Source: Ascaphus truei (Eukaryota; Chordata; Amphibia; Anura; Ascaphidae). Taken from it: a stretch of 64,000 nt of DNA. Position 1 is the stretch's first letter; each line of letters starts with the position of its first letter. Below, one piece after another: positions 1-64,000 of the stretch. The notes under the pieces are model-generated. The model ran no database searches. It was not told where the DNA came from and saw only the letters and a program-made list of their open reading frames with translations. The translations under genes were made by a program, and so were the position numbers. Location of the stretch: positions 227,672,777-227,736,776 of the forward strand of contig CM071568.1 in NCBI GenBank assembly GCA_036426205.1, written 5' to 3'.

Positions 1-292
1 TTTCTTTTGATCCTTTTGATGTTCCGTCTCTTTTTCTCTCCCAGAGCAGTGCTGACGTCAAGGGACTTTACTGATCAGTGCGCATGTGCTCTGAGATGTA
101 CGTCATGACGTCATTACGCTGTTTTGGGCGCAAAACGGAGCACATAATTAAACTTTAAAAAGACTGCAGAACATTGTGATTTTAACTCCGTGATAAAGAA
201 CTTATAGTTCGAAACGTGTATATGCTTGTCTTATTCCAATAAACCTTTTTGCATCTATTGCATCCTCTCCTTGCTCCTTTTTTGGCTGTGTA
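1..292 (+). repeat. Dispersed repeat end with hammerhead-like motif
   Basis: The segment shares a layout with 59690-59940: a TGACGTCA-rich start, a GGCGCAAAA motif, a TGATAAAG ... GAAACGTG stem-loop (190-215) and an AATAAA-like stretch followed by T-rich sequence. The TGATAAAG and GAAAC blocks flank a short hairpin, as in the hammerhead-like ends of Penelope-like elements, but the core is degenerate. The family assignment is inference; the shared layout is seen directly. Confidence 0.45.
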
Positions 293-304
293 CTACTCTT
301 TGCT

Positions 305-575
305 TTTCAACTTGGACATGTGTGGGAGAAGCTGGTGAGAAGGGAACATGTGGGGAAGAAGCTGGTGAGGAGGAACGCATTTGGGGAAGAAGCTAGTGAG
401 GAGGGGACATGTGTGGGAATAGCTGGTGAGAAGGGGACATGTGGGGAAGAAGCTGGTGATGAGGTCAGCATGTGGGGAAGAAGCTAGTGAGGAGGGGACA
501 TGTGGGGGAGAATCTTGTGAGGAGGGCAGCATGTGGGGGAGAAGCTGGTGAGGAGAGGACTTGTGGGGCCACACA
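305..575. repeat. Minisatellite, unit about 30 bp
   Basis: Eight to nine imperfect copies of a purine-rich unit containing CATGTGGGGAAGAAGCTGG and GTGAGGAG, with unit lengths of about 29-31 bp. The open frame across it on the minus strand is a by-product of the repetition and has no support as a gene. Confidence 0.85.
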
Positions 576-649
576 TTAAGTATGTGGCCCCCGAAGCTTA
601 CCAAAACTCAGCAAGTGGCCCCCAGCCAAAATAATTGCCCACACCTGAC

Positions 650-1431
650 CACACACACATTTTTGCTTTATGCACTCTACAATGGCACTACTTGAATTCA
701 TAAAACATATGCATTACCCTATGTTGGAGAGGCTGTGGACAAAAAGGGGACATGGCCCACATTTGGTGGCTATGTCCAGAAATTCAGAAATATTGGCTCA
801 CAATTCAAAATCTAATAAAAGAGGTCACAGAAATCACAATACCTTTAGATCCACTGACCTACATATTGGGCAGGCCGATAGAGGAAATTGACCGCCCAGT
901 ATGGAAATTAATCTCCTTCATTTTAACAGCAGCAAGATGCTCGGTGGCTTTCTCTTGGAAGAAAATCTCCCCTCCCACGGTACAAATTGAGAGAAAGAGA
1001 TTAAACGAGGTAATGTTAATGGAAAAACTGACAGCATTCCTCAATCACTCAACGGACCGGTTCTACACTATATGGGAACCCTGGCTGACCCACTAAAGGC
1101 ACCTGCCACATTTTCTCCCCAATTTCAGCAACTATCTGAGACCGCTGGAGGGATACGTGAGAAGTGCCACCGGGGGGTAGAGGAGAACCCAAGTATCCCC
1201 TCCCCCCCCCTTCTTCTTTTTCTGGAGTCTACCCCCTGGGACTACTGAGTGACCTGACCGGTCAACCGCACCTCCGGGTGGGTATTCAGTGCCCCCTCCC
1301 CCCCCCCCTCTTCCACCCTTCTGTCAATAAAAAGGAAAAAATACTTATTATGGTATTATGTTACTATTATCCTACAATGTCTGTTATGCGATGTATCAAT
1401 ACCTAATAAAAATATTTGGGGGGAAAAAAAA
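650..1431 (+). mobile_element. Tx1/L1-like LINE, 5'-truncated 3' end
   Basis: This fragment holds the C-terminal end of an L1-type ORF2, then a C-rich 3' UTR, two AATAAA-like signals (about 1327 and 1404) and a short A-rich tail near 1424-1431. The start is approximate because the upstream break shows no clear target duplication. The protein end resembles that of the larger minus-strand LINE at 4690-8960. Confidence 0.7.
752..1096 (+). pseudogene. LINE ORF2 C-terminal fragment
   Basis: About 114 codons without a stop. The fragment contains the H-x4-C spaced motif (HIWWLC) typical of the L1 ORF2 C-terminal region, a GRPIEE segment matching GKPTDE in the other LINE copy, and the end signature IWEPWL (VWLPWL in the other copy). 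Reverse transcriptase and endonuclease are missing, so it cannot be functional alone. The homology to the second copy is visible directly; the L1/Tx1 class is from family knowledge. Confidence 0.7.
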
Positions 1432-1680
1432 CCATATTCATTACCTGTGACACATGAAACAATTCCCCTTACAGAAATTAAATGGCGTCACACACACTCA
1501 TGGATTATATTAAATGGAGATATATTTGCTCTACAAAATATGTTTTTTATCTTGTTTAAATAAAAGTCTGTGCCGAGAAGCCCTTGAGAGCAGGCTCCTC
1601 CAGTAGAGTGGTCTGAGGCGATGGTGGGGTGATCTGAGGGGTGAGAGAAGATGTAGCTGGATGGTGACATTCATCAATTA

Positions 1681-1959
1681 GGCCGTGCCTATAGTGCCGT
1701 CGACGGTTTGACGACACGTCGGGTGACGTCAAAGTTATGTTTCGCCGGGCGGCGGGGTCGTGGGATTCCGGCAATTTGATTTGTTCAAGGGCCGTCATGT
1801 GACGCGACAGCCCTTGAAAAATCAAATTTTGCCGGCTTCCAGTTTCTGCGACGGCGACCCGTCGCTTTGTCTCTGTTGCGCGCACTATAAGCGCACGCGG
1901 GGGGCGGCAATATATTTGTTTTCGGGCGACATCGCGGCGCCGGCACTATAAGTGCGGCC
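1681..1959. mobile_element. Harbinger-type MITE with TTA target duplication
   Basis: The element is bounded by TTA on both sides (1678-1680 and 1960-1962). Its terminal inverted repeats begin GGCCGTGCCTATAGTGCCG on the left and GGCCGCACTTATAGTGCCG on the right. It is GC-rich and 279 bp long with no coding sequence. A 3 bp TWA duplication and GGC-starting termini are the mark of PIF/Harbinger non-autonomous elements. Confidence 0.75.
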
Positions 1960-2305
1960 TTAGAAGTCCCAGCTGTGTTCGCAAATGTTTTGAAGATTAC
2001 GCAGAAACAGAAATATGTAAACAATCATGTGACCTGCTGCATGTCGTACTTCCGTGTGTGCCGGTGAGACCAGAAGCAGGATGGTATGTAGGAGAGGGAC
2101 TGCTAGTGGTGTGAATAGTGTTAGTGAGTGAAAAGAAAAAAAGGCAGACAGTGCACTGAGGGTCAGTTGTAATGAATATCTTTCGTAAAAAGTCCATGAA
2201 GATGAACCACAATCATAAAAACAACAACATATCAGAGAAAACTACACATAAAAATAATAAAAAAATCTGTAATATCGAAATACAAAGAAACTATACAATA
2301 AGTAA

Positions 2306-2366
2306 GTCGCTTTGTCTCCGTCGCGCGCACTATAAGCGCACGCGGGGGGCGGCAATGTATTTGTAT
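2306..2366. repeat. Partial copy of the 1681-1959 MITE interior
   Basis: About 61 bp nearly identical to 1861-1921 of the neighbouring Harbinger MITE, including the GCGCACTATAAGCGCACGCG block. There are no terminal repeats, so it is a fragment or a local duplication. Confidence 0.75.
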
Positions 2367-2464
2367 TGAGTGATTCTTCAGTTGATAATCATAAGGTTTA
2401 TCTGGATACATAAATACAATTATCTTATGTAGCCATGCATAATAATGACTGCAGACATCTTCCC

Positions 2465-3253
2465 TGTTGGCAGTAAGCCCTGGTAAGTACAGGCCTGCCA
2501 GCAGTAGTTATGCAGGTTTTCCCTCACACCCTGGTGAGGTGCTCTGTGTATGGATGGGAGTGGCTACATGCTCTGAGTCCATGGATAGTGACATCAGAGA
2601 TGTGCCTGCCCCCTGAGGTATAAAGGGCACAACACTGTCAGTTAAGTGTTGTTGACAAGCAGTGGTTGCAGTTGTTGCACAGTGAGTGTAAGATAGTTTT
2701 GTGACCCTAGTGCTGTAACTAGTGGCACGAATATTCTAATCAAGCCTGTCTAGGCCACACTGTGTCCAGGGACCTGGCACAGGGGTGATCTCCCTAAAGG
2801 GAGAGGGGATCCCACTCCAATTGAGGAGGGCAGTACCTGGCAAAGGGACAGCACGGAGGAATGTGCGGCTGAAGCTGAGAGCTGCATGGGGCAGTCTACT
2901 ATAATCAGATCATCAATAAAGATGCCCTTGTTAAAGAAACCCCCACTGTGTGAGTGTGAGATTACTCTACAGTGGCAGTCACCACCGAGAAGGAGTTCCT
3001 CACCAGGACCATCTCCCTGCGGAAGCATAGATCCTGATGAGGTGGAGGCGCTGCACATGATGTAAGTTGGACTCGCACCCACTACCTCAGCTACCTGTCC
3101 TGATGACATCCCCTAATACCATCAAGCGGGAGACTCAGGAGTCCTGTTACTTGCAGGTGCACCACCATACACGATCACGTAATGGAGACCGGTTAGACCA
3201 CACGGGCCAATGTGAGATTGGGGGGGTCAGACAAGGGGGGTCCACCCGTTACA
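2465..3253 (+). mobile_element. Possible solo LTR
   Basis: The layout looks like U3-R-U5: a TATAAA box at 2619-2624, an AATAAA signal at 2915-2920 followed by a GT-rich stretch, a 5' TGTTGG and a 3' CGTTACA end. The flanking 5-mers do not match, so the boundaries are uncertain and no internal retroviral sequence is present. It could also be an old, unrelated promoter-bearing repeat. Confidence 0.35.
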
Positions 3254-4230
3254 CTTATAAATACCTTTGTGTTATAAACATTACTGTAGTCTGTATCCCT
3301 TTGTTTGACCTATGGCCATGTGTGGGGTAAGGTATATAGGAGGACTCAGGCCCCTGCCTCAGAAGTAGGTGTTAGTCTGAGGTAAATTAGAGGTGTTACA
3401 ATATATGCAGCAGTTCCTTGCCATTAGAGCAATGCAATTATCGAGGATGCCAACCGATCAGTTCTCCCATGATCAATCAGTGAAGATCATGATTCCCTGG
3501 GCAGCAATATGGCTGCCTATTTCAAAGAGGAAGTGGGGTCGTTTCCTAAAAAGTTGCTATGGCAATCGAAGGAAGAATAATACATAAAAAAATATTTTAA
3601 AAGGGCATAAAGAGTGGGGGGAAATGCAGTATTATCTAATACTTCACAACTGATTTATAAAAAAAAACACATTTAGGATTTTGAATGAAAAGTTAGTTAC
3701 ATTATATTTATAGTTTGATCGTTTGTTTTAAGGCTTATAGTTGGGTAGATTTTTTTTCTTAGTGTACTTTGTTTTTTATTTTATTTCATTTGACAGATTT
3801 TTTACAATTTTCATTATTTTATTTTTCTATATTTGTATTATGTTAGTATCACACTAATGTCATTAAAATATTAAATAATTTAATAATACAGCCTGCAAGG
3901 GATTAACAGGACATTTTGAAATACATTTTTCTTTATGTTTCTGTAAGGTCATCTAAGAATTAACCTGGTCTGTTCAGTGTTGATGTCTGTGGGGTAATTA
4001 AGCAATACAAAGGATGGTGAACTGACAGGAGAGGATATACAGATGTAGTCTGTTTGTATCCGGTATTTACCTGACCCGAGCCTGTCCCATACATGAGATT
4101 TCCCAAGAAATGTACGCGAGTTTTCCGCGATTTAACCTGGGTGAAGTGAGACCTGAAGGCGGGCAGAAATTCGATATGTGGCGTTATATGCAATAGTAGA
4201 GAGAAGCAACACAAGGCACATTCGGATTTT
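3254..4230. other. AT-rich stretch, no gene seen
   Basis: No supported coding sequence. Parts near 3400-3690 resemble the MITE-like sequence at 13893-14320 in style (GGTTGCTATGG-like and ACTGATTTAT blocks) but the boundaries cannot be set. Confidence 0.4.
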
Positions 4231-4510
4231 AGTTAATCTAATTTATTAAAGCCAATGCACAACGTTTCGAACCATAGGTCTTTCTCAAGTGAAATAAAGT
4301 GGCATACTGTGAATGTCCAATAATGTCCTTCTTATAACCCCCACCTTCCCATAGTGCACTATGTTGATTATCATTGATCTTCTTCACATGTGCTGATGTA
4401 ACTGCAGTTCAACTTATCTCTTCTGCTTCCGCAATTGGTCCTCGCACCGACATGTGCTGTATCTTCAACGTCTGACGTCATCACGTATCATCACGTAGTC
4501 TGACATCATC
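4231..4510 (-). repeat. Dispersed repeat end with hammerhead-like motif
   Basis: Read on the minus strand, 4291-4263 gives CTTGAGAAAGACC, a short loop, then GGTTCGAAACGTTG, the same layout as the Penelope-like terminal repeats at 21941-21974 and 23153-23187. The spacing and core differ from the hammerhead consensus, so cleavage activity is doubtful. The rest is non-coding. Confidence 0.45.
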
Positions 4511-5114
4511 ATGTATTCCCCAAGGTGGTACTTGGTTGGCATGATTCCTTGCTGCCTTCACGGGACATATTTAACGCCATCACGGTATTGCTTTAACCTT
4601 GTGGTTGGTACTACAAAATTGAAATTTATACTGTTGGTGGACCTGCCATTCGCAGGTGCTCTGATCCTTTTTGGGATATTTTTCTTTCTGTTTCAAGTGA
4701 ATAGAGGATTATTTTTTATTTTTTTTTCAACTTTCTTTTTATTCATTTTCAAAACATATCATATTCATGACATTACAATATTCTGTTCTGGTGGACAGAC
4801 TCTTTAACCGACTTACAACATATAACCGACGTGGGGGGAAGACAGGACGTAGACCGATGTGGGGACAGGGAGGAAAAAGGGGGAGGGAAGAAGGAAGGGG
4901 GGGGGGGATTAGGGAGGACTAACAACTGTATATCTTTCGTCTCTCTGTACGGGGATTGGTCATCCTTGGCTTATTTTATTGCGACTCTCCCTTCTATAAG
5001 GATTGAGGGTTTCCCGTGTATTCCCGCCTACTGATACGAGGGTGATTATTAGTGAGTCCCTACGTCCAATCTGTCTTTTACACTGCTCATCCAAAGAGAA
5101 CTCATTTTACCCTA

Positions 5115-5837
5115 TCAAAGCCAGACGGTGGCATTGCTCACCCCGGGGATATCTGTCTGGGCTAGCCATGGTAGCCAGACTTTTTGGAATTTTGAGCCAG
5201 TGTCATTAACCAAGCTTGTTAGTTTTTCCATCTGGCATACAAACCAAATTCGATTTCTAATTTTGTCTATTGATGGAATTGCGTTCTGGTTCCACAGTGC
5301 TGCAGTCTCACATCTCATAGCTGTTGCAAAATGCATTATTAGTTTGTTTCCCGATCGTGAGACTTCGTCTGTGGGTTTGCCTAGTAGGAACAGCCACGGG
5401 TCTAGCTGGATTTGGAGGCCCAAGATCCTCTGTAGCCAATCTTGAATCTGTTGCCATACCGGCATAAGCTTCGGACAGGACCACAGCATGTGTACCAGAT
5501 CCCCCGGTTCCCCGCACTGTCGTGGGCAGAGCGGGGAAGCGCCTTTAATAAATTTAGCTAATCTGGTTGGGCTGAGGAACCACCTCAATAACACCTTATA
5601 TGAGTTCTCCTTCAATGTTGTGCAAATGGAGCTACTTGCTGCCGCCTGAAATAAAGCTTTCCAGTCCTCGTCCTCTTGTGTTTCGTGCAGATCTGCTTCC
5701 CATTGGTTCATAAATCTGGGTCTATTTGTGTCGTCTTTGTCTGAACCGACCACCTTTCTGTATAGAGTGGAGATCAGTCCCCGCGTGTCTGTGCCCCGCA
5801 CGCAGAGCCGTTCGAAATTCGTTAAGGGAGGTCTCAC
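5115..5837 (-). pseudogene. LINE ORF2 C-terminal domain
   Basis: 240 codons continue the LINE ORF2 after a shift near 5840-6028. A Cys-rich motif (CPRQCGEPGDLVHMLWSCPKL pattern, C-x3-C-x8-H-x4-C) is the one found near the L1 ORF2 C-terminus, and KVWLPWL ends the domain as in the copy at 752-1096. It probably acts in nucleic-acid binding. No enzyme motifs are present. Confidence 0.75.
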
Positions 5838-6027
5838 TGTGTGTGTATTGTAAAATGCCCTGACCTGGAGGTATCTAAGAAATTCTGTGTTAGGAATGCC
5901 TGTTTCCGACTTTAATTGGTCAAATGTTTTAATAGTGATGTCGCCCTCCAGGTCTTTCAGTCTATTAATCCCTAGTTGTTGCCAGAGTTTGAAGTTTTCC
6001 CCCTCTAGCCCAGGAGCAAAATCCGGG

Positions 6028-7799
6028 TTACCATACAGAGGGTGCCATATATGTATGTTTAGAAGTCAATGAGCCGCTATGTTTAGACCCCTCCCAAACC
6101 GAGAGCGAGTTGAGCACCGATGCCAAAGGCTCTTTTATAGCTTTCACCCTTGTCCTTGGGTACCAGATTAGGTCCCTGAGCTCCAGTGGGGCACACAGCT
6201 CTCTCTCTAGTGCCACCCACCTTCGTAGCCCTGGGTCACCGTGCCATTGTGTAATTTGGCACAACTGTGCCGCCTTATAATAGGATAAAACGCATGGCAC
6301 TGCCAACCCTCCCGCTTCTTTGGGTTTGTGCATAATAGCTGCTTTGACCCTCGGTTGTTTGCCTTTCCATATAAATTTAGTAATCGAGTTTTGTAAATCC
6401 TTGATCTCTGATCTCACTACAGGTATCGGGAGCATTTGAAACAAATAAAGTATCCGGGGGAGAATGTTCATCTTAACGCTATATATGCGGCCCAGCCATG
6501 AGATACCATACGCCGACCAGTCTCTTAGTTCCTTTTTTAGAGTATTCAATAGACTGGGATAGTTGGCTTGATACAGGGAAGCTATATTTTTTGTGAGATA
6601 TACCCCCAGGTATTTTATGGCCTTGGGTCGCCATTTAAACTCAAAATTGAGTTCTAGTAGTTTCTGCATCTCGTTGGAAATGTTCAAGCCTAACGCCTCG
6701 GTTTTCGTCTGGTTGATCTTGAAACCGGAGATCTGATTGAACCTCCCCAAGAGCGCAAACAGATTAGGGAGGGAGGTGAGTGGCTTGGTAATCATCAAGA
6801 TAATATCATCTGCATATAGCGCTAACTTGTGTTCCTGCGAGTGTATCTGTACCCCCATAATGTCTCTATTTCTACGTATGTGTGCTGCTAGTAGTTCGAT
6901 GTATAAGGCGAAAAGCAGGGGAGATAACGGGCACCCCTGCCTCGTCCCACTTTTAATTGGAAACAGCTCTGAGGGGAAGCCTTGGTGCATCACCTCGCAG
7001 CCGGTGCTAAATATAATGCTTTTATTGCCCTGAGGATCTTTTCCCCGAAACCAAATGTCCCAAGCGTGGTCTCCATGTATGGCCAGTCGATCCTGTCGAA
7101 CGCTTTCTCCGCGTCGAGACTTAACAGCAAGCTCCGGACCTTGTTGGCGTTAACAAAATCTACTATAACAATTACTCTTCTCGTATTGTCGGCCGCTTGT
7201 CGATCTCTAATAAAGCCAACCTGGTCCGGATGGATCAGCTCCGGCAGGACGACGCTTAATCTATTGGCCAATAGTTTAGAATACATTTTGACGTCCGAAT
7301 TTATCAATGAGATCGGCCTATAACTTTGGCAATTTGTGGGATCTTTGTCCTTTTTGTGTATCACGGAGATTGACGCCTGGAGCATCTGCCCCGGGAAAGG
7401 CTGGCCCGCCAAGACCCCATTGTACAACCGGAGCATGTGAGGGGCTAAGATGCCTATGAATTTTTTATAATATAGGTTTGAGAACCCATCTGGGCCCAGG
7501 GCCTTGGAGGGCTTCAAGCTTTTGACTACTGCTGTCAGTTCTTCTCTTGTAAAGTCCCCCCGTATCGCCTCCCTCTCTAGTCTACCCAGCTGTGGCAGTG
7601 CGGCTTCAGATAGAAACTCTTGCAATATGCCTGCTGTGTTTTTATTATGAGTCACCTTCTCCCCGTTATACAGCTCTGCATAATATTGTCGGAACTCCTC
7701 AACTATTACTTTGGGGTTAGAGGATGTCTCCCCTGATTTAGTTCTAATTGATTGGATATTATAATATGGTTGCTTATTGCGAAGTCGGGTGGCCAGCAT
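6028..7799 (-). pseudogene. LINE reverse transcriptase domain
   Basis: The frames 7799-6990 and 6993-6028 overlap by a few bases, showing a single frameshift. Motifs seen are LGPDGFSNLYYKKF, ISLINSDVKMYSKLLANR, SLDAEKAFDRIDW, GTRQGCPLSPLLFALYIE and the catalytic LYADDIIL. The protein copies LINE RNA at the nicked target. The order and YADD box identify the L1/Tx1-type non-LTR enzyme. The frameshift makes this copy non-functional. Confidence 0.88.
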
Positions 7800-7821
7800 C
7801 GTGTTCGGCTTGTTGGCTTTC

Positions 7822-8880
7822 TCATAAAAATTTCCTATGTGTCCAACTCAGGTCTCTCTCGGCCCTGGAGGTGAGGAGGAGGCCAAGCTCAGTCCTTACG
7901 TCCTGCAGCTCCTTTAGGGTATCCCCTCTGCCTGATCGGTTATGCAGTACAGAGAGCTCATGTAACCTCTTGTATAATTGTGTAGATTTGGCATCTCTCT
8001 GTTTTTTCCTTTGGGCTGCTATGCTTATCAGCACCCCCCTCATCGTGGCTTTGTGAGCCTCCCACAGCACCGTGTGGGATTCCACACTGCCCAGGTTGGT
8101 CTGGAAGAATTGTTTAATCTCCTCCTTAACTACTTTCTCTAATTCTGGTATCTTAATCAGTGATTCATTAAGTTTCCAGTTTGCTCCCGGGCTATTAGGC
8201 CTAATTTGTGTGCATCTCAGCTCTACTGATGCATGGTCCGACCACGTAATGTCGTGTATTTTGGAGTCGGATATCTGTGGGACCATTCTACTAGACACGA
8301 AAAAGTGGTCGATTCTGCTGTAACTGTCGTGTGGGTTCGAATAAAAAGTATAACTCCGTTCCCCTGGGTGTTGTTCCCTCCAGATGTCTATCAAACTCCC
8401 TCTCTTGAGACCTTCCAGCAGTGGTCCATTCCCTGCCTGCCTGTGTTTTTGCCGTTGTGGTGAACGATCCACTCTGGGGTCTAACACTTTGTTAAAGTCC
8501 CCCACTAGGATTACATTCCCTTCTGCCCATCTTTGCAGCGTCAGGAAGAACTCTTTAAAGAACTGCGGTTCATTTTCACACGGGGCGTAAACACAAGCTA
8601 GCGTAATCCTGCACTGCTGTAGAAGCCCTACTAAGATAAGGTATCTCCCCTTTACATCTCTTTAAATTTTTTCTACCTGGAACGGGAATCTATTACTAAA
8701 TACAATCGCCACCCCTTTCTTTTTCTCCTTAGCAGAGGCCAGGAAGAACTGTCGGTATCCTTTGTCTAGGAAGCTAGGGCTATTTTGTGTACTAAAGTGA
8801 GTCTCCTGCAGGAAAACTACGCACCAATTGTTCTTTTTAAAAAATCCTGTTATTCCTTCTGCTCTGGATGCCATAACCAT
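7822..8880 (-). pseudogene. LINE APE-type endonuclease domain
   Basis: Two broken frames (8880-8662 and 8505-7822) show the motifs of an apurinic-like endonuclease in order: FLQETH, GVAIVFSNR, VYAP (in the gap between the frames), VGDFN and SDHASVE. These correspond to the catalytic Glu, Asn, Asp and His positions of the fold, which nicks target DNA for target-primed reverse transcription. A stop in frame near 8662 and shifts between 8662 and 8505 disable it. The N-terminus is missing. Confidence 0.8.
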
Positions 8881-9489
8881 TCATTCGTTTCAAAGAGTGT
8901 CCTCAGTGGTGCTGTCTTTGCTGATAGATTAGAAAAACATTTTCCAAATTAAATTAACCTTGCCCAGGAACTGCTGAATATTCTTCTCACTGTGGTCGAA
9001 GCATCATTTCAATAGCTGACACTTATTTGGCTGGTTTTATACCTTCATGGCAAACAACATCACCAATAACAATTAACCTCAAAAATACATTTCTTCGCAT
9101 GTAATTTTAAGTTTACAGCAGTAGTTGCTTTCAAGGCCTATCAAAGCTTTCAATCATACTCTTCTTTAGTTGAACCCCAAATAACATCCATGGAGGTGTT
9201 GAAACCCTGAATATGTTCCTAAATCATATGCATTGTTGTGTGATATACAGTTAGGTCAGGAAATAATTGGAGACTGACACAATTTTCATAATTTTGGCTC
9301 TGTACGCCACCACAATGGATTTGAAATGAAACAACCGAGATGCCATAGAAGTGCAGACTTTCAGCTTTAATTCAAGTGGTTGAACAAAAATATCGTATGA
9401 AACGTTTAGGAATTGCAACCATTTTCATACACAGTCCCCTTATTTCAGGGGCTCAAATGTAATTGGACAAATTAACACAATCATAAATA

Positions 9490-10433
9490 AAATGTTCATT
9501 TTTAATACTTTGTTGAGAATCCTTTGCCGGCAATGACTGCTTCAAGTCTGGAACGCATGGACATCACCAAACGCTGGGTTTCCTCCTTTGTGATGCTTTG
9601 CCAGGCCTTTACTGCAGCTGTCTTCAGTTGTTGTTTGTTTGTGGGTCTTTCTGCCTTAAGTTTTGTCTTCAGCAAGTGAAATGCATGCTCGATCGGGTTG
9701 AGATCAGGTGATTGACTCGGCCATTGCAGAATATTCCACTACTTTGCCTTAAAAAACTCCTGGGTTGCTTTCGCAGTATGTTTTGGGTCATTGTCCATCT
9801 GTAAAGTGAAGCACCCTCCAATCAACTTAGCTGATTTTTGGCTGAATCTGAGCAGACAATATATCCCTATACACTTCAGAATTCATCCGGCTGCTTCTGT
9901 CTTCTGTCACATCATCAATAAACACTAGTGACCCAGTGCCATTGGAAGCCATGCATGCCCATGCCATCACACTGCCTCCACTGTGTTTTACAGATGATGT
10001 GGTATGCTTCGGATTATGAGCCGTTCCACGCCTTCTCCATACTTTTTTCTTCCCATCATTCTGGTACAGGTTGATCTTAGTTTCATCTGTCCAAAGAATG
10101 CTGTTCCAGAACTGGGCTGGCTTTTTTAAATATTGTTTGGCAAACCCTTTGTATTTGTTCTCGTGAAGTCTTCTCTTTATGGTAGACTTGGATAATGTTA
10201 TGCCTACCTCCTGGAGAGTGTTCTTCACTTGGCTGGATGTTGTGAAGGGGTTTTTCTTTACCATGGAAAGGATCCTACGATTATCCACCACTGTTGTCTT
10301 CCATGGACATCCAGGCCTTTTTGTGTTGCAGAGCTCACCAGTGCGTTCTTTTTTTTTCTCAGAATGTTCCAAACTGTTGATTTGGCCACTCCTAATGTTC
10401 CTGCTATCTCTCTGATGGACTTTCTTTTTTTTT
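9490..10433 (-). pseudogene. Tc1 transposase, broken
   Basis: The main frame is 10372-9827. It encodes the second helix-turn-helix region (LSKSTIKRRLHENKYKGFA) and the first catalytic Asp in ILWTDETKINLY. After a one-base shift near 9840 the second catalytic Asp follows in QMDNDPKHTAKA, then a premature TAG, then LQWPSQSPDLNPIEHAF with the third acidic residue (NPIE). The frame then runs to about 9490. The N-terminal DNA-binding part is cut by the MITE at 10442. A frameshift, a nonsense codon and the insertion disable it. Confidence 0.9.
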
Positions 10434-10659
10434 CAGCCTAAGGCTGAGTCCCCTCTCCCGCTGTGCTCGCGCGCTCATGCGTGTGCACACACGCTCTCCC
10501 AAGCGTTGTGCTTGGGGAGACAAGGAAGAGATACTTTCGTGCTGAGAGCAGGGTCACATGACCCTGCTCTGACAAATGGGAAGTGAGAGGGCGTGTTTTA
10601 CTCTCCTGTCACACACACAACACAAACACTGAATTCAGCAGAGAGAAGTGGAAAGGAGG

Positions 10660-11310
10660 GGGGGGGCCCAACGGACCTGGAGGAGGGGGGGGGGCGCAAA
10701 ATGGACAGAGGGGGGGCAAATGGACAGAGGGGGGGGGGGCAAATGGACAGAGGGGGGCAAACGGACAGAGGGGGGAGCAAACAGACAGAGGGGGCAAACG
10801 GACAGAGGGGGCAAACGGATAGAGGAGGGTGCAAATGGACAGGGGGGGAACGGACAGAGGGGGGGGGAATGGACAGAGGGGGGCAAACGGACAGAGGGAG
10901 GAGCAAACGGACAGAGGGGGCAAACGGACAGAGGGGGCAAACGGACAGAGGAGGGTGCAAAAACAGGAGGGGGAAGGGAGGGGGAACGGACAGAGGGGGG
11001 GGAAACAGACAGGAGGGGGGGAAATAGACAGGGGGGGAAACGGGCAGGGGGGAAAAACAGGGGGACGGGAGGGGAACGGACAGGGAGGGGGAAACGGACA
11101 GGGGGGGGAAACGGACAGGGGGGGAGAAACGGACAGAGGGGGGAGAAACGGACAGAGGGGGGGGGGAACGGACAGAGGGGGGGAAACAGACAGAGGGGCG
11201 GCAAACGGACAGAAGGGGGGGCAAACGGACAGAGGGGGGGCAAACAGCCAGGGGGGGGCAAACAGACAGAGGGGGGGCAAACGGAGTGCTGCTGTGTGGT
11301 GGGGGGGCAA
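10660..11310. repeat. G-rich minisatellite, unit about 18-21 bp
   Basis: About 30 copies of a unit GGGGGGCAAACGGACAGA with variable G-run length (4 to 10) and G/A substitutions. The strong strand asymmetry, with nearly all C on one strand, makes G-quadruplex or slipped structures likely. Long open frames run through it on both strands (Pro/Ser/Leu-rich or Gly/Arg-rich) but are artefacts of the repeat. Confidence 0.9.
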
Positions 11311-11324
11311 ACCGAGTGGTGTGA

Positions 11325-11700
11325 TTGGGGAGAAGGGAGAGAGAAAGAGGGGGGGAGAAGGGAGAGAGAGAGGGGGGAGAGAAGGGGGAGAGAGAGGGGT
11401 TGAGAAGGGAGAGAGAGGGGGGAGAAGGGAGAGAGAGGAGAAAGGTGAGAGAGAGGGGAGAAAAAGCAAGGGGGGAGAGAGAGGGGAGCCGGGAGAGAGA
11501 GCGCGAGTGGGGGGCAGGGGAGAAAGAGCGTAGGGGAGGGAGAGAGTGCAGGGGGGCGTAGGGAGAGAGAGCGCAGGGGGGGAGAGAGAGAGAGAGAGCG
11601 CAGGGGGGGGTGAGAGAGAGATCAATGGGGGGAGAGAGATGAGATGAGGGGGGAGAGAGAGATATATATAGAGAGAGAGATATACACAGAAACAGACAGC
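11325..11700. repeat. Purine-only GA-rich tract
   Basis: A run of GGGAGAGAGA-type sequence of about 350 bp follows the minisatellite inside the same MITE and ends in a short (TA)/(GA) stretch near 11660-11690. It is a homopurine-homopyrimidine tract of a kind that can form triplex DNA. Confidence 0.85.
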
Positions 11701-12597
11701 CCCTATACAGCCAATGATACACCCCCTCCCGTAATAGCCACGCCCCCCCGCTCCTGCTCTAAAAATGTTGCAGGACAGCGATCGCTCATGCTTGGTGAGC
11801 TGGTGACATCACCGCTCTCCAAGCATGAGCGAGCTCAGCGGCAGCGGGGCCGCAGCCTAAGGATGCCCTGTTTCACTTGCATTGAGTGCTCCTTTGATCG
11901 CATGTTGTGGGTTCACAGCAACAGCTTCCAAAATGTGAATGCCACACCTGGAATCAACTCCAGACCTTTTACCTGCTTAATTGATGATGAAATAACGAAG
12001 GAATATCCCACACCTGTCCGTGAAACAGCTTTTGAGTCAATTGTCCAATTACTTTTGGTCCCTTGAAAAAGAGGGTGATACATATTAAAGAGATGTAATT
12101 CCTAAACCCTTCCTCCAATTTGGATGTGAATACCCCCAAATTAAAGCTGATAGACTGCACTTTAAGCCCATATTCATTACTTAACTGTAACTTGAATTTA
12201 TTTTGGTACACAGCCAAAATAACAAAACTTGTATCAGTGTCCAATTATTTCCGGACCTAACTGTATCTCTGGTGCTGAAGCTATGCCAAAAAGATAAGTG
12301 TAAGAATCAGTATCTTCCAAATGGGATATTAAAGGTACATATTATTGAACTTTCATTTGTCAAAATCCAGAAGACGCATGCAATTTACAGAAAAAGTGTG
12401 CATTTGTATACGGAGCAATAATCTTTTCTCTGCTTGGCTATTCGAAGTGTTCCCTTTTTTTTAAGCTTTACTAAGATCTCTAGGATCTTTCCACTAAAAC
12501 TAGACAGCTCAAACAGGTCATTTGTTCCTCAATTTCTTGCGTTGCATGTTCCACCCTTCCACACTTGCTACCTCTGCCTTATAGTTATCATGTAGAA

Positions 12598-12792
12598 TAG
12601 GTGTAGCCAACTCCAGCCCTCAAGGGCCACCAAGAGGTCAGGTTTTAAGGATATCCCTGCTTCAGCACAGGTGGCTCAATTAGGGTCAACTGAGCCACTG
12701 ATTGAGCCACCGATTGAGCCACCTGTACTGAAGCAGGGATATCCCCAATACCTGGCCTGGTGGTCCTTGAGGACTGGAGTTGGCCACCCCTG
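12598..12792. mobile_element. Palindromic hAT-type MITE
   Basis: Terminal inverted repeats TAGGTGTAGCCAACTCCAG and CAGGGGTGGCCAACTCCAG enclose arms that stay complementary for about 80 bp and contain GGATATCCCTGCTTCAG. The centre is a short tandem of GATTGAGCCACC. The 8-mers flanking it match at only 5 of 8 positions, so the copy is old. CAGGGG-type ends are usual in hAT elements. Confidence 0.7.
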
Positions 12793-13320
12793 ATTTGGAG
12801 CAAAGGGCACATATCGACATGGATGTATAACTAGTAGGACTTGCCTGTTTATCTGAAATGTATGCTTGCCTGGCAACCATCTAAGCCCTGGAAACAAGTC
12901 CCGAAATGTAAAATGAGAGCCTCATAAATAGGTTCAGTGGGTTCTTGTATTGAAAGTACCCGCTTTACCAAATCTAAGTTTCACCCAGGCAGCGAGGCTT
13001 AACATGTGTATAACATCTATAGGCAACACAATAAATGGAAGCTGGTACACTTTTTTTTTTAATTTAATAATGCCTGCAATACATCTTCCCTTTACTGGTA
13101 TTTCTGTTGCAGAATAACCTGTGTGCAGCACATGTACTGTATCTATAAACAGATTGTGTTCAACAGCATGCATTGTTTGCATCTGCAATTTACAGCCCTT
13201 TGGAAAATGCAAAAGGCTACACATTGCATTGGGGCAATGGTGCCAGCCATTACCACACTTCCCAAATAACTTTCAATACTCTGGTTTAGCCACAGAACCC
13301 TTTGTTAACCAGTATTGCTG
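12793..13320. other. No gene or clear repeat seen
   Basis: Ordinary non-coding sequence apart from a short A/T run near 13050. No splice-bounded conserved frame was found. Confidence 0.5.
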
Positions 13321-13449
13321 ACCTGAGAAAGAGAGAAACACTCTCGAAAGCTTGTCCTATTATTTCAATTGTTAGTCCAAATAAAAAAAGGTATCACCTA
13401 ATACTCATTTATTCTGCACTATCGCAACTGGACTAACACAGCTATTTCC

Positions 13450-13495
<46 letters not shown>
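13321..13495 (+). repeat. Dispersed repeat ending in a (TA)n microsatellite
   Basis: The segment carries CTGAGAA (13323-13329), a GAGAG/CTCTC hairpin and GAAAGCTTGTC, then a conserved-looking tail that ends in (TA)n at 13455-13492. The hairpin is hammerhead-like, but the core has A where the consensus has G. A 3' microsatellite fits a retroposed element. Confidence 0.5.
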
Positions 13496-13499
<4 letters not shown>

Positions 13500-13890
13500 A
13501 ACAAAAGGGGACAGCGCAGGCTCAATAGTGTAAAACAGTACAGGTTTATTAATCACGAGCTAAAATAAAAAACTCACAGCAATGAGATAGGACATGCGCA
13601 TCAAACAAGAACACCAAAGGTCATGCTGTTAGTGAGGAACAGTAATCTCATGGCTGCAGTGTGTAAATCTTTCTCTATGCCGCCGGGTGTCTATGTCGTG
13701 ATGTGCGTCCACTTCAGCGCGCCCCCCCCCCCCCCCCCGGCTAAAACAGCTCACGATCCTTTCGTTCTGCAGCACCACAGTTTCCTTCCAATCCAGCAAT
13801 TGCTCAATGAGCTAAACACCTGGTGCTAGTAGATAGCGCCCTTACGCGTTTCGTCGCGAGTGTACCGGCGACTTCATTCATCATATACAG
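13496..13890 (-). repeat. Penelope-like terminal repeat fragment
   Basis: On the minus strand, 13885-13846 gives TGAATGAAGTCGC, a loop, then GCGACGAAACGCGTA, a hairpin flanked by hammerhead-like blocks. The far end (AACAAAAGGGGACAGCGCA on plus, 13500-13518) resembles the insertion at 51641-52130 (AAAAAGAAAACAGCGCAC). A poly-C run of about 18 lies at 13720-13738. No coding sequence is present. Confidence 0.45.
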
Positions 13891-13892
13891 TA

Positions 13893-14320
13893 TATATATT
13901 TCCCCTTAATATGTGCATCAATACAATCCACACAATGATAAGAAATTAGCTAAATTGCTGATCGATCCCTTCTCCTGTGGTCGATAAGCGGGGTTGACTA
14001 AATCCCTGTCAGTGTAGCAGGAGAGGACCAAAGATGCAAAGTTTTGTGGGGAAGATCATGTGACCAGACAGTCACTAGATACATTTGGTGCACTGCTAGA
14101 GAGAGGGCAGGGCTCAAAAAGGGGTGTGCCAGACCTGTTTCTGAAGAGGAAGGGGATGTGACTTTGTAAGTGGTTGCTATAGAAACAAAAAATGCTTGTT
14201 ACATTATAATACATTAAAAATGTAATTCAAGGTTGTTTTTTTGTTTCGTTTTTTCTTAGTACAGAACTGATTTATTTTAAAAAATACACCTGTAGGGTAT
14301 TTCTTGGTCTGCAGCTTTAA
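13893..14320. mobile_element. TTAA-target MITE, right part
   Basis: The right end reads, reverse-complemented, TTAAAGCTGCAGACCAAG, matching the terminus at 49568 (TTAAAGCAGCAGTCCAAG). An internal ATGTGCATCAATACAAT block is also shared with 49620-49640. TTAA next to GCNGCAG-type ends suggests a Kolobok-like family. The left end is lost in the neighbouring repeat. Confidence 0.5.
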
Positions 14321-15085
14321 GGCATGGATAACCCCTTCTGGTGAATTTAGCTCTTTTGCTTGTGCTTTTACACTTTCTGCTGCCCTGCATATCTGGAGGC
14401 ATTATCTAAGGCAGGGGTGTGAGATTATCTGCAGGGGGCACGGGGTTTACAGAGGATCCCACGCGAATTCCCGAAGGCACTTAAATTAAATGCCAGGGAA
14501 GCGGCGAAGGCCTCTGTAAACCTCACTTAATTGGTTCAGCCGGCTTTTGGAGACGCGTCGCCATGGCAACGCGGTGTCAAATGATGTTGCGGGGTCATGT
14601 GACATCGCATTTCTATGGCAACGTGACGTCATGACACCGAGACGCTGGGAACCAAGGTAAGGGGAGGGTGTGCGGAGAGGACAGCCAGCAGGGGGGCGCA
14701 GGGGAAAAAGATTGCGCTCCCCTGATCTACGGCTAGATCTGCTTCACACAGAAGCCTCTCTTGAAACACATTTTCTTTGATGCCACAAATGATTCGGTCT
14801 CTGATCAGAGACACTGTCAGTTCAGCAAGTCCTACCGAGTTTCAGTAATTCAGTGACATGGATTCATCATTTTTTTTTTCATGCATGTAAAATTTGTCTC
14901 ATTCCTTTTTGGCATATAATATTCCTCAAATTTGTTAAGTATCTCACTTAACTTTATACTTTTACCTTCTCCAAACTGAAAATGATTGTAAATATCCAAT
15001 GCTTCCTTCCGCACAATATGTAAAAGAAATATTGATGATTTAAAGTTATCATATTTCTCTTCGGCTCATATGGCCAGCGAATACA
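14321..15085 (-). pseudogene. Ty3-type Gag fragment, split by a MITE
   Basis: Minus-strand pieces read in order: an N-terminal part with EEKYDNF, FEEYYMPKRNET (15085-14875), then SLIRDRIICGIKENVFQERLL (14815-14750), then, beyond the hAT MITE at 14412-14724, ICRAAESVKAQAKEL (14400-14350). This is the capsid region of a Ty3/gypsy Gag from lower vertebrates. About 50 residues between the first two pieces are missing and frames shift. No pol lies next to it. Confidence 0.65.
14412..14724. mobile_element. hAT-type MITE, 313 bp
   Basis: An 8 bp target duplication flanks it with one mismatch (ATCTAAGG at 14404-14411, ATCTACGG at 14725-14732). The ends start CAGGGG on both strands. The interior is GC-rich with CATGTGAC and GCCATGGCAACG motifs. 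It is inserted in the Gag fragment, which continues on either side. Confidence 0.8.
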
Positions 15086-15476
15086 GGTCAAATCTGTGCC
15101 TCAACTGTTTCCAGTTCTCTGCAACATTGGCAGATACCGTAAGTGCAGGGTCAGTGGGGGCTGCAATGTACAGTATCCATTACTTACATTAGAACAGCCT
15201 TTGTGTCCCTGCAGTTTACTGCTTACAGTAACTTGCTCTGTCTGTCTTTTACTTGGGGCACTGAAAACAACAGCAAGGTAATCTCAACTCCTTCTTATTC
15301 AGCATTTGTTGCACAATGTAATGTTATTTGTGGCTTTAGAAGTATTTGAATGAGTGGCAAATGGTTTAATAATAAGCAACAGCCATGTTGCAGTTTCTTC
15401 CTGTTTCTGGCATTCTGCTTGATTCACATGACAACTCCCTATGCCTCACTGCTAGGGTTTGTCTCTAAATTTCTTA
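15086..15476. other. No gene seen
   Basis: Non-coding sequence between the Gag fragment and a TTAA-flanked MITE. Short open frames here have no conserved motifs. Confidence 0.5.
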
Positions 15477-15910
15477 TTAACGCGGCAGTCCAAGCGGCCG
15501 TTCCCCCATCCCCCTCCCCATCCATTTTTGTTTATTTTTGTCCATTGATTTGAGGCTGGGGGTGTCCGGAGATGAACCGCGTTAACTTCAGCTCCGGTGA
15601 CCCCATGGTTCCCCGGATACTTAACTACGTAGAGGGTGCTGGTGGCCGCACCGGCTCGCTAGCTGGGTCGATGTATTAGCGGATTTCAAAGTTCCCGCGT
15701 CCTGTGGGCCAATTGAAAGCCGTGACATCAGCCGGTGCGGCTTCCTATTGGCCCATGTGATGCGGGAGCTTCAAACTTTGCTGAGATATCGTCACCACCT
15801 TTGGAGGTCTGTATCTTGGGAAGTAAGCGGTCCCCGGAGCTGAAAATAATGGGGTTATGTAAAACAAAATTGAAAAAGAAAAAAACAGGCCGCTTGGATT
15901 GCTTCTTTAA
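15477..15910. mobile_element. TTAA-flanked MITE
   Basis: TTAA occurs at both ends (15477-15480 and 15907-15910). The inner ends are inverted: GCAGTCCAAGCGGCC on the left and, reverse-complemented, GCAATCCAAGCGGCC on the right. The body is about 426 bp, with a second internal inverted pair around GGGCCAAT and ATTGGCCC. No coding sequence. The TTAA target fits Kolobok or piggyBac families. Confidence 0.75.
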
Positions 15911-15949
15911 TACCAATATCCAATAGGGGGACCAGGGCCGGCTGGGAGC

Positions 15950-16245
15950 TTTGCGGGGCTCGATGCAGCGGGGTTTTGGCAGGGCCTCTTACTTTCTCCA
16001 GAGCAGCTTCTCCTCTTGCAACGTCACAGCGTCATGTGAAGTCGCACTGTCATGGCGACGCACCGTCACAAGATTGCAGAAGGAAATGCTGTCCCCGGAG
16101 AGAAGGTTAGAGACAGTTACAGAGGCCTGGCACTCTCCTCCGACAACCAGTATAAATGTTGTGGGGAAGAGCGTGGGGCCTCTGTAACCATGGGGATAGC
16201 TAGGTGCAGTGGCACCGAAGGAACCGGCATCAAGCTGGCCCTTAT
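15950..16245. repeat. Candidate GC-rich MITE
   Basis: AGGGCCGGCT on the left and AGCTGGCCCT on the right form short inverted ends, and the interior shares GTCATGTGA and GGCGACGC motifs with the hAT MITE at 14412. No clean target duplication was found. Confidence 0.35.
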
Positions 16246-17193
16246 AGGGACCATCTATAAATTATATGTACTGTACACAATGTACATATTTTCATAGTTA
16301 TGTTGGTTACATAATGCATTTTTTTTTCATGAACAAACAGAGGCATTGAAAATCAAGTTTCTAAGGGGAAAAATTACCATAGTGTTATTGTCAAGAATGC
16401 TGGTGAAAAACTGGAATACATTTTATTGCACTTGAACAAGCTTTACGGTAGCCACAGATGTTAACTAATATAAATCCTCCCCAGTGTTGGGTTTAGTTAT
16501 CACAAATTTTGCAATTACAGAGAGCAAACACAATGCTTATTTGTATTAATTTAATTCAGTTAATTAATCCAAAACACAAAACCAATTTAATATTAAATGA
16601 AAAATATGGGCTCAGCAAATGTACACACATTAATCAGATTCCTGTCAATGCTTTGAAATGTTGCATGTTCTCATGTTCAGACATGTTTCTTATTGATTTC
16701 TACAGCAATTATTTAACCTGCTCAGGACCTCTACATCCTTATTGAGAAGGCATTCGAGTGTTTAATAAGGGCCATTGTAGAACAAGTGAGAAAAAAAAAA
16801 AGATTTAATCTATTCATTTGCCAGGTTGAATAATAACACGCATTGCAAGATGTGTATCAGTGTTCTCCATGACCAGAAAGAAAATGTTCTAAAATTATGA
16901 AATATGAAACTTATATTTGAAGCGTTTACACAGCATAAACCCAGTTTGCATGTTTTCATCAATATGTACACAAAGTAAGTTATGGTGAGTAAAAAAGTGA
17001 CAAAAGTCCCCCACTGAGCAGCAAATAAAAATACCCTTTGAGACACAAACCTGACTCACCGCATTATCTCATAGCATAGAATGCTTCAGCTGCAGTCAGG
17101 GATTCTGGATAATATGCAAATGAGTGGGGGTTTTATTCGCAAACACAAAAGTCTCTTAAAACAAAACAAACATGTTTAATTGTATCACTGTAC
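16246..17193. other. Non-coding sequence downstream of the last kinase exon seen
   Basis: AT-rich, with no exon-like frame bounded by splice sites and no recognisable repeat. It follows the donor at 17191-17193 and so should be intron of the kinase gene. Confidence 0.5.
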
Positions 17194-17272
17194 CTGTAGT
17201 TGTTCACCGATATATGGAACTTGAAGAATTTCCCCAGCTCCCGGACGAAGTAAAGGGTCTTTGTTCAGCATC
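17194..17272 (-). CDS. NEK11: NEK11-like kinase exon (end of catalytic domain)
   Basis: A 79 bp exon on the minus strand, with acceptor AG at 17273-17274 and donor GT at 17192-17193. It completes a split codon (AG|G), then encodes MLNKDPLLRPGAGEILQVPY and IGEQLQ, ending in phase 0. The xxRP motif is kinase subdomain XI, which packs the C-lobe. It lies only 92 bp from the preceding exon. Together with the other three exons it matches a NIMA-related kinase, closest in recalled wording to NEK11, a Ser/Thr kinase of the DNA-damage checkpoint. The identification rests on family knowledge and not on a search. Confidence 0.88.
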
Positions 17273-17364
17273 CTGAAATATGCAAGTAGTCTTAGCTGTA
17301 TGTGGGATCTTTTCTGGCACAAAGAAAATCATACAGGACTGGGAAGTCACAAGTCACAAAATAC

Positions 17365-17514
17365 CTGTTCATTAGCAAATTAAGGTCGCTTGAATAACGG
17401 TCTGGCAAAGATGGCGTTTCACCTTCCACAATTTTTATAACAACCGACAAGAAATTGTATTCAGTGAATGCATGTTCTAAGCAGCACATCTCATAAAGAA
17501 TACAAGCCAGGGAC
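17365..17514 (-). CDS. NEK11: NEK11-like kinase exon (C-lobe, subdomains IX-X)
   Basis: A 150 bp exon with acceptor CTGCAG|G (AG at 17515-17516) and donor GTAT (17361-17364). It starts with the last base of the Trp codon of the DIW motif and ends with two bases of the next codon (AG), which exon 17194-17272 completes. The peptide begins SLACILYEMCCLEHAF and continues with IVEGETPSLPDRY, the helix F to G region of NEK kinases. The CCLEHAF and IVEG-TPSLP wording distinguishes NEK11 from other NEKs. Phases and splice sites agree on both sides, so it looks intact. Confidence 0.93.
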
Positions 17515-17599
17515 CTGCAGTAAGAAGAAATCAAAAAAGGTTAACTGACAGAGTATGTAATGCTGGACATAGAATTTTGCAGGTCAAATGAGTCACTAC

Positions 17600-17760
17600 C
17601 AGCAGAGTTTACAATCTTATTTTAGTGGGCGAGGTCCAGTTAAAGTGACTTGCCCAATCACACAAAGAAAATTTGTACTAGGATTTGAACTAGGTTCACT
17701 AGCTTCAAAAGCAGTGATATTACCACTGAGCTACAGTAATCCTTCAGACCCTCCAATGTA
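17600..17760 (-). mobile_element. MIR-like CORE-SINE fragment
   Basis: Read on the minus strand it has a CTCAGTGGTAAT-like A-box region, a B-box-like AGTTCAAATCC, and a GGGCAAGTCACTTTA core, as in the better copy at 31150-31385. It is an old tRNA-derived SINE in the intron of the kinase gene. Confidence 0.65.
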
Positions 17761-18629
17761 GATATTAACAGAGTTAAGATATTATCTACATCTTGGTATT
17801 GGACTAAGATATTTCTAATGTTTTGATAGACTATTATCAAAGATAACTGCCTAATCTGTAGGGCCTCCTGCAGATCTGTAATGTTTCTGTTTAAATGTAA
17901 TCATTGTTATTACTATTTTGCTTTGAATAAAGATGTGTAATTAAAAAAAAAGGACATTGATTTGCCATGAGTAATCTAGTGCTGTTAAGTATTCCCTCCC
18001 ATGATAATGAAAATATGTTATGCATAGAAGGTAATGGATAAAGGCAATTACATACCACAAATGTAATTAAATAAATATAAAAAAACAACGTCTACACACC
18101 AAAATCTAATTATATAAATATGTTATACAGCATGCGATTACAAAATACTGTAGGTTCTATACCAAACTTTCACACTGTTCAGTTCCATAGCAATGGATGG
18201 GACCAAACACGAAGTACTAGTTCAGATGTAGCAAGTCTTAATGCCTTCGGTGCTTCGGTTGTTGACGTGGTTGTAATGGTTGCGGCACTGAAGGATTAAT
18301 GCTGTGGTGTGTCCCATTGAGGAGCATGGACCCCCCCGCAGCACGATTGCAGCAGACACTGTCCCCAGCACTGCAGACTGTTGCATGTTCGTCCTGCGGC
18401 GCTGGTGACAGCAAGTCTTGCTACTGTACATCTGTATATAAAGATTTCTTTGATTAAGGATGTAGTGAAATTATATACATTCATTTGATGACTTTCTTTG
18501 TGCATGTGGATGACATTTTGCATTACCCATTCATGGATATTGTTTCTATTTCTGCAATATATATTTGGTATTTGATATACAGGATTAATGGCACTATAAT
18601 GTCAACTTCTATAAGAGGAAAGAGACCTG
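17761..18629. other. Intron sequence, no gene seen
   Basis: AT-rich intron between kinase exons. Only short frames without motifs. Confidence 0.5.
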
Positions 18630-19320
18630 GGAGACAGTAATTCATCTGACTTAACAAGAGGCAAGTAATGTCACAAAGCCATTGGGAAAGTCAGCAGTTT
18701 GTATAGGGAGAGATCTATAAGCAGAGGAAAGAGAGAGGTAGTGCTGTCACTTTATAGATCATTGGTAAGGCCTCACGTACAGTGCTCTGTTCAGTTTTGG
18801 ATAGCATATCTCCAGAAGTACATACTGTAAATTGGAGACGGTGAAAAGAGGGACTACTAAATGGTGTATGATCTATAGCGTAAGACATCAGGAAAGACTA
18901 AATGACCTTAATACAACTTAACTTAGAAGAGGAAAGAGGGGAGATTGGAGATATGAATAAAAACTTGCAAATACTCTCCATAAAGGGTTTTAACAAAGCA
19001 TAGGAGGGAAGCATAATTCAGCAAAAGAGAAGCGCTAGAACCACAGGCTACGGTGCTGAAGCTGGGGGTGGCAGGCACAGGTGAAATGCGAGGAAGTACG
19101 TCTTCAAGGGTGGTGGATTCATGGAACAACAGAGGTGGTAGAGGCTAATACAGTAAGGAAATGCTAAATTGCTTGGGATAGACATAAGGCTGCCATAAAT
19201 ATGAATCAAAGTCAAGGATCAAATAGGGTCTGAGGTGTTCCAGCAGATAGGAAATGGGCAAACTGGTAGGTGGATCAAGTGGTTCTTATCTGCTGTCAAA
19301 TTCTTTATTTCTATAGCCGG
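18630..19320 (+). mobile_element. CR1/L3-type LINE 3' fragment
   Basis: A decayed plus-strand copy of the ORF2 C-terminus and 3' UTR. Translated pieces correspond to the LV-RPHLEY...QFW, KLETVQ-RAT, YQERLKDLN and RRGDMI segments of CR1-like ORF2, followed by the AEVVEAN...F...AWD motif. The end falls near a TTTATTTCTATAG tail. Many stops and shifts make it a fossil. Confidence 0.6.
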
Positions 19321-20120
19321 ACAACACTGACCACTAAAAAGATTACAGCTCAAATGTACTAAACAGTGCTAATCTTAGGATCAAAGTGTACTAATGGCAG
19401 TGACTTATTTAAGGGGTTAACACTGACTGTAGTGTCAATTAATATATGCTAACTACCCAATAGGTAGCTTGTTGAATTAGTTAGTTATATTTTCTAAATG
19501 GTTGCTATCTCATAAGTCAAACTCAAGTAGTCCATAAACCCTCAATAAAGCTAAATATTAAATTTTAACCCCTTCAGTGCCTGAAAGGTTTGCAACTTTT
19601 TGCAGTTCCATCAAGAACTAAAGTGGCAAAAAATAAATAAGCATAACGTCTTGTTTATTTTTTTTTTTACATCTTATTGTTTTTCTTGGCAGTGTTAACC
19701 CTTTGGGTTCAGAAGGAGGCAGCACCAGAGTATCACAGCCCCTGCGGCATTTCATGATCATGTGACCCGCTCCTCTGAGTCACCAATTGCAGAACGAGTT
19801 CCCCTCTTCCATTCCACAGCAGGCTCCTGGGGAGTGCTGAACGCGATATACCCGTGAAAACGAGCAAATAGGATTAACGTGGCGGTGGTCCAATTCATAT
19901 GCAGGGACCTCCGCAGAGCTAGTCCTCACGGGCCGCTTTCTGGGCCGCGGGTGCCCTGCGGTCCGGTGGCCGCAAATGTTCACGGCCACGAAAACAGCAA
20001 GTCTGGACACATCTGTATGACTACTACATCATGCAGCCCCTGGAGTGCCAGACCCCATAATGTACAAGCTACATCAAGGGGCAACCAAATGGCTAATTAC
20101 ATTGCGAAATCACCTTATAC
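19321..20120. other. Intron sequence, no gene seen
   Basis: No coding or RNA gene supported. A short T-run at about 19660 and a GC-richer block at 19730-20000 have no clear repeat boundaries. Confidence 0.5.
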
Positions 20121-20444
20121 CAGGAGGGAAGATGAATCAGCGTGCACTACGGTGCAGGAAAAAATCAAAAAGGCTGGACTGTGCTACGAAAAAAATCCTT
20201 TATTCAGACATGGTTAAAAATTGAGAGGAGGGAAGAGAACCCCTGCGCCTCTAACGCGTTTCACTCGCAATCGAGCTTTATCAAAGATAAAGCTCGATTG
20301 CGAGTGAAACGCGTTAGAGGCGCAGGGGTTCTCTTCCCTCCTCTCAATTTTAACCATGTCTGAATAAAGATTTTTTCGTAGCACAGTCCAGCCTTTTTGA
20401 TTTTTTCCTGCACCGTAGTGCCCGCTGATTCATCTTCCTCCTGT
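20121..20444. repeat. Near-perfect palindrome with about 160 bp arms
   Basis: Arm 20121-20282 is the reverse complement of 20286-20444 with a few indels, around an AAA centre (20283-20285). Each arm holds the TTGATAAAG ... GAAACGCGTTAG block, a hammerhead-like hairpin typical of frog Penelope-like ends, and a GAATAAAG motif. It therefore looks like one retroelement end duplicated head to head. A transcript across it would fold into one long hairpin. Confidence 0.9.
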
Positions 20445-20789
20445 AAGAAAGTGTTCGTTCTGCTTCCATTCAGCCGGAGCACCTGACCCGGTCACACACA
20501 AGGAGATATGTGAGTACAATAATGCTTTAAAGTGAGATGCCCCATTACCATTGGTATATTGTGTTCTGGGTGTATATTAGAGGTCTGGGGGTCCTAGGAT
20601 ATCCCCCATAACACTCTCTTTACCCCTGCTCAACCGTGGTTCACCTAGGGGTATGCCTAAGTCCCAAGCATGTACAAAGGATATTATGTGTTCCGGTTTG
20701 CAGTGAATTCAACAATATATTTTCTTTAAACCTAAGGGTATATGCTCTGTAGCACTAGTTATTTTTGGGGCTCCAACCTCAATATTTCA

Positions 20790-20995
20790 TAATTACATTG
20801 TAAGAGCTTCGGGGCAGGGACTCCTTTTCCTAAATGTCACTTTTATGTCTAAAGCACTTATTCCCATGATGTGTTATTTATATTATTTGTTATTCATATG
20901 ATTATGTCACGTGTATTACTGCTGTGAAGCGCTATGTACATTAATGGCACTATATAAATAAAGATATACATACATACATACATACATACATCTGC
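20790..20995 (+). mobile_element. SINE/LINE tail with (ATAC)n
   Basis: The phrase GTAAGAGCTTCGGGGCAGGG followed by GAAGCGCTATGTACATTAAT, ATATAAATAAAGATATACAT and a (ATAC)n run at 20969-20991 is the tail of a widespread retroposon in amphibians. Related tails occur at 31150-31385 and 61760-61930. Confidence 0.6.
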
Positions 20996-21193
20996 TACTG
21001 AAAGTGAATGTTCAATGTTTTTTCATTATATCTGCTGTAGCTACATATGTTAAATGCTTAGAAGTAGAAACAGCTTCAGGAAGCTCTTAAAGTGCAACTT
21101 TTAGAAAGAGTACTTTTATTCTTATGTTTGCTTCAGTATTTTTTAAAGGATTATTACTTTAGAAACATATACACTACCGACACACTTTATCAC

Positions 21194-21545
21194 ACTGCGG
21201 CCAGATCCGCAAGCCGGGAGATTTCCCGGCTTGCTAGTAGCCGCCCCTCGGCGTGCCGCGCGTCACCGACGCGCGGTCACGCGTCATCGGGAGCCTGCGC
21301 CCCCTGCACGCGCGTCCAGGGCTCCCCGAGGGAGCCCTGGTGTCCCGCGATCGCGGGACGGCGGCAGGGGGTTCCGGGGGACCCGGCGGACCCGGCAGCG
21401 GTAGGGAGAGCGCCCCGATCGGAGGGCGCTCTTCCGCTGCTTCGGCGCGCGCCCGTCACCCTCCGGCGCGCGCCAGGATACTGCTGCGGCCAAGAACGGG
21501 CAAATGCTCGAATAAACTTGGCCGCAGCAGTAAGAACGCATGGAT
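21194..21545. mobile_element. GC-rich MITE candidate ending in a perfect hairpin
   Basis: A 350 bp block far richer in GC than its surroundings, bounded by TGCGGCCA-type inverted ends. Within it are several local palindromes (CGGGAGATTTCCCG, TCCCGCGATCGCGGGA). At the right edge 21479-21494 and 21517-21532 are perfect 16 bp inverted repeats. No coding sequence is credible. Terminal duplications were not identified. Confidence 0.5.
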
Positions 21546-21940
21546 GTTTCGCTGATCACACAATGGTTGAACGAGGTTCCCTTATTCATTGCTCTTTGGC
21601 GGTGCGTTGCAGGAGGCCTCTTCGGCAGCAAAGTTAAACCGAGAGCACAATTTTAGAAACAGCATAAACTAAGATGCACAAAAGAGATTGGTTGCCCCTG
21701 ATTTCTCTACCACTAAAGTTTTTTTAAATACAGTAGTTGACTTCACTAGCAAGAATGGACATCAATGAAAAGGACAAATGGGGTAGCCGGCACTCCCAAT
21801 ACCATGAACAGTTTGCGGTGCATGTCCTATACCAATAGTAAGAGAAAAGTAATCCACTCCAGCAGGAACAGACACAAGACAGCACTCAAAGGTAAGTAAG
21901 AAAACTTGTATTCAAAAAAAAAAAACATAGCACAAACATG

Positions 21941-21980
21941 ACCAACGTTTCTGTCCTCGTGGGACATTCCTCAGGGTGGT
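21941..21980 (-). ncRNA. Hammerhead-like ribozyme motif
   Basis: On the minus strand CTGAGGA (21974-21968) is followed by a TGTCC-CACGA-GGACA hairpin and GAAACGTTGGTC. This resembles the hammerhead core CUGANGA, stem II, GAAA, and lies in the terminal repeat of a Penelope-like element, where such ribozymes are known. One extra A before stem II departs from the consensus, so activity is unproven. Confidence 0.5.
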
Positions 21981-22854
21981 GCTTGAGACAAATGGCCAGT
22001 GGATCCCTTAAATACCCCCACCAAAATGACTCAACCAGAGTAGCTGATTGGCCCTGCATCAAGTCCCATGATCAGACCCAAAGTCACTGATGTCGCACTA
22101 TGCTCGTCATCAGCACAGCTGCATGATCCACAGGGATCAGAGTTGTGTATGCAGTACCATCAGGCCGCCACTGCGAGGGAAGAGAGCATCCTCCGTAACC
22201 ATGGTGCCGTGCTGCTGGAGACCGTGACGCCGTGGTCCATCGAAGAGGACTCAACGGCTTAGCTATATGCACATGCGCGGCCCCGTCACCACATAAGTAG
22301 GCAGCGCGGCATCTCACACAGTGGGGAGACACGCGATCGATCCCTCACATCCTGGCAATTATGATGGTGGATATAGTATCTAACTGCACATCCATGGGAA
22401 CACTCATATAGAGATAAGGTGCAGTAATAACCGGGACATCAGGGGGATCTCCATGGGTACTATAAAATGACAGAAAGTGAGAAACAAACGTGAAAAAAAG
22501 GATAAGGAGAAATAAAAGCAGAGCATAATTCCTTATCGCTGCAGGCATTAATAAAAAGATTATTATTACAACACTATGTGATCATCAGGCCACTGGATAT
22601 ACAAAATGGCTACAAGGACCCTGAGTTAATCAAAACCAGGGGAAGGAAATGGCAACAAAAAGCTATGTATACATAGTAAAACACTGACAGTGAAAGACAC
22701 ATTAATAACAGGAGGAAGAGAGGGAGGGAAGGAAAGGCGAGAACATAGAGGGGGAGGGAAGGATAAGTAGGGAAGGAATGAGGAAGGAGGGAAGTAGGAA
22801 ATGGAGAAAGAAACACATACAGCCGAGGGCAATCAGCCCGCCCAAATAAGTAAC

Positions 22855-23085
22855 ACACTGTTATTAAAAAAAAGCACCCAAGCTTGAAATCCTTATCGAG
22901 ACGCATTGGGGCCATTGTATTGAGCTCAAAAATGAGTCTTGCTTCCATTGTCGCAAGGTTGTGTTTGAATTTCTTAAAATGTCTTGCAACCGGTTGTAGT
23001 TTTTGGTTATCACTGTCACCCACTTCCGATAATGCCTTCCTGATGACAGTGATGACCAAAAACATTTTAAGAAATTCAAACACAA
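22855..23085 (-). pseudogene. Penelope-like ORF C-terminus
   Basis: The minus frame reads VARHFKKFKHNL, then ARLIFELNTMAPMRLDKDF and KLGCFF. The H-F-x6-H-N spacing followed by an IF-LNT-AP-LD-DF-L-CF end is the pattern at the C-terminus of the GIY-YIG endonuclease region of Penelope-like proteins. The reverse transcriptase part is absent. The normal stop after CF is lost, which lets the frame run into a Ser/Pro-rich low-complexity tail with no meaning. Confidence 0.65.
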
Positions 23086-23149
23086 CCTTTGATTGAGTCA
23101 TTTTGGTGGGGTTATTTAAGGGATCCACTGGCCATTAGTCTCAAGCACC

Positions 23150-23190
23150 ACCCTGAGGAAGGTCCCACGAGGACCGAAACGTTGGTCATG
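23150..23190 (+). ncRNA. Hammerhead-like ribozyme motif
   Basis: CTGAGGA (23153-23159), then GGTCC-CACGA-GGACC (23161-23175, perfect 5 bp stem) and GAAACGTTGGTC (23176-23187). It is the inverted partner of the motif at 21941-21974. The T/C to C change in the stem is matched on the other side relative to that copy. The same extra A lies between CTGAGGA and the stem. Confidence 0.55.
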
Positions 23191-23275
23191 TTTGAGCTAT
23201 GTTTATTTTTGAATACAAGTTTTCTTACTTACGGTACCTTTGAGTGCTGTCTTGTGTCTGCTCCTACTGGAGTGG

Positions 23276-23276
<1 letters not shown>

Positions 23277-23360
<84 letters not shown>

Positions 23361-23375
23361 CTATACACACACACA
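23277..23375. repeat. Compound microsatellite (TC)n(TA)n(CA)n
   Basis: (TC)n from 23277 to 23332 passes into (TA)n to about 23360 and a few CA units. It directly follows the Penelope-like terminal repeat. Confidence 0.95.
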
Positions 23376-24591
23376 GACTTTCAGATGCCATCAGGAGATC
23401 TGGCACATATAAATTAGATGGATTTGTCTGAAGAACTTTACTCCTGTCCTAAATCTGTCAGCAGCTCTGTACTGTATTACTCAAATAAAGACACATAAGA
23501 TAAACAAGATATGACAATGCAAGATAAGAATATAAGAACAAAAATTGTCACTTGGATGGATGAACAGTGGGACACGTTGCTAAGGACCCAATGTGCAATT
23601 TAATTGCCTGTCACTGATTTCTACCGTTATTTTAAGCCTTTACAGGGTAAAAGTCATAGCAATCAGTAGGGCAGTCTGCCAACACATACATATTACTTCG
23701 CCAATTCACTACAAGAGAAACATGTGGAGTGCATCTTTGCGCTGCAACATTCTGCTGGTGACTAGAATACTACACAGTAACTCAGACACTGATAGAACAA
23801 CTGTATGATGTGTAGTCTGTGTTGAGGAGTCAATATTAGAGATATGCAAAATTGGGCCAAAAAAAATTGGGCAAGCAATACAAGTTAATGTGCAGGTCAC
23901 ATGACCTTAAGTGCAGGTAACATGGTCCTTTATGCTCTTGGCATTTGCTCCAAATGCTTGCAAAAAGAGGCAACAATTTTCAACCCTGTGAGCTTATGTT
24001 AAAAAAAAAAAAAAAAAAATCAATAACATTTTTAAAATGTAGGAAAAATGTAAGAAGAATTTTGCAGAGCACATTTCAAGCCATACATACATCTAGTCAA
24101 TATGCTCCCTTGGACTCTGTAGAGTTATCCAGTCATTTACTAAGGTGCCCCTTGCATTAAGCAGTGCAATCATAGGGCAGTGCTAATCCAATATCTGCTG
24201 TTGATACTTTGAAACTGTGTAAATGTGTATAATTTAATGTAATTTTCCATCAATAAGGTGTCTGCATATATGTTAAGGCTTACAGACAGAAAAAAATATC
24301 TAATTTGTTAGAGCTTTCTCTGGACACAATATTCCAAGAAATTATGTGTGCTTTGGACTAGTTCTGAAACAACTTCCTATAAAAGTTATAAGCAAAGTTG
24401 TGTGAATGACACTGTTCTGTTCTTCTACCAGACTATCACCAAAACTAGCAATTTGAAGCCTTATAAAGATTGCTTTTAGAGCTTGACGAAAATGCGTGTC
24501 TTAGGATCACTTTAAAGCAGCAAAGCAGCAAAAATGTACATTCTTATGTTATTTATTTAAATAAATCAGTTATGTAGTATTAGATAATAGT
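23376..24591. other. Intron sequence, no gene seen
   Basis: AT-rich intron with an A-run at 24001-24019. No conserved frame or bounded repeat. Confidence 0.5.
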
Positions 24592-24594
24592 GAG

Positions 24595-24650
<56 letters not shown>
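24592..24650. repeat. (TTA)n microsatellite
   Basis: About 18 TTA units with one interruption near the end. Confidence 0.95.
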
Positions 24651-24651
<1 letters not shown>

Positions 24652-25973
24652 TCAACTCTTAATATATTGAGCATACTTTGATTTCTATAGCAGGTTTTAG
24701 CCACCTCCCCAGCAGTGCAACATCTTCGTGATTTGTGATAATTTATTGCCAATGTTCACAGCAGTTTGAGCTGTAAACTGTAACAATAGATCATGTTACC
24801 TTAGTTATGTAAGAATACATTGTAGCTGCTGAGTAGACTGACTGAAGAATTGATTTAAACTGAAAGGTGGCCATTGTGTTAGGCACACAAATCAGGATTG
24901 CAACAGATTTATAACAGGAGCACCAAACGATTGCCAGCTTAGGTTAGAATGTAGAATTATACATTGTCACATGCTTTACATATTAAAAAAAAACAGAGTG
25001 AAAAGGGGGGGGATGTAATATTGTTGCTTTAACTGGAAATTTTCTTTTTTACATAAACATCCTTATGCTTTACAAATAACACAATTAGACAATGCACTGT
25101 ATACACATTAATGTACCCTGTATATTGGGAGAAAAGGGTACACTAATTTGTAGAATTAACTATTTTATTGTTCACTGTAACTACCTCTGCAGACCTTTCC
25201 ACATGAACTGTGTGCTCACGTGTTTACTGGATCTACATGTATGGCTCTGGCTCTCTAGATGGTTTCTCTCCCAAGGACTGATGGGTCATATACACCTGAC
25301 AAAGACATTTACGGTTAAAATTAAGATCCAAATAGTGTCTGTGCTAGAAACATGTGGGAGGAACAGGTACGGAAGCAAGTGCTAATGAGTGCAGATTGAT
25401 ACATCTATGCATATTCCAAAATTGGCAGCTTTGAGGCTGTATACAGATAGACCCCTGTGCATAATCCTTTAATCATATCTAACATCAACAAAGAAATATA
25501 CAAAGCAAGATATCAAATTATATAATTCAGACATATTATGACCGAGAGTTAGAAAGAAAGGAGTTTGAAAGACAGCTGCAATCTGAAGCCCAATTGTATA
25601 CATCCCCGAATGAACCATGCATATGTTTTTACAATCTGCTTTCATAAAATGCTGGGTTATTTAAAGCAAACAGCAACATTAGAGTTATATATGTATTAAA
25701 TCCAGGCAAGCGGTGAATAGCTAATCAGGTTTACTGAGATGTTTTATACAGTAATTAAAACTGACATTTAGAAACATAAACGACGATTGGTGGGCTGTAG
25801 TTCTAAAACATGTATGAGTTCCTGAGGGGGGAAAAAAACTTTCTTTTTTTAAGAACAGCTTCATTTCCAAATATTAGCTTTTGCAATAGAATATAATAAT
25901 TTATGCAAATGTTAGCATTTATTTTTAATTATGTGGAATTCTGCTTTTTATAATTACTGCTTAATACTACAGA
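24651..25973. other. Intron sequence, no gene seen
   Basis: AT-rich intron, no supported gene or clear repeat family. Confidence 0.5.
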
Positions 25974-26306
25974 TGCATTGGAGAATCGCAACTAATAATC
26001 TGTAGTCCATTAAATAAAACATGTGTTAGGAGTAAAGCTCTTCTGTAGCATGAATTCACAACAGAATGCATTGTCCAAAAAATGTTATGCACCCCTGACC
26101 CAAGGCAATTAGCTAAAGACCATCGGAAAACTCGAAATATATGCTGTATTTACATACTGTAGTAGATGAGGTTGGAAAAAAAGACACACTGTATGTCCAT
26201 CAAGTTCAACCTACTGTATGTTAAATTTAGATGACAGACACTTTATCCTATATTTGTATTGCATTGGAGAATCGCAACTAATAATCTGTAGTCCATTAAA
26301 TAAAAC
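25974..26306. repeat. 47 bp direct duplication around a CR1-like tail fragment
   Basis: 25974-26020 and 26260-26306 are identical for 47 bp (TGCATTGGAGAATCGCAAC start). Between them 26160-26255 matches the CR1 3' end at 50077-50170 (ATAGTAGATGAGGTTG, CCATCAAGTTCAACCTA). The second copy runs straight into the CTGA-rich satellite. Confidence 0.85.
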
Positions 26307-28520
26307 CTGACTGACTGACTGACCTGGGCGGGAGACTGACTGACTGACCTGGGTGGGTGGGTGACTGACTGACTGACTGACCTGGGTGGCTGACTGACCT
26401 GGGTGGGTGACTGACTGACTGACCTGGGTGGGTGACTGACCTGGGTGAGTAACCGACTGACTGACCTGGGTGGGTGACTGACTGACTGACCTGGGTGGGT
26501 GACTGACTGACTGACCTGGGTGGGTGACTGACAAACTGACCTGGGCGGGAAACTGACTGACTGACTGACCTGGGTGGGTGACTGACTGACTGACCTGGAT
26601 GGGTGACTAAATTACTGACTGACCTGGGTGGGTGACTGACTAACTGACCTGGGCGGGAGACTGACTGACTGACTGACCTGGGCGGGAGACTGACTGACTG
26701 ACTGACTGACCTGGGTGGATGACTAAATGAGTGACTGACCTGGGTGGCTGACTGACCTGGGTGGGTGACTGACTGACGGACCTGGGTGGGTGACTGACTG
26801 ACTGACCTGGGTGGGTGACTGACTGACTGACCTGGGTGGGTGACTGACTGACCTGGGTGGGTGACTGACTGACTGACTGACCTGGGTGGGTGACTGACTG
26901 ACCTGGGCGGGAGACTGACTGACTGACCTGGGCGGGAGACTGACTGACTGACTGAGCTGGGTGGGTGACTGACTGACCTGGGTGGGTGACTAAATGACTG
27001 ACTGACCTGGGTGGGTGACTGACTGACTGACTGGGGTGGACTGACTGCACTGACCTGGGTGGTACTGACTGCTGACCTGGTGGTGAACTGACTGACCTGG
27101 GTGTGTGACTGCTGACCTGGGCATGTTACTGACTGACTGACACTGGGTGGTGACTGACTGACTGACCTGTTGTGGGTGGGATTACGGACTGACTGACCTT
27201 GGTTGGGTGACTGACTACTACCTGGGTGGGTGACTGACAGACTGACCTGGGTGGGTGACTGACCTGACTGACCTGGCGAGTGACTGACTGACCTGTTGGG
27301 TGACGAACTGAGTGACTGGCCGGGTATCTGACTGACCTGGTTGTGGTGCTGATGACATGACTGGACCTAGTGGGTGATACTGACCTGACTGACCTGGTGG
27401 GTGAACTTACTGACTGACTGACTGACCTGGGTGGGTGCTAAATGAACTGACTGACTGGACCTGGGTGGCTTGACTGACCTTGGTGGGTTCACTGACTAAC
27501 TGACCTGTGTGGGGACTGACTGATGAACCTGGTGGGTGACTGACTGATGGCCTAGGTGGGTGACTGATCTGAACCTGACGATGTCCTGGCGAGTGTCCTG
27601 ACGCCGGAGGTGGGTAGCTGACTGACTGACCTGGGTGGGTGACTGACAAAATGACCTGGGCGGGAGATCTGACTGACTGACCTGGGTGGGTGACTGAACT
27701 GGACCTGGGGCGGAGTATGACTGATGACCTGGTGGGATGGGTTGAACTGACTAACTGACCTGGGCGGGGAGATCTGACTGATCTGATCGACTGCGAGCGA
27801 TCTGAGACGGCGGGGGTGAGACTACTGACTGGTGGGACTAAGGACTGGAGACCTGGTGTGACTGAGCTGATACCTGGTGATCGCTGACGGTGTGTTGACT
27901 AATGACTGCCTGACTGTTGGGTGACTGACTGACTGACCTGGTGTTGACTGACCTTACTGACCTGGTGGGTGACTGACTGACTGACCTGGGTGTGTGACTG
28001 ACTGACTGACCTGGGTGTGTGACTGACTGACTGACCTGGGTGTGTGACTGACTGACTGACCTAGGTGTGTGACTGACTGACTGACCTGGGTGGGTGACTG
28101 ATTGACTGACCTGGGTGTGTGACTGACTGACCTGGGTGTGTGACTGACTGACTGACTGACTTGGGTGGGTGACTGACTGACTGACCTGGGTTGGTTACTG
28201 ACAAACTGACCTGGGTGGGTGACTGACTGACTGACCTGGGTGGGTGACTGACAGACTGACCTGGGTGGGTGACTGACTGACTGACCTGGGCGAGTGACTG
28301 ACTGACCTGGGTGGGTGACCGACTGACTGACTGACTGACTGACCTGGGTGAGTGACTGACAAACTGACCTGGGTGGGAGACTGACTGACTGACCTGGGTG
28401 GGTGACTGACTAACTGACCTGGGCGGGAGACTGACTGACTGACCTGGGTGGGTGACTGACTGATTGACTGACCTGGGTGGGTGACTGACTGACTGACCTG
28501 GGCAGGTGACTGACTGACTC
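26307..28520. repeat. CTGA-based minisatellite, about 2.2 kb
   Basis: Tandem units of CTGACCTGGGTGGGTGA plus one to four CTGA repeats, giving unit lengths of about 20-29 bp. Both flanks (26307-27040 and 27960-28520) are regular; the middle (27040-27960) has many single-base gains and losses. Minus-strand frames rich in SVTHPGQ are products of the repeat. Confidence 0.95.
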
Positions 28521-29269
28521 GACAATGGCTAATGACCCCAACGATCCATACCTTCTCCTATCCTCGACCATGGCAAGTTATACTACAATCCTCCCTTCTC
28601 CAACCCTGACCCGGCTATGACTCTGCATTCCAGACGTGATCTCGAGGCCTCAGGTCAGTATTTCTATATCCCCACCTCTGCCTCGCGGTCCAGTCCAGTT
28701 TGTGGTGGGCACCCGTTATAATGATAGAAAGTTTGTCTGCATAGGTGATTGCGAGATAATATTGAATGCCTTAGCTGGATGATAATCTGAGAGACATACA
28801 GATGTTGCAAGACAGTGCCGTAACCGTGTTAATGGATCAGTCCATCCACTACGCTGACATTGCTTTAATATATTGTTGATTGAACTTGAAGGCCTGATCA
28901 ACAAAGCTCTGTTAATGGCTTAACGGGTGTTAACTTAAATTAACACATTGTTACGTGCTAACGAAGATCTTCAAAGCTCCAAACACTTGTGTGGTGGCCT
29001 GTTTCATGACTAAAGCGATAACTATAACGAACGTTAATGCAAATCCACAGATCCATAGAGCTCCATTATAGTTAATGCAGAGATTTAACATTATGATAGT
29101 TAGGCCATAGCTTAACCCAGCAAAAACTCACATCATCACGCATTACATGCTGTATTTAGCGCACTTAAAGATAGACTGCTAAGCGTTGACATCAATCTAA
29201 CGCAACGTTGTATTCTATAAATTTAATGAATTGCCACGTGGAGCACCATTCTCTCACAGAGCGTGTACA
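28521..29269. other. Possible LTR-derived block and Harbinger 5' region
   Basis: 28525-28720 resembles the leader part of Ty3 LTRs in style (ACCATGGC, CCCACCTCTGCC, GTTATAATG) but cannot be bounded. 28890-29260 (TGATCAACAAAGCTCTGTTA start) precedes the Myb-like frame and may be the 5' part of a Harbinger element. Confidence 0.3.
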
Positions 29270-29712
29270 TCATGGCGGAAGAGGCGTCAGAGGTTGCTCA
29301 ATCCAAAAGAAGGATCCATGTGAACAAATTCTGTGAGGCAGAAATAAATGTCATGGTCATTAATATTGAGAACCATTATGGCAAATTCTTTCGCGAGCTT
29401 GCATAGAATACCCCGGCGTCTCTGAAAAAACTGCATATGGGCCCAAATAGTTCAAGACATAAATGCTGTGGGCCATACTGTAGTCAGAGAATCATAGAAA
29501 TGGTAAAGAAAAGATTGGCAGATATCAGACGCAAGCTTCGTAAGAAACTTGCTGAGCATGCAAGGGAACCTCAGAGAGGAGGCTCTGAACCAGAACTGTC
29601 CCTGACTGATTATGAACAGTGCATGATGGAAGTGGAGGGCATAATGGCCAAAGTAGCTGTCTCAGATGAGGAAGCAAGTATACTGTATATTACAATAGAA
29701 AGCACATTGTAA
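29270..29712 (+). pseudogene. Harbinger Myb-like DNA-binding protein, N-terminal
   Basis: The frame starts at ATG 29270 (MAEEASEVAQSKRR), has one TAG near 29404, and continues to the stop at 29710-29712. Its second half, KKRLADIRRKLRKKLAEHAR and then a LTDYEQCMMEVEGI segment, is the trihelix/Myb-like domain with helix-3 motif (KRW-D-RR-K-KLA) carried as the second gene of PIF/Harbinger transposons. The usual Trp is replaced. It helps bind the transposon ends with the transposase. One nonsense codon and loss of the downstream part make it a fossil. Confidence 0.6.
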
Positions 29713-31149
29713 AAATGTAAAAACTAAAATTGGAACTACTTAAGCCAAACATACATTTTGGACATACTGAGAATAATGAGAAAACATTGAATAATTGTGT
29801 ATGTAGTTGTAGTTGTAATTGTGTATGTATATAGTTAGTTAAATGTGTATTTACTCCAAATAGATATTAATATGAATAACAAATATTGTATCACCCATTG
29901 TAACAGAGTGGTTTATGTGACAGTGGTTAGTTAGTATTATTCAGCTAGTAGTTGAGGTCTCGATAACATGGTGGATGGCAAATGATTTATTTTTCATTTG
30001 CATGTGTGTTAATTAGAGTACACAAGTTAACAATGGTCCCCAGGGTGTTTGTGTTCAATATCATTATCATAAATATATGAAATGGTAGATTTAAGAAGCA
30101 TCAACATAATAAATATATATATTTAAAATATTTGGGTTAGTAATAAACACATTAATAGTCACAGCATTGCTTTTACCATGTATTTACTTAGCTTCATTTA
30201 GGACCATCTCAACAGACATGTGCCACTCCATGATCGCCTGTGAAATCCTAGATGAGCAGGAATCACAGAATGTTGGAAGTGAAGGGGACTTCAACTTCTG
30301 CAGTTACCAGAGAAGTCACATTTCTTAGTCACACCTACTCCATCTGAAGTGCAACCTACTCCATCTGAAGTACAAATTAACCCAGACAGGGTAGTACCTT
30401 CTGAGAGAGTATCCAGACATTCCTCTCCAGATAACAGTATTTTCACCGGAAGGGCAAATGAAAACAGAATACTAAGGGTCCCTAGGAGAGGATATATCCA
30501 AAGGTCTTAGGCAACCTCTCACCTACACAGGCAGCACCGAGTGGCCATGACTAAGGAAACTCAAACAAAAGCTATACTATCGCAGGTACCAGCATCCTTG
30601 CATCACAACACAAAACAAACTACAGCAGCATTAAACCATCTAGATTATAGCTGGAGTTATTCAGCAAGCTGTAGAACTCATGGGTCCACCTTCACTAACA
30701 AGCACATCAGAAGGATATGTGTGTTCAAGTGCTACTTCCCATCAGTCAATGGGGCCCTAACATACACGTCATGGCATACGGCGTCAAAGGGGTGGCATCA
30801 GTGAACCATCCACTACTATTGATAGAAGGGGAAGGCAATAAAGTTATTAATGTTGTTTGTTTTGTAAATATAGTTGTTACTTGTTATATTTTTATATGTT
30901 TCATAAATACATACCACAAAATGTTTATAATATTTCCTAACTGGTGTTGTCTTTGTTTTAATTTCATAACCACATATACCAAAGTTTAATTAATAAGTCA
31001 ACTCTGGCTGTCTTAAGCGCTATCACAATGGCAGCTAATGTAATTAGAAACCTAAAACATTCAAAGTTATAATAAACCAAAATACCAGGCCACCATACAT
31101 CTTCTAAACATTCAGATGTATTATACAAACACACCCTATAGTAATAATA
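29713..31149. other. Degenerate downstream part of the Harbinger Myb gene, then intron
   Basis: Between 30290 and 30620 a frame with PTPSEVQPTPSEVQ and RHSSPDNSIFTG could be a second exon of the Myb-like protein, but it is broken. The rest is AT-rich with no supported feature. Confidence 0.3.
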
Positions 31150-31385
31150 AAAATAATAATAGCATGTTCTTGTATAGCGCTGCTTGTTTTACGTAGCACT
31201 TTACAGAGACATTTTGCAGGCACAGGTCACTGCCCCGTGGAGCTTACAATCTATATTTTTTTGGTGCCTGAGACACAGGGAGATAAAGTGACTTGCCCAA
31301 GGTCCCAAGGAGCCGACACTGGGAATTGAACCAGGTTCTCCTGCTTCAAACTCACTGAGCCGCTCCTTCTCCAGACAACCATTCA
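31150..31385 (-). mobile_element. MIR-like CORE-SINE
   Basis: On the minus strand: a tRNA-like head with CTCAGTGAG and the B box GGTTCAATTCC, then the CORE-like segment TTGGGCAAGTCACTTTA, then a GATTGTAAGCTCC...GGGGCAGTGAC tail and ATAATAATAG-type end. The tail is of the L2-like kind also seen at 20790 and 61760. The pol III boxes are recognisable but slightly mutated. Confidence 0.75.
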
Positions 31386-32521
31386 AAATTGAAATATGCA
31401 AATAACTTTTTGGATTATTACATACAAATATATACATAACTATATCTTGTGCACCCCTTGAATGTATGTGATAATATATACAGTAGTAGGAACACATACA
31501 ATTATTGTACTCCTATTTGACTATAAATGGGTTAATTTCAAGGAGAATGCACTGTCCCCATTCAAGGGAAGCTTATAAAAAAGGACCATCTTGTTTAATT
31601 GAATCTTTAACTAATTAGGCTATCCAATTTGGGGATAACAATCAGTTTGCTATGTTTTCAAGGAATGTCATTACCAAGATATGTGAGTGTCCAAGATATT
31701 ATAGTAGAGTTTTTGCAGAATGATTCATTGTGTAGAGCTCAGGAGATAGTGAGATAGAGATTACAGTTTTCAGAATCTGTGTAATTTATAAGGAAAAGTT
31801 GATACACTGCTTTTTGCAGACCCCGACTGTACCTCAATGATGGGTTTAAGTTCAAGATGAACACAAGATTTTGTACACTGTACCAGGAGTCATGCCTTTC
31901 TTGCTCTGAACAAAAAATGCAGCGTTCAGTAGATTACAGAGATGTAATTTGTAGTTTACAGGTAACATAGAGCTATATCTGAAATGAGATCCATAAATCC
32001 ACCCTGCTAGAGAACAGAATATTACAGATGGAAGCAGAGAATGTCTTAATGGACATTTTTTTAAAAAATAAGTCATTAAGTAATATATTGATTATATTGA
32101 TTAATCCACTGTTTGGTCTGTCAAAGGGGTATGTTGGGAATGTCACAGGATGCTTAACCTCCCTAACCAATCGCAAGCACCTTTAACAACCTTACCTAAT
32201 ATATTGTACATGTTACAGTGCCTCCTATGATCCCGATTCAGTTTTTTAAAAAAAATGGTTGTTTATTCTATTCCAAATATGTTCCCAACCAATAATTAAA
32301 ATATATTATATAAAGATAATATCCTCACGAAATCTTGAAATAAAATATATATTTTTTACTGATCAGTGTAACATCACACAATAGCACGTGTAACAGAACA
32401 GACATGAAAAACAAAACATTTACTACGTGATCTTTTTTGGTTTTGGTAGAGTGCTTGGTTTGTGAGCATGCTGGCGCCTCAATCCACAACACAGTGGCTC
32501 CTGACATGATGAGGAGGTGGG
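31386..32521. other. Intron sequence, no gene seen
   Basis: AT-rich non-coding sequence without a conserved frame. Confidence 0.5.
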
Positions 32522-33108
32522 CTAGTCTGGTAGGTTTGATGGTCCACTAGGCTGGCTGACAGTTGGCAGTGTAATGATGTAGGTGGGCCGAATCACCTCA
32601 ATAGCCTGTTGCAATACTCCAACAACTTGGTTACCAAGATGGTGCAGTGTGGCATCAATGGTGCTTATAGATGCCATGGCCTGTCGATGATGCCTTCTCC
32701 CATCCCTGATTTGGCGTATTATTTTTCTATTCTGTGCCCTATATATAGCAAGCAAATCCTGCAAATACTGCAATATTGCAGCATCTGCTCTTTGCTAGGC
32801 ATCAGCAGAGGGGGATACAGATAGAGGGGCTACAGTGTAGCAGGAGTGGGGCAACAGATAGAAGGGTCACCGCAGGAGCCGGCAGGGTCACAGGAGGTGG
32901 GGCCACAGCAAGGATCTATAGCTAGAGCAGATGGGGCCACAGATGGAGTTGCCACTGCAGGTAGGGCCAAAGTAGGTGGGGCATCAGCAGGAGCAGGTGT
33001 GGCCACTGATGTGGACTGTACTGTAGGTGCCACAGGAGTTTCCACTTGAGGCAAATTTTCAATGAAAAACTCCTCACCCTCTGCTTGAGAAGTCTCCATC
33101 TCAGACAC
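32522..33108 (-). pseudogene. Possible Harbinger accessory protein, C-terminal part
   Basis: Two minus frames, 33108-32830 and 32773-32522, follow each other with a shift between. The first is acidic and then Pro/Ala/Thr-rich (VATPAPADAPPTLALPAVA) with tandem-like repetition. The second has an amphipathic segment YRAQNRKIIRQIRDGRRHHR followed by a hydrophobic heptad-like helix. An acidic linker followed by a C-terminal coiled coil is common in Harbinger Myb-like proteins, but no diagnostic motif is present. Other origins are possible. Confidence 0.35.
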
Positions 33109-33508
33109 TTTTCCATCTGAGGCAGGTGATTCGGCTGGGTGTCTTTGAGATGGGCATATACAGTATATTGAGATAAAATATATATTTGTTAGAAATAGTA
33201 CGCCATAAAAAATTAATACACATAAAACATATTTTGTGCATATTAAAGGTATTATATATATATATATATTTACACATAAAATGCTTTTTACAATGAGCCA
33301 AAGCTAATTCAATTGTTGACACATATGATTATGACCTGAGGCATGATGAACATTATAAATAAATAGTTGACGTAGGCCTAAAATGTTACAATGTTCTGTA
33401 AATTACCATAAAATTGTGATTTGTAACATACTAACTGCTGGAGACATTGTTATTCAATTAAACAATTGTGTTAAACACAATCATTACTATGTGGTTAATG
33501 CTCCATAC
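33109..33508. other. AT-rich sequence, no gene seen
   Basis: Non-coding up to the target site CATAC (33504-33508) of the Sushi element. Confidence 0.5.
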
Positions 33509-34332
33509 TGTAAGGATCCGCGCCGCGGGTACACCCACTTCCAGCGCCTCCATACCTTGTCTCCGTGCCGCCCAGGCTCCCCGGCGGAGTGCCTCACTCC
33601 TCGCGGCACACCCCACGGTTGCTCCCGCACTTCCGGGGCGCGCGCGTACCCAGGCTTCCATTACTGGTGATGTGCGCCTGACTCCGCCTCTTCAGGTGCT
33701 GCACTCCCAGGCCCTTCTCCCCTATCGGATCCTTCCCCGGGCCGCTCCTCCGCTCCTCCCCTTGCTCTGATAGGCTCCAGCCTCCCAGGCACTTCTCCCT
33801 TATCAGGTCCTCCCTCGGGCCGCTCCTCCGTTCCTCCCCTTCCTCTGATTGGTCGCAGCCCCCTATTTAGTCTCCCCTCACCATTACCACCTTGCTCTGC
33901 ATAGCTTCTGTACCTTGGTGCTGTCTGCTGTTGCCTGGCCCCTTTTGTCTTTCAGTTCCTGTTCCTGTCCCTGAATATTCTGCTGACCTCACTGGATCTT
34001 GACCTTTGACTTTGGACTTCATTACGCTGCTCTCTGGAAACCCTTGGATTTGGCTTTGGACTTTCTACCCTGCAGACTTCTATATCCCCTGGACACGGCT
34101 TACGGACACTCTACTACGCTGCTCTCTCCATCTCACGACCATTGGCTTACGGACTTTACCTTTCTATGATGGAGTTGTCAAGTATGGTACCTTTTCTATT
34201 TTTGTTACCTGGACCACCTACGCTACTTCCACACTCCGGCCGTGCCCCCATTTACTGCTAGGTGTGTGGTATTACTCCTTTCCACCTCAGTCCCGGGGTC
34301 TCGTCTGGCTTGTGGGCAGGCCGAGCGTTACA
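33509..34332 (+). repeat. A1 5' LTR
   Basis: 824 bp, starting TGTAAGGATCCGCGCCGCGG and ending GAGCGTTACA. U3 ends near the TATA-like box at 33864 and R begins at about 33894. The 3' LTR repeats this sequence except for a 28 bp internal inversion (see 45215-45242) and a short tandem duplication near 45565. Confidence 0.92.
33864..33903 (+). promoter_or_regulatory. A1 core promoter and self-primer sequence
   Basis: A TATTTAG box at 33864-33870 lies 30 bases upstream of GCTCTGCATA (33894-33903). That decamer is the exact reverse complement of the primer site at 34334-34343, so it probably marks the first bases of the transcript, as in Tf1. Confidence 0.75.
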
Positions 34333-34333
34333 T

Positions 34334-34343
34334 TATGCAGAGC
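34334..34343 (+). other. A1 primer-binding site overlapping the gag start codon
   Basis: TATGCAGAGC, one base after the 5' LTR, pairs perfectly with GCTCTGCATA at 33894-33903. The ATG at 34335 is the first codon of gag. No match to a tRNA 3' end is apparent. This fits self-priming known in the Tf1/Sushi group. Confidence 0.8.
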
Positions 34344-35000
34344 CCATCAGACCCAGACCCCCCTGAGGTGGAAGATACCCTAACTACCATCTCCAAACAC
34401 TTTACCTTCTTGGACAACCAGGTCACCGCTCTTAACCAACAGGTTGCTACCTTAACCATCCATTAACAGGTTAATGTCTCCAGTTCCGTTATCTCTCCCA
34501 CTGTCTCCCGTGAAGGAACAGGGTCTTCAGAGTGGTGTATCCCTATGCCCAGTAAATACGCGGGGGACCCGCTTGCATGCCGTGGGTTATTAAATCAGTG
34601 CGAGATACAATTCGAACGGTCACCCTCTCGCTTCCCCACGGATCTTACCAAGAGGTAGCTTATGTTTTTTCCCTTCTCACCGGGGACGCCCTGGCCTGGG
34701 CTTCACCAATCTGGGAGCTGAAACCTGAACTTACTTCCCTAACTTTAAAACTTCCCTAACTTTAAAAGAGAATTTCGTTTAGACTTTGACACCCCTGGAC
34801 GTAGTGATATGGCTGCTTCCTCCTTGTTCCACATTTCGCAGGGTCGGAGATCAGTGGCACGTTACGCTCTGGAGTTCCGGACTATCGCGGCTGAGACTGA
34901 TTGGAACGATGGGGCACTTTCCGCCGCTTTCTGGCAGGGACTTTCGAAATCCTTAAAGGACGAGCTGGTGGCTCATGAGAGGCCCTCCTAACTGGAGGCC

Positions 35001-36625
35001 TGTAACAGGGGACTTATCCCTGTTCAGTAATGTGCCTTTAATCTAGCAGTGTGGTAGTTAATTACTCCAGTATGCTGAGGAGAAGCAGCAAACGCTACAG
35101 GAAGAAAAACTGCAGGCTGCTAAAGAGGTACAAGCGCTGCAGGAATGTCTGAATACCCAGTATGTCCCCACAGAGCAGTATGAGGAGCTAAAGGCCACGC
35201 TGCATGTCTTCGGAACATCGTTGGAAGCGGAGCTTCGATACCAGGTGACTCTGTATGAGAGGGAGCGTGAGAAGGCTCAGAAACTGAAGCAGAGACTGTT
35301 CCATTCCCTTGAGTCAGTACACCAAGGAGAAAACAGACGCAGCGGCAACCTTGACGACAAAAATTACAGAGCTCCAGAATATGAAGGAGACTCTGATACA
35401 GATTCCTCCAATACGGAAAAAGGTATTGGCTCTGCCCAAGCACCAGTATCCCACAGTAACTAATGCCCGTAAGGACAAGGGTACAGTGAGAGTTGGGGAC
35501 TCCACGCAACTTCAAAACAAAAGTACGAAGTTTGAGCCACCAAAGAAAGCACTAGCCAAACCTACAGCTGCCCAACAGCAACAAACAGAGGTAGGAGTGC
35601 AGAATCAAAGCCAGAAGAATCCTTAGCTGAAGAAGCTGAACTGGTGACTCCGTGGTGTGGAGAAGCTGCAGAAAGACCACTTCAAGAGCAGAAAACTCTA
35701 CGGGCTAGTCCTAACTGCTCTACAACTGTTGCCATACACTTTGTCTACAAAAAGAGGAGTGCCCGATGCAACAGAAATCTCAAGACCGCGCACGCGATAA
35801 AAAGACTTTACGTGGAAAAAATCCTCCTCGAGCGACTGAGGAGTGCTGATCTCAAGCATCTTCGGGAGGAGACAAAAATAAACTGGAGAAAGGGCTCCAA
35901 TCCCAGCGGGACAGAGGGTTCTCTTCCTCCATCCACTCTCATTCAAGTCACAGAGATATCTAGAATGAGAGTGGAAGGATGGGCTTTGGCCGTGGTAAGC
36001 CCGAGCTTCCCACAAACAGGGGAGGTATGTAACAGGGGACTTATCCCTGTTCAGTAATGTGCCTTTAATCTAGCAGTGTGGTAGTTAATTACTAAATACC
36101 ACCTGCCTGATTAGATTGTTTACAAAAACCTGTCTGTTCAGACAGGAAGTGACTCTCCTTAGCTCTGACTGAGAGCTGACCTTTGGAGAGACAGAGCAGA
36201 GGTTCTTGAGTCCCAGGAGAGACTGACCAAAAGAAACCCAGATCTCTGGAGCTGACCAGTCTTGAGCTCTGCCCAGCAGAGCTGATTTCAAGACACTGGG
36301 AAAACTACTACACCTGAAGCTGAACCAGGAAGTGAGAAGATTTTCCCTCCAAGAAACAGATAAGACTTTTATTCTTAAGAGACTGCTTATATCTGCTTAT
36401 TTCATGTATTATGTTTTGGGCTGCGAGAAATGCTTGACTAAGGGAGATGTGAATTATTGCATAGTGTTTCACTAGAAATACTCCCAAGTGAATAGAAGCT
36501 TCGTTCCCCCCCCCCTGTGTTTGGATGGATTTCCTGATGAAAAGGAAAAGGCACAATAAAGCCTTATTATAATTTCACATTATAAACGTCTCCAAATTGT
36601 GTACATCTGTGAACGTCCGTCTACA
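35001..36625 (+). mobile_element. Element B1: internally deleted copy of the B LTR family
   Basis: A perfect 5 bp target duplication AGGCC (34996-35000 and 36626-36630) flanks it. It starts with the first 66 bp of the B LTR (35001-35066), jumps into the internal coding region (35067-36027) and ends with a full 3' LTR (36028-36625, 598 bp). The rest of the 5' LTR, the primer site and the first two thirds of the ORF are deleted. It is inserted in the gag of A1 in the same orientation. Confidence 0.9.
35067..36057 (+). pseudogene. B-family coiled-coil protein, C-terminal part
   Basis: This corresponds to the last third of the ORF in B2 (41063-42187), with high identity in pieces such as YVPTEQYEELKATLHVF, TKITELQNMKETLIQIPP and GVPNSHC-antiparallel sequence. 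Frameshifts near 35305, 35465 and 35630 break it. The final codons (CNRGLIPVQ) lie in the 3' LTR, as in B2. No retroviral enzyme motif is present. Confidence 0.8.
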
Positions 36626-36899
36626 AGGCCCTAATCGCTTTGTATATCAGGGTCGATCAAAGACTTCTGGAGAGGCGGGCTGAACGTCAACTTCCTCGTA
36701 ATTCTGTTTCCATGTCTTCTAATGCCAGGTCTCCTGCTGTTGTTCTACCAGCATTGGACGCTCCGGAACCCATGCAACTGGGCAGTCATCAACTTCCTTC
36801 TACGGAGCGACTACGTTGGAGAAATGAGGGCCTGTGCTTCTATTGTGGATCTCCTGGCCACATCCTGCCACGTTGTCCCTTGAGGCCGGGAAACGCCAA

Positions 36900-39800
36900 T
36901 GCCCAGTGAGGTATGAGGGAATCTCACTGGGTACCATCTCTTCTTTTCCCTCTCACGCACAGGGTCTTTCCAAACGCATCTTAATGCCTGTCCTCCTTAA
37001 GTACGCCAGCATTCAAACCCCCGCTCTGGCTTTCCTCGATTCTGGATCCGGAGGGAATTTCATAAATCAGGCTTTTGCTATTCAGCACAACATACCACTC
37101 CGGGAGAAGGCCTTTCCGGTTGGATTGGAGGCTATCGATGGTCGACCCCTGCAGCCAGCTTTCATTTCCTTGGAGACACTTCCCATTGAACTTTCTATGA
37201 ATGATGGACATTTAGAACTCATTTCTTTTGATGTCATCCATTCCCCTTCGGTCCAAATCATCCTGGGCTTACCATGGCTGCAACTACACAATCCCATCAT
37301 TGATTGGACTGCCAAGTTCCCCGTTCAATGGAGATCTTCCCAGGTGGAATTGTCTTCTCCGTCCGCTGCGGTATTGGCCGTCTTGGAAACCTTTCCCCCG
37401 CAAGACGCCACCCTACCGGACGTCTATTCGGAGTTCCTGGATGTCTTCAGTAAGACCAAATCCGAAGAGCTTCCCCCTCATCGCCCTTTCGACTGCCCGA
37501 TTGACTTAATTCCGGGTGCTCCTTTTCCCAAAGCCAGGTCATATCCATTATCTTTGCCTGAGACGGAGGCCATGTCCGAGTATATCACAGAAACCCTTCA
37601 AAAAGGCTTCATCCGGAAATCCACTTCTCCCGCCGGAGCATGATTCTTTTTTGTAAAAAAGAAAGATGGGACGCTTCGCCCGTGCATCGATTTCCGTGGC
37701 CTAAACAAGATTACCATCAAGAATCGCTACCCTTTGCCTCTTATCCCGGAGCTTCGATAGGCTGCAAGAAGCGACAATTTTCTCTAAACTTGATCTACGG
37801 GGGGCATATAACCTGATTCGCATCCGCAATGGAGACGAGTGGAAGACCGCGTTCAACACGCGCAGCGTCACTATGAGTACCTGGTGATGCCGTTTGGGTT
37901 GTGCAATGCCCCTACAGTCTTCCAAGACTTTATGAATGAGGTTATTCGTGATCTATTGAATTCTTTTGTGATTATCTACTTGGATGATATCCTCATTTTT
38001 TCCAAAACCCTCGAGGAACACATTCTCCGTACCAAGATGGTGCACTCTCGTTTACGGGCCAACAAGCTCTACGCCAAGATGGAGAAGTGTGTCTTTCACC
38101 AATCCTCAACTACCTTCCTGGGTTACATTGTCTCGGATCAAGGGTTCACCATGGATCCGGAGAAGCTAAATTCTGTACTCGAATGGCCACAACCTAACTC
38201 TTTAAAGGCGATTCAGCGTTTCCTTGGTTTCGCAAATTATTATAGGAAATTTATTGATGGTTTTTCTACCTTGGCACCCATTACGGCCCTTACCAAAAAA
38301 GGGGCCGATCCTTCCTCTTGGCCATTGGAGGACAGCCGGGCCTTTGAGTCTCTTAAAAGAGCTTTTGTCTCGGCTCCCATTCTGTGATATCCCATCCCCA
38401 CCCTCCCCTTTACCTTGGAAGTTGACGCTCCGACGTGGGAGCCGGTGTGGTTCTCTCTCAAAGAACCACCCCCGAAGATAAACTACACACCCTGTGGGTT
38501 TTTTTCTAAAAAAAAATCTTCAGCAGAAAGAAATTACGACGTGGGGAATAGGGAATTGTTGGCCATCAAGATGGCATTACAAGAGTGGAGACATCTTCTG
38601 GAAGGAACCAAGGAACCCATTCTGATCATAATAGACCACAAAAATCTTTCTTACATTAAAGGTGCTCGTCGTCTTGGGCCCCGTCAAGCTCGTTGGGCGT
38701 TGTTCTTCTCAAGGTTTAACTTCATCATCTCTTATATTCCTGGGACAAAGAATATCAAAGCGGATGCATTGTCCCGTCAGTTTATCACTGAGGAGAAGTC
38801 ACCGGAAGTCCCGGAGAGTATTCTGTCCCCCCAATTGTTTATCTCTGCCACCTCCTTTGACATACTGGATAAGATTTTAGAGTCTCAAGCACAGGTCCCC
38901 GAAGGGCTAGAAGTCCCTGATGGTCGTCTTTACGCAGCCCCACGTTTTCATCTCAAAATTCTTGAATGGGGTCACTCCTCCAGATCTGCCGGCCATCGCG
39001 GGTTTAAGAAGACTACTGATCTGATTTGGCGAACCTTCTGGTGGCTCAATTTGTTAAAGGACATTAGAGCTTTCACCGCCTCTTGCCCAGTCTGCGCACA
39101 AAATAAATCTGTGCGTCAAAAGCCTTCCGGTCTTCTACAACCCCTCCCGGTCCCGGACCGTCCTTGGAGTCACATTGCTATGGACTTCATCGTGGATCTT
39201 CCCCTGTCTAATGGTATGACTACTATTCTTGTAATTGTTGACAGATTCTCCAAGCAAGCTCATTTTGTTCCCCTCAAGGGTCTACCCAATTCCAGTACTT
39301 TCGCGGATATTTTTTATAAATAAATTTTCCGTATTCATGGCGTCCCGTGGTGCATTGTCTCGGATCGTGGTACTCAATTTGTTTCTAAATTCTGGCGTGC
39401 ATTTTCCCAGAGGTTGGGCATTACCCTTCTTTTTTACTCAGGCTACCACCCCCAAACTAATGGGCAGACTGAACGCATAAACCAGTCCCTTGAACAGTAT
39501 TTGCGTTGTTTTTCTTCCGATTCTCAGGATAATTGGGCTAAGTTACTTCCTTGGGCAGAATTTGCAATTAACTCTCTCAAGAATGAGTCCACTCAAGAAT
39601 CACCGTTTTTTCTATACTATGGATTTCATCCTACCCGTCTTCCCATGCATTCTTCCAGGTCCGGAGTTCCTGCAGCAGATGATAGGGTATCCACCTTACA
39701 TGGGTCATGGAGGAGGATTCAAACAGTTTTACAGGACTCCGTGCTAAGACAGAAGAGACAAGCAGATAGGCTTCGTCGGGAGGCCCATAAGTTCGCACCT

Positions 39801-40262
39801 GGAGAGAAGGTCTGGCTTTCTTCTAAAAATATCAAACTGAAGGCCCCAACCCCTAAACTGTCTTCCATGTTTCTGGGTCCTTTCTCTATTCTGAGACAAA
39901 TTAATCCTGTGGCCTATCAGCTTCGTTTGCCTCCCTCTATGAAAATTTCACCTGTCTTCCATGTTTCACTCTTGAAACCGTTTATCCAAGGCAAACGATT
40001 CGCTCATCCTTCTCTTCGGCCTCCTCCCCCCATTGTACCAGGACAACAGGAGTTCGAAATCCAGTCCATCATTGACTCTCGCATCTCCAGGGGCAAGCTC
40101 CAATTTTTGGTCCACTGGAAGGGATACGGACCTCAGGATCGTTCTTGGGTCTCGCATGCGGATCTTCACGCCCCGTCTCTACTCAAACGATTCCACAAAA
40201 AATTTCCCCTCAGACCTTGGATGGTTCGTCCGGAGTCCGACCCTCGAGGGGGGGTACTGTAA
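36900..40262 (+). pseudogene. A1 Pol: protease, RT, RNase H, integrase, chromodomain
   Basis: The order of domains is: aspartic protease with FLDSGSGGNF and ILGLPWL (about 37030-37290); RT with [28 protein letters not shown] and the catalytic YLDDILIF (37650-38010); RNase H with [12 protein letters not shown] and DHKNLSY (38540-38660); integrase with an HHCC-like region ending CPVCAQNK, the DFI and SDRGTQFVS motifs and GQTERINQ (38960-39490); and a C-terminal chromodomain, ILDSR-like with FLVHWKGYGPQDRSWV (about 40050-40150). The stop TAA lies in the 3' LTR. Defects: TGA at 37641, two compensating shifts (about 37757 and 37868), TGA at 38385, TAA at 39321. Confidence 0.93.
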
Positions 40263-40522
40263 GGATCCGCGCCGCGGGTACACCCGTTTCCTGCGCCTCC
40301 TTACCTTGTCTCTGTGCCACCCAGGCTCCCTGGCGGCGTGCCTCACTCCTCGCGGCACCCCCAACGGCTGCTCCCGCACTTCCGGGGCGCGCGCGGACCC
40401 AGGCTTCCATTTACTGCGCCGTGCGCCTGACTCCACCTCCTCAGGTGCTGTGCGCACATCACACACTTCCCTGCCCCTGCTCCATCAGGCCTGCCTCCCA
40501 GGCCCTTCCTCCCTATCAGATC
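40258..40522 (+). repeat. A1 3' LTR, first part
   Basis: It starts TGTAAGGATCCG after the purine-rich tract GAGGGGGGGTAC (PPT, about 40245-40257). It is interrupted by B2 at the target AGATC (40518-40522, repeated at 45169-45173). Confidence 0.9.
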
Positions 40523-41092
40523 TGTGGACGGACGTTCACAGAGGTACACAATTAGGAGGCTTTATAATGTGAAATTATAATAGGCTTTATTGTGCCTGTT
40601 CCTTTTTATCAGGAAAATTATCCAAACACAGGGGGGGGAACAAAGCTTCCATTCACTTGGGAGTAATTCTAGTGAAAACACTATGCAACCAATTCACATC
40701 TCCCTAGTCAAGCATTTCTCCCCAGCCCCAAACATAGCATGAAAATAAGCAGATATAAGCAGTCTCTTAATAATGAAAGTCGTATCTGTTTATCAGCTGT
40801 AGAGTAGGCTTCTCTGCTCTCCTGGAACCGCACGGAGCGTGCACAGAAAATCAGCATCCAGGTTTAGAAGTCTTATTTGGGCCTTGTGTCTTGAAAGCAG
40901 CTCTGCTAACTTTTGGCAGCGCTCAAAACAAGTGTGTCTCTAAGTTCAGCTCAGGTGTCAGCTAAAGAGTTCTCACTTCCTGTTTCAAAAGACAGGCTTT
41001 CTAAGCCATCTAATTCAGGCAGGTGGTGTTTAGTAATTAACTACAAGAGGATTAAAGACACATTACTGAACAGGGATAAGTCCCCTGTTACA
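40523..41092 (-). repeat. B2 3' LTR
   Basis: 570 bp. On plus it reads TGTGGACGGACGTTCACAG ... CCCTGTTACA. It contains an AATAAAG signal on the minus strand near 40590 and shares the GGATAAGTCCCC hairpin-like start with the other copies. Confidence 0.92.
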
Positions 41093-43717
41093 TACCTCCC
41101 CTGTTTGTGGGAAGCTCGGGCTTACCACGGCCAAAGCCCATCCTTCCACTCTCATTCGAGATCTTTCTGTGACTTGAATGAGAGTGGATGGAGGAAGAGA
41201 ACCTTCTGTCCCGCTGGGATTGGAGCCCTTTCTCCAGTTTATTTTTGTCTCCTCCCGAAGGTGCTTGAGATCAGCACACCTAAGTCGCTCGAGGAGGACT
41301 TTTTCCACGTAAAGTCTTCTCATTGCTTGCGCGGTCTTGAGATTTCTGTTGCGTCGGGCACTCCTCTTTTTGTAGACAAAGTGTATGGCAACAGTTGTAG
41401 AGCAGTTAGGACTAGCCCTTGGAGTTTTCTGCTCTTGAAGCGGTCTTTCTGCAGCTTCTCCACACCACGGAGTCACCAGTTCAGCTTCTTCAGCTAAGGA
41501 TTCTGCACTCCTACCTCTGTTTGTTGCCTGTTGGGCAGCTGTAGGTTTGGCTAGTGCTTTCTTTGGTGGCTCAAACTTCGTATTTTTGTTTTGAAGTTGC
41601 GTGGAGTCCCCAACTCTCACTGTACCCTTGTCCTCACGGGCATTAGTTACTGTGGGATACTGGTGCTTGGGCAGTGCCAATACCTTTTTCCGTATTGGAG
41701 GAATCTGTATCAGAGTCTCCTTCATATTCTGGAGCTCTGTAATTTTTGTTGTCAAGGTTGCCGCTGCGTCTGTTTTCTCCTTGGTGTACTGACTCAAGGG
41801 AATGGAACAGTCTCTCTGTTTCTCCAGCTCTTGCTCCAGTTTCTGGGCCTTCTCACGCTGCCTCTCATACAGAGTCACCTGGTATCGAAGCTCCGCCTCC
41901 AATGATGCTCTGAAGACATGCAGCGTGGCTTTTAGCTCCTCATACTGCTCTGTGGGGACGTACTGGGTATTCAGACATTCCTGCAGCGCTTGTACCTCTT
42001 TAGCAGCCTGCAGCTTTTCTTCCTGCAGCGTTTGCTGCTTCTCCTCAGCATACTGGAGGTGTGTACGCAGACCTTGCAGTTGGTTCTGCAGTCGGTGCTC
42101 TGCTTCAAACATTTCCTCTTTCAAAAGTTTATTTATTTCTTTAAGAGCCTGCAGCTCTTCATTCTTTCCCTTGACGTATTCTGTCAACTCAGAATTTTCT
42201 TTTTTTAATCTTAAATTTTATCTTTTTTCAGTCTCTGTACTATTCAGGGCTTCCTTGCAGTCCACCTTCCATTTTTGCACATCTGCTTGGAGGCGGGCTG
42301 TCTCCTGGCGTGAGACTTCCATCTCCAGGTTTAAGTTCTGAAGCTCCTTCTGAGAGACTTTGAGATCTAAGTTAAGATGTAGGGTAGTTTTCCTTGAAAT
42401 GTCCAGCTCCTCAGTGAGACTGTGTAGTTCCTTTCTGGAAACTTCCAGGTCTGTGCGGCAGCTGTTGGTCTCATGATGTGAGGCATCAAGTGCTCTGCGG
42501 AGTGTCTGAACCTCTTTCTGAGATACGTCCACTTCTATCCGGACACTGTTGATCTCCTGTTGTGAGGCATTCAGCTCTATGCGAAGAGTGTGAACCTCTT
42601 GCTGGAAGACTGTCATCTGCTTCAGTGCCTCCTCATACTTCCGCTTTAGCGTAGCCACCATTTTATCAGATTGGCTCTGCTTTTCATCCATGGTGGAAAT
42701 AGTAGCCTTTGCAGTATCTAGCTCAGTCTTGAGAACGTCCAATTCTGTCCTGGCTAAAGAGTAAATTGTGAGCACATCTTTTTGTAGCCTCACGTTATTT
42801 TTCAGTAGCTCCGCGTAACCATCTTTCTTTTGATTCAATTGTTCACGGAGTAAATCACAGTCACGCCTGGCAATTTTCAGGGCGTCTTCAGGGCTGGTCA
42901 AGGGATCGTCACTCACTGGTTCTGGCTCCGCTTCCCTGGGATGACTGGTTGAGGGTTCCTCACTGTTGGCACCGGACAGACACTTCTTTGGGGTACACGA
43001 CTTCTGCCTTGGGCCCTCTGGATATTCAGTTATACGTGGGACGAATTCTCCATTTTCTCTAGCCTGCAGGGCATCTCGGTCCCCCTTTTTATCCACAGGA
43101 TCTGCAGACCTGTCTGTTACTTCCACGGTAAGTGAAGAACCGCTTTTCTTTTTCTTCCTTTTTGATTTGGATGACACCGTCCCTTCAGGGATACTGGGGT
43201 CTCCATCTTCATTTGAAGTTTTAGCAGCGTCACTGGATCCACCCGGCTTTTCTTGCAACTGTAATAGCTGACGGAAATATTCGGTGATCCACTGCTCCCG
43301 CTCTGTCTCCTGCTGATCATATTCGTCATCAAAGGGAGCGGTCTTTTCTGTTCGTGCCGAGTTCAGGCACCCCCACCATTCTTGGGGTGTTTTGTGGGTG
43401 TGACTTGGTTCGGGTTCCTCGTAAAAGATGTCTTCCTCTTTATTGGACTGGAAGGGCCACTCTTCAGTGGGTTAGGGTTCATTACAGGAACGCTGCATCT
43501 TGTCCTCCATTTTTAGGCTATCAGGTGTCATTTTCTTTCTGACCTCAGGAGGCGCTATTGCAGCTGTTGCCACTGTATTTGCTAGAAACTCCAATTGTGA
43601 TAGTCCTAAAGATGGGCATATTTTGCTTGTAGAGGTCGTGGCTCTCACAGGCATCTCTGTAGATTTTATTTTCTTGGGTAATTTTTTTTTTTTTTCAATA
43701 TCAGCAGTACTGTGCAT
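41063..43717 (-). pseudogene. B2 coiled-coil protein, about 885 codons with two in-frame stops
   Basis: One continuous minus frame from ATG 43717 to TGA/TAA at 41063, interrupted only by TAA near 43473 and TAA near 42215; the sequence on both sides stays in frame. Regions in order: basic N-terminus (MHSTADIEKKKKLPKK); acidic/Trp-containing segment (EEDIFYEEPEPSH, QEWWGCLNSA); Lys/Ser-rich linker (KSKRKKKKSG); then about 450 residues of heptad-rich coiled coil with repeated V-SQ-E---LR phrases; then YVPTEQYEELKATL and SIPLSQYTKEKTD; then a basic C-terminus. The last ten codons lie in the 3' LTR. The YVP-EELK-L and IPLS wording recalls the coiled coils of UACA or RAI14, but this is only a resemblance. 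It could be a captured host sequence or an unusual Gag-like protein. Confidence 0.75.
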
Positions 43718-44559
43718 GCATTTTCTCTTATCAGGTATACAAGATTGTGCAGTTGCTAGGTAAAAAAAAGTCTATTTGCTATACACCATTTATTTGCTAG
43801 GTGAAATCCCTCCGCTTCAGCAACAGAATTTGGTTTTCTGCCTGAGTTCAGTAATTTTCAGTATCATCTTTGGGTATTATGGCATTCACACTTCACACTT
43901 TGGGTGTCTGTTTTGCTCCCAAGATAATAGGCATACTTTTTTACTTGCAGAAAAAAAAACATTCTTTGCAGTGGACTCAACACTCAGCAATTGGCTTTGA
44001 AAAAACTTTTTCTTTATAGGGCAATTTTACACTCAGCATTTGTTTGCTAAAAATACCCCTGCTCAGCACAGTCTTTGTATCAATTTTCACACTTTTCTGC
44101 ATATACTCCATTCACAGCTGGTAGCCCTATGCGGTGTGGCAACCTTTATTTGCAAAATCAATACCACTCGTGGGTCACCATCTGTTTTCACTGCTTCAGC
44201 GAAACTTTTGAAAACAAGAAAAACCTATCCCTTTTTATGGGCTGACTCACTTCTTGAACCCTGACTATGGCTAGAAGGCAAAATCCCTATTTCAATGACC
44301 GTATTACACTTTGTGATAGGTAATTAAAGATTTACCTGCTTCAGCAGTCTCTTGGGATTGGGGAAAAGAGTCGTCTGTGGTTTTGTAAGTTTCAGTGCAG
44401 TGTAAGTTTCAGTGGTGTGTGTCCCTTTAAATCTGATCTCTGCTGCATGAGGGTTTTTTTTTGTTTTTTTCAAGTTGTTTAGACTGTTTGTAGGCAATAA
44501 GCATAACAAAAAATTTCACATAAAAACTCTGGTCCTTTTTAACTACAAGGACACCTCTT
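43718..44559 (-). other. B2 leader, no coding seen
   Basis: About 840 bp between primer site and ORF, rich in repeated TTTGCTAGG and CACTCAGCA-like phrases on plus. No frame with known motifs. It may hold packaging or translation signals. Confidence 0.5.
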
Positions 44560-44577
44560 ATCCCACTTCTCACACCA
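44560..44577 (-). other. B2 primer-binding site, tRNA-Leu-like
   Basis: The minus strand reads TGGTGTGAGAAGTGGGAT starting two bases after the 5' LTR. It matches the complement of the 3' end of vertebrate tRNA-Leu, as recalled for ERV-L-type elements, at 17 of 18 positions. Confidence 0.7.
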
Positions 44578-44579
44578 TA

Positions 44580-45168
44580 TGTGGACGGACGTTTACAGAG
44601 GTACACAATTAGGAGGCTTTATAATGTGAAATTATAATAGGCTTTATTGTGCCTGTTCCTTTTTATCAGGAAAATTATCCAAACACAGGGGGGGGAACAA
44701 AGCTTCCATTCACTTGGGAGTAATTCTAGTGAAAACACTATGCAACCAATTCACATCTCCCTAGTCAAGCATTTCTCCCCAGCCCCATACATAGCATGAA
44801 AATAAGCAGATATAAGCAGTCTCTTAATAATGAAAGTCTTATCTGTTTATCAGCTGTAGAGTAAGCTTCTCTGCTCTCCTGGAACTGCACGGAGCGTGCA
44901 CAGAAAATCAGCATCCAGGTTTAGAAGTCTTATTTGGGCCTTGTGTCTTGAAAGCAGCTCTGCTAACTTTTGGCAGAGCTCAAAACAAGTGTGTCTCTAA
45001 GTTCAGCTCAGGTGTCAGCTAAAGAGTTCTCACTTCCTGTTTCAAAAGACAGGCTTTCTAAGCCATCTAATTCAGGCAGGTGGTGTTTAATAATTAACTA
45101 CAAGAGGTTAACCATCACACTGCTGGATTAAAGACACATTACTGAACAGGGATAAGTCCCCTGTTACA
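44580..45168 (-). repeat. B2 5' LTR
   Basis: 589 bp, almost identical to 40523-41092 apart from 19 bp (TTAACCATCACACTGCTGG region) present only here. Confidence 0.92.
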
Positions 45169-45173
45169 AGATC

Positions 45174-45825
45174 CTTCCCCGGGCCGCTCCTCCACTCCTC
45201 CCCTTGCTCTGATAGGGGAGAAGTGCCTGGGAGGCTGGAGCCTATCAGGTCCTCCCTCGGGCAGCTTCTCCGTTCCTCCCCTTCCTCTGATTGGTCCCAG
45301 CCCCCTATTTAGTCTCCCCTCACCATTACCACCTTGCTCTGCATAGCTTCTGTACCTTGGTGCTGTCTGCTGTTGCCTGGCCCCTTTTGTCTTTCAGTTC
45401 CTGTTCCTGTGCCTGGATATTCTGCTGACCTCACTGAATCTTGACCTTTGGCTTTGGACTTCATTACGCTGCTCTCTGGATCCCCTTGGATTTGGCTTTG
45501 GACTTTCTACCCTGCAGACTTCTATATCCCCTGGACATGGCTTACGGACACTCTACTATGCTGCTCTCTCCACTCCACGACCCAGGCTTACGGACACTCT
45601 ACTACGCTGCTCTCTCCATCCCACGACCATTGGCTTACGGACTTTACCTTTCTACGCTGGAGTTGTCAAGTACAGTACGGTACCTTTTCTATTTTTGTTA
45701 CCTGGACCACCTACGCTACTTCCACACTCCGGCCGTGCCCCCATTTACTGCTAGGTGTGTGGTATTACTCCTTTCCACCTCAGTCCCGGGGTCTCGTCTG
45801 GCATGTGGGCAGGCAGAGCGTTACA
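45174..45825 (+). repeat. A1 3' LTR, second part
   Basis: It continues CTTCCCCGGGCCGC after B2 and ends GAGCGTTACA. It holds the same TATA-like box and GCTCTGCATA as the 5' LTR, a 28 bp inverted segment (45215-45242) and an extra tandem copy of a CTTACGGACACTCTACTA phrase near 45540-45605. Confidence 0.9.
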
Positions 45826-46269
45826 CAAACACTATTCTAAGTCATTTTAAAAATCATTGTATATAATTTAACATTTATATTATTTTCTTTTTTAATTAGT
45901 ATACATAGTTTATACAACACAGGATAGCAAGGTGATAATTTATCTATAATATTTTGGGTACAATGGGACAGTTCAAGCATATTTTTGAGAGTTCATATCA
46001 TATCAAAATTTTTTAGTAGCTTTAATAGCAGACTTACAGCTGTAAGTCTACTATTACAGCTACTAAACAATGTTGATACTACGCGTGTGTTGGCAAGTTG
46101 TTTGTGAGTGCGGCGGGGATACACTGAATTTCTTCAATGTTACATGGAACAGCAGGTCACTGTTTTTCTCCTCCTTGCACCACTTAATGTTTGTAACAGA
46201 AAAAGGATACCTGAAGATCTGGCGAGTGCCTGAAATACGCACGTTTGTCATTAACCATATTTAATGTTA
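45826..46269. repeat. Intron sequence with a 57 bp hairpin
   Basis: 46012-46068 is a near-perfect inverted repeat (TTTAGTAGCTTTAATAGC, central CTTACAGCTGTAAG, GTAGCTAAT-like return with few mismatches). The rest is AT-rich and non-coding. Confidence 0.65.
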
Positions 46270-46530
46270 GATCACTTACTAGCTTCCTCCTGCTGCAGGT
46301 CAGACGTGTCTATTAGATTGGGCAGTGAAATCACTTCCATCGTCCGGCATTCATGTAGGTCTAGAGTGAGTTGTTGAGGTGGACCGCCTCCTATCCTTCT
46401 TGCAGTCTTTGTATAATCAGAAGTTTTTTTTATTTATTTCCTTTTGCTATCTGCCCATTTCTTCTTCCGCACATCGGTTGTTCTCAAAGCATGGCCCAGA
46501 GCATTTATTGCCTCCATGATATTCCTTCAT
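46270..46530 (-). pseudogene. Harbinger Myb-like protein fragment
   Basis: The minus frame reads EAINALGHALRTTDV, RKKKWADSKRK, a stop, then KTARRIGGGPPQQLTL and LHECRTMEVISLP. KKW-D-KRK is helix 3 of the Myb/trihelix domain and GGGPP--LT---E is the conserved linker after it in PIF/Harbinger accessory proteins. One stop and the loss of both ends make it a fossil. It is independent of the copy at 29270 (different orientation and sequence). Confidence 0.6.
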
Positions 46531-46815
46531 ATCCCTTTTTTTTTCAGAGCTACTGGTGCAAAATGTGAATATCCATCTCCTCTGCTGTGAACCTGTGTAT
46601 CCTTATCCTATCCAGCTGCCCAGAGAGACATTTTTCCGAGTTGACATAGGTATGCGCTCGGAGCACTGAACATTTAGGACTTCTATTTATACTTAATTTG
46701 CACCGCTTGATTGTGATGTAACCCACACGCACGTTAAAAAAAAGTTCATTGATGTATTCAATGTTAACATGCATGTGCGGACTGGGCATGCACAATATAT
46801 TTTGTCATTGCGTAT

Positions 46816-47612
46816 TGTGACATAGTCCAAAGATGTTAGGCAGCTTTCTGCCCCGTTTTAGGTCAGAAAGTGCAGAAATAGTTAAAAAATGATCCATTCC
46901 ACAGCTTCACATTAACTCAGACTGGTGGATGGAAAATCCAGACCGCAGATTACAATGGGTCTAGTTCTCCCTCACCTGCTCTCCTAATCACTAACACAGG
47001 TATTTAGAACAGAGAGGTTTGCATTTCACTCTCTCTCCTTAGAGCCTGGAGGCTGGGGGTATCGCTGCTCCCCGGAATCCAGTTCGGGGTGGACGGCCCC
47101 TCCAAGAATCACAGTACCAGAGGATTTGCCTGGACACTTGGGACCGTGTTCCCACCACGAACAGATAAGACAAAACAAATGTTTATTGCTGTTGCTAAAA
47201 GACTGTGCTGTATCTAATGACCCTAAATGAGAGGGCATTGTTTTAAGCTGGGGAACCAGGTTAGTTGGCCCAGTTAGTTCGCAGTTAGAGGCTGATTCTG
47301 ATGTGTAGTTAATTCCCTGAAAGGGATAGGATTTCTTTATATGATTTGGTTTTTATTTCTTAAAAGTGACACTGTGTGAAATGCAATGACACTGATATAA
47401 GTGAACCACTGAATGAAAATGTCTGAGTGCCTCTAACCTACACATGTTAAAGCTGCAGTACCTTACTTGGATGAAAATAAAGTAGGCAGAAGCCTGACTT
47501 AAGCAACGTAATACTTTGCATGTTCCTGTTTGTTGTATAATTAACCCTAGAAGACTGTATCGGGAAGAACCCAGACAGACGTCAGCGCTACAAAAGAGGG
47601 GCGTTTGTCACA
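46816..47612. mobile_element. Probable solo LTR with 4 bp target duplication
   Basis: The ends are TGTGACATAG and GTTTGTCACA, inverted for 7 bp (TGTGACA). GTAT flanks both sides (46812-46815, 47613-47616). AATAAA lies at 47476-47481, followed by a GCCTGAC region, which suggests plus orientation. Length 797 bp. No internal region is present. A 4 bp duplication fits some endogenous retrovirus groups and BEL-type elements. Confidence 0.6.
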
Positions 47613-47616
47613 GTAT

Positions 47617-48686
47617 GTATAGAACTGTGGTTTAACACATATGTGCTTTAGAAGATGTTAACATGCATCTGCTCTAATATGTTTAATGCACATACACTTG
47701 ACAGTTTCTTAATGGGCTGTTAAGCGTATGCTAATGTGATTACTAATGGACATTTTTTTTTCTTCATAAAATTAGCTTTGTGGATTTGTGTTAAGATCAG
47801 GGAAATTAACGTCTGTTGGTGATTTTGGTAACGGACCGTCAGGAGCCCTGCCTTAATATAGTTCTGTCTGTGGATCTGGCCTTAAGAAGTTAAACCAATA
47901 CAATAATAAGGAAATTATGTGAACAAAACCTGTGTTAAATGTGTACAAACAATATATCTTACAAGTATGTCGAATCCAATACTAAAACTCAAGAGTAATG
48001 GTGAAAAATATGAAATGACGTATCCATTGTCCCAAGTGTCGGTAGCAGTGAGCCCAGAAGACCCACACTAAACTCTGATGATAACAAAAGTAGCAACATT
48101 GTGTGAAAGCATGAAACTTCAATAAAGTGCTATCTTATGTGAACCAATTGCCAGTACCTCTCAGTACTGTGAGGATTGAATGCCACTCAAATGAATGCCC
48201 TCAATCTAAATTAAAAAGAAACTAAAACCTAATAGAAAGTAATCAAAAGACTAAACTATCTTCACTGCAACTACTGTACAATTCCCCATTGCAGTAATAA
48301 CCCTAAACTGCATCCAATTACTAACATAATCTCTTCCCCCCTCTCTTTCCCTCCCCCCCCCCCCCCCCCTCTCCCCCCCCCCCCCCCTGCTATTGCCATG
48401 TCGGCACAGTTTATTAAAAGTATACCTTCCAAAAGCATCATTTTAGTTGTGCTACTTGTTAGTGGGTGACATTACTGTACATTACTTAATTATTTTAATG
48501 TTAATTAGAGAAAGAAGACAAACAGAAATGTATATTGTAAATACAGCCATGCACTGTTGGTGATCAGTGCAGTTTGACATCAATAATTAAAATACATGCC
48601 AGGTTCACAAGACCCACACTGCACAGCAGTATTCATAAGGATTCTGCAGCGCTCAGTTAGCTGAACGTAACCTGCCGCCTACTCAC
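47617..48686. other. Intron sequence with a poly-C tract
   Basis: No gene seen. 48342-48388 is a C-rich run (about 18 C, TCT, 14 C). Confidence 0.6.
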
Positions 48687-48813
48687 CAAATGTCGGACTT
48701 TGAGTCATATCCCTGATGTTTCAAGGCTTCAGGGCTCATATAGTAAGGGGTCCCAGTGAACGTTGTTGCCAGGTCACATGACCCCATCAAGAGACGAGAA
48801 ACCCCCAAATCCC
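48687..48813 (-). CDS. NEK11: NEK11-like kinase exon (activation segment)
   Basis: A 127 bp exon with acceptor CTTCCAG (AG at 48814-48815) and donor GTGAGT (48681-48686). It starts with two bases finishing a Gly codon (G|GG) and ends TG|, whose Trp codon is finished by exon 17365-17514. It encodes DLGVSRLLMGSCDLATT, GTPYYMSPEALKHQGYD and SKSDI: the metal-binding D-x-G motif, the activation loop and the APE-type anchor (SPE). The metal-binding motif reads DLG where most kinases have DFG; DLG is known in NEK6 and NEK7. The frame is open and the phases fit on both sides, so the exon looks functional. The following intron is 31 kb and holds A1. Confidence 0.95.
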
Positions 48814-49567
48814 CTGGAAGCATTTGGAACAAATAATTAATAAATGTCCTTTGGCAATCTGGCTATGCTTATGTACAGCACAATATCTGTCAGCATAACT
48901 TACTTTCAAATTAAATATTACATAAACTACAGTAATAATGGCCAGTGTTTCTTTGCTACTTTTATTTCTATTAGATATGTATCACAATTTTTTAACTCAT
49001 TAAAAAAATGACATTACAATTCCTACCTTAAAATTTCCGCAACACCAATATCTATGGTTGGGTAACAAGCTCTGCACATAACATGAATTCTGTATCAGTT
49101 TTATTTCTGTTTTCAAAATGAACCTTTTGAAGTAAAATATATTTAGCAATTTTAGATCTCTGTTGCCCACTTGTGTCATCTTAGAATTCTGCAGAGATAT
49201 AATGGGATGTACAGTATAATCTGTGTCTCGGGCTTTGTCTTTTTATCATTTGCCCTGTATAATAAAAATCAGCCACTTCTGCAATGAAATAAATATCCCT
49301 GATTAATATGTATATATCAAATGCAAGGAGCTTGTTTAATAAACTTTCTACATTAGATTAGCAAAATGCTTACATTTGACTCAGCAGCAAGAAGAAAACA
49401 AAAACAATGTTCAAAGTGCATTTAAAAAGCATTTTTCTGGGGCTAAATATGTATCCAGCTTTGTCATTTGGTAAACTCTGTTATGTAATGTTTTGTTGAT
49501 TCTTGTGAACAAATGGCAGTGATATTTTTATTGGTTACATTTCATAGTTTGAAAACATTTGCATGCA
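48814..49567. other. Intron sequence, no gene seen
   Basis: AT-rich intron; no conserved frame or bounded repeat. Confidence 0.5.
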
Positions 49568-49700
49568 TTAAAGCAGCAGTCCAAGCTGCCGGTTTAAAAA
49601 CATTTTTTAAATCCCTTTAAAATGTGCATCAATACAATTCACACAATTATAAGTAATTATTATTTTTCTCTATTATTGTCCCCAATATGATGGTGATAAA
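49568..49700. mobile_element. Left end of a TTAA-target MITE
   Basis: It starts TTAAAGCAGCAGTCCAAG, and shares ATGTGCATCAATACAATTCA with 13908-13930. The right end was not found. Confidence 0.5.
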
Positions 49701-50507
49701 TCAGAATTTGTTGTCACTGCATTTTCTCCCTCTTTTCTGATTCAAGAAGATTTAAATAAAGATATACATAAATTGAAGAATATCCTCCAATATGAGAAAT
49801 TGAACAAATATATGGTACATTGTTTAGCTGATATCCTGCAAATGTAATTTCATGACAATAGGAGGAGATGTTTTGACACCTAGAATAAAAACATATCAGG
49901 TTATAGTTAATATCAAATATCTTTATATATTGTCTTTTAATACTTGTGCATTTTTCTGTCATATTCAGAGCTATTTTTTCTGTTTTTTTATTTTTCTTTG
50001 TTTACAAATACTACTAGGGAACATATAACTTTTTGTCTACATATGAGAATAAGCTCTGTGTATATGTGTATGTTACATAGTTACATAGTAGATGAGGTTG
50101 AAAAAAGGTTGAAAAAAGACATAGGTCCATCAAGTTCAACCTATGCTAAATTTAAACAACAGATACTTTATCCTATATCTATACTTACTTATTGATCCAG
50201 AGGAAGGCAAACAAAAAAACCCCAGTGTCATATCATCCAATAATATCTCATAAGGGGAAAAATAAATTCCTTCCTGACTCCAAGAATTGGCAATCGGATT
50301 AATCCCTGGATCAACATCCTTCACAGTATACTTATTTGGTATATCCCTGTATACCTTTCCCATCTAAAAAGATGTCCAACCTTTTTTTGAACAAATCTAT
50401 TGTATCTGCCATCACAGTCTCCATGGGTAATAAATTCCACATTTTAACTGCCCTTACTGTAAAGAACCCTTTCCTTTGTTGCTGGTGAAATCTCCTTTCC
50501 TCCAACC

Positions 50508-50911
50508 TTAAGGGATGGCCCGAGTCCTTTGTACTGCCCGTAGGATGAATAGTTCTTTTGAAAGCTCCTTGTATTGTCCCCGAATATATTTGTATATAGT
50601 TATCATATCCCCTCTTAGACGCCTCTTTTCCAATGTAAATAAATCTAATTTAGCTAGCCTCTCCTCATAAGTTATATTGTCCATCCCCTTTATTAATTTG
50701 GTGGCTCTTCTCTGCACTCTCTCTAGTTCCATAATTTCTTTTCTTAGGATTGGTGCCCAAAATTGTACTCCATATTCAAGGTGTGGTCTTACTAATGCTT
50801 TGTAAAGGTGCATAATTATGTTTACTTCCCTTCCATCCATTGCCCGTTTAATGCAAGATAAGATCTTGTTTGCCTTTGCAGCTACTGCATGACTTTGGGC
50901 ACTATTGCTAA
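50508..50911 (-). pseudogene. CR1 ORF2 C-terminal part
   Basis: Open minus frame with AAKANKILSCIKRAMDGRE, LYKALVRPHLEYGVQFWAP, LERVQRRATKLI, YEERLAKLDLFTLEKRRLRG and DMITIYKYIRG. These are the conserved C-terminal blocks of CR1 ORF2, downstream of the RT catalytic motifs. The frame ends at 50508. Confidence 0.88.
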
Positions 50912-51308
50912 GCCTGTGTGAGGATTCGGAGGTCATGATGGCCGCAGCGTGACCTCCCCTCACCTCTTGTTGCGCCCGCTGCTGCAGGGCGTCCCCCTCG
51001 CCGGTCCCGTCCGGTCCCCGTGGTTGAGGGACTCCCTCCTCGTCCCGGCGGGCGGCCGCTGTTCTGCAGGCGGCTGGGGCTATGGCGGCCGCTGCTGCTC
51101 ATGGGCACGCACTCCCCCTTGTTACGGAGCGCGCGCCAGATCAAGTTAATTTATTCACTGCTCCTGCAGTGAGGCCTCGCCCCAACTCACACACAGCCTA
51201 CAATCATGCCCTAAAAGTGCTCACCTGCATTCTTCTCTAGGCAGCCTATCCAGGACAGCTCCATGCACTCCTCCAGGTCTGCCTCCTCTTCCTATTCGCC
51301 AGCCGCAC

Positions 51309-51349
51309 TATATAATGCCTGTCTTGCCATTCCCACATCGCTCGACATA
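51309..51349 (+). promoter_or_regulatory. A2 core promoter and self-primer sequence
   Basis: TATATAA (51309-51315) is 31 bases upstream of GCTCGACATA (51340-51349), which is the exact reverse complement of TATGTCGAGC at the primer site 52207-52216. The 3' LTR version differs by one base (ACTCGACATA). Confidence 0.78.
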
Positions 51350-51640
51350 GTCTCTCCTTATGGGTGTCTAGTCTGGCTCTCTCCTTTGTCTTCGTTTATT
51401 CAGGTGACGGCCCGGCTTGGCGTACTTCACTCTGTGGCTCCGGACCCCGGCTCCCACTTGACCTTACTGCTTCTCTCGCCCCTCGACCTCAGCTTGGACC
51501 CCTAACCTCTGGACCTCTCCTCTCCCTGACCATGGCTAACGGCAATGACTACGTCTCTTCTTGTACCGGTAAGTATTGCTTCAGCTATTACCACCTGGCC
51601 TGGCAACGCCAAACCACCACACTCCGGACACACTGCGGGT

Positions 51641-52130
51641 AAACAGAAATAAACTGTGCGCTACTATCTATCTCCTTATTATAATTGAATACAGTGCAGT
51701 GACTAAACCATATATAAATAAAGTAAACCACAATACCACAGTGAATAAGTGATTAGATAATTAAATTATAACATAACCGTGTGGTTGATATGGGCGTCTG
51801 CTGCTATAAACATTAGGGGTGGCTCAGCACCCCACACACTAAGAAATGGAAACAAAAAGAAAACAGCGCACAACGCCAAATAGTGAAGTAAGTAATAGAA
51901 TGTATTACAATATTAAAGGGGTAATAAATCTGCGTACATCAGATAGAAATAACATGTGCATTTAGTGCATATCACACTGGTTACCACTCTGTAGCTGTAA
52001 AACAGGACGGTCTGGCACTCAGCTGTCTCTGCAGGAGCCTCTATGATGGTTCTGGGGCATGGGATCCTTCATGCACTCCTCACACAGCAGGACGCTGCTC
52101 ACAAGGGGATTCCTTTCAAGCAGCCTTCAA
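51641..52130. mobile_element. 490 bp insertion in the A2 5' LTR
   Basis: Absent from the 3' LTR and flanked by a 6 bp direct repeat GCGGGT (51635-51640, 52131-52136). It contains AAAAAGAAAACAGCGCAC near 51855, similar to the repeat end at 13500, so a Penelope-like or related retroposon fragment is likely. No coding sequence. Confidence 0.65.
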
Positions 52131-52206
52131 GCGGGTGCATGCACATATACGTCCCCACCTCAGTATAAGGGACGGGTCTGGTCTGAGGGCAGCACTGGCG
52201 TAATAT

Positions 52207-52216
52207 TATGTCGAGC
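52207..52216 (+). other. A2 primer-binding site overlapping the gag start codon
   Basis: TATGTCGAGC, one base after the 5' LTR, contains the gag ATG (52208) and pairs over 10 of 10 bases with the LTR sequence at 51340-51349. The sequence differs from A1 while the pairing is kept. Confidence 0.82.
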
Positions 52217-53142
52217 CCACAAGACGCAGACCAGACTGATCCGGCTTCTATGATGATGGCCATGTATCAACAAATCCAGGCCTTAACAGATCAGATGGCT
52301 CTCCTCTCTCAACAGGTACAGGCCCTGTCATTTCAGGCACCACCTGTGGCCGCACCGCGGGCACAGGCAGAACCGGTATCCGCCGCGACCCCATGCCCGA
52401 AGATTCCGGCACCTAAGCAGGGGATCCGCACGCCTGTCGTGGTTTTGTCAATCAATGCGAGATGCAGTTTGAGATGGCCCCGCAGCAATATTACACTGGT
52501 CGTAAGAAGGTGGCATATGTTTACAGCCTACTCACAGGCAATGCGCTGGCATGGGCCTCTCCGATTTGGGAACTACGTCCCGAAATCAACCGAGATTAAA
52601 CAGCCTTTAGACGAGACTTTCGACAGGTATTCGATACCCCTGCACGCCAAGAAACTGCCTCTGACTCTTTGCTTCAGCTTTCACAGGGATGACGGTCCGT
52701 GACCCAGTTCACCTTGGAGTTCAGGACCATTGCAGCTGAGACACGATGGGACCAGGAGGCCTTAGTCTCAGTCTTCTGGCGAGGCTTATCGGATTTTGTG
52801 AAGGACGAACTCGCCTCACAACACAGGCCAGGACTTCTGGAGGAACTCATCTCCCAAGCCATTCGAGTGGATCTGCGTCTTCAGGTACGCCTCGCTCAGC
52901 GCCAGCACCCACGATTTATGCCCTTCCGTGCCCCTATTCCCAGGTTCTCTTCATCCACCGGACCTGTCTCCTCCCCACTGCCCGCTCTGGAGGCTCCGGA
53001 GCCAATGCAACTAGGAGTCCAGCATCCTCGGGCACCGATACGACAATTTCGCCAAGCCGGTGGGTTATGTTACTACTGCGGATCTTCTGAACATCTGGTC
53101 CGCGAATGTCCACTACGTCCGGGAAACGAGCAGGCCCAGTGA
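52208..53142 (+). pseudogene. A2 Gag
   Basis: It starts MSSPQDADQTDP, followed by a short coiled coil (YQQIQALTDQMALLSQQVQA), a Pro/Ala-rich linker, a capsid region with frame changes near 52440 and 52690 (LEFRTIAAETRWDQEALVSV and FVKDELASQHRPGLLEELIS), and one CCHC knuckle CYYCGSSEHLVREC before the stop at 53142. It shapes the particle and binds the element RNA. Frameshifts disable it. Pol overlaps in the -1 frame, as in A1. Confidence 0.9.
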
Positions 53143-53646
53143 GTACGAAGGGGCTCTCCGTGGGTGCTAAATCTCCTTGTCCCCTTTCCAGGAAGGAACT
53201 TCCCAAAAAGTTGACCATTCCCGTCTCCCTCTCTGGTCCCACCTTCCGCACCTCCACAGTGGCATTTATCGATTCCAGGACAGGAGGAAATTTCGTGGAC
53301 CAGACCTTCTCTGAACAGAACCAGATTCCACTCATTAGGAAGACATCTCCCATTGCCTTGGTCGGGATCGACGGTCATCCGCTCACCCCGGCATACATCT
53401 CCTTGGAGACTTGCCCCCTCACCCTTTCTTCTCATTCCCACAAGGAGACCCTGGCCTTTGATGTTATCCATGCTCCTGGAACACCAGTCATCCTTGGCTT
53501 ACCTTGGTTGCAGAAGCACAATCCGCACATCAATTGGATTTCCCAAGATCCCATTGTCTGGAGGTCAAGGTCAGAGGAATCTTCCCCACCAGCTGTACTT
53601 CCACCTCAACTGCTGGCTAATACATCCAACCCTAAGGGAGAGTTAC

Positions 53647-54539
53647 TGTAACGCCTGTATGCCTGCAGACCTGGCCAGTCCCCAGTACTGAGGTGGGTAA
53701 GGGTATAACACGCACCCACAGCAGTGAGGGCGTGCCCGGAGTGTGGTAATGCGTTGCCGGGCCTGGTAAGAAAGGGTTAACGTATACTTGCTGAGTCCGG
53801 TGTGCCAGAGGTCGGAGAGTAATGTCCGTGTGCCAGAGTTCAAGGGTTGGAGAGGACAGCGTAGTGATGTCCGTAAACCAGAGTTCAAGGGTTGGAGAAG
53901 GCAGCGTAGTGATGGCCGTAAGCCAGGGTTCAAGGGCAGGAGAAGGCAGAGTAGTCAAATCCAAAGCAGTGTTCAAGTTCAAACCAAGGGAATCCAAACA
54001 GGGGCAGGGACAGGAACTAGCGCTGAAACAGACAAGGGAGTTAGGCATAGACACTGCACACACATGAGCTACAGGAAAGCTATGCAGAGCAATGACTAAG
54101 AGGACAGAGTGGGGTTATAAAGGAAGGGGGACCAATAGGGATGAGAGGTGGAGCAGAGGCTTGAGTGAGTGTTTGCAGGGATAGGTCTGAGAGAGCAGGG
54201 GAGGAGACAGGGAAATAATCCAGAGAGATGGCTTGTAAGCCACGGGGGGCGGCAAATAACTGGAGCGGGTGCGCGTGCTTTCTGTAAGTGTGTTATGCGC
54301 GTGCACCGCGCGTGTCACAGGGCGCAAAGGGCGCTCCGCCAGGGATACGCTCGACACCAGAGGCGGAAGGAGAGGCGGAGGAGCCAGGTAATGCAAGGGC
54401 TGGGGTGATAGAGGCACGCCGAGGAATACGGGTACCACGGAGGGTAGCGAGTGACCAGGAAAGTGCGCGCACGTTAGGAGTCGTGGGAACTGAGGTGACG
54501 GGGACACGCTGGGAAGCGTGAGTCCCCCGGACCGTTACA
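53647..54539 (-). mobile_element. Sushi-type solo LTR (A3) in A2 pol
   Basis: Perfect 5 bp duplication GTTAC (53642-53646, 54540-54544). Ends TGTAACG and CGTTACA. On the minus strand a TTTATAA box (54121-54115) lies about 29 bases upstream of GCTCTGCATA (54090-54081), the same start decamer as in A1, which sets the orientation and the family type. Three units of about 50 bp (CAGAGTTCAAGGGTTGGAGA) lie at 53815-53960. It separates protease from RT. Confidence 0.88.
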
Positions 54540-55086
54540 GTTACCCACCCCGTACGCAGATTTTCTGGATGTCTTCAGCAAGACTCAATCCGAGCTACTA
54601 CCCCCTCACAGATCTTACGATTGTCCGATAGACTTGGTACCCATATACACATTGCCCAAATCCAAATCCTATCCCCTCTCTCTGCCTGAGACGGAGGCCA
54701 TGGATGAATACATTCGCGAGAACTTGAAGCGGGGCTTTATACGGCATCCCAATTCTCCCGCGGGGGCTGGATTCTTTTTCGTTAAGAAAAAAGACGGTAC
54801 TCTCAGACCGTGTATAGACTACCGGGGTCTGAACCGCATTACGGTGAAGAACCGTTACCCACTCCCACTCATCTCTGAACTCTTCGACAGACTTCAGGGT
54901 GCTAACCTGTTTTCCAAGCTAGACTTTCGCGGGGCATATAATCTCATTCGCATCCGGGAGGGCGACGAATGGAAGACCGCCTTCAACACCCATAGCGGCC
55001 ACTAAGAATATCTCGTGATGCCCTTCGGCTTATGCAATGCCCCGGCGGTCTTTCAGGACTTTATCAACGACATCTTTCGAGATGTC

Positions 55087-55752
55087 TGTGGACGGACGTT
55101 CACAGAGGTACGCAATTAGGAGGCTTTATAATGTGAAATTATAATAAGGCTTTATTATGCCTTTTCCTTTTTATCAGGAAAACATCCAAACAAGGGGGGG
55201 GGAACAAAGCTTCCGTTCACTTGGGAGTATTTCTAGTGAAAACACTATGCAATCAATTCACATCTCCCTAGTCAAGCATTTCTCCCCAGCCCCAAACATA
55301 GCATGCAATAAGCAGATATAAGCAGTCTCTTAAGAATAAAAGTCTTATCTGTTTGTAAGCTTCTCTGCTCTCCTGGATCCGCACCCATGCGTGCACAGAA
55401 AATATCAGCATCCAGGTTTTAGAAGTCTTATTTGGTCCTTGTGGTTTGGAGGGAAAATCTTTACTGTCCCTGCTTCAGCTTCCTTGTCTTCAGGGATTGT
55501 CAGCATACAGGTTTAGAAGTTTTCCCTGTGTCTTGAAAGCAGCTCTGCTATCTTTTGGCAGAGCTCAAGGCAAGTGTGTCTCCAAGTTCAGCTCAGGTGT
55601 CAGCTAAAGAGTTCTCACTTCCTGTTTCAAAAGACAGGCTTTGTAAGCCATCTAATCAGGCAGGTGGTGTTTAGTAATTAACTACCAGAGGTTAACCACC
55701 ACACTGCTGGATTAAAGGCACATTACTGAACAGGGATAAGTCCCCTGTTACA
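55087..55752 (-). mobile_element. B-family solo LTR (B3) in A2 RT
   Basis: Perfect 5 bp duplication ATGTC (55082-55086, 55753-55757). 666 bp, same ends as B2 (TGTGGACGGACG ... CCCTGTTACA), with about 80 bp more in the middle (55440-55530). It cuts the RT just before the catalytic YLDD box. A solo LTR implies a full element that was lost by LTR recombination. Confidence 0.92.
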
Positions 55753-58028
55753 ATGTCCTTAACCGTTTTGTAATTGTTTATCTGGACGACATTCTTATTT
55801 TTTCCAAGAATCTACAGGATCATATCATCCATATGAAGTTTGTGCTCTCCCGCCTCCGAGAGAACCACTTGTTTGCCAAGATGGAGAAGTGCCTTTTTCA
55901 CCATTCTACCACCTCCTTTCTTGGGTAAATTATTTCCAACAGGGGATTGGCCATGGACTCAGAGAAACTCAAAGCCGTAGTGGATTGGCCGCAACCCGAT
56001 TCCCTCGTCTATTCAGCGGTTTCTTGGGTTTTCCAATTATTACCGGAAATTTATTCGTAACTTTTCCACCATCATCGGTCCGATCACGGCTCTGACCCAA
56101 AAAGGAGCTGATCCTTCGTCTTGGTCACCTGAGGCAGTCACGGCTTTCAAAGCGTTGAAACAAGCATTTGTCTCTGCTCCCATCCTCCGACACCCGAACA
56201 TCAATTTTTCATTCACCCTAGAGGTAGATGCTTTGGACTGCGGGGCCGGCACAGTCCTATCCCAGAGATTTTCTCCCCAGGATAAACTTCACCCTTGCGG
56301 TTTCTTCTCTAAGAAGTTTTCTCCAGCTGAGAGGAACTATGACGTGGGCAATAGGGAACTTTTGGCCGTCAAGTTGGCCCTTCATGAATAGAGGCATCTT
56401 CTGGAGGGGTCAAAAGAGCCGTTCACAATTCTCACGGACCATAAAAATCTTTTATACATCGAGAATGCATGCCGCTTAGGCCCCTGCCAAACTCGCTGGT
56501 CGTTATTTTTCTCCAGGTTTAATTTTATCTTGTCTTACATTCCCAGCACCAAGAACATCAAGGCGGATGCCCTCTCTAGACAATATTCTTCTGAAGAGAG
56601 ACCGGAAAAAACCACCGAGTCCATCCTTCCCAAGGAAAAGATCCTCGCGGTCGCTGCTTTCAAGAATCTGGAAATGATCATCAAATCTCAAAAACATTTT
56701 CCTAGGGATCTCAAGTTACCGAAGGACACCTTGTACGTGGAGCCCAAGTTCATTCCCGAGATTCTGGATTGGGGATATGCTTCCCGTTCGGCAGGACATC
56801 CGGGATACAAAAAAACTTTGGACCTCATCCGTCGCACCATCTGGTGGCCCAATATGGCCAAGTCCATCCTTGAATTTACTCAGCCTGTCCGGTATGTGCA
56901 CGCAATAAGATTCCTCGTCAGAGACCCCATGGTCTTCTTTTGCCTTTACCCATCCCGGAGCGCCCCATGTCCCACATATCCAAGGACTTTATTGTCGAAT
57001 TGCCTAGGTCGAATGGCATGAACACCATTCTAGTAGTGGTGGATCGGTTTTCCAAGATGGCACATTTTGTTCCTCTCAAAGGATTACCCTCCTCACTTTT
57101 CTGGATCCATGGCATTCCAACATCCATCGTATCGGACAGAGGCTCCCAATTTGTTTCCAGATTCTGGAGGACCTTCACCGGAAGACTGGGTATTTCTTCC
57201 TCCTTTTCCTCAGGATATCACCCTCAATCCAATGGGCAGACAGAGAGGGTTAATCAATCTCTCGAGAAGTACTTGAGGTGTTTAATCTCAGACTCCCAGG
57301 ACGACTGGTCGGAATGACTCCCCTGGGCTGAGTATGCCTTTAATTCCTCCAGGAATGAATCCACTCGTGAGACACCTTTCTTTATTAATTACAAATTCCA
57401 CCCGGCTCACCTGCCCATTTACAATATCTCCTCTGGAGTATCAGCCATGAATGAACACATCTCCCGCTTACAGGACTCTTGGGCTAGAATTCAATCGGCA
57501 CTCCAAAAGGTCTCCCAGACTTCAAAACTCCAGGCTGACCATCGTCGCCGACCTGCACCCAACTACAAGCCAGGGGATAAGGTTTGGTTGTCTACCAAAA
57601 ACATCCACCTAAAGGCCCCTTCCCCTAAATTGGCACCTATTTTTCTGGGCCCATTTACCATCATGGAGCAGGTAAACCCGGTGGCCTTCCGCCTTCAGTT
57701 ACCCCAAAGCATGAGAATTCCTAATGTTTTTTACTCATCACTTCTCAAGCCGTTCATCTCCAGTCCCCTCTTTCCGGACCACACTCTTAAACCAGATCCA
57801 GTGATCATACAGGGCAACGAAGAGTACGAGGTCCAAGCTATACTGGACTCCCGTCTCTCGAGGGGTAAGGTTCAGTTCTTGGTCCATTGGAAGGGCTTTG
57901 GACCTGAAGAAAGGTCTTGGGTACCTCTCAAAGACATTCACACACCAGGACTTCTTAAACGCTTCGGTAAGAAGTTCCCATCCAAACCGTGGGAGGATCG
58001 TCCTGAGGCCGACCCTGAAGGGGGGTAC

Positions 58029-58823
58029 TGTGAGGATTCGGGGGTCACGACGGCCCCAGCGTGACATCCCCTCACCTCTTGTTGCGCCCGCTGCTGCAGG
58101 GCGTCCCCCTCGCTGGTCCCGTCCGGTCCCCAGTGCTTGAGGGACTCCCTCCTCGCCCCCGGCGGGCGGCCGCTCTTCCGCATGGGGCTGGGGCTATGGC
58201 GGCCGCTGCTGCTCATGGGTGCGCGCTCCCCCTCATTATGGAGCGCGCGCCGGATCAAGTTAATTTAATCACTACTCCTGCAGTGAGGCCACACCCCCAA
58301 CTCACACACAGCCTAAAATCATGCCCTAAAATTGCTCATCTGCATTCTTCTCAAGGCAGCCTATCCAGGACAGCTCCATGCACTCCTCCAGGTCTGCCTC
58401 CTCTTCCTATTCACCAGCCGCACTATATAATGCCTGTCTTGCCATCACTCGACATAGTCTCTCCTTACGGGTGTCTAGTCTGGCTCTCTCCTTTGTCTTC
58501 GTTTATTCAGGCGACGGCCCGGCTTGGCGTACTTCACTCTCTGGCTCCGGACCCCGGCTCCCACTTGACCTTGCTGCTTCTCTTGCCCCTCGACCTCAGC
58601 TTGGACCCCTAACCTCTGCTCTCCCTGACCATGGCTAACGGCAATGACTACGTCTCTTCTTGCACCGGTACCGGCAAGTATTGCTTCAGCTATTACCACC
58701 TGGCCTGGCAACGCCAAACCACCACACTCCGGATACACTCCTTCTGCTGCGGGTGCGTGCACATATACGTCCCCACCTCAGTATAAGGGACGGGTCTGGT
58801 CTGCGGGCAGCACCGGTGTAACA
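58029..58823 (+). repeat. A2 3' LTR
   Basis: 795 bp, starting TGTGAGGATTCGGGG after the purine tract GAAGGGGGGTAC and ending GGTGTAACA. It holds TATATAA near 58427 and ACTCGACATA near 58447. Close to the 5' LTR apart from small indels. Confidence 0.92.
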
Positions 58824-58828
58824 GCCTG

Positions 58829-59264
58829 CTGTCTACAAGCACTCCTAAATCCTTCTCCATCAAGGATTTCCCCAATATATCTCCATTTAATTTGTAAGTC
58901 ACCTTTATATTCTTGCATCCCAAATGCATAACCTTACATTTATCTGTATTAAACCTCATCTGCCATTTACCTGCCCACGTTTCCAGTCTCTTCAAGTCCT
59001 TCTGAAGAGAAATTACATCCTGCTCTGATTCTATTACCTTACACAATTTAGTATCATCAGCAAAGATGGAGACTTTGCTCTCGATTCCAACCTCAAAGTC
59101 ATTAATAAACAAGTTAAAAAGCAGGGGTCCCAGTACTGATCCCTGAGGTACTCCCTCACGACTTTAGCCCAACCTGAAAAAGTTACATTTATGACAACCC
59201 TCTGTTGTCTGTCTTTTATGTATTTGTCTATTGGTGTTATATTTATATACAAGGGGGACCCCAA
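58829..59264 (-). pseudogene. CR1 reverse transcriptase, C-terminal half
   Basis: The minus frames read a G-P-Q-GSVLGP-like region (decayed, about 59160-59110), then FINDFE, VSIFADDTKLCKVI (catalytic FADD), LKRLETWAGKWQMRFNTDKCK and LMEKDLGVLVDSR. These are RT motifs 5 to 8 of CR1. A frameshift separates 59264-59034 from 59112-58829. Confidence 0.85.
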
Positions 59265-59689
59265 TTACATTAGTGGTCTGTGTTTGCACCAGGATGGAGT
59301 GTTTACTGTTCATGCAATTGTACATCACATGGAGCCTAGAGAGAATATCAGGCTGTGAGGAAGGGGGGGGGGGGGGGTTGTAGTGGAGCTTCGCCCCTGA
59401 TGGAGAGGTTTGGAGGGACTTTGTGGGGTTTTGTAGAGATGGGCCTCCCCCCCTGGATGCACTACGGTGGGGCTGGTGGATTTTGGGGAGTAGCACCACT
59501 CTGATCTCGACGGGCAGGGAATTATTCACACTTGCTGTGTCTGGTTGGACCCGCTCTGCAGGAGGGAAGGGGGTGTGCCTCTCTCACTGGCCAACAGCGC
59601 CGAGGAGCGGATTGGTGGTGATGTCACTAAGGGGCGTCATCTAGTAGAGACTCCTAGACTCTAGTAGACGTGCACGCTCGCAGGGGTGT
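59265..59689. other. No gene seen
   Basis: Non-coding sequence with a G14-type run at about 59366-59379. No repeat boundary recognised. Confidence 0.45.
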
Positions 59690-59945
59690 ACACGAACACA
59701 GTAATGACGTCACACACCCGTTTTTTGGCGCAAAATTTGATTATTGGAATACACATTTGTTAGAGTATATAAAGGGTTCAGTGGTGTATGGTACTATACT
59801 CCTTGATAAAGCACCGTGTTGTGTGAAACGTGTTGGAGGATTCACACCTCCTTGTTTGTCATGTTTGATTGACAATAAATATTTTTCTATTTTTATACAC
59901 CTGTGTCCCTGGGCAGTGCGCTGCTTTGTGCATTTATTTGCATAT
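59690..59945 (+). repeat. Dispersed repeat end with hammerhead-like motif
   Basis: Same layout as 1-292: AATGACGTCA, TTTTGGCGCAAAA, TATATAAAGGG (59765), then CTTGATAAAG ... GTGTGAAACGTGTTGG (59812-59836) and ACAATAAAT followed by T-rich sequence. The hairpin blocks are of the Penelope-like terminal type with a diverged core. Confidence 0.5.
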
Positions 59946-60079
59946 TTTTTGCTTTCTTTGCCTTTGTTTTTTAGGCTACCGTTTTCTTGCCCATGACCTG
60001 TTCTCTGCCTGACATCTGTTTTGCCTGTACTATGTTTGAGTTGTAGTTAAATTAAAGGTCCTTACCTATACTTTTGGCT

Positions 60080-60310
60080 TGTCCCGGCCCTTGCCCTGTG
60101 TTTCAGCCTTGTTCTGGCCCCTTTGCTGCCTGCCTCTGACCGCTGCTAGTGACCCCGACAATGCTACTTTGCTGCCTGCCTTGACCTCTGTGAATAACCC
60201 AGACAACACCTCTTTGCTGCCTGCCTCTTAACTCTGCCTGTGTTCCGACAACGCTACGTACTTCACTACCTGCCCTGGACTCCTGCCTGTGACCCAGTTA
60301 CGTCTTCGCT
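60080..60310. repeat. Degenerate tandem repeat, unit about 55 bp
   Basis: About four copies of a TTTGCTGCCTGCCTCTGAC ... GACCCCGACAATGCTAC phrase. It resembles R-region repeats of some Ty3 LTRs, but no LTR ends were found. Confidence 0.6.
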
Positions 60311-61159
60311 TCTGCCTTCTGTACCAGGCACTGAGATCCTCTCCGAGAAAACTAGAGGATGAGTTTTCGTGCACACTTTACCTCCTTTAAGAGCAGCAAG
60401 TATTTAGTTTACAGCAGGCACAGGGTATGGGTGCTGTTTTTAAAGCCTTGTTTACTATACATTTATCATCACCAGAGATTCTTACGACTCAATTTGGCTT
60501 GAGAACTGGTACAATTGGGGTAGCCCATTGTCTTTGTGTGACTGGCTCAAGGACTCCTTTTGCCTCATCAATCTTACAAAGCAGAAGGAGGCTGTTAAAA
60601 AGTATCACTTTTGACAACCCCCATTCATTCTAAAAGGGCATTTGCTGATACCATTACAAGAATGTACACACGTTTTTTGTATGTATGCATGCATGCATGT
60701 ATATCTTTACTTATACAGCGCCCTCCAGGTACATAGCGCTTTACAATACACATGTCATAATATTATAATACAATGGGAATAAGCGCTTCATAAAATAATA
60801 GGAAAAGGAATCCTTCTTCCTATGCAGAGATTATAATCTAATAGGTCTATTCAAAAGAAGTGGACAAAAAAAGAAAAAATGACTACAGCAGACAAGCACA
60901 TTTGGATGCATTAGACTTGCACATTCTGTAGTGACCCCCGCTAATACTCTGTCATCAACCAAATAAACTTTACTATTGCAGTGCTGACTAGTTTTCTATT
61001 TAAATTTCTCTGCATTGCACTGAGTTGCACTGAATAAATCGGATATTTTCATTGCAAGGTCACTTTGATTAATTACACACACACACAACAAAATGTCTTA
61101 TTCGGTTACACATCTTAAGTCTCTTTTCCTATCATTTGTAGATGTACAGAAAATCTTAC
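60311..61159. mobile_element. Intron with SINE-type fragment
   Basis: 60695-60850 has ATATCTTTACTTATACAGCG, CATAGCGCTTTACAATAC and GATTATAATCTAATAGG, the reverse orientation of the tail family seen at 20790. The rest is non-coding intron. No exon-like frame. Confidence 0.5.
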
Positions 61160-61224
61160 CAATTTTAAGAAGATTATTCTTTAAAAAGATATTCTTGGCT
61201 TTTAAATCTCTGTGAAGTATTCTC
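61160..61224 (-). CDS. NEK11: NEK11-like kinase exon (catalytic loop)
   Basis: A 65 bp exon with acceptor TTTTGTAG (AG at 61225-61226) and donor GTAAG (61155-61159). It begins with one base completing the previous codon, encodes RILHRDLKAKNIFLKNNLLK and I, and ends with the first G of a Gly codon completed by exon 48687-48813. HRDLKxxN holds the catalytic Asp and the metal-binding Asn of Ser/Thr kinases. It is the most upstream exon visible; earlier exons (N-lobe) must lie beyond 64000 or be too short to recognise here. Confidence 0.94.
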
Positions 61225-61759
61225 CTACAAAACAAGATTGATAAAGGTCATATGGAAATGCAAACACAAGCCTGTTCTAGCAAATGCCTTTGTATATGGT
61301 TAAAGCACAAACTATCAAATCCCAGGAAATCTGACAAGCTAATAATTAGGCCAAACAGATAATCAAAATAAAACACAAGGAAACAAGCAGAATAGGAAGC
61401 ACAGATATACAATTAAGCTGACAGTAGGAGTGTAGGGGGGAAAAAACGATTAAGTAATAGTAATCCTTTTGGCCCGAAAAAGCAGAACAGAAACAAATAC
61501 TGTAATTTAATGCAACTACAATGCATTTGGTTCAACGCCTACAATGTGGCGCAGGCGCTTCCAAAACTAAAACATAATCCTTAATCACATCCATGTACAC
61601 AAAGGATAAAACCATATGTGTAAGTACCAAACTAAACGCTATCTAACCCCCCCTAACATCAACACCCCAAACCTTAAGGGATTCCTCCGTGCAGCTGTAG
61701 GCATTCTCCACCCCTACAATGAGCAGCCACTTTACCTTTTGTTTCAACGTTTTCCGTCA
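61225..61759. other. Intron sequence, no gene seen
   Basis: AT-rich non-coding sequence upstream of the catalytic-loop exon. Confidence 0.5.
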
Positions 61760-61935
61760 TTCTTTCTAGATCGTAAGCTCTGATGAGCGGGGCCCTCACT
61801 ACCTTATGTATCTGTTTCACTTGCCTGTCCTTACTTATATGTAATTCAGTTTACTGTATGTAATGCATGTACCGCACTGCGGAACATGGTGTCGCTTTAG
61901 AAATACAGTAAAGGATAATAATACGTTTAAAAAAA
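61760..61935 (+). mobile_element. SINE/LINE tail
   Basis: TAGATCGTAAGCTCTGATGA followed by GCGGGGCCCTCACTACC, a GTACCGCACTGCGGAA block and an AAATACAGTAAAGGATAATA end. It belongs to the same broad tail family as 20790 and 31150. Confidence 0.55.
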
Positions 61936-62248
61936 AACTAGTGCGCAGTTGTATAAAGCAATTACATATAAGTCCCACGATAAAACAAATCAGAGTCATA
62001 AAGGGTTAATCTGATGTCAATGGGAAGATTACATTATTCATAGGATGTACCACCACTCTATGTTCCCCTTGTGTCAGAACGTTTTATTTGGTTCTCATAC
62101 AGTATGTATCTTGCTTTTTAGATTTCTGTTTTCAAAGCCGACTGTTCACGTTTATGAGAATTCACAACAGAGGGATAAAAAGAAAAAACAGTGAGTGCAT
62201 TTATTGCTACTGATAAAATAAATGGAGCATATAATAAATTGTAGTAAG
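61936..62248. other. Intron or intergenic sequence, no gene seen
   Basis: No coding or repeat boundary recognised before the LTR at 62249. Confidence 0.5.
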
Positions 62249-63217
62249 TGTCATGGGAGACCAGGACAATTTACACCGGGATCACAAATGTTAGACAGAA
62301 CAAAGGAGTTAAATAAAGCAAGCTTATTTTGACCGGACTCAACAGGCACAACACAATACAAGATTTCAGCACAACTCATCAAAGCAGGTGTTACAGTGGG
62401 GGAATCCTGGGCACTACTTCAATAGGTTTACCCAGGTCAGCTTCCACCACTCTCCACATGGTTCTGGTCCCTCAAGACCTCGGAATGTTATTCGCAGAAT
62501 AGCAAATTTAAAAATCCCACTCGTCTACTTGACCAAGCCTCGCTTTGGACACCTACTAACTAAAGTCAGGATAAACTCCTGATAGACTGTGGAATTGAAG
62601 ATTGGCCCCGCTTAACATAGACCTCGGCCTCCATCTGAAACTATAGAGGAGGGCTGCTGACCAATCAGCCCACAGATGCTAAGTGCAGGTCAATCACAGC
62701 ACGGATGCAACTGTTGCGGCCCCTTTTAACCTCCTACATCCCCGAAAAAATTTGGGGATGTTTTCCGTTTGTCACGGACTTTGCCGCGCGTCAGCTGCAT
62801 TCACCCGACAGCGCTAATGGCGCTTAACATTGAAAGCGCCCGCGGCGCCCAAACCGGCGGAAACGGCCGCAGGGGGTTAAAGGCGGCCGTCACTGTATGT
62901 CGGCCAATCACAGAGCGAACTACGTCGGCCAATCACCGAGCGAGGGTTCGTCTGTGATGAGCCAATCAGGGCCATGGGAGGTGAAAGTGCTTTAGTACAG
63001 CCCACAGAGATGGGCTTAAGGAGAGTGGGAATATTCAAACTGACCACTAGTCAGTTGGAGCTCAGATTCAGACCTCAGGTTCCAGTTACAGCCGGATACG
63101 TCATGACCTCAGAGCCACAGTTATAATATGCCAGAAACATAGAATTCATTTGGACTGGTAGGCGCAATGGCTGAGCTTAACCTTTAATATGCTGGCTACA
63201 TCGCCCCTGCTGTCACA
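62249..63217 (-). repeat. 3' LTR of a second type of Ty3 element
   Basis: Ends TGTCATGGGAGACC and CTGCTGTCACA, inverted for a few bases. 969 bp. It directly follows the RNase H region of a minus-strand pol. It includes CCAATCA boxes (62660-62960) and an AATAAA-type block. The 5' LTR lies outside the window, so the boundaries rest on the TG...CA ends. Confidence 0.55.
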
Positions 63218-64000
63218 CCTACACCCTTAAGACGAGAGCTCTGGGGCAGCAGCCCCAATGGGTTGGTCCCCAAGATTGATTACAGTCTTGGGTCTCTTGT
63301 CTGGGCTGGGGTCATCCTACAGGGATAAGCTATTGGCGTTGCCGTGATCACTACTGCCCTTATGTTGTGTTGAGAAATTCTATTCCTGCAAGGCAAAGCT
63401 CCACCGCAGTAGCTTCCCATTCTCACCGGACTCCTAGTGCAACCAGCTCAGGGGATTGTGGTTGGTGACCACCATATAGGGTCACCCCTACACATTGGGC
63501 TGTAATTTCTTGAGAGCCCATACAATAGCTAGACATTCCTTTTCTAGGGTAGCATTGGCAGTCTCCCAATCTAGCATTTTGTGGCTGAGGTATATGATGG
63601 GGTGTTCTGCCCCATCCTCGCCCACCTGGCTGAGCACAGCACCGATGACGAAGTTTGAGGCATCAGTCTATAGTAGAAACTCTGTCCTCTAGTCGGGTAC
63701 CACCAGGATCGGAGTGCTAGATGTGACACCTTTGAGTTCCTAGAATGTAGTCTCACTCTTCTGAAACCAGATAGCAGTGCGGGGATGCCTCTTTTTGGTT
63801 ATATCAGTCAAGGATTTAGCCAGGGAGCTGTAGTGCCGACAAGTTTACGGTAGTACTCGGCAGTCCCCAGAAACGGTAGCACCTGATTCTCTGTCTTGGG
63901 TACGGGTCACTCTACTATAGCCTCCATCTTGGCCAGTTCGGGTTTGAGATGCCCTTCACCTATCCTATGGACCAAGTCTAACACCTCTGCCATCCCAATC
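63218..64000 (-). pseudogene. Ty3-type Pol, RT end and RNase H (runs off the window)
   Basis: Minus-strand pieces: the RT connection (HYSSLAKSLTDITKKRHP, about 63835-63785), then RNase H with TDASNFVIGAVLSQVGEDGA and EHPIIYLSHKML, LEKECLAIVWALKKLQP and TNHNPLSWL, where the usual TDH reads TNH. The LTR follows within about 130 bp of the RNase H end, so there is no integrase after RNase H. Stops at about 63669, 63485 and 63235 and other changes make it a pseudogene. Either integrase was deleted or the element has the Gmr1-type order with integrase before RT. Confidence 0.8.

What the first reader, a model, noticed from the sequence alone, without database searches (positions are those of the whole stretch)
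40523..45168. LTR element with no polymerase, carrying an 885-codon coiled-coil ORF
Element B2 has all the marks of reverse-transcribed insertion: LTRs, a tRNA-Leu-like primer site two bases from the 5' LTR, a purine tract and a 5 bp target duplication. Yet its interior holds a single frame for a charged coiled-coil protein and no protease, RT, RNase H or integrase motif. The ORF ends inside the 3' LTR in both B1 and B2, so it is an integral part of the element. The two LTRs are nearly identical, so the family moved recently. The protein may be a captured host coiled coil (wording recalls UACA/RAI14) or a novel structural protein; the autonomous partner is unknown.
Basis: partly seen in the sequence, partly recalled or inferred. 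Interest (0 to 1): 0.88.

Follow-up and report, generated by a model that had tools for sequence, protein, structure and literature searches.

The report
Jumping elements carrying captured frog genes
In the tailed frog, an LTR mobile element with no polymerase carries a long coiled-coil gene partly derived from the frog's own UACA gene, and a sister family fuses in pieces of other host genes, so these elements look like repeat collectors of host genes.

Summary
B2 is real: a minus-strand LTR element at 40523-45168 with target duplication GATCT, a Leu-like primer site, purine tract, near-identical LTRs and no protease, RT, RNase H or integrase signal. One frame (43717 to 41063) spans much of the interior, but B2's copy has two in-frame TAA stops, so it is broken. 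The host is Ascaphus truei. Of 20 ten-kb loci fetched around LTR hits, 8 carry the same leader and/or ORF; chromovirus and L1 pol queries hit nothing inside the element stretches seen. The UACA hunch holds: residues 39-150 of the ORF's C piece are 59% identical to Ascaphus UACA (E 4e-32; reversed control E 0.18). A second LTR family (C), with unrelated LTRs, carries a homologous ORF, open for 901 codons in L030, that also holds a lamin A/C segment (E 8e-19). A database protein with the same N-terminus and tail has a TULP3 tubby domain instead (E 1.6e-110). Three open C ORFs show dN/dS 0.41-0.58 against 0.80-0.98 in shifted frames. Best reading: non-autonomous LTR retrotransposons whose only gene is a selected, host-derived chimera, moved by a partner's enzymes. 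Partner, protein function and host exon structure are not shown.

The parts
44580..45168 (-). 5' LTR of B2 (TG..CA, 589 bp)
40523..41092 (-). 3' LTR of B2 (570 bp), K2P 0.012 to the 5' LTR
40518..40522 (-). target duplication GATCT, 3' side
45169..45173 (-). target duplication GATCT, 5' side
44560..44577 (-). primer-binding-site-like TGGTGTGAGAAGTGGGAT, two bases from the 5' LTR; varies among copies. The tRNA-Leu assignment is recalled, not tested
43718..44579 (-). leader, no pol-like frame found; present in whole or part in 8 of 20 fetched loci
43475..43717 (-). ORF piece 1 (81 codons from ATG, MHST..), ended by TAA
42221..43471 (-). ORF piece 2 (417 codons, charged region and coiled coil), ended by TAA
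41066..42217 (-). ORF piece 3 (384 codons); stop at 41063-41065 lies inside the 3' LTR
41768..42103 (-). UACA-derived segment, 59% identical to Ascaphus UACA 770-888
41093..41104 (-). polypurine tract ACAGGGGAGGTA
35001..36625 (+). B1: deleted copy (about 60 bp of 5' LTR, C-terminal part of the ORF, 3' LTR), TSD AGGCC read by eye, inside chromovirus A1
55085..55765 (-). B3: single LTR of the family inside chromovirus A2; duplication not checked

Best explanation
B2 is a broken copy of a non-autonomous LTR retrotransposon family whose only gene is a coiled-coil protein built partly from host UACA. Shown: LTR anatomy, 5-bp duplications, repeated copies with the same ORF and no pol found, UACA homology, a sister LTR family (C) with a homologous open ORF that adds a lamin A/C segment, a TULP3-bearing variant in the protein database, and purifying selection on the C ORF (three sequences). 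Inferred: host mRNAs were co-packaged and joined to element RNA by template switching during reverse transcription; the ORF moved between two unrelated LTR frames in the same way; reverse transcriptase and integrase come in trans from another element, probably Ty3-like; and the protein serves the element, most likely as a self-assembling, RNA-associating Gag substitute (long coiled coil plus lysine/arginine-rich tracts).
For: Host is Ascaphus truei (the record's contig of 306,271,277 bases equals C2). LTR search: 41 matches, 40 of 3517 candidates scored. 20 sites fetched at 10 kb: 8 with leader and/or ORF, 12 with LTRs only, L013 among these also holding a C element. Exact 5-bp duplications at 12 of 12 complete single LTRs (truncated L019 left out) and at 4 of 5 copies with both ends readable, the fifth (L020) matching at 4 of 5 bases. 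UACA: 59% over 119 columns, E 4e-32; reversed-sequence controls best E 0.18 and 0.36; the matched protein aligns over its whole length to a rodent UACA. C element L030: LTRs with K2P 0.020, TSD GGTGT, one ORF of 901 codons; lamin A/C match E 7.9e-19; UACA match E 1e-48. P0011: N-terminus 94% identical to P0010 over 328 residues, then TULP3 E 1.6e-110, then the same tail. C-type ORF search: 105 matches, 94 of 14982 candidates scored. dN/dS 0.48, 0.41, 0.58 for the three pairs of L030, L031, L032; shifted-frame controls 0.80-0.98; UACA-like part 0.22 and 0.24 in the two pairs with L030.
Against: UACA explains only about 110 residues of B2; the rest has no match outside Ascaphus in searches capped at about 8000 candidates. 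No partner element was found, and only the best-scoring copies were looked at; four of the eight copies with interior (L014, L017, L025, L026) are not seen to both ends in their loci. Host UACA, LMNA and TULP3 exons could not be compared with the element because the genome search did not complete. The lamin-like part is under weak constraint (dN/dS 0.87 and 0.61), and the TULP3 chimera was not seen in its genomic LTR setting. The primer site matches one tRNA poorly in half of the readable copies. Models have low overall confidence and show helices but no capsid fold, so the Gag role is not shown. Most fetched B copies have interrupted frames, so the selection result rests on C.
Confidence: 0.75

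Rival explanations
1. The coiled-coil protein is an ordinary but fast-evolving Gag, as in the zebrafish gag-only Bik elements, and the UACA likeness is coiled-coil convergence.
For: Bik-1 and Bik-2 are non-autonomous LTR elements with one Gag ORF and no pol; Bik-1 Gag has an N-terminal coiled coil (passages). L020 has a Cys/His-rich N-terminal stretch.
Against: UACA identity is 59% over 119 columns with reversed controls at E 0.18 or worse. Ascaphus UACA is closer (59%) than mouse UACA (35%). Lamin or TULP3 segments follow the UACA part in homologous ORFs. No capsid fold in the low-confidence models and no Gag family in Pfam.
Confidence: 0.1
2. Passenger reading: the captured host pieces do nothing for the element; LTRs, primer site and packaging signal suffice and the ORF is neutral cargo.
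For: B2's own ORF is broken and the fetched B copies examined have interrupted frames. The lamin-like part has dN/dS 0.87 and 0.61.
Against: C-type frames of 916, 922 and 666 codons stay open and show dN/dS 0.41-0.58 with controls at 0.80-0.98.
Confidence: 0.2
3. The element is an internally deleted form of an autonomous family that still exists, and the ORF is that family's accessory gene.
For: The 3' ends read to my eye like Ty3-type pol tails (..RGKPELPTNRGGM and ..EEPGGSSGERSWEGGV, compare A1 ..PESDPRGGVL).
Against: No pol inside the B or C stretches seen in 24 loci, with A1 chromovirus pol and one L1 RT as queries.
Confidence: 0.15

Closest known systems
Maize Bs1 (passages of a review seen, PMC13317346)
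   Same: LTR element with segments of three host genes, giving rise to a chimeric gene
   Different: Here in a vertebrate, in two unrelated LTR families, with different host genes (UACA plus lamin A/C, UACA plus TULP3) and frames open for about 900 codons in some copies
Zebrafish Bik-1 and Bik-2/crestin (passages seen, PMC10996621)
   Same: Non-autonomous LTR families with a single ORF and no pol, recent activity; coiled coil in Bik-1 Gag
   Different: Their ORF is a Gag with a capsid domain; here no capsid fold is seen and host-gene segments are recognisable
Crocodilian ERVs with KIT-ligand or nectin3 (passages seen, PMC4299795)
   Same: Host mRNA captured by vertebrate LTR elements; the authors report purifying selection
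   Different: There KIT-ligand was added without loss of an ERV domain and nectin3 replaces env; here no gag or pol is found and the host-derived ORF stands alone
Ty3-type chromoviruses A1 and A2 in the window
   Same: The tail next to the purine tract looks alike; B copies sit inside them
   Different: A1 has RT, RNase H, integrase and chromo matches and a protease match just under its cut-off; A2 has RNase H, integrase and chromo matches. No Leu-like site is seen after A1's 5' LTR (by eye)

Membership tests
LTR retrotransposon | Two like LTRs with TG..CA ends | tested here: met
LTR retrotransposon | Target-site duplication of fixed length | tested here: met
   5 bp, exact at 12 of 12 complete single LTRs and at 4 of 5 copies with both ends readable
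LTR retrotransposon | tRNA primer site and purine tract | tested here: inconclusive
   Both sequences in place; the primer site varies among copies, the match to tRNA-Leu is recalled, and no tRNA gene was compared
Autonomous Ty3 or retroviral element | Protease, RT, RNase H, integrase | tested here: not met
   positive control
Gag-only ERV (Bik type) | Capsid (CA) fold in the ORF | tested here: inconclusive
   Low-confidence AlphaFold models show helices only; no Gag family in Pfam
Host-gene-capturing LTR element (Bs1 type) | Segment homologous to a host gene inside the LTRs | tested here: met
   UACA in B2 and L030, lamin A/C in L030
Host-gene-capturing LTR element (Bs1 type) | Segment lacks the host gene's introns | not tested
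   The genome search with P0012 and P0011 did not complete (and later)

The most novel reading that the evidence does not exclude
A vertebrate lineage of LTR elements has replaced Gag with a chimeric protein assembled from host cytoskeletal and ciliary genes (UACA coil, lamin A/C rod, TULP3 tubby domain). The cargo is exchanged while the N-terminus and tail are kept, and the ORF passes between unrelated LTR backbones, so that the element is a working exon-shuffling machine under selection.
Probability: 0.3. Interest if true: 0.92.

Novelty: new variant of a known kind. Interest (0 to 1): 0.8.

Why it matters
Capture of host genes by LTR elements is documented from a few cases. A multi-copy vertebrate family with long open chimeric ORFs, at least two cargo versions and a selection signal would let one ask directly how such captures arise, whether a host coiled coil can stand in for Gag, and whether the products feed back as new genes. 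Public records already list several of these ORFs as uncharacterised Ascaphus proteins (LOC142475018, LOC142476626, LOC142493741, LOC142503956).

Tried and rejected
RAI14: not in the hit lists of three protein searches, but those score only about 8000 candidates and limit length, so it is not excluded. RNA genes: no Rfam match at gathering score and no tRNA in the window. Solved structures: none for the B2 C piece, P0007 or P0006 at the thresholds used. SMC, ATG16, CENP-F, spidroin and myosin matches are generic helix hits, the family ones far below curated cut-offs; they were dropped. A 22-base B/C leader match (E 4e-7) is A-rich and was not used. The precomputed Pfam label PF24161 is shared by UACA and B proteins but also by a myosin, so it was not used. 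No fold search was run: the models are low-confidence coils. dN/dS of B2 against C is saturated and was not used. Papers: one search listed one paper, not opened; one search listed two, of which passages of PMC12822217 were seen; listings only for apart from the three papers cited by passages; a search for UACA, retrotransposon, amphibian, TULP3 and LTR (at least 4 of 5) found none. Those searches of one open-licence library are the whole basis for 'not met in print'.
Full report
Check of the observation. The window lies in an assembly of 2.82 Gb. A protein record named for Ascaphus truei sits on a contig of 306,271,277 bases, the length of the window's contig C2, so the host is the tailed frog. 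B2 is on the minus strand. Its LTRs are 45168-44580 and 41092-40523, with TGTAACAGG..CCACA ends, 7 substitutions in 570 aligned sites plus 19 gap columns (K2P 0.012) and GATCT on both sides. It lies in the 3' LTR of a chromovirus (A1), whose LTR copies match at 33506-34332 and at 40255-40450 plus 45170-45825. B1 is a deleted copy inside A1 (35001-36625, TSD AGGCC read by eye), and B3 is a single LTR inside a second chromovirus, A2 (its duplication was not checked).

The ORF. The minus frame from 43717 to 41063 is the only very long one, but it holds two TAA codons in B2. Between B1 and B2 a 17-base and a 1-base deletion add up to 18, and a 15-base difference also keeps the frame. Pfam finds no retroviral domain in 12 submitted frames of the element (two overlapping) of 35 listed. 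Frames of A1 match RT, RNase H, integrase zinc and chromo models, those of A2 RNase H, integrase and chromo. So the lack of pol is real at this sensitivity.

The family. The best 40 of 3517 candidate LTR places were scored. I fetched 20 sites as 10-kb loci. Eight (L010, L012, L014, L015, L017, L020, L025, L026) hold the B leader and/or ORF; twelve hold LTRs only, L013 among them also holding a C element. All 12 complete single LTRs have exact 5-bp duplications; L019, truncated, is left out. Of five copies with both ends readable (window, L010, L012, L015, L020) four are exact and one matches at 4 of 5 bases. LTR pairs in six loci (window, L010, L012, L013, L015, L020) have K2P 0.012, 0.016, 0.030, 0.012, 0.114 and 0.026; the L013 pair may not bound one element. 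The primer site is not constant: 4 of 8 readable copies have TGGTCGTCAG. tblastn with A1 pol pieces and one L1 RT over 24 loci hit chromovirus or L1 pieces, none inside a B or C stretch bounded by what was seen; in L010 the B element splits a chromovirus pol, and in L025, whose 3' LTR was not found, an L1 piece lies 3.3 kb past the last B match. Other pol types were not used as queries.

UACA. Protein searches with the B2 N piece and with P0006 returned only Ascaphus records, 6 of 6 and 4 of 4, among about 8000 scored candidates each. L013 showed a second family, C: an ORF about 75% identical to B at DNA level over 280 bases, between LTRs of a different sequence (TGTCATATTC..GTGACA). An open C element, L030, has LTRs 1233-1794 and 4688-5249, TSD GGTGT and one open frame of 916 codons, 901 from its first ATG. 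That protein (P0009, residues 300-840) found seven records at E 10 or better: Ascaphus P0010, P0011 and UACA (P0012, E 3e-34), three rodent UACA records (3e-7, 1e-3, 2.5e-3) and one pheasant myosin at E 2.9, not significant. P0012 aligns from end to end with a rodent UACA (38%). B2's C piece matches P0012 770-888 at 59%, E 4e-32, against 35% to mouse UACA. Reversed sequences reach only E 0.18 and 0.36. The segment is therefore nearer to frog UACA than to mouse UACA.

More host pieces. Against the PDB, P0009 630-752 matches lamin A/C chains (best E 7.9e-19); three myosins also appear, at E 2.6e-5 to 3e-3, as generic coiled coils. P0011 keeps the C-type N-terminus (94% to P0010 over 328 residues), then carries TULP3 chain residues 152-402 (E 1.6e-110), then the C tail ..EYPLPTDKPPEVGHLESPFHQGLREEPGGSSGERS. 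The database counts 19 member sequences for P0011. I did not see P0011 in its genomic setting. B and C LTRs share no significant similarity (best E 3.3), yet their ORFs are homologous (P0007 405-662 against P0009 300-591, E 1e-30), so the ORF has moved between LTR backbones or was taken up from one source twice (inference).

Selection and abundance. A search with a 450-residue C piece gave 105 matches from 94 scored of 14982 candidates; nine loci list an open frame of 800 or more with no stop in the match. The three fetched (L030, L031, L032) have open frames of 916, 922 and 666 codons. Their dN/dS values are 0.48, 0.41 and 0.58 (L030/L031, L030/L032, L031/L032), with 0.80-0.98 in shifted frames. 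In the two pairs with L030 the N-terminal part gives 0.37 and 0.41, the UACA-like part 0.22 and 0.24, the lamin-like part 0.87 and 0.61, the tail 0.57 and 0.52. Three sequences are few, and the lamin part is hardly constrained. B2 against C is saturated (dS about 2) and not used. No such test was made on B copies.

How it probably works. Shown: an LTR element with the cis parts expected for reverse transcription, no enzymes found, and one partly host-derived ORF kept open by selection in the C branch. Inferred: RT and integrase in trans; capture by template switching between co-packaged RNAs, as the Bs1 review and the crocodilian paper describe in general (passages); a Gag-like assembly role for the coil. 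AlphaFold gives a long helix (P0007 277-484, pLDDT mostly 80-96) within a model of mean pLDDT 59, which fits a coiled coil and does not show a capsid.

Place among known things. Bs1 is the nearest in kind, Bik the nearest in layout, and crocodilian ERVs the nearest vertebrate captures that I saw. The combination seen here (vertebrate, no gag or pol found, two LTR backbones, at least two cargo versions, selection) was not met in the papers searched, a limited, open-licence library. I rate it a new variant of a known kind.

Noticed in passing
33506-45825 and 50917-58618: Two chromoviruses (Ty3 type, with chromodomain). All three B copies of the window, and the one in L010, lie inside chromoviruses. 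After A1's 5' LTR no tRNA primer site is seen by eye.
   Followed up: partly
L013:5134-7563: B LTR, 619 bases of target flank, purine tract, B LTR, then the same flank again: may be a join of a solo-LTR allele and a full-length allele in the assembly.
   Followed up: partly
L020:3334-4941 (-): This copy replaces about 316 leader bases by about 157 others that extend the ORF with MAAQLKSNTDSAKMGKKMCSWCKEPHHTEQCPF, a Cys/His pattern resembling a zinc knuckle (label recalled).
   Followed up: no
L032: Shorter C-type ORF (666 codons) lacking part of the N-terminal coil and part of the lamin-like segment; its LTR is about 78% identical to that of L030.
   Followed up: partly
5115-8661 (-): Interrupted L1-like non-LTR element (endonuclease and RT frames; label recalled).
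   Followed up: no
9827-10432 (-): Tc1/mariner-like transposase frame (label recalled).
   Followed up: no
26283-28368: Large tandem arrays, mostly with 25-base spacing.
   Followed up: no
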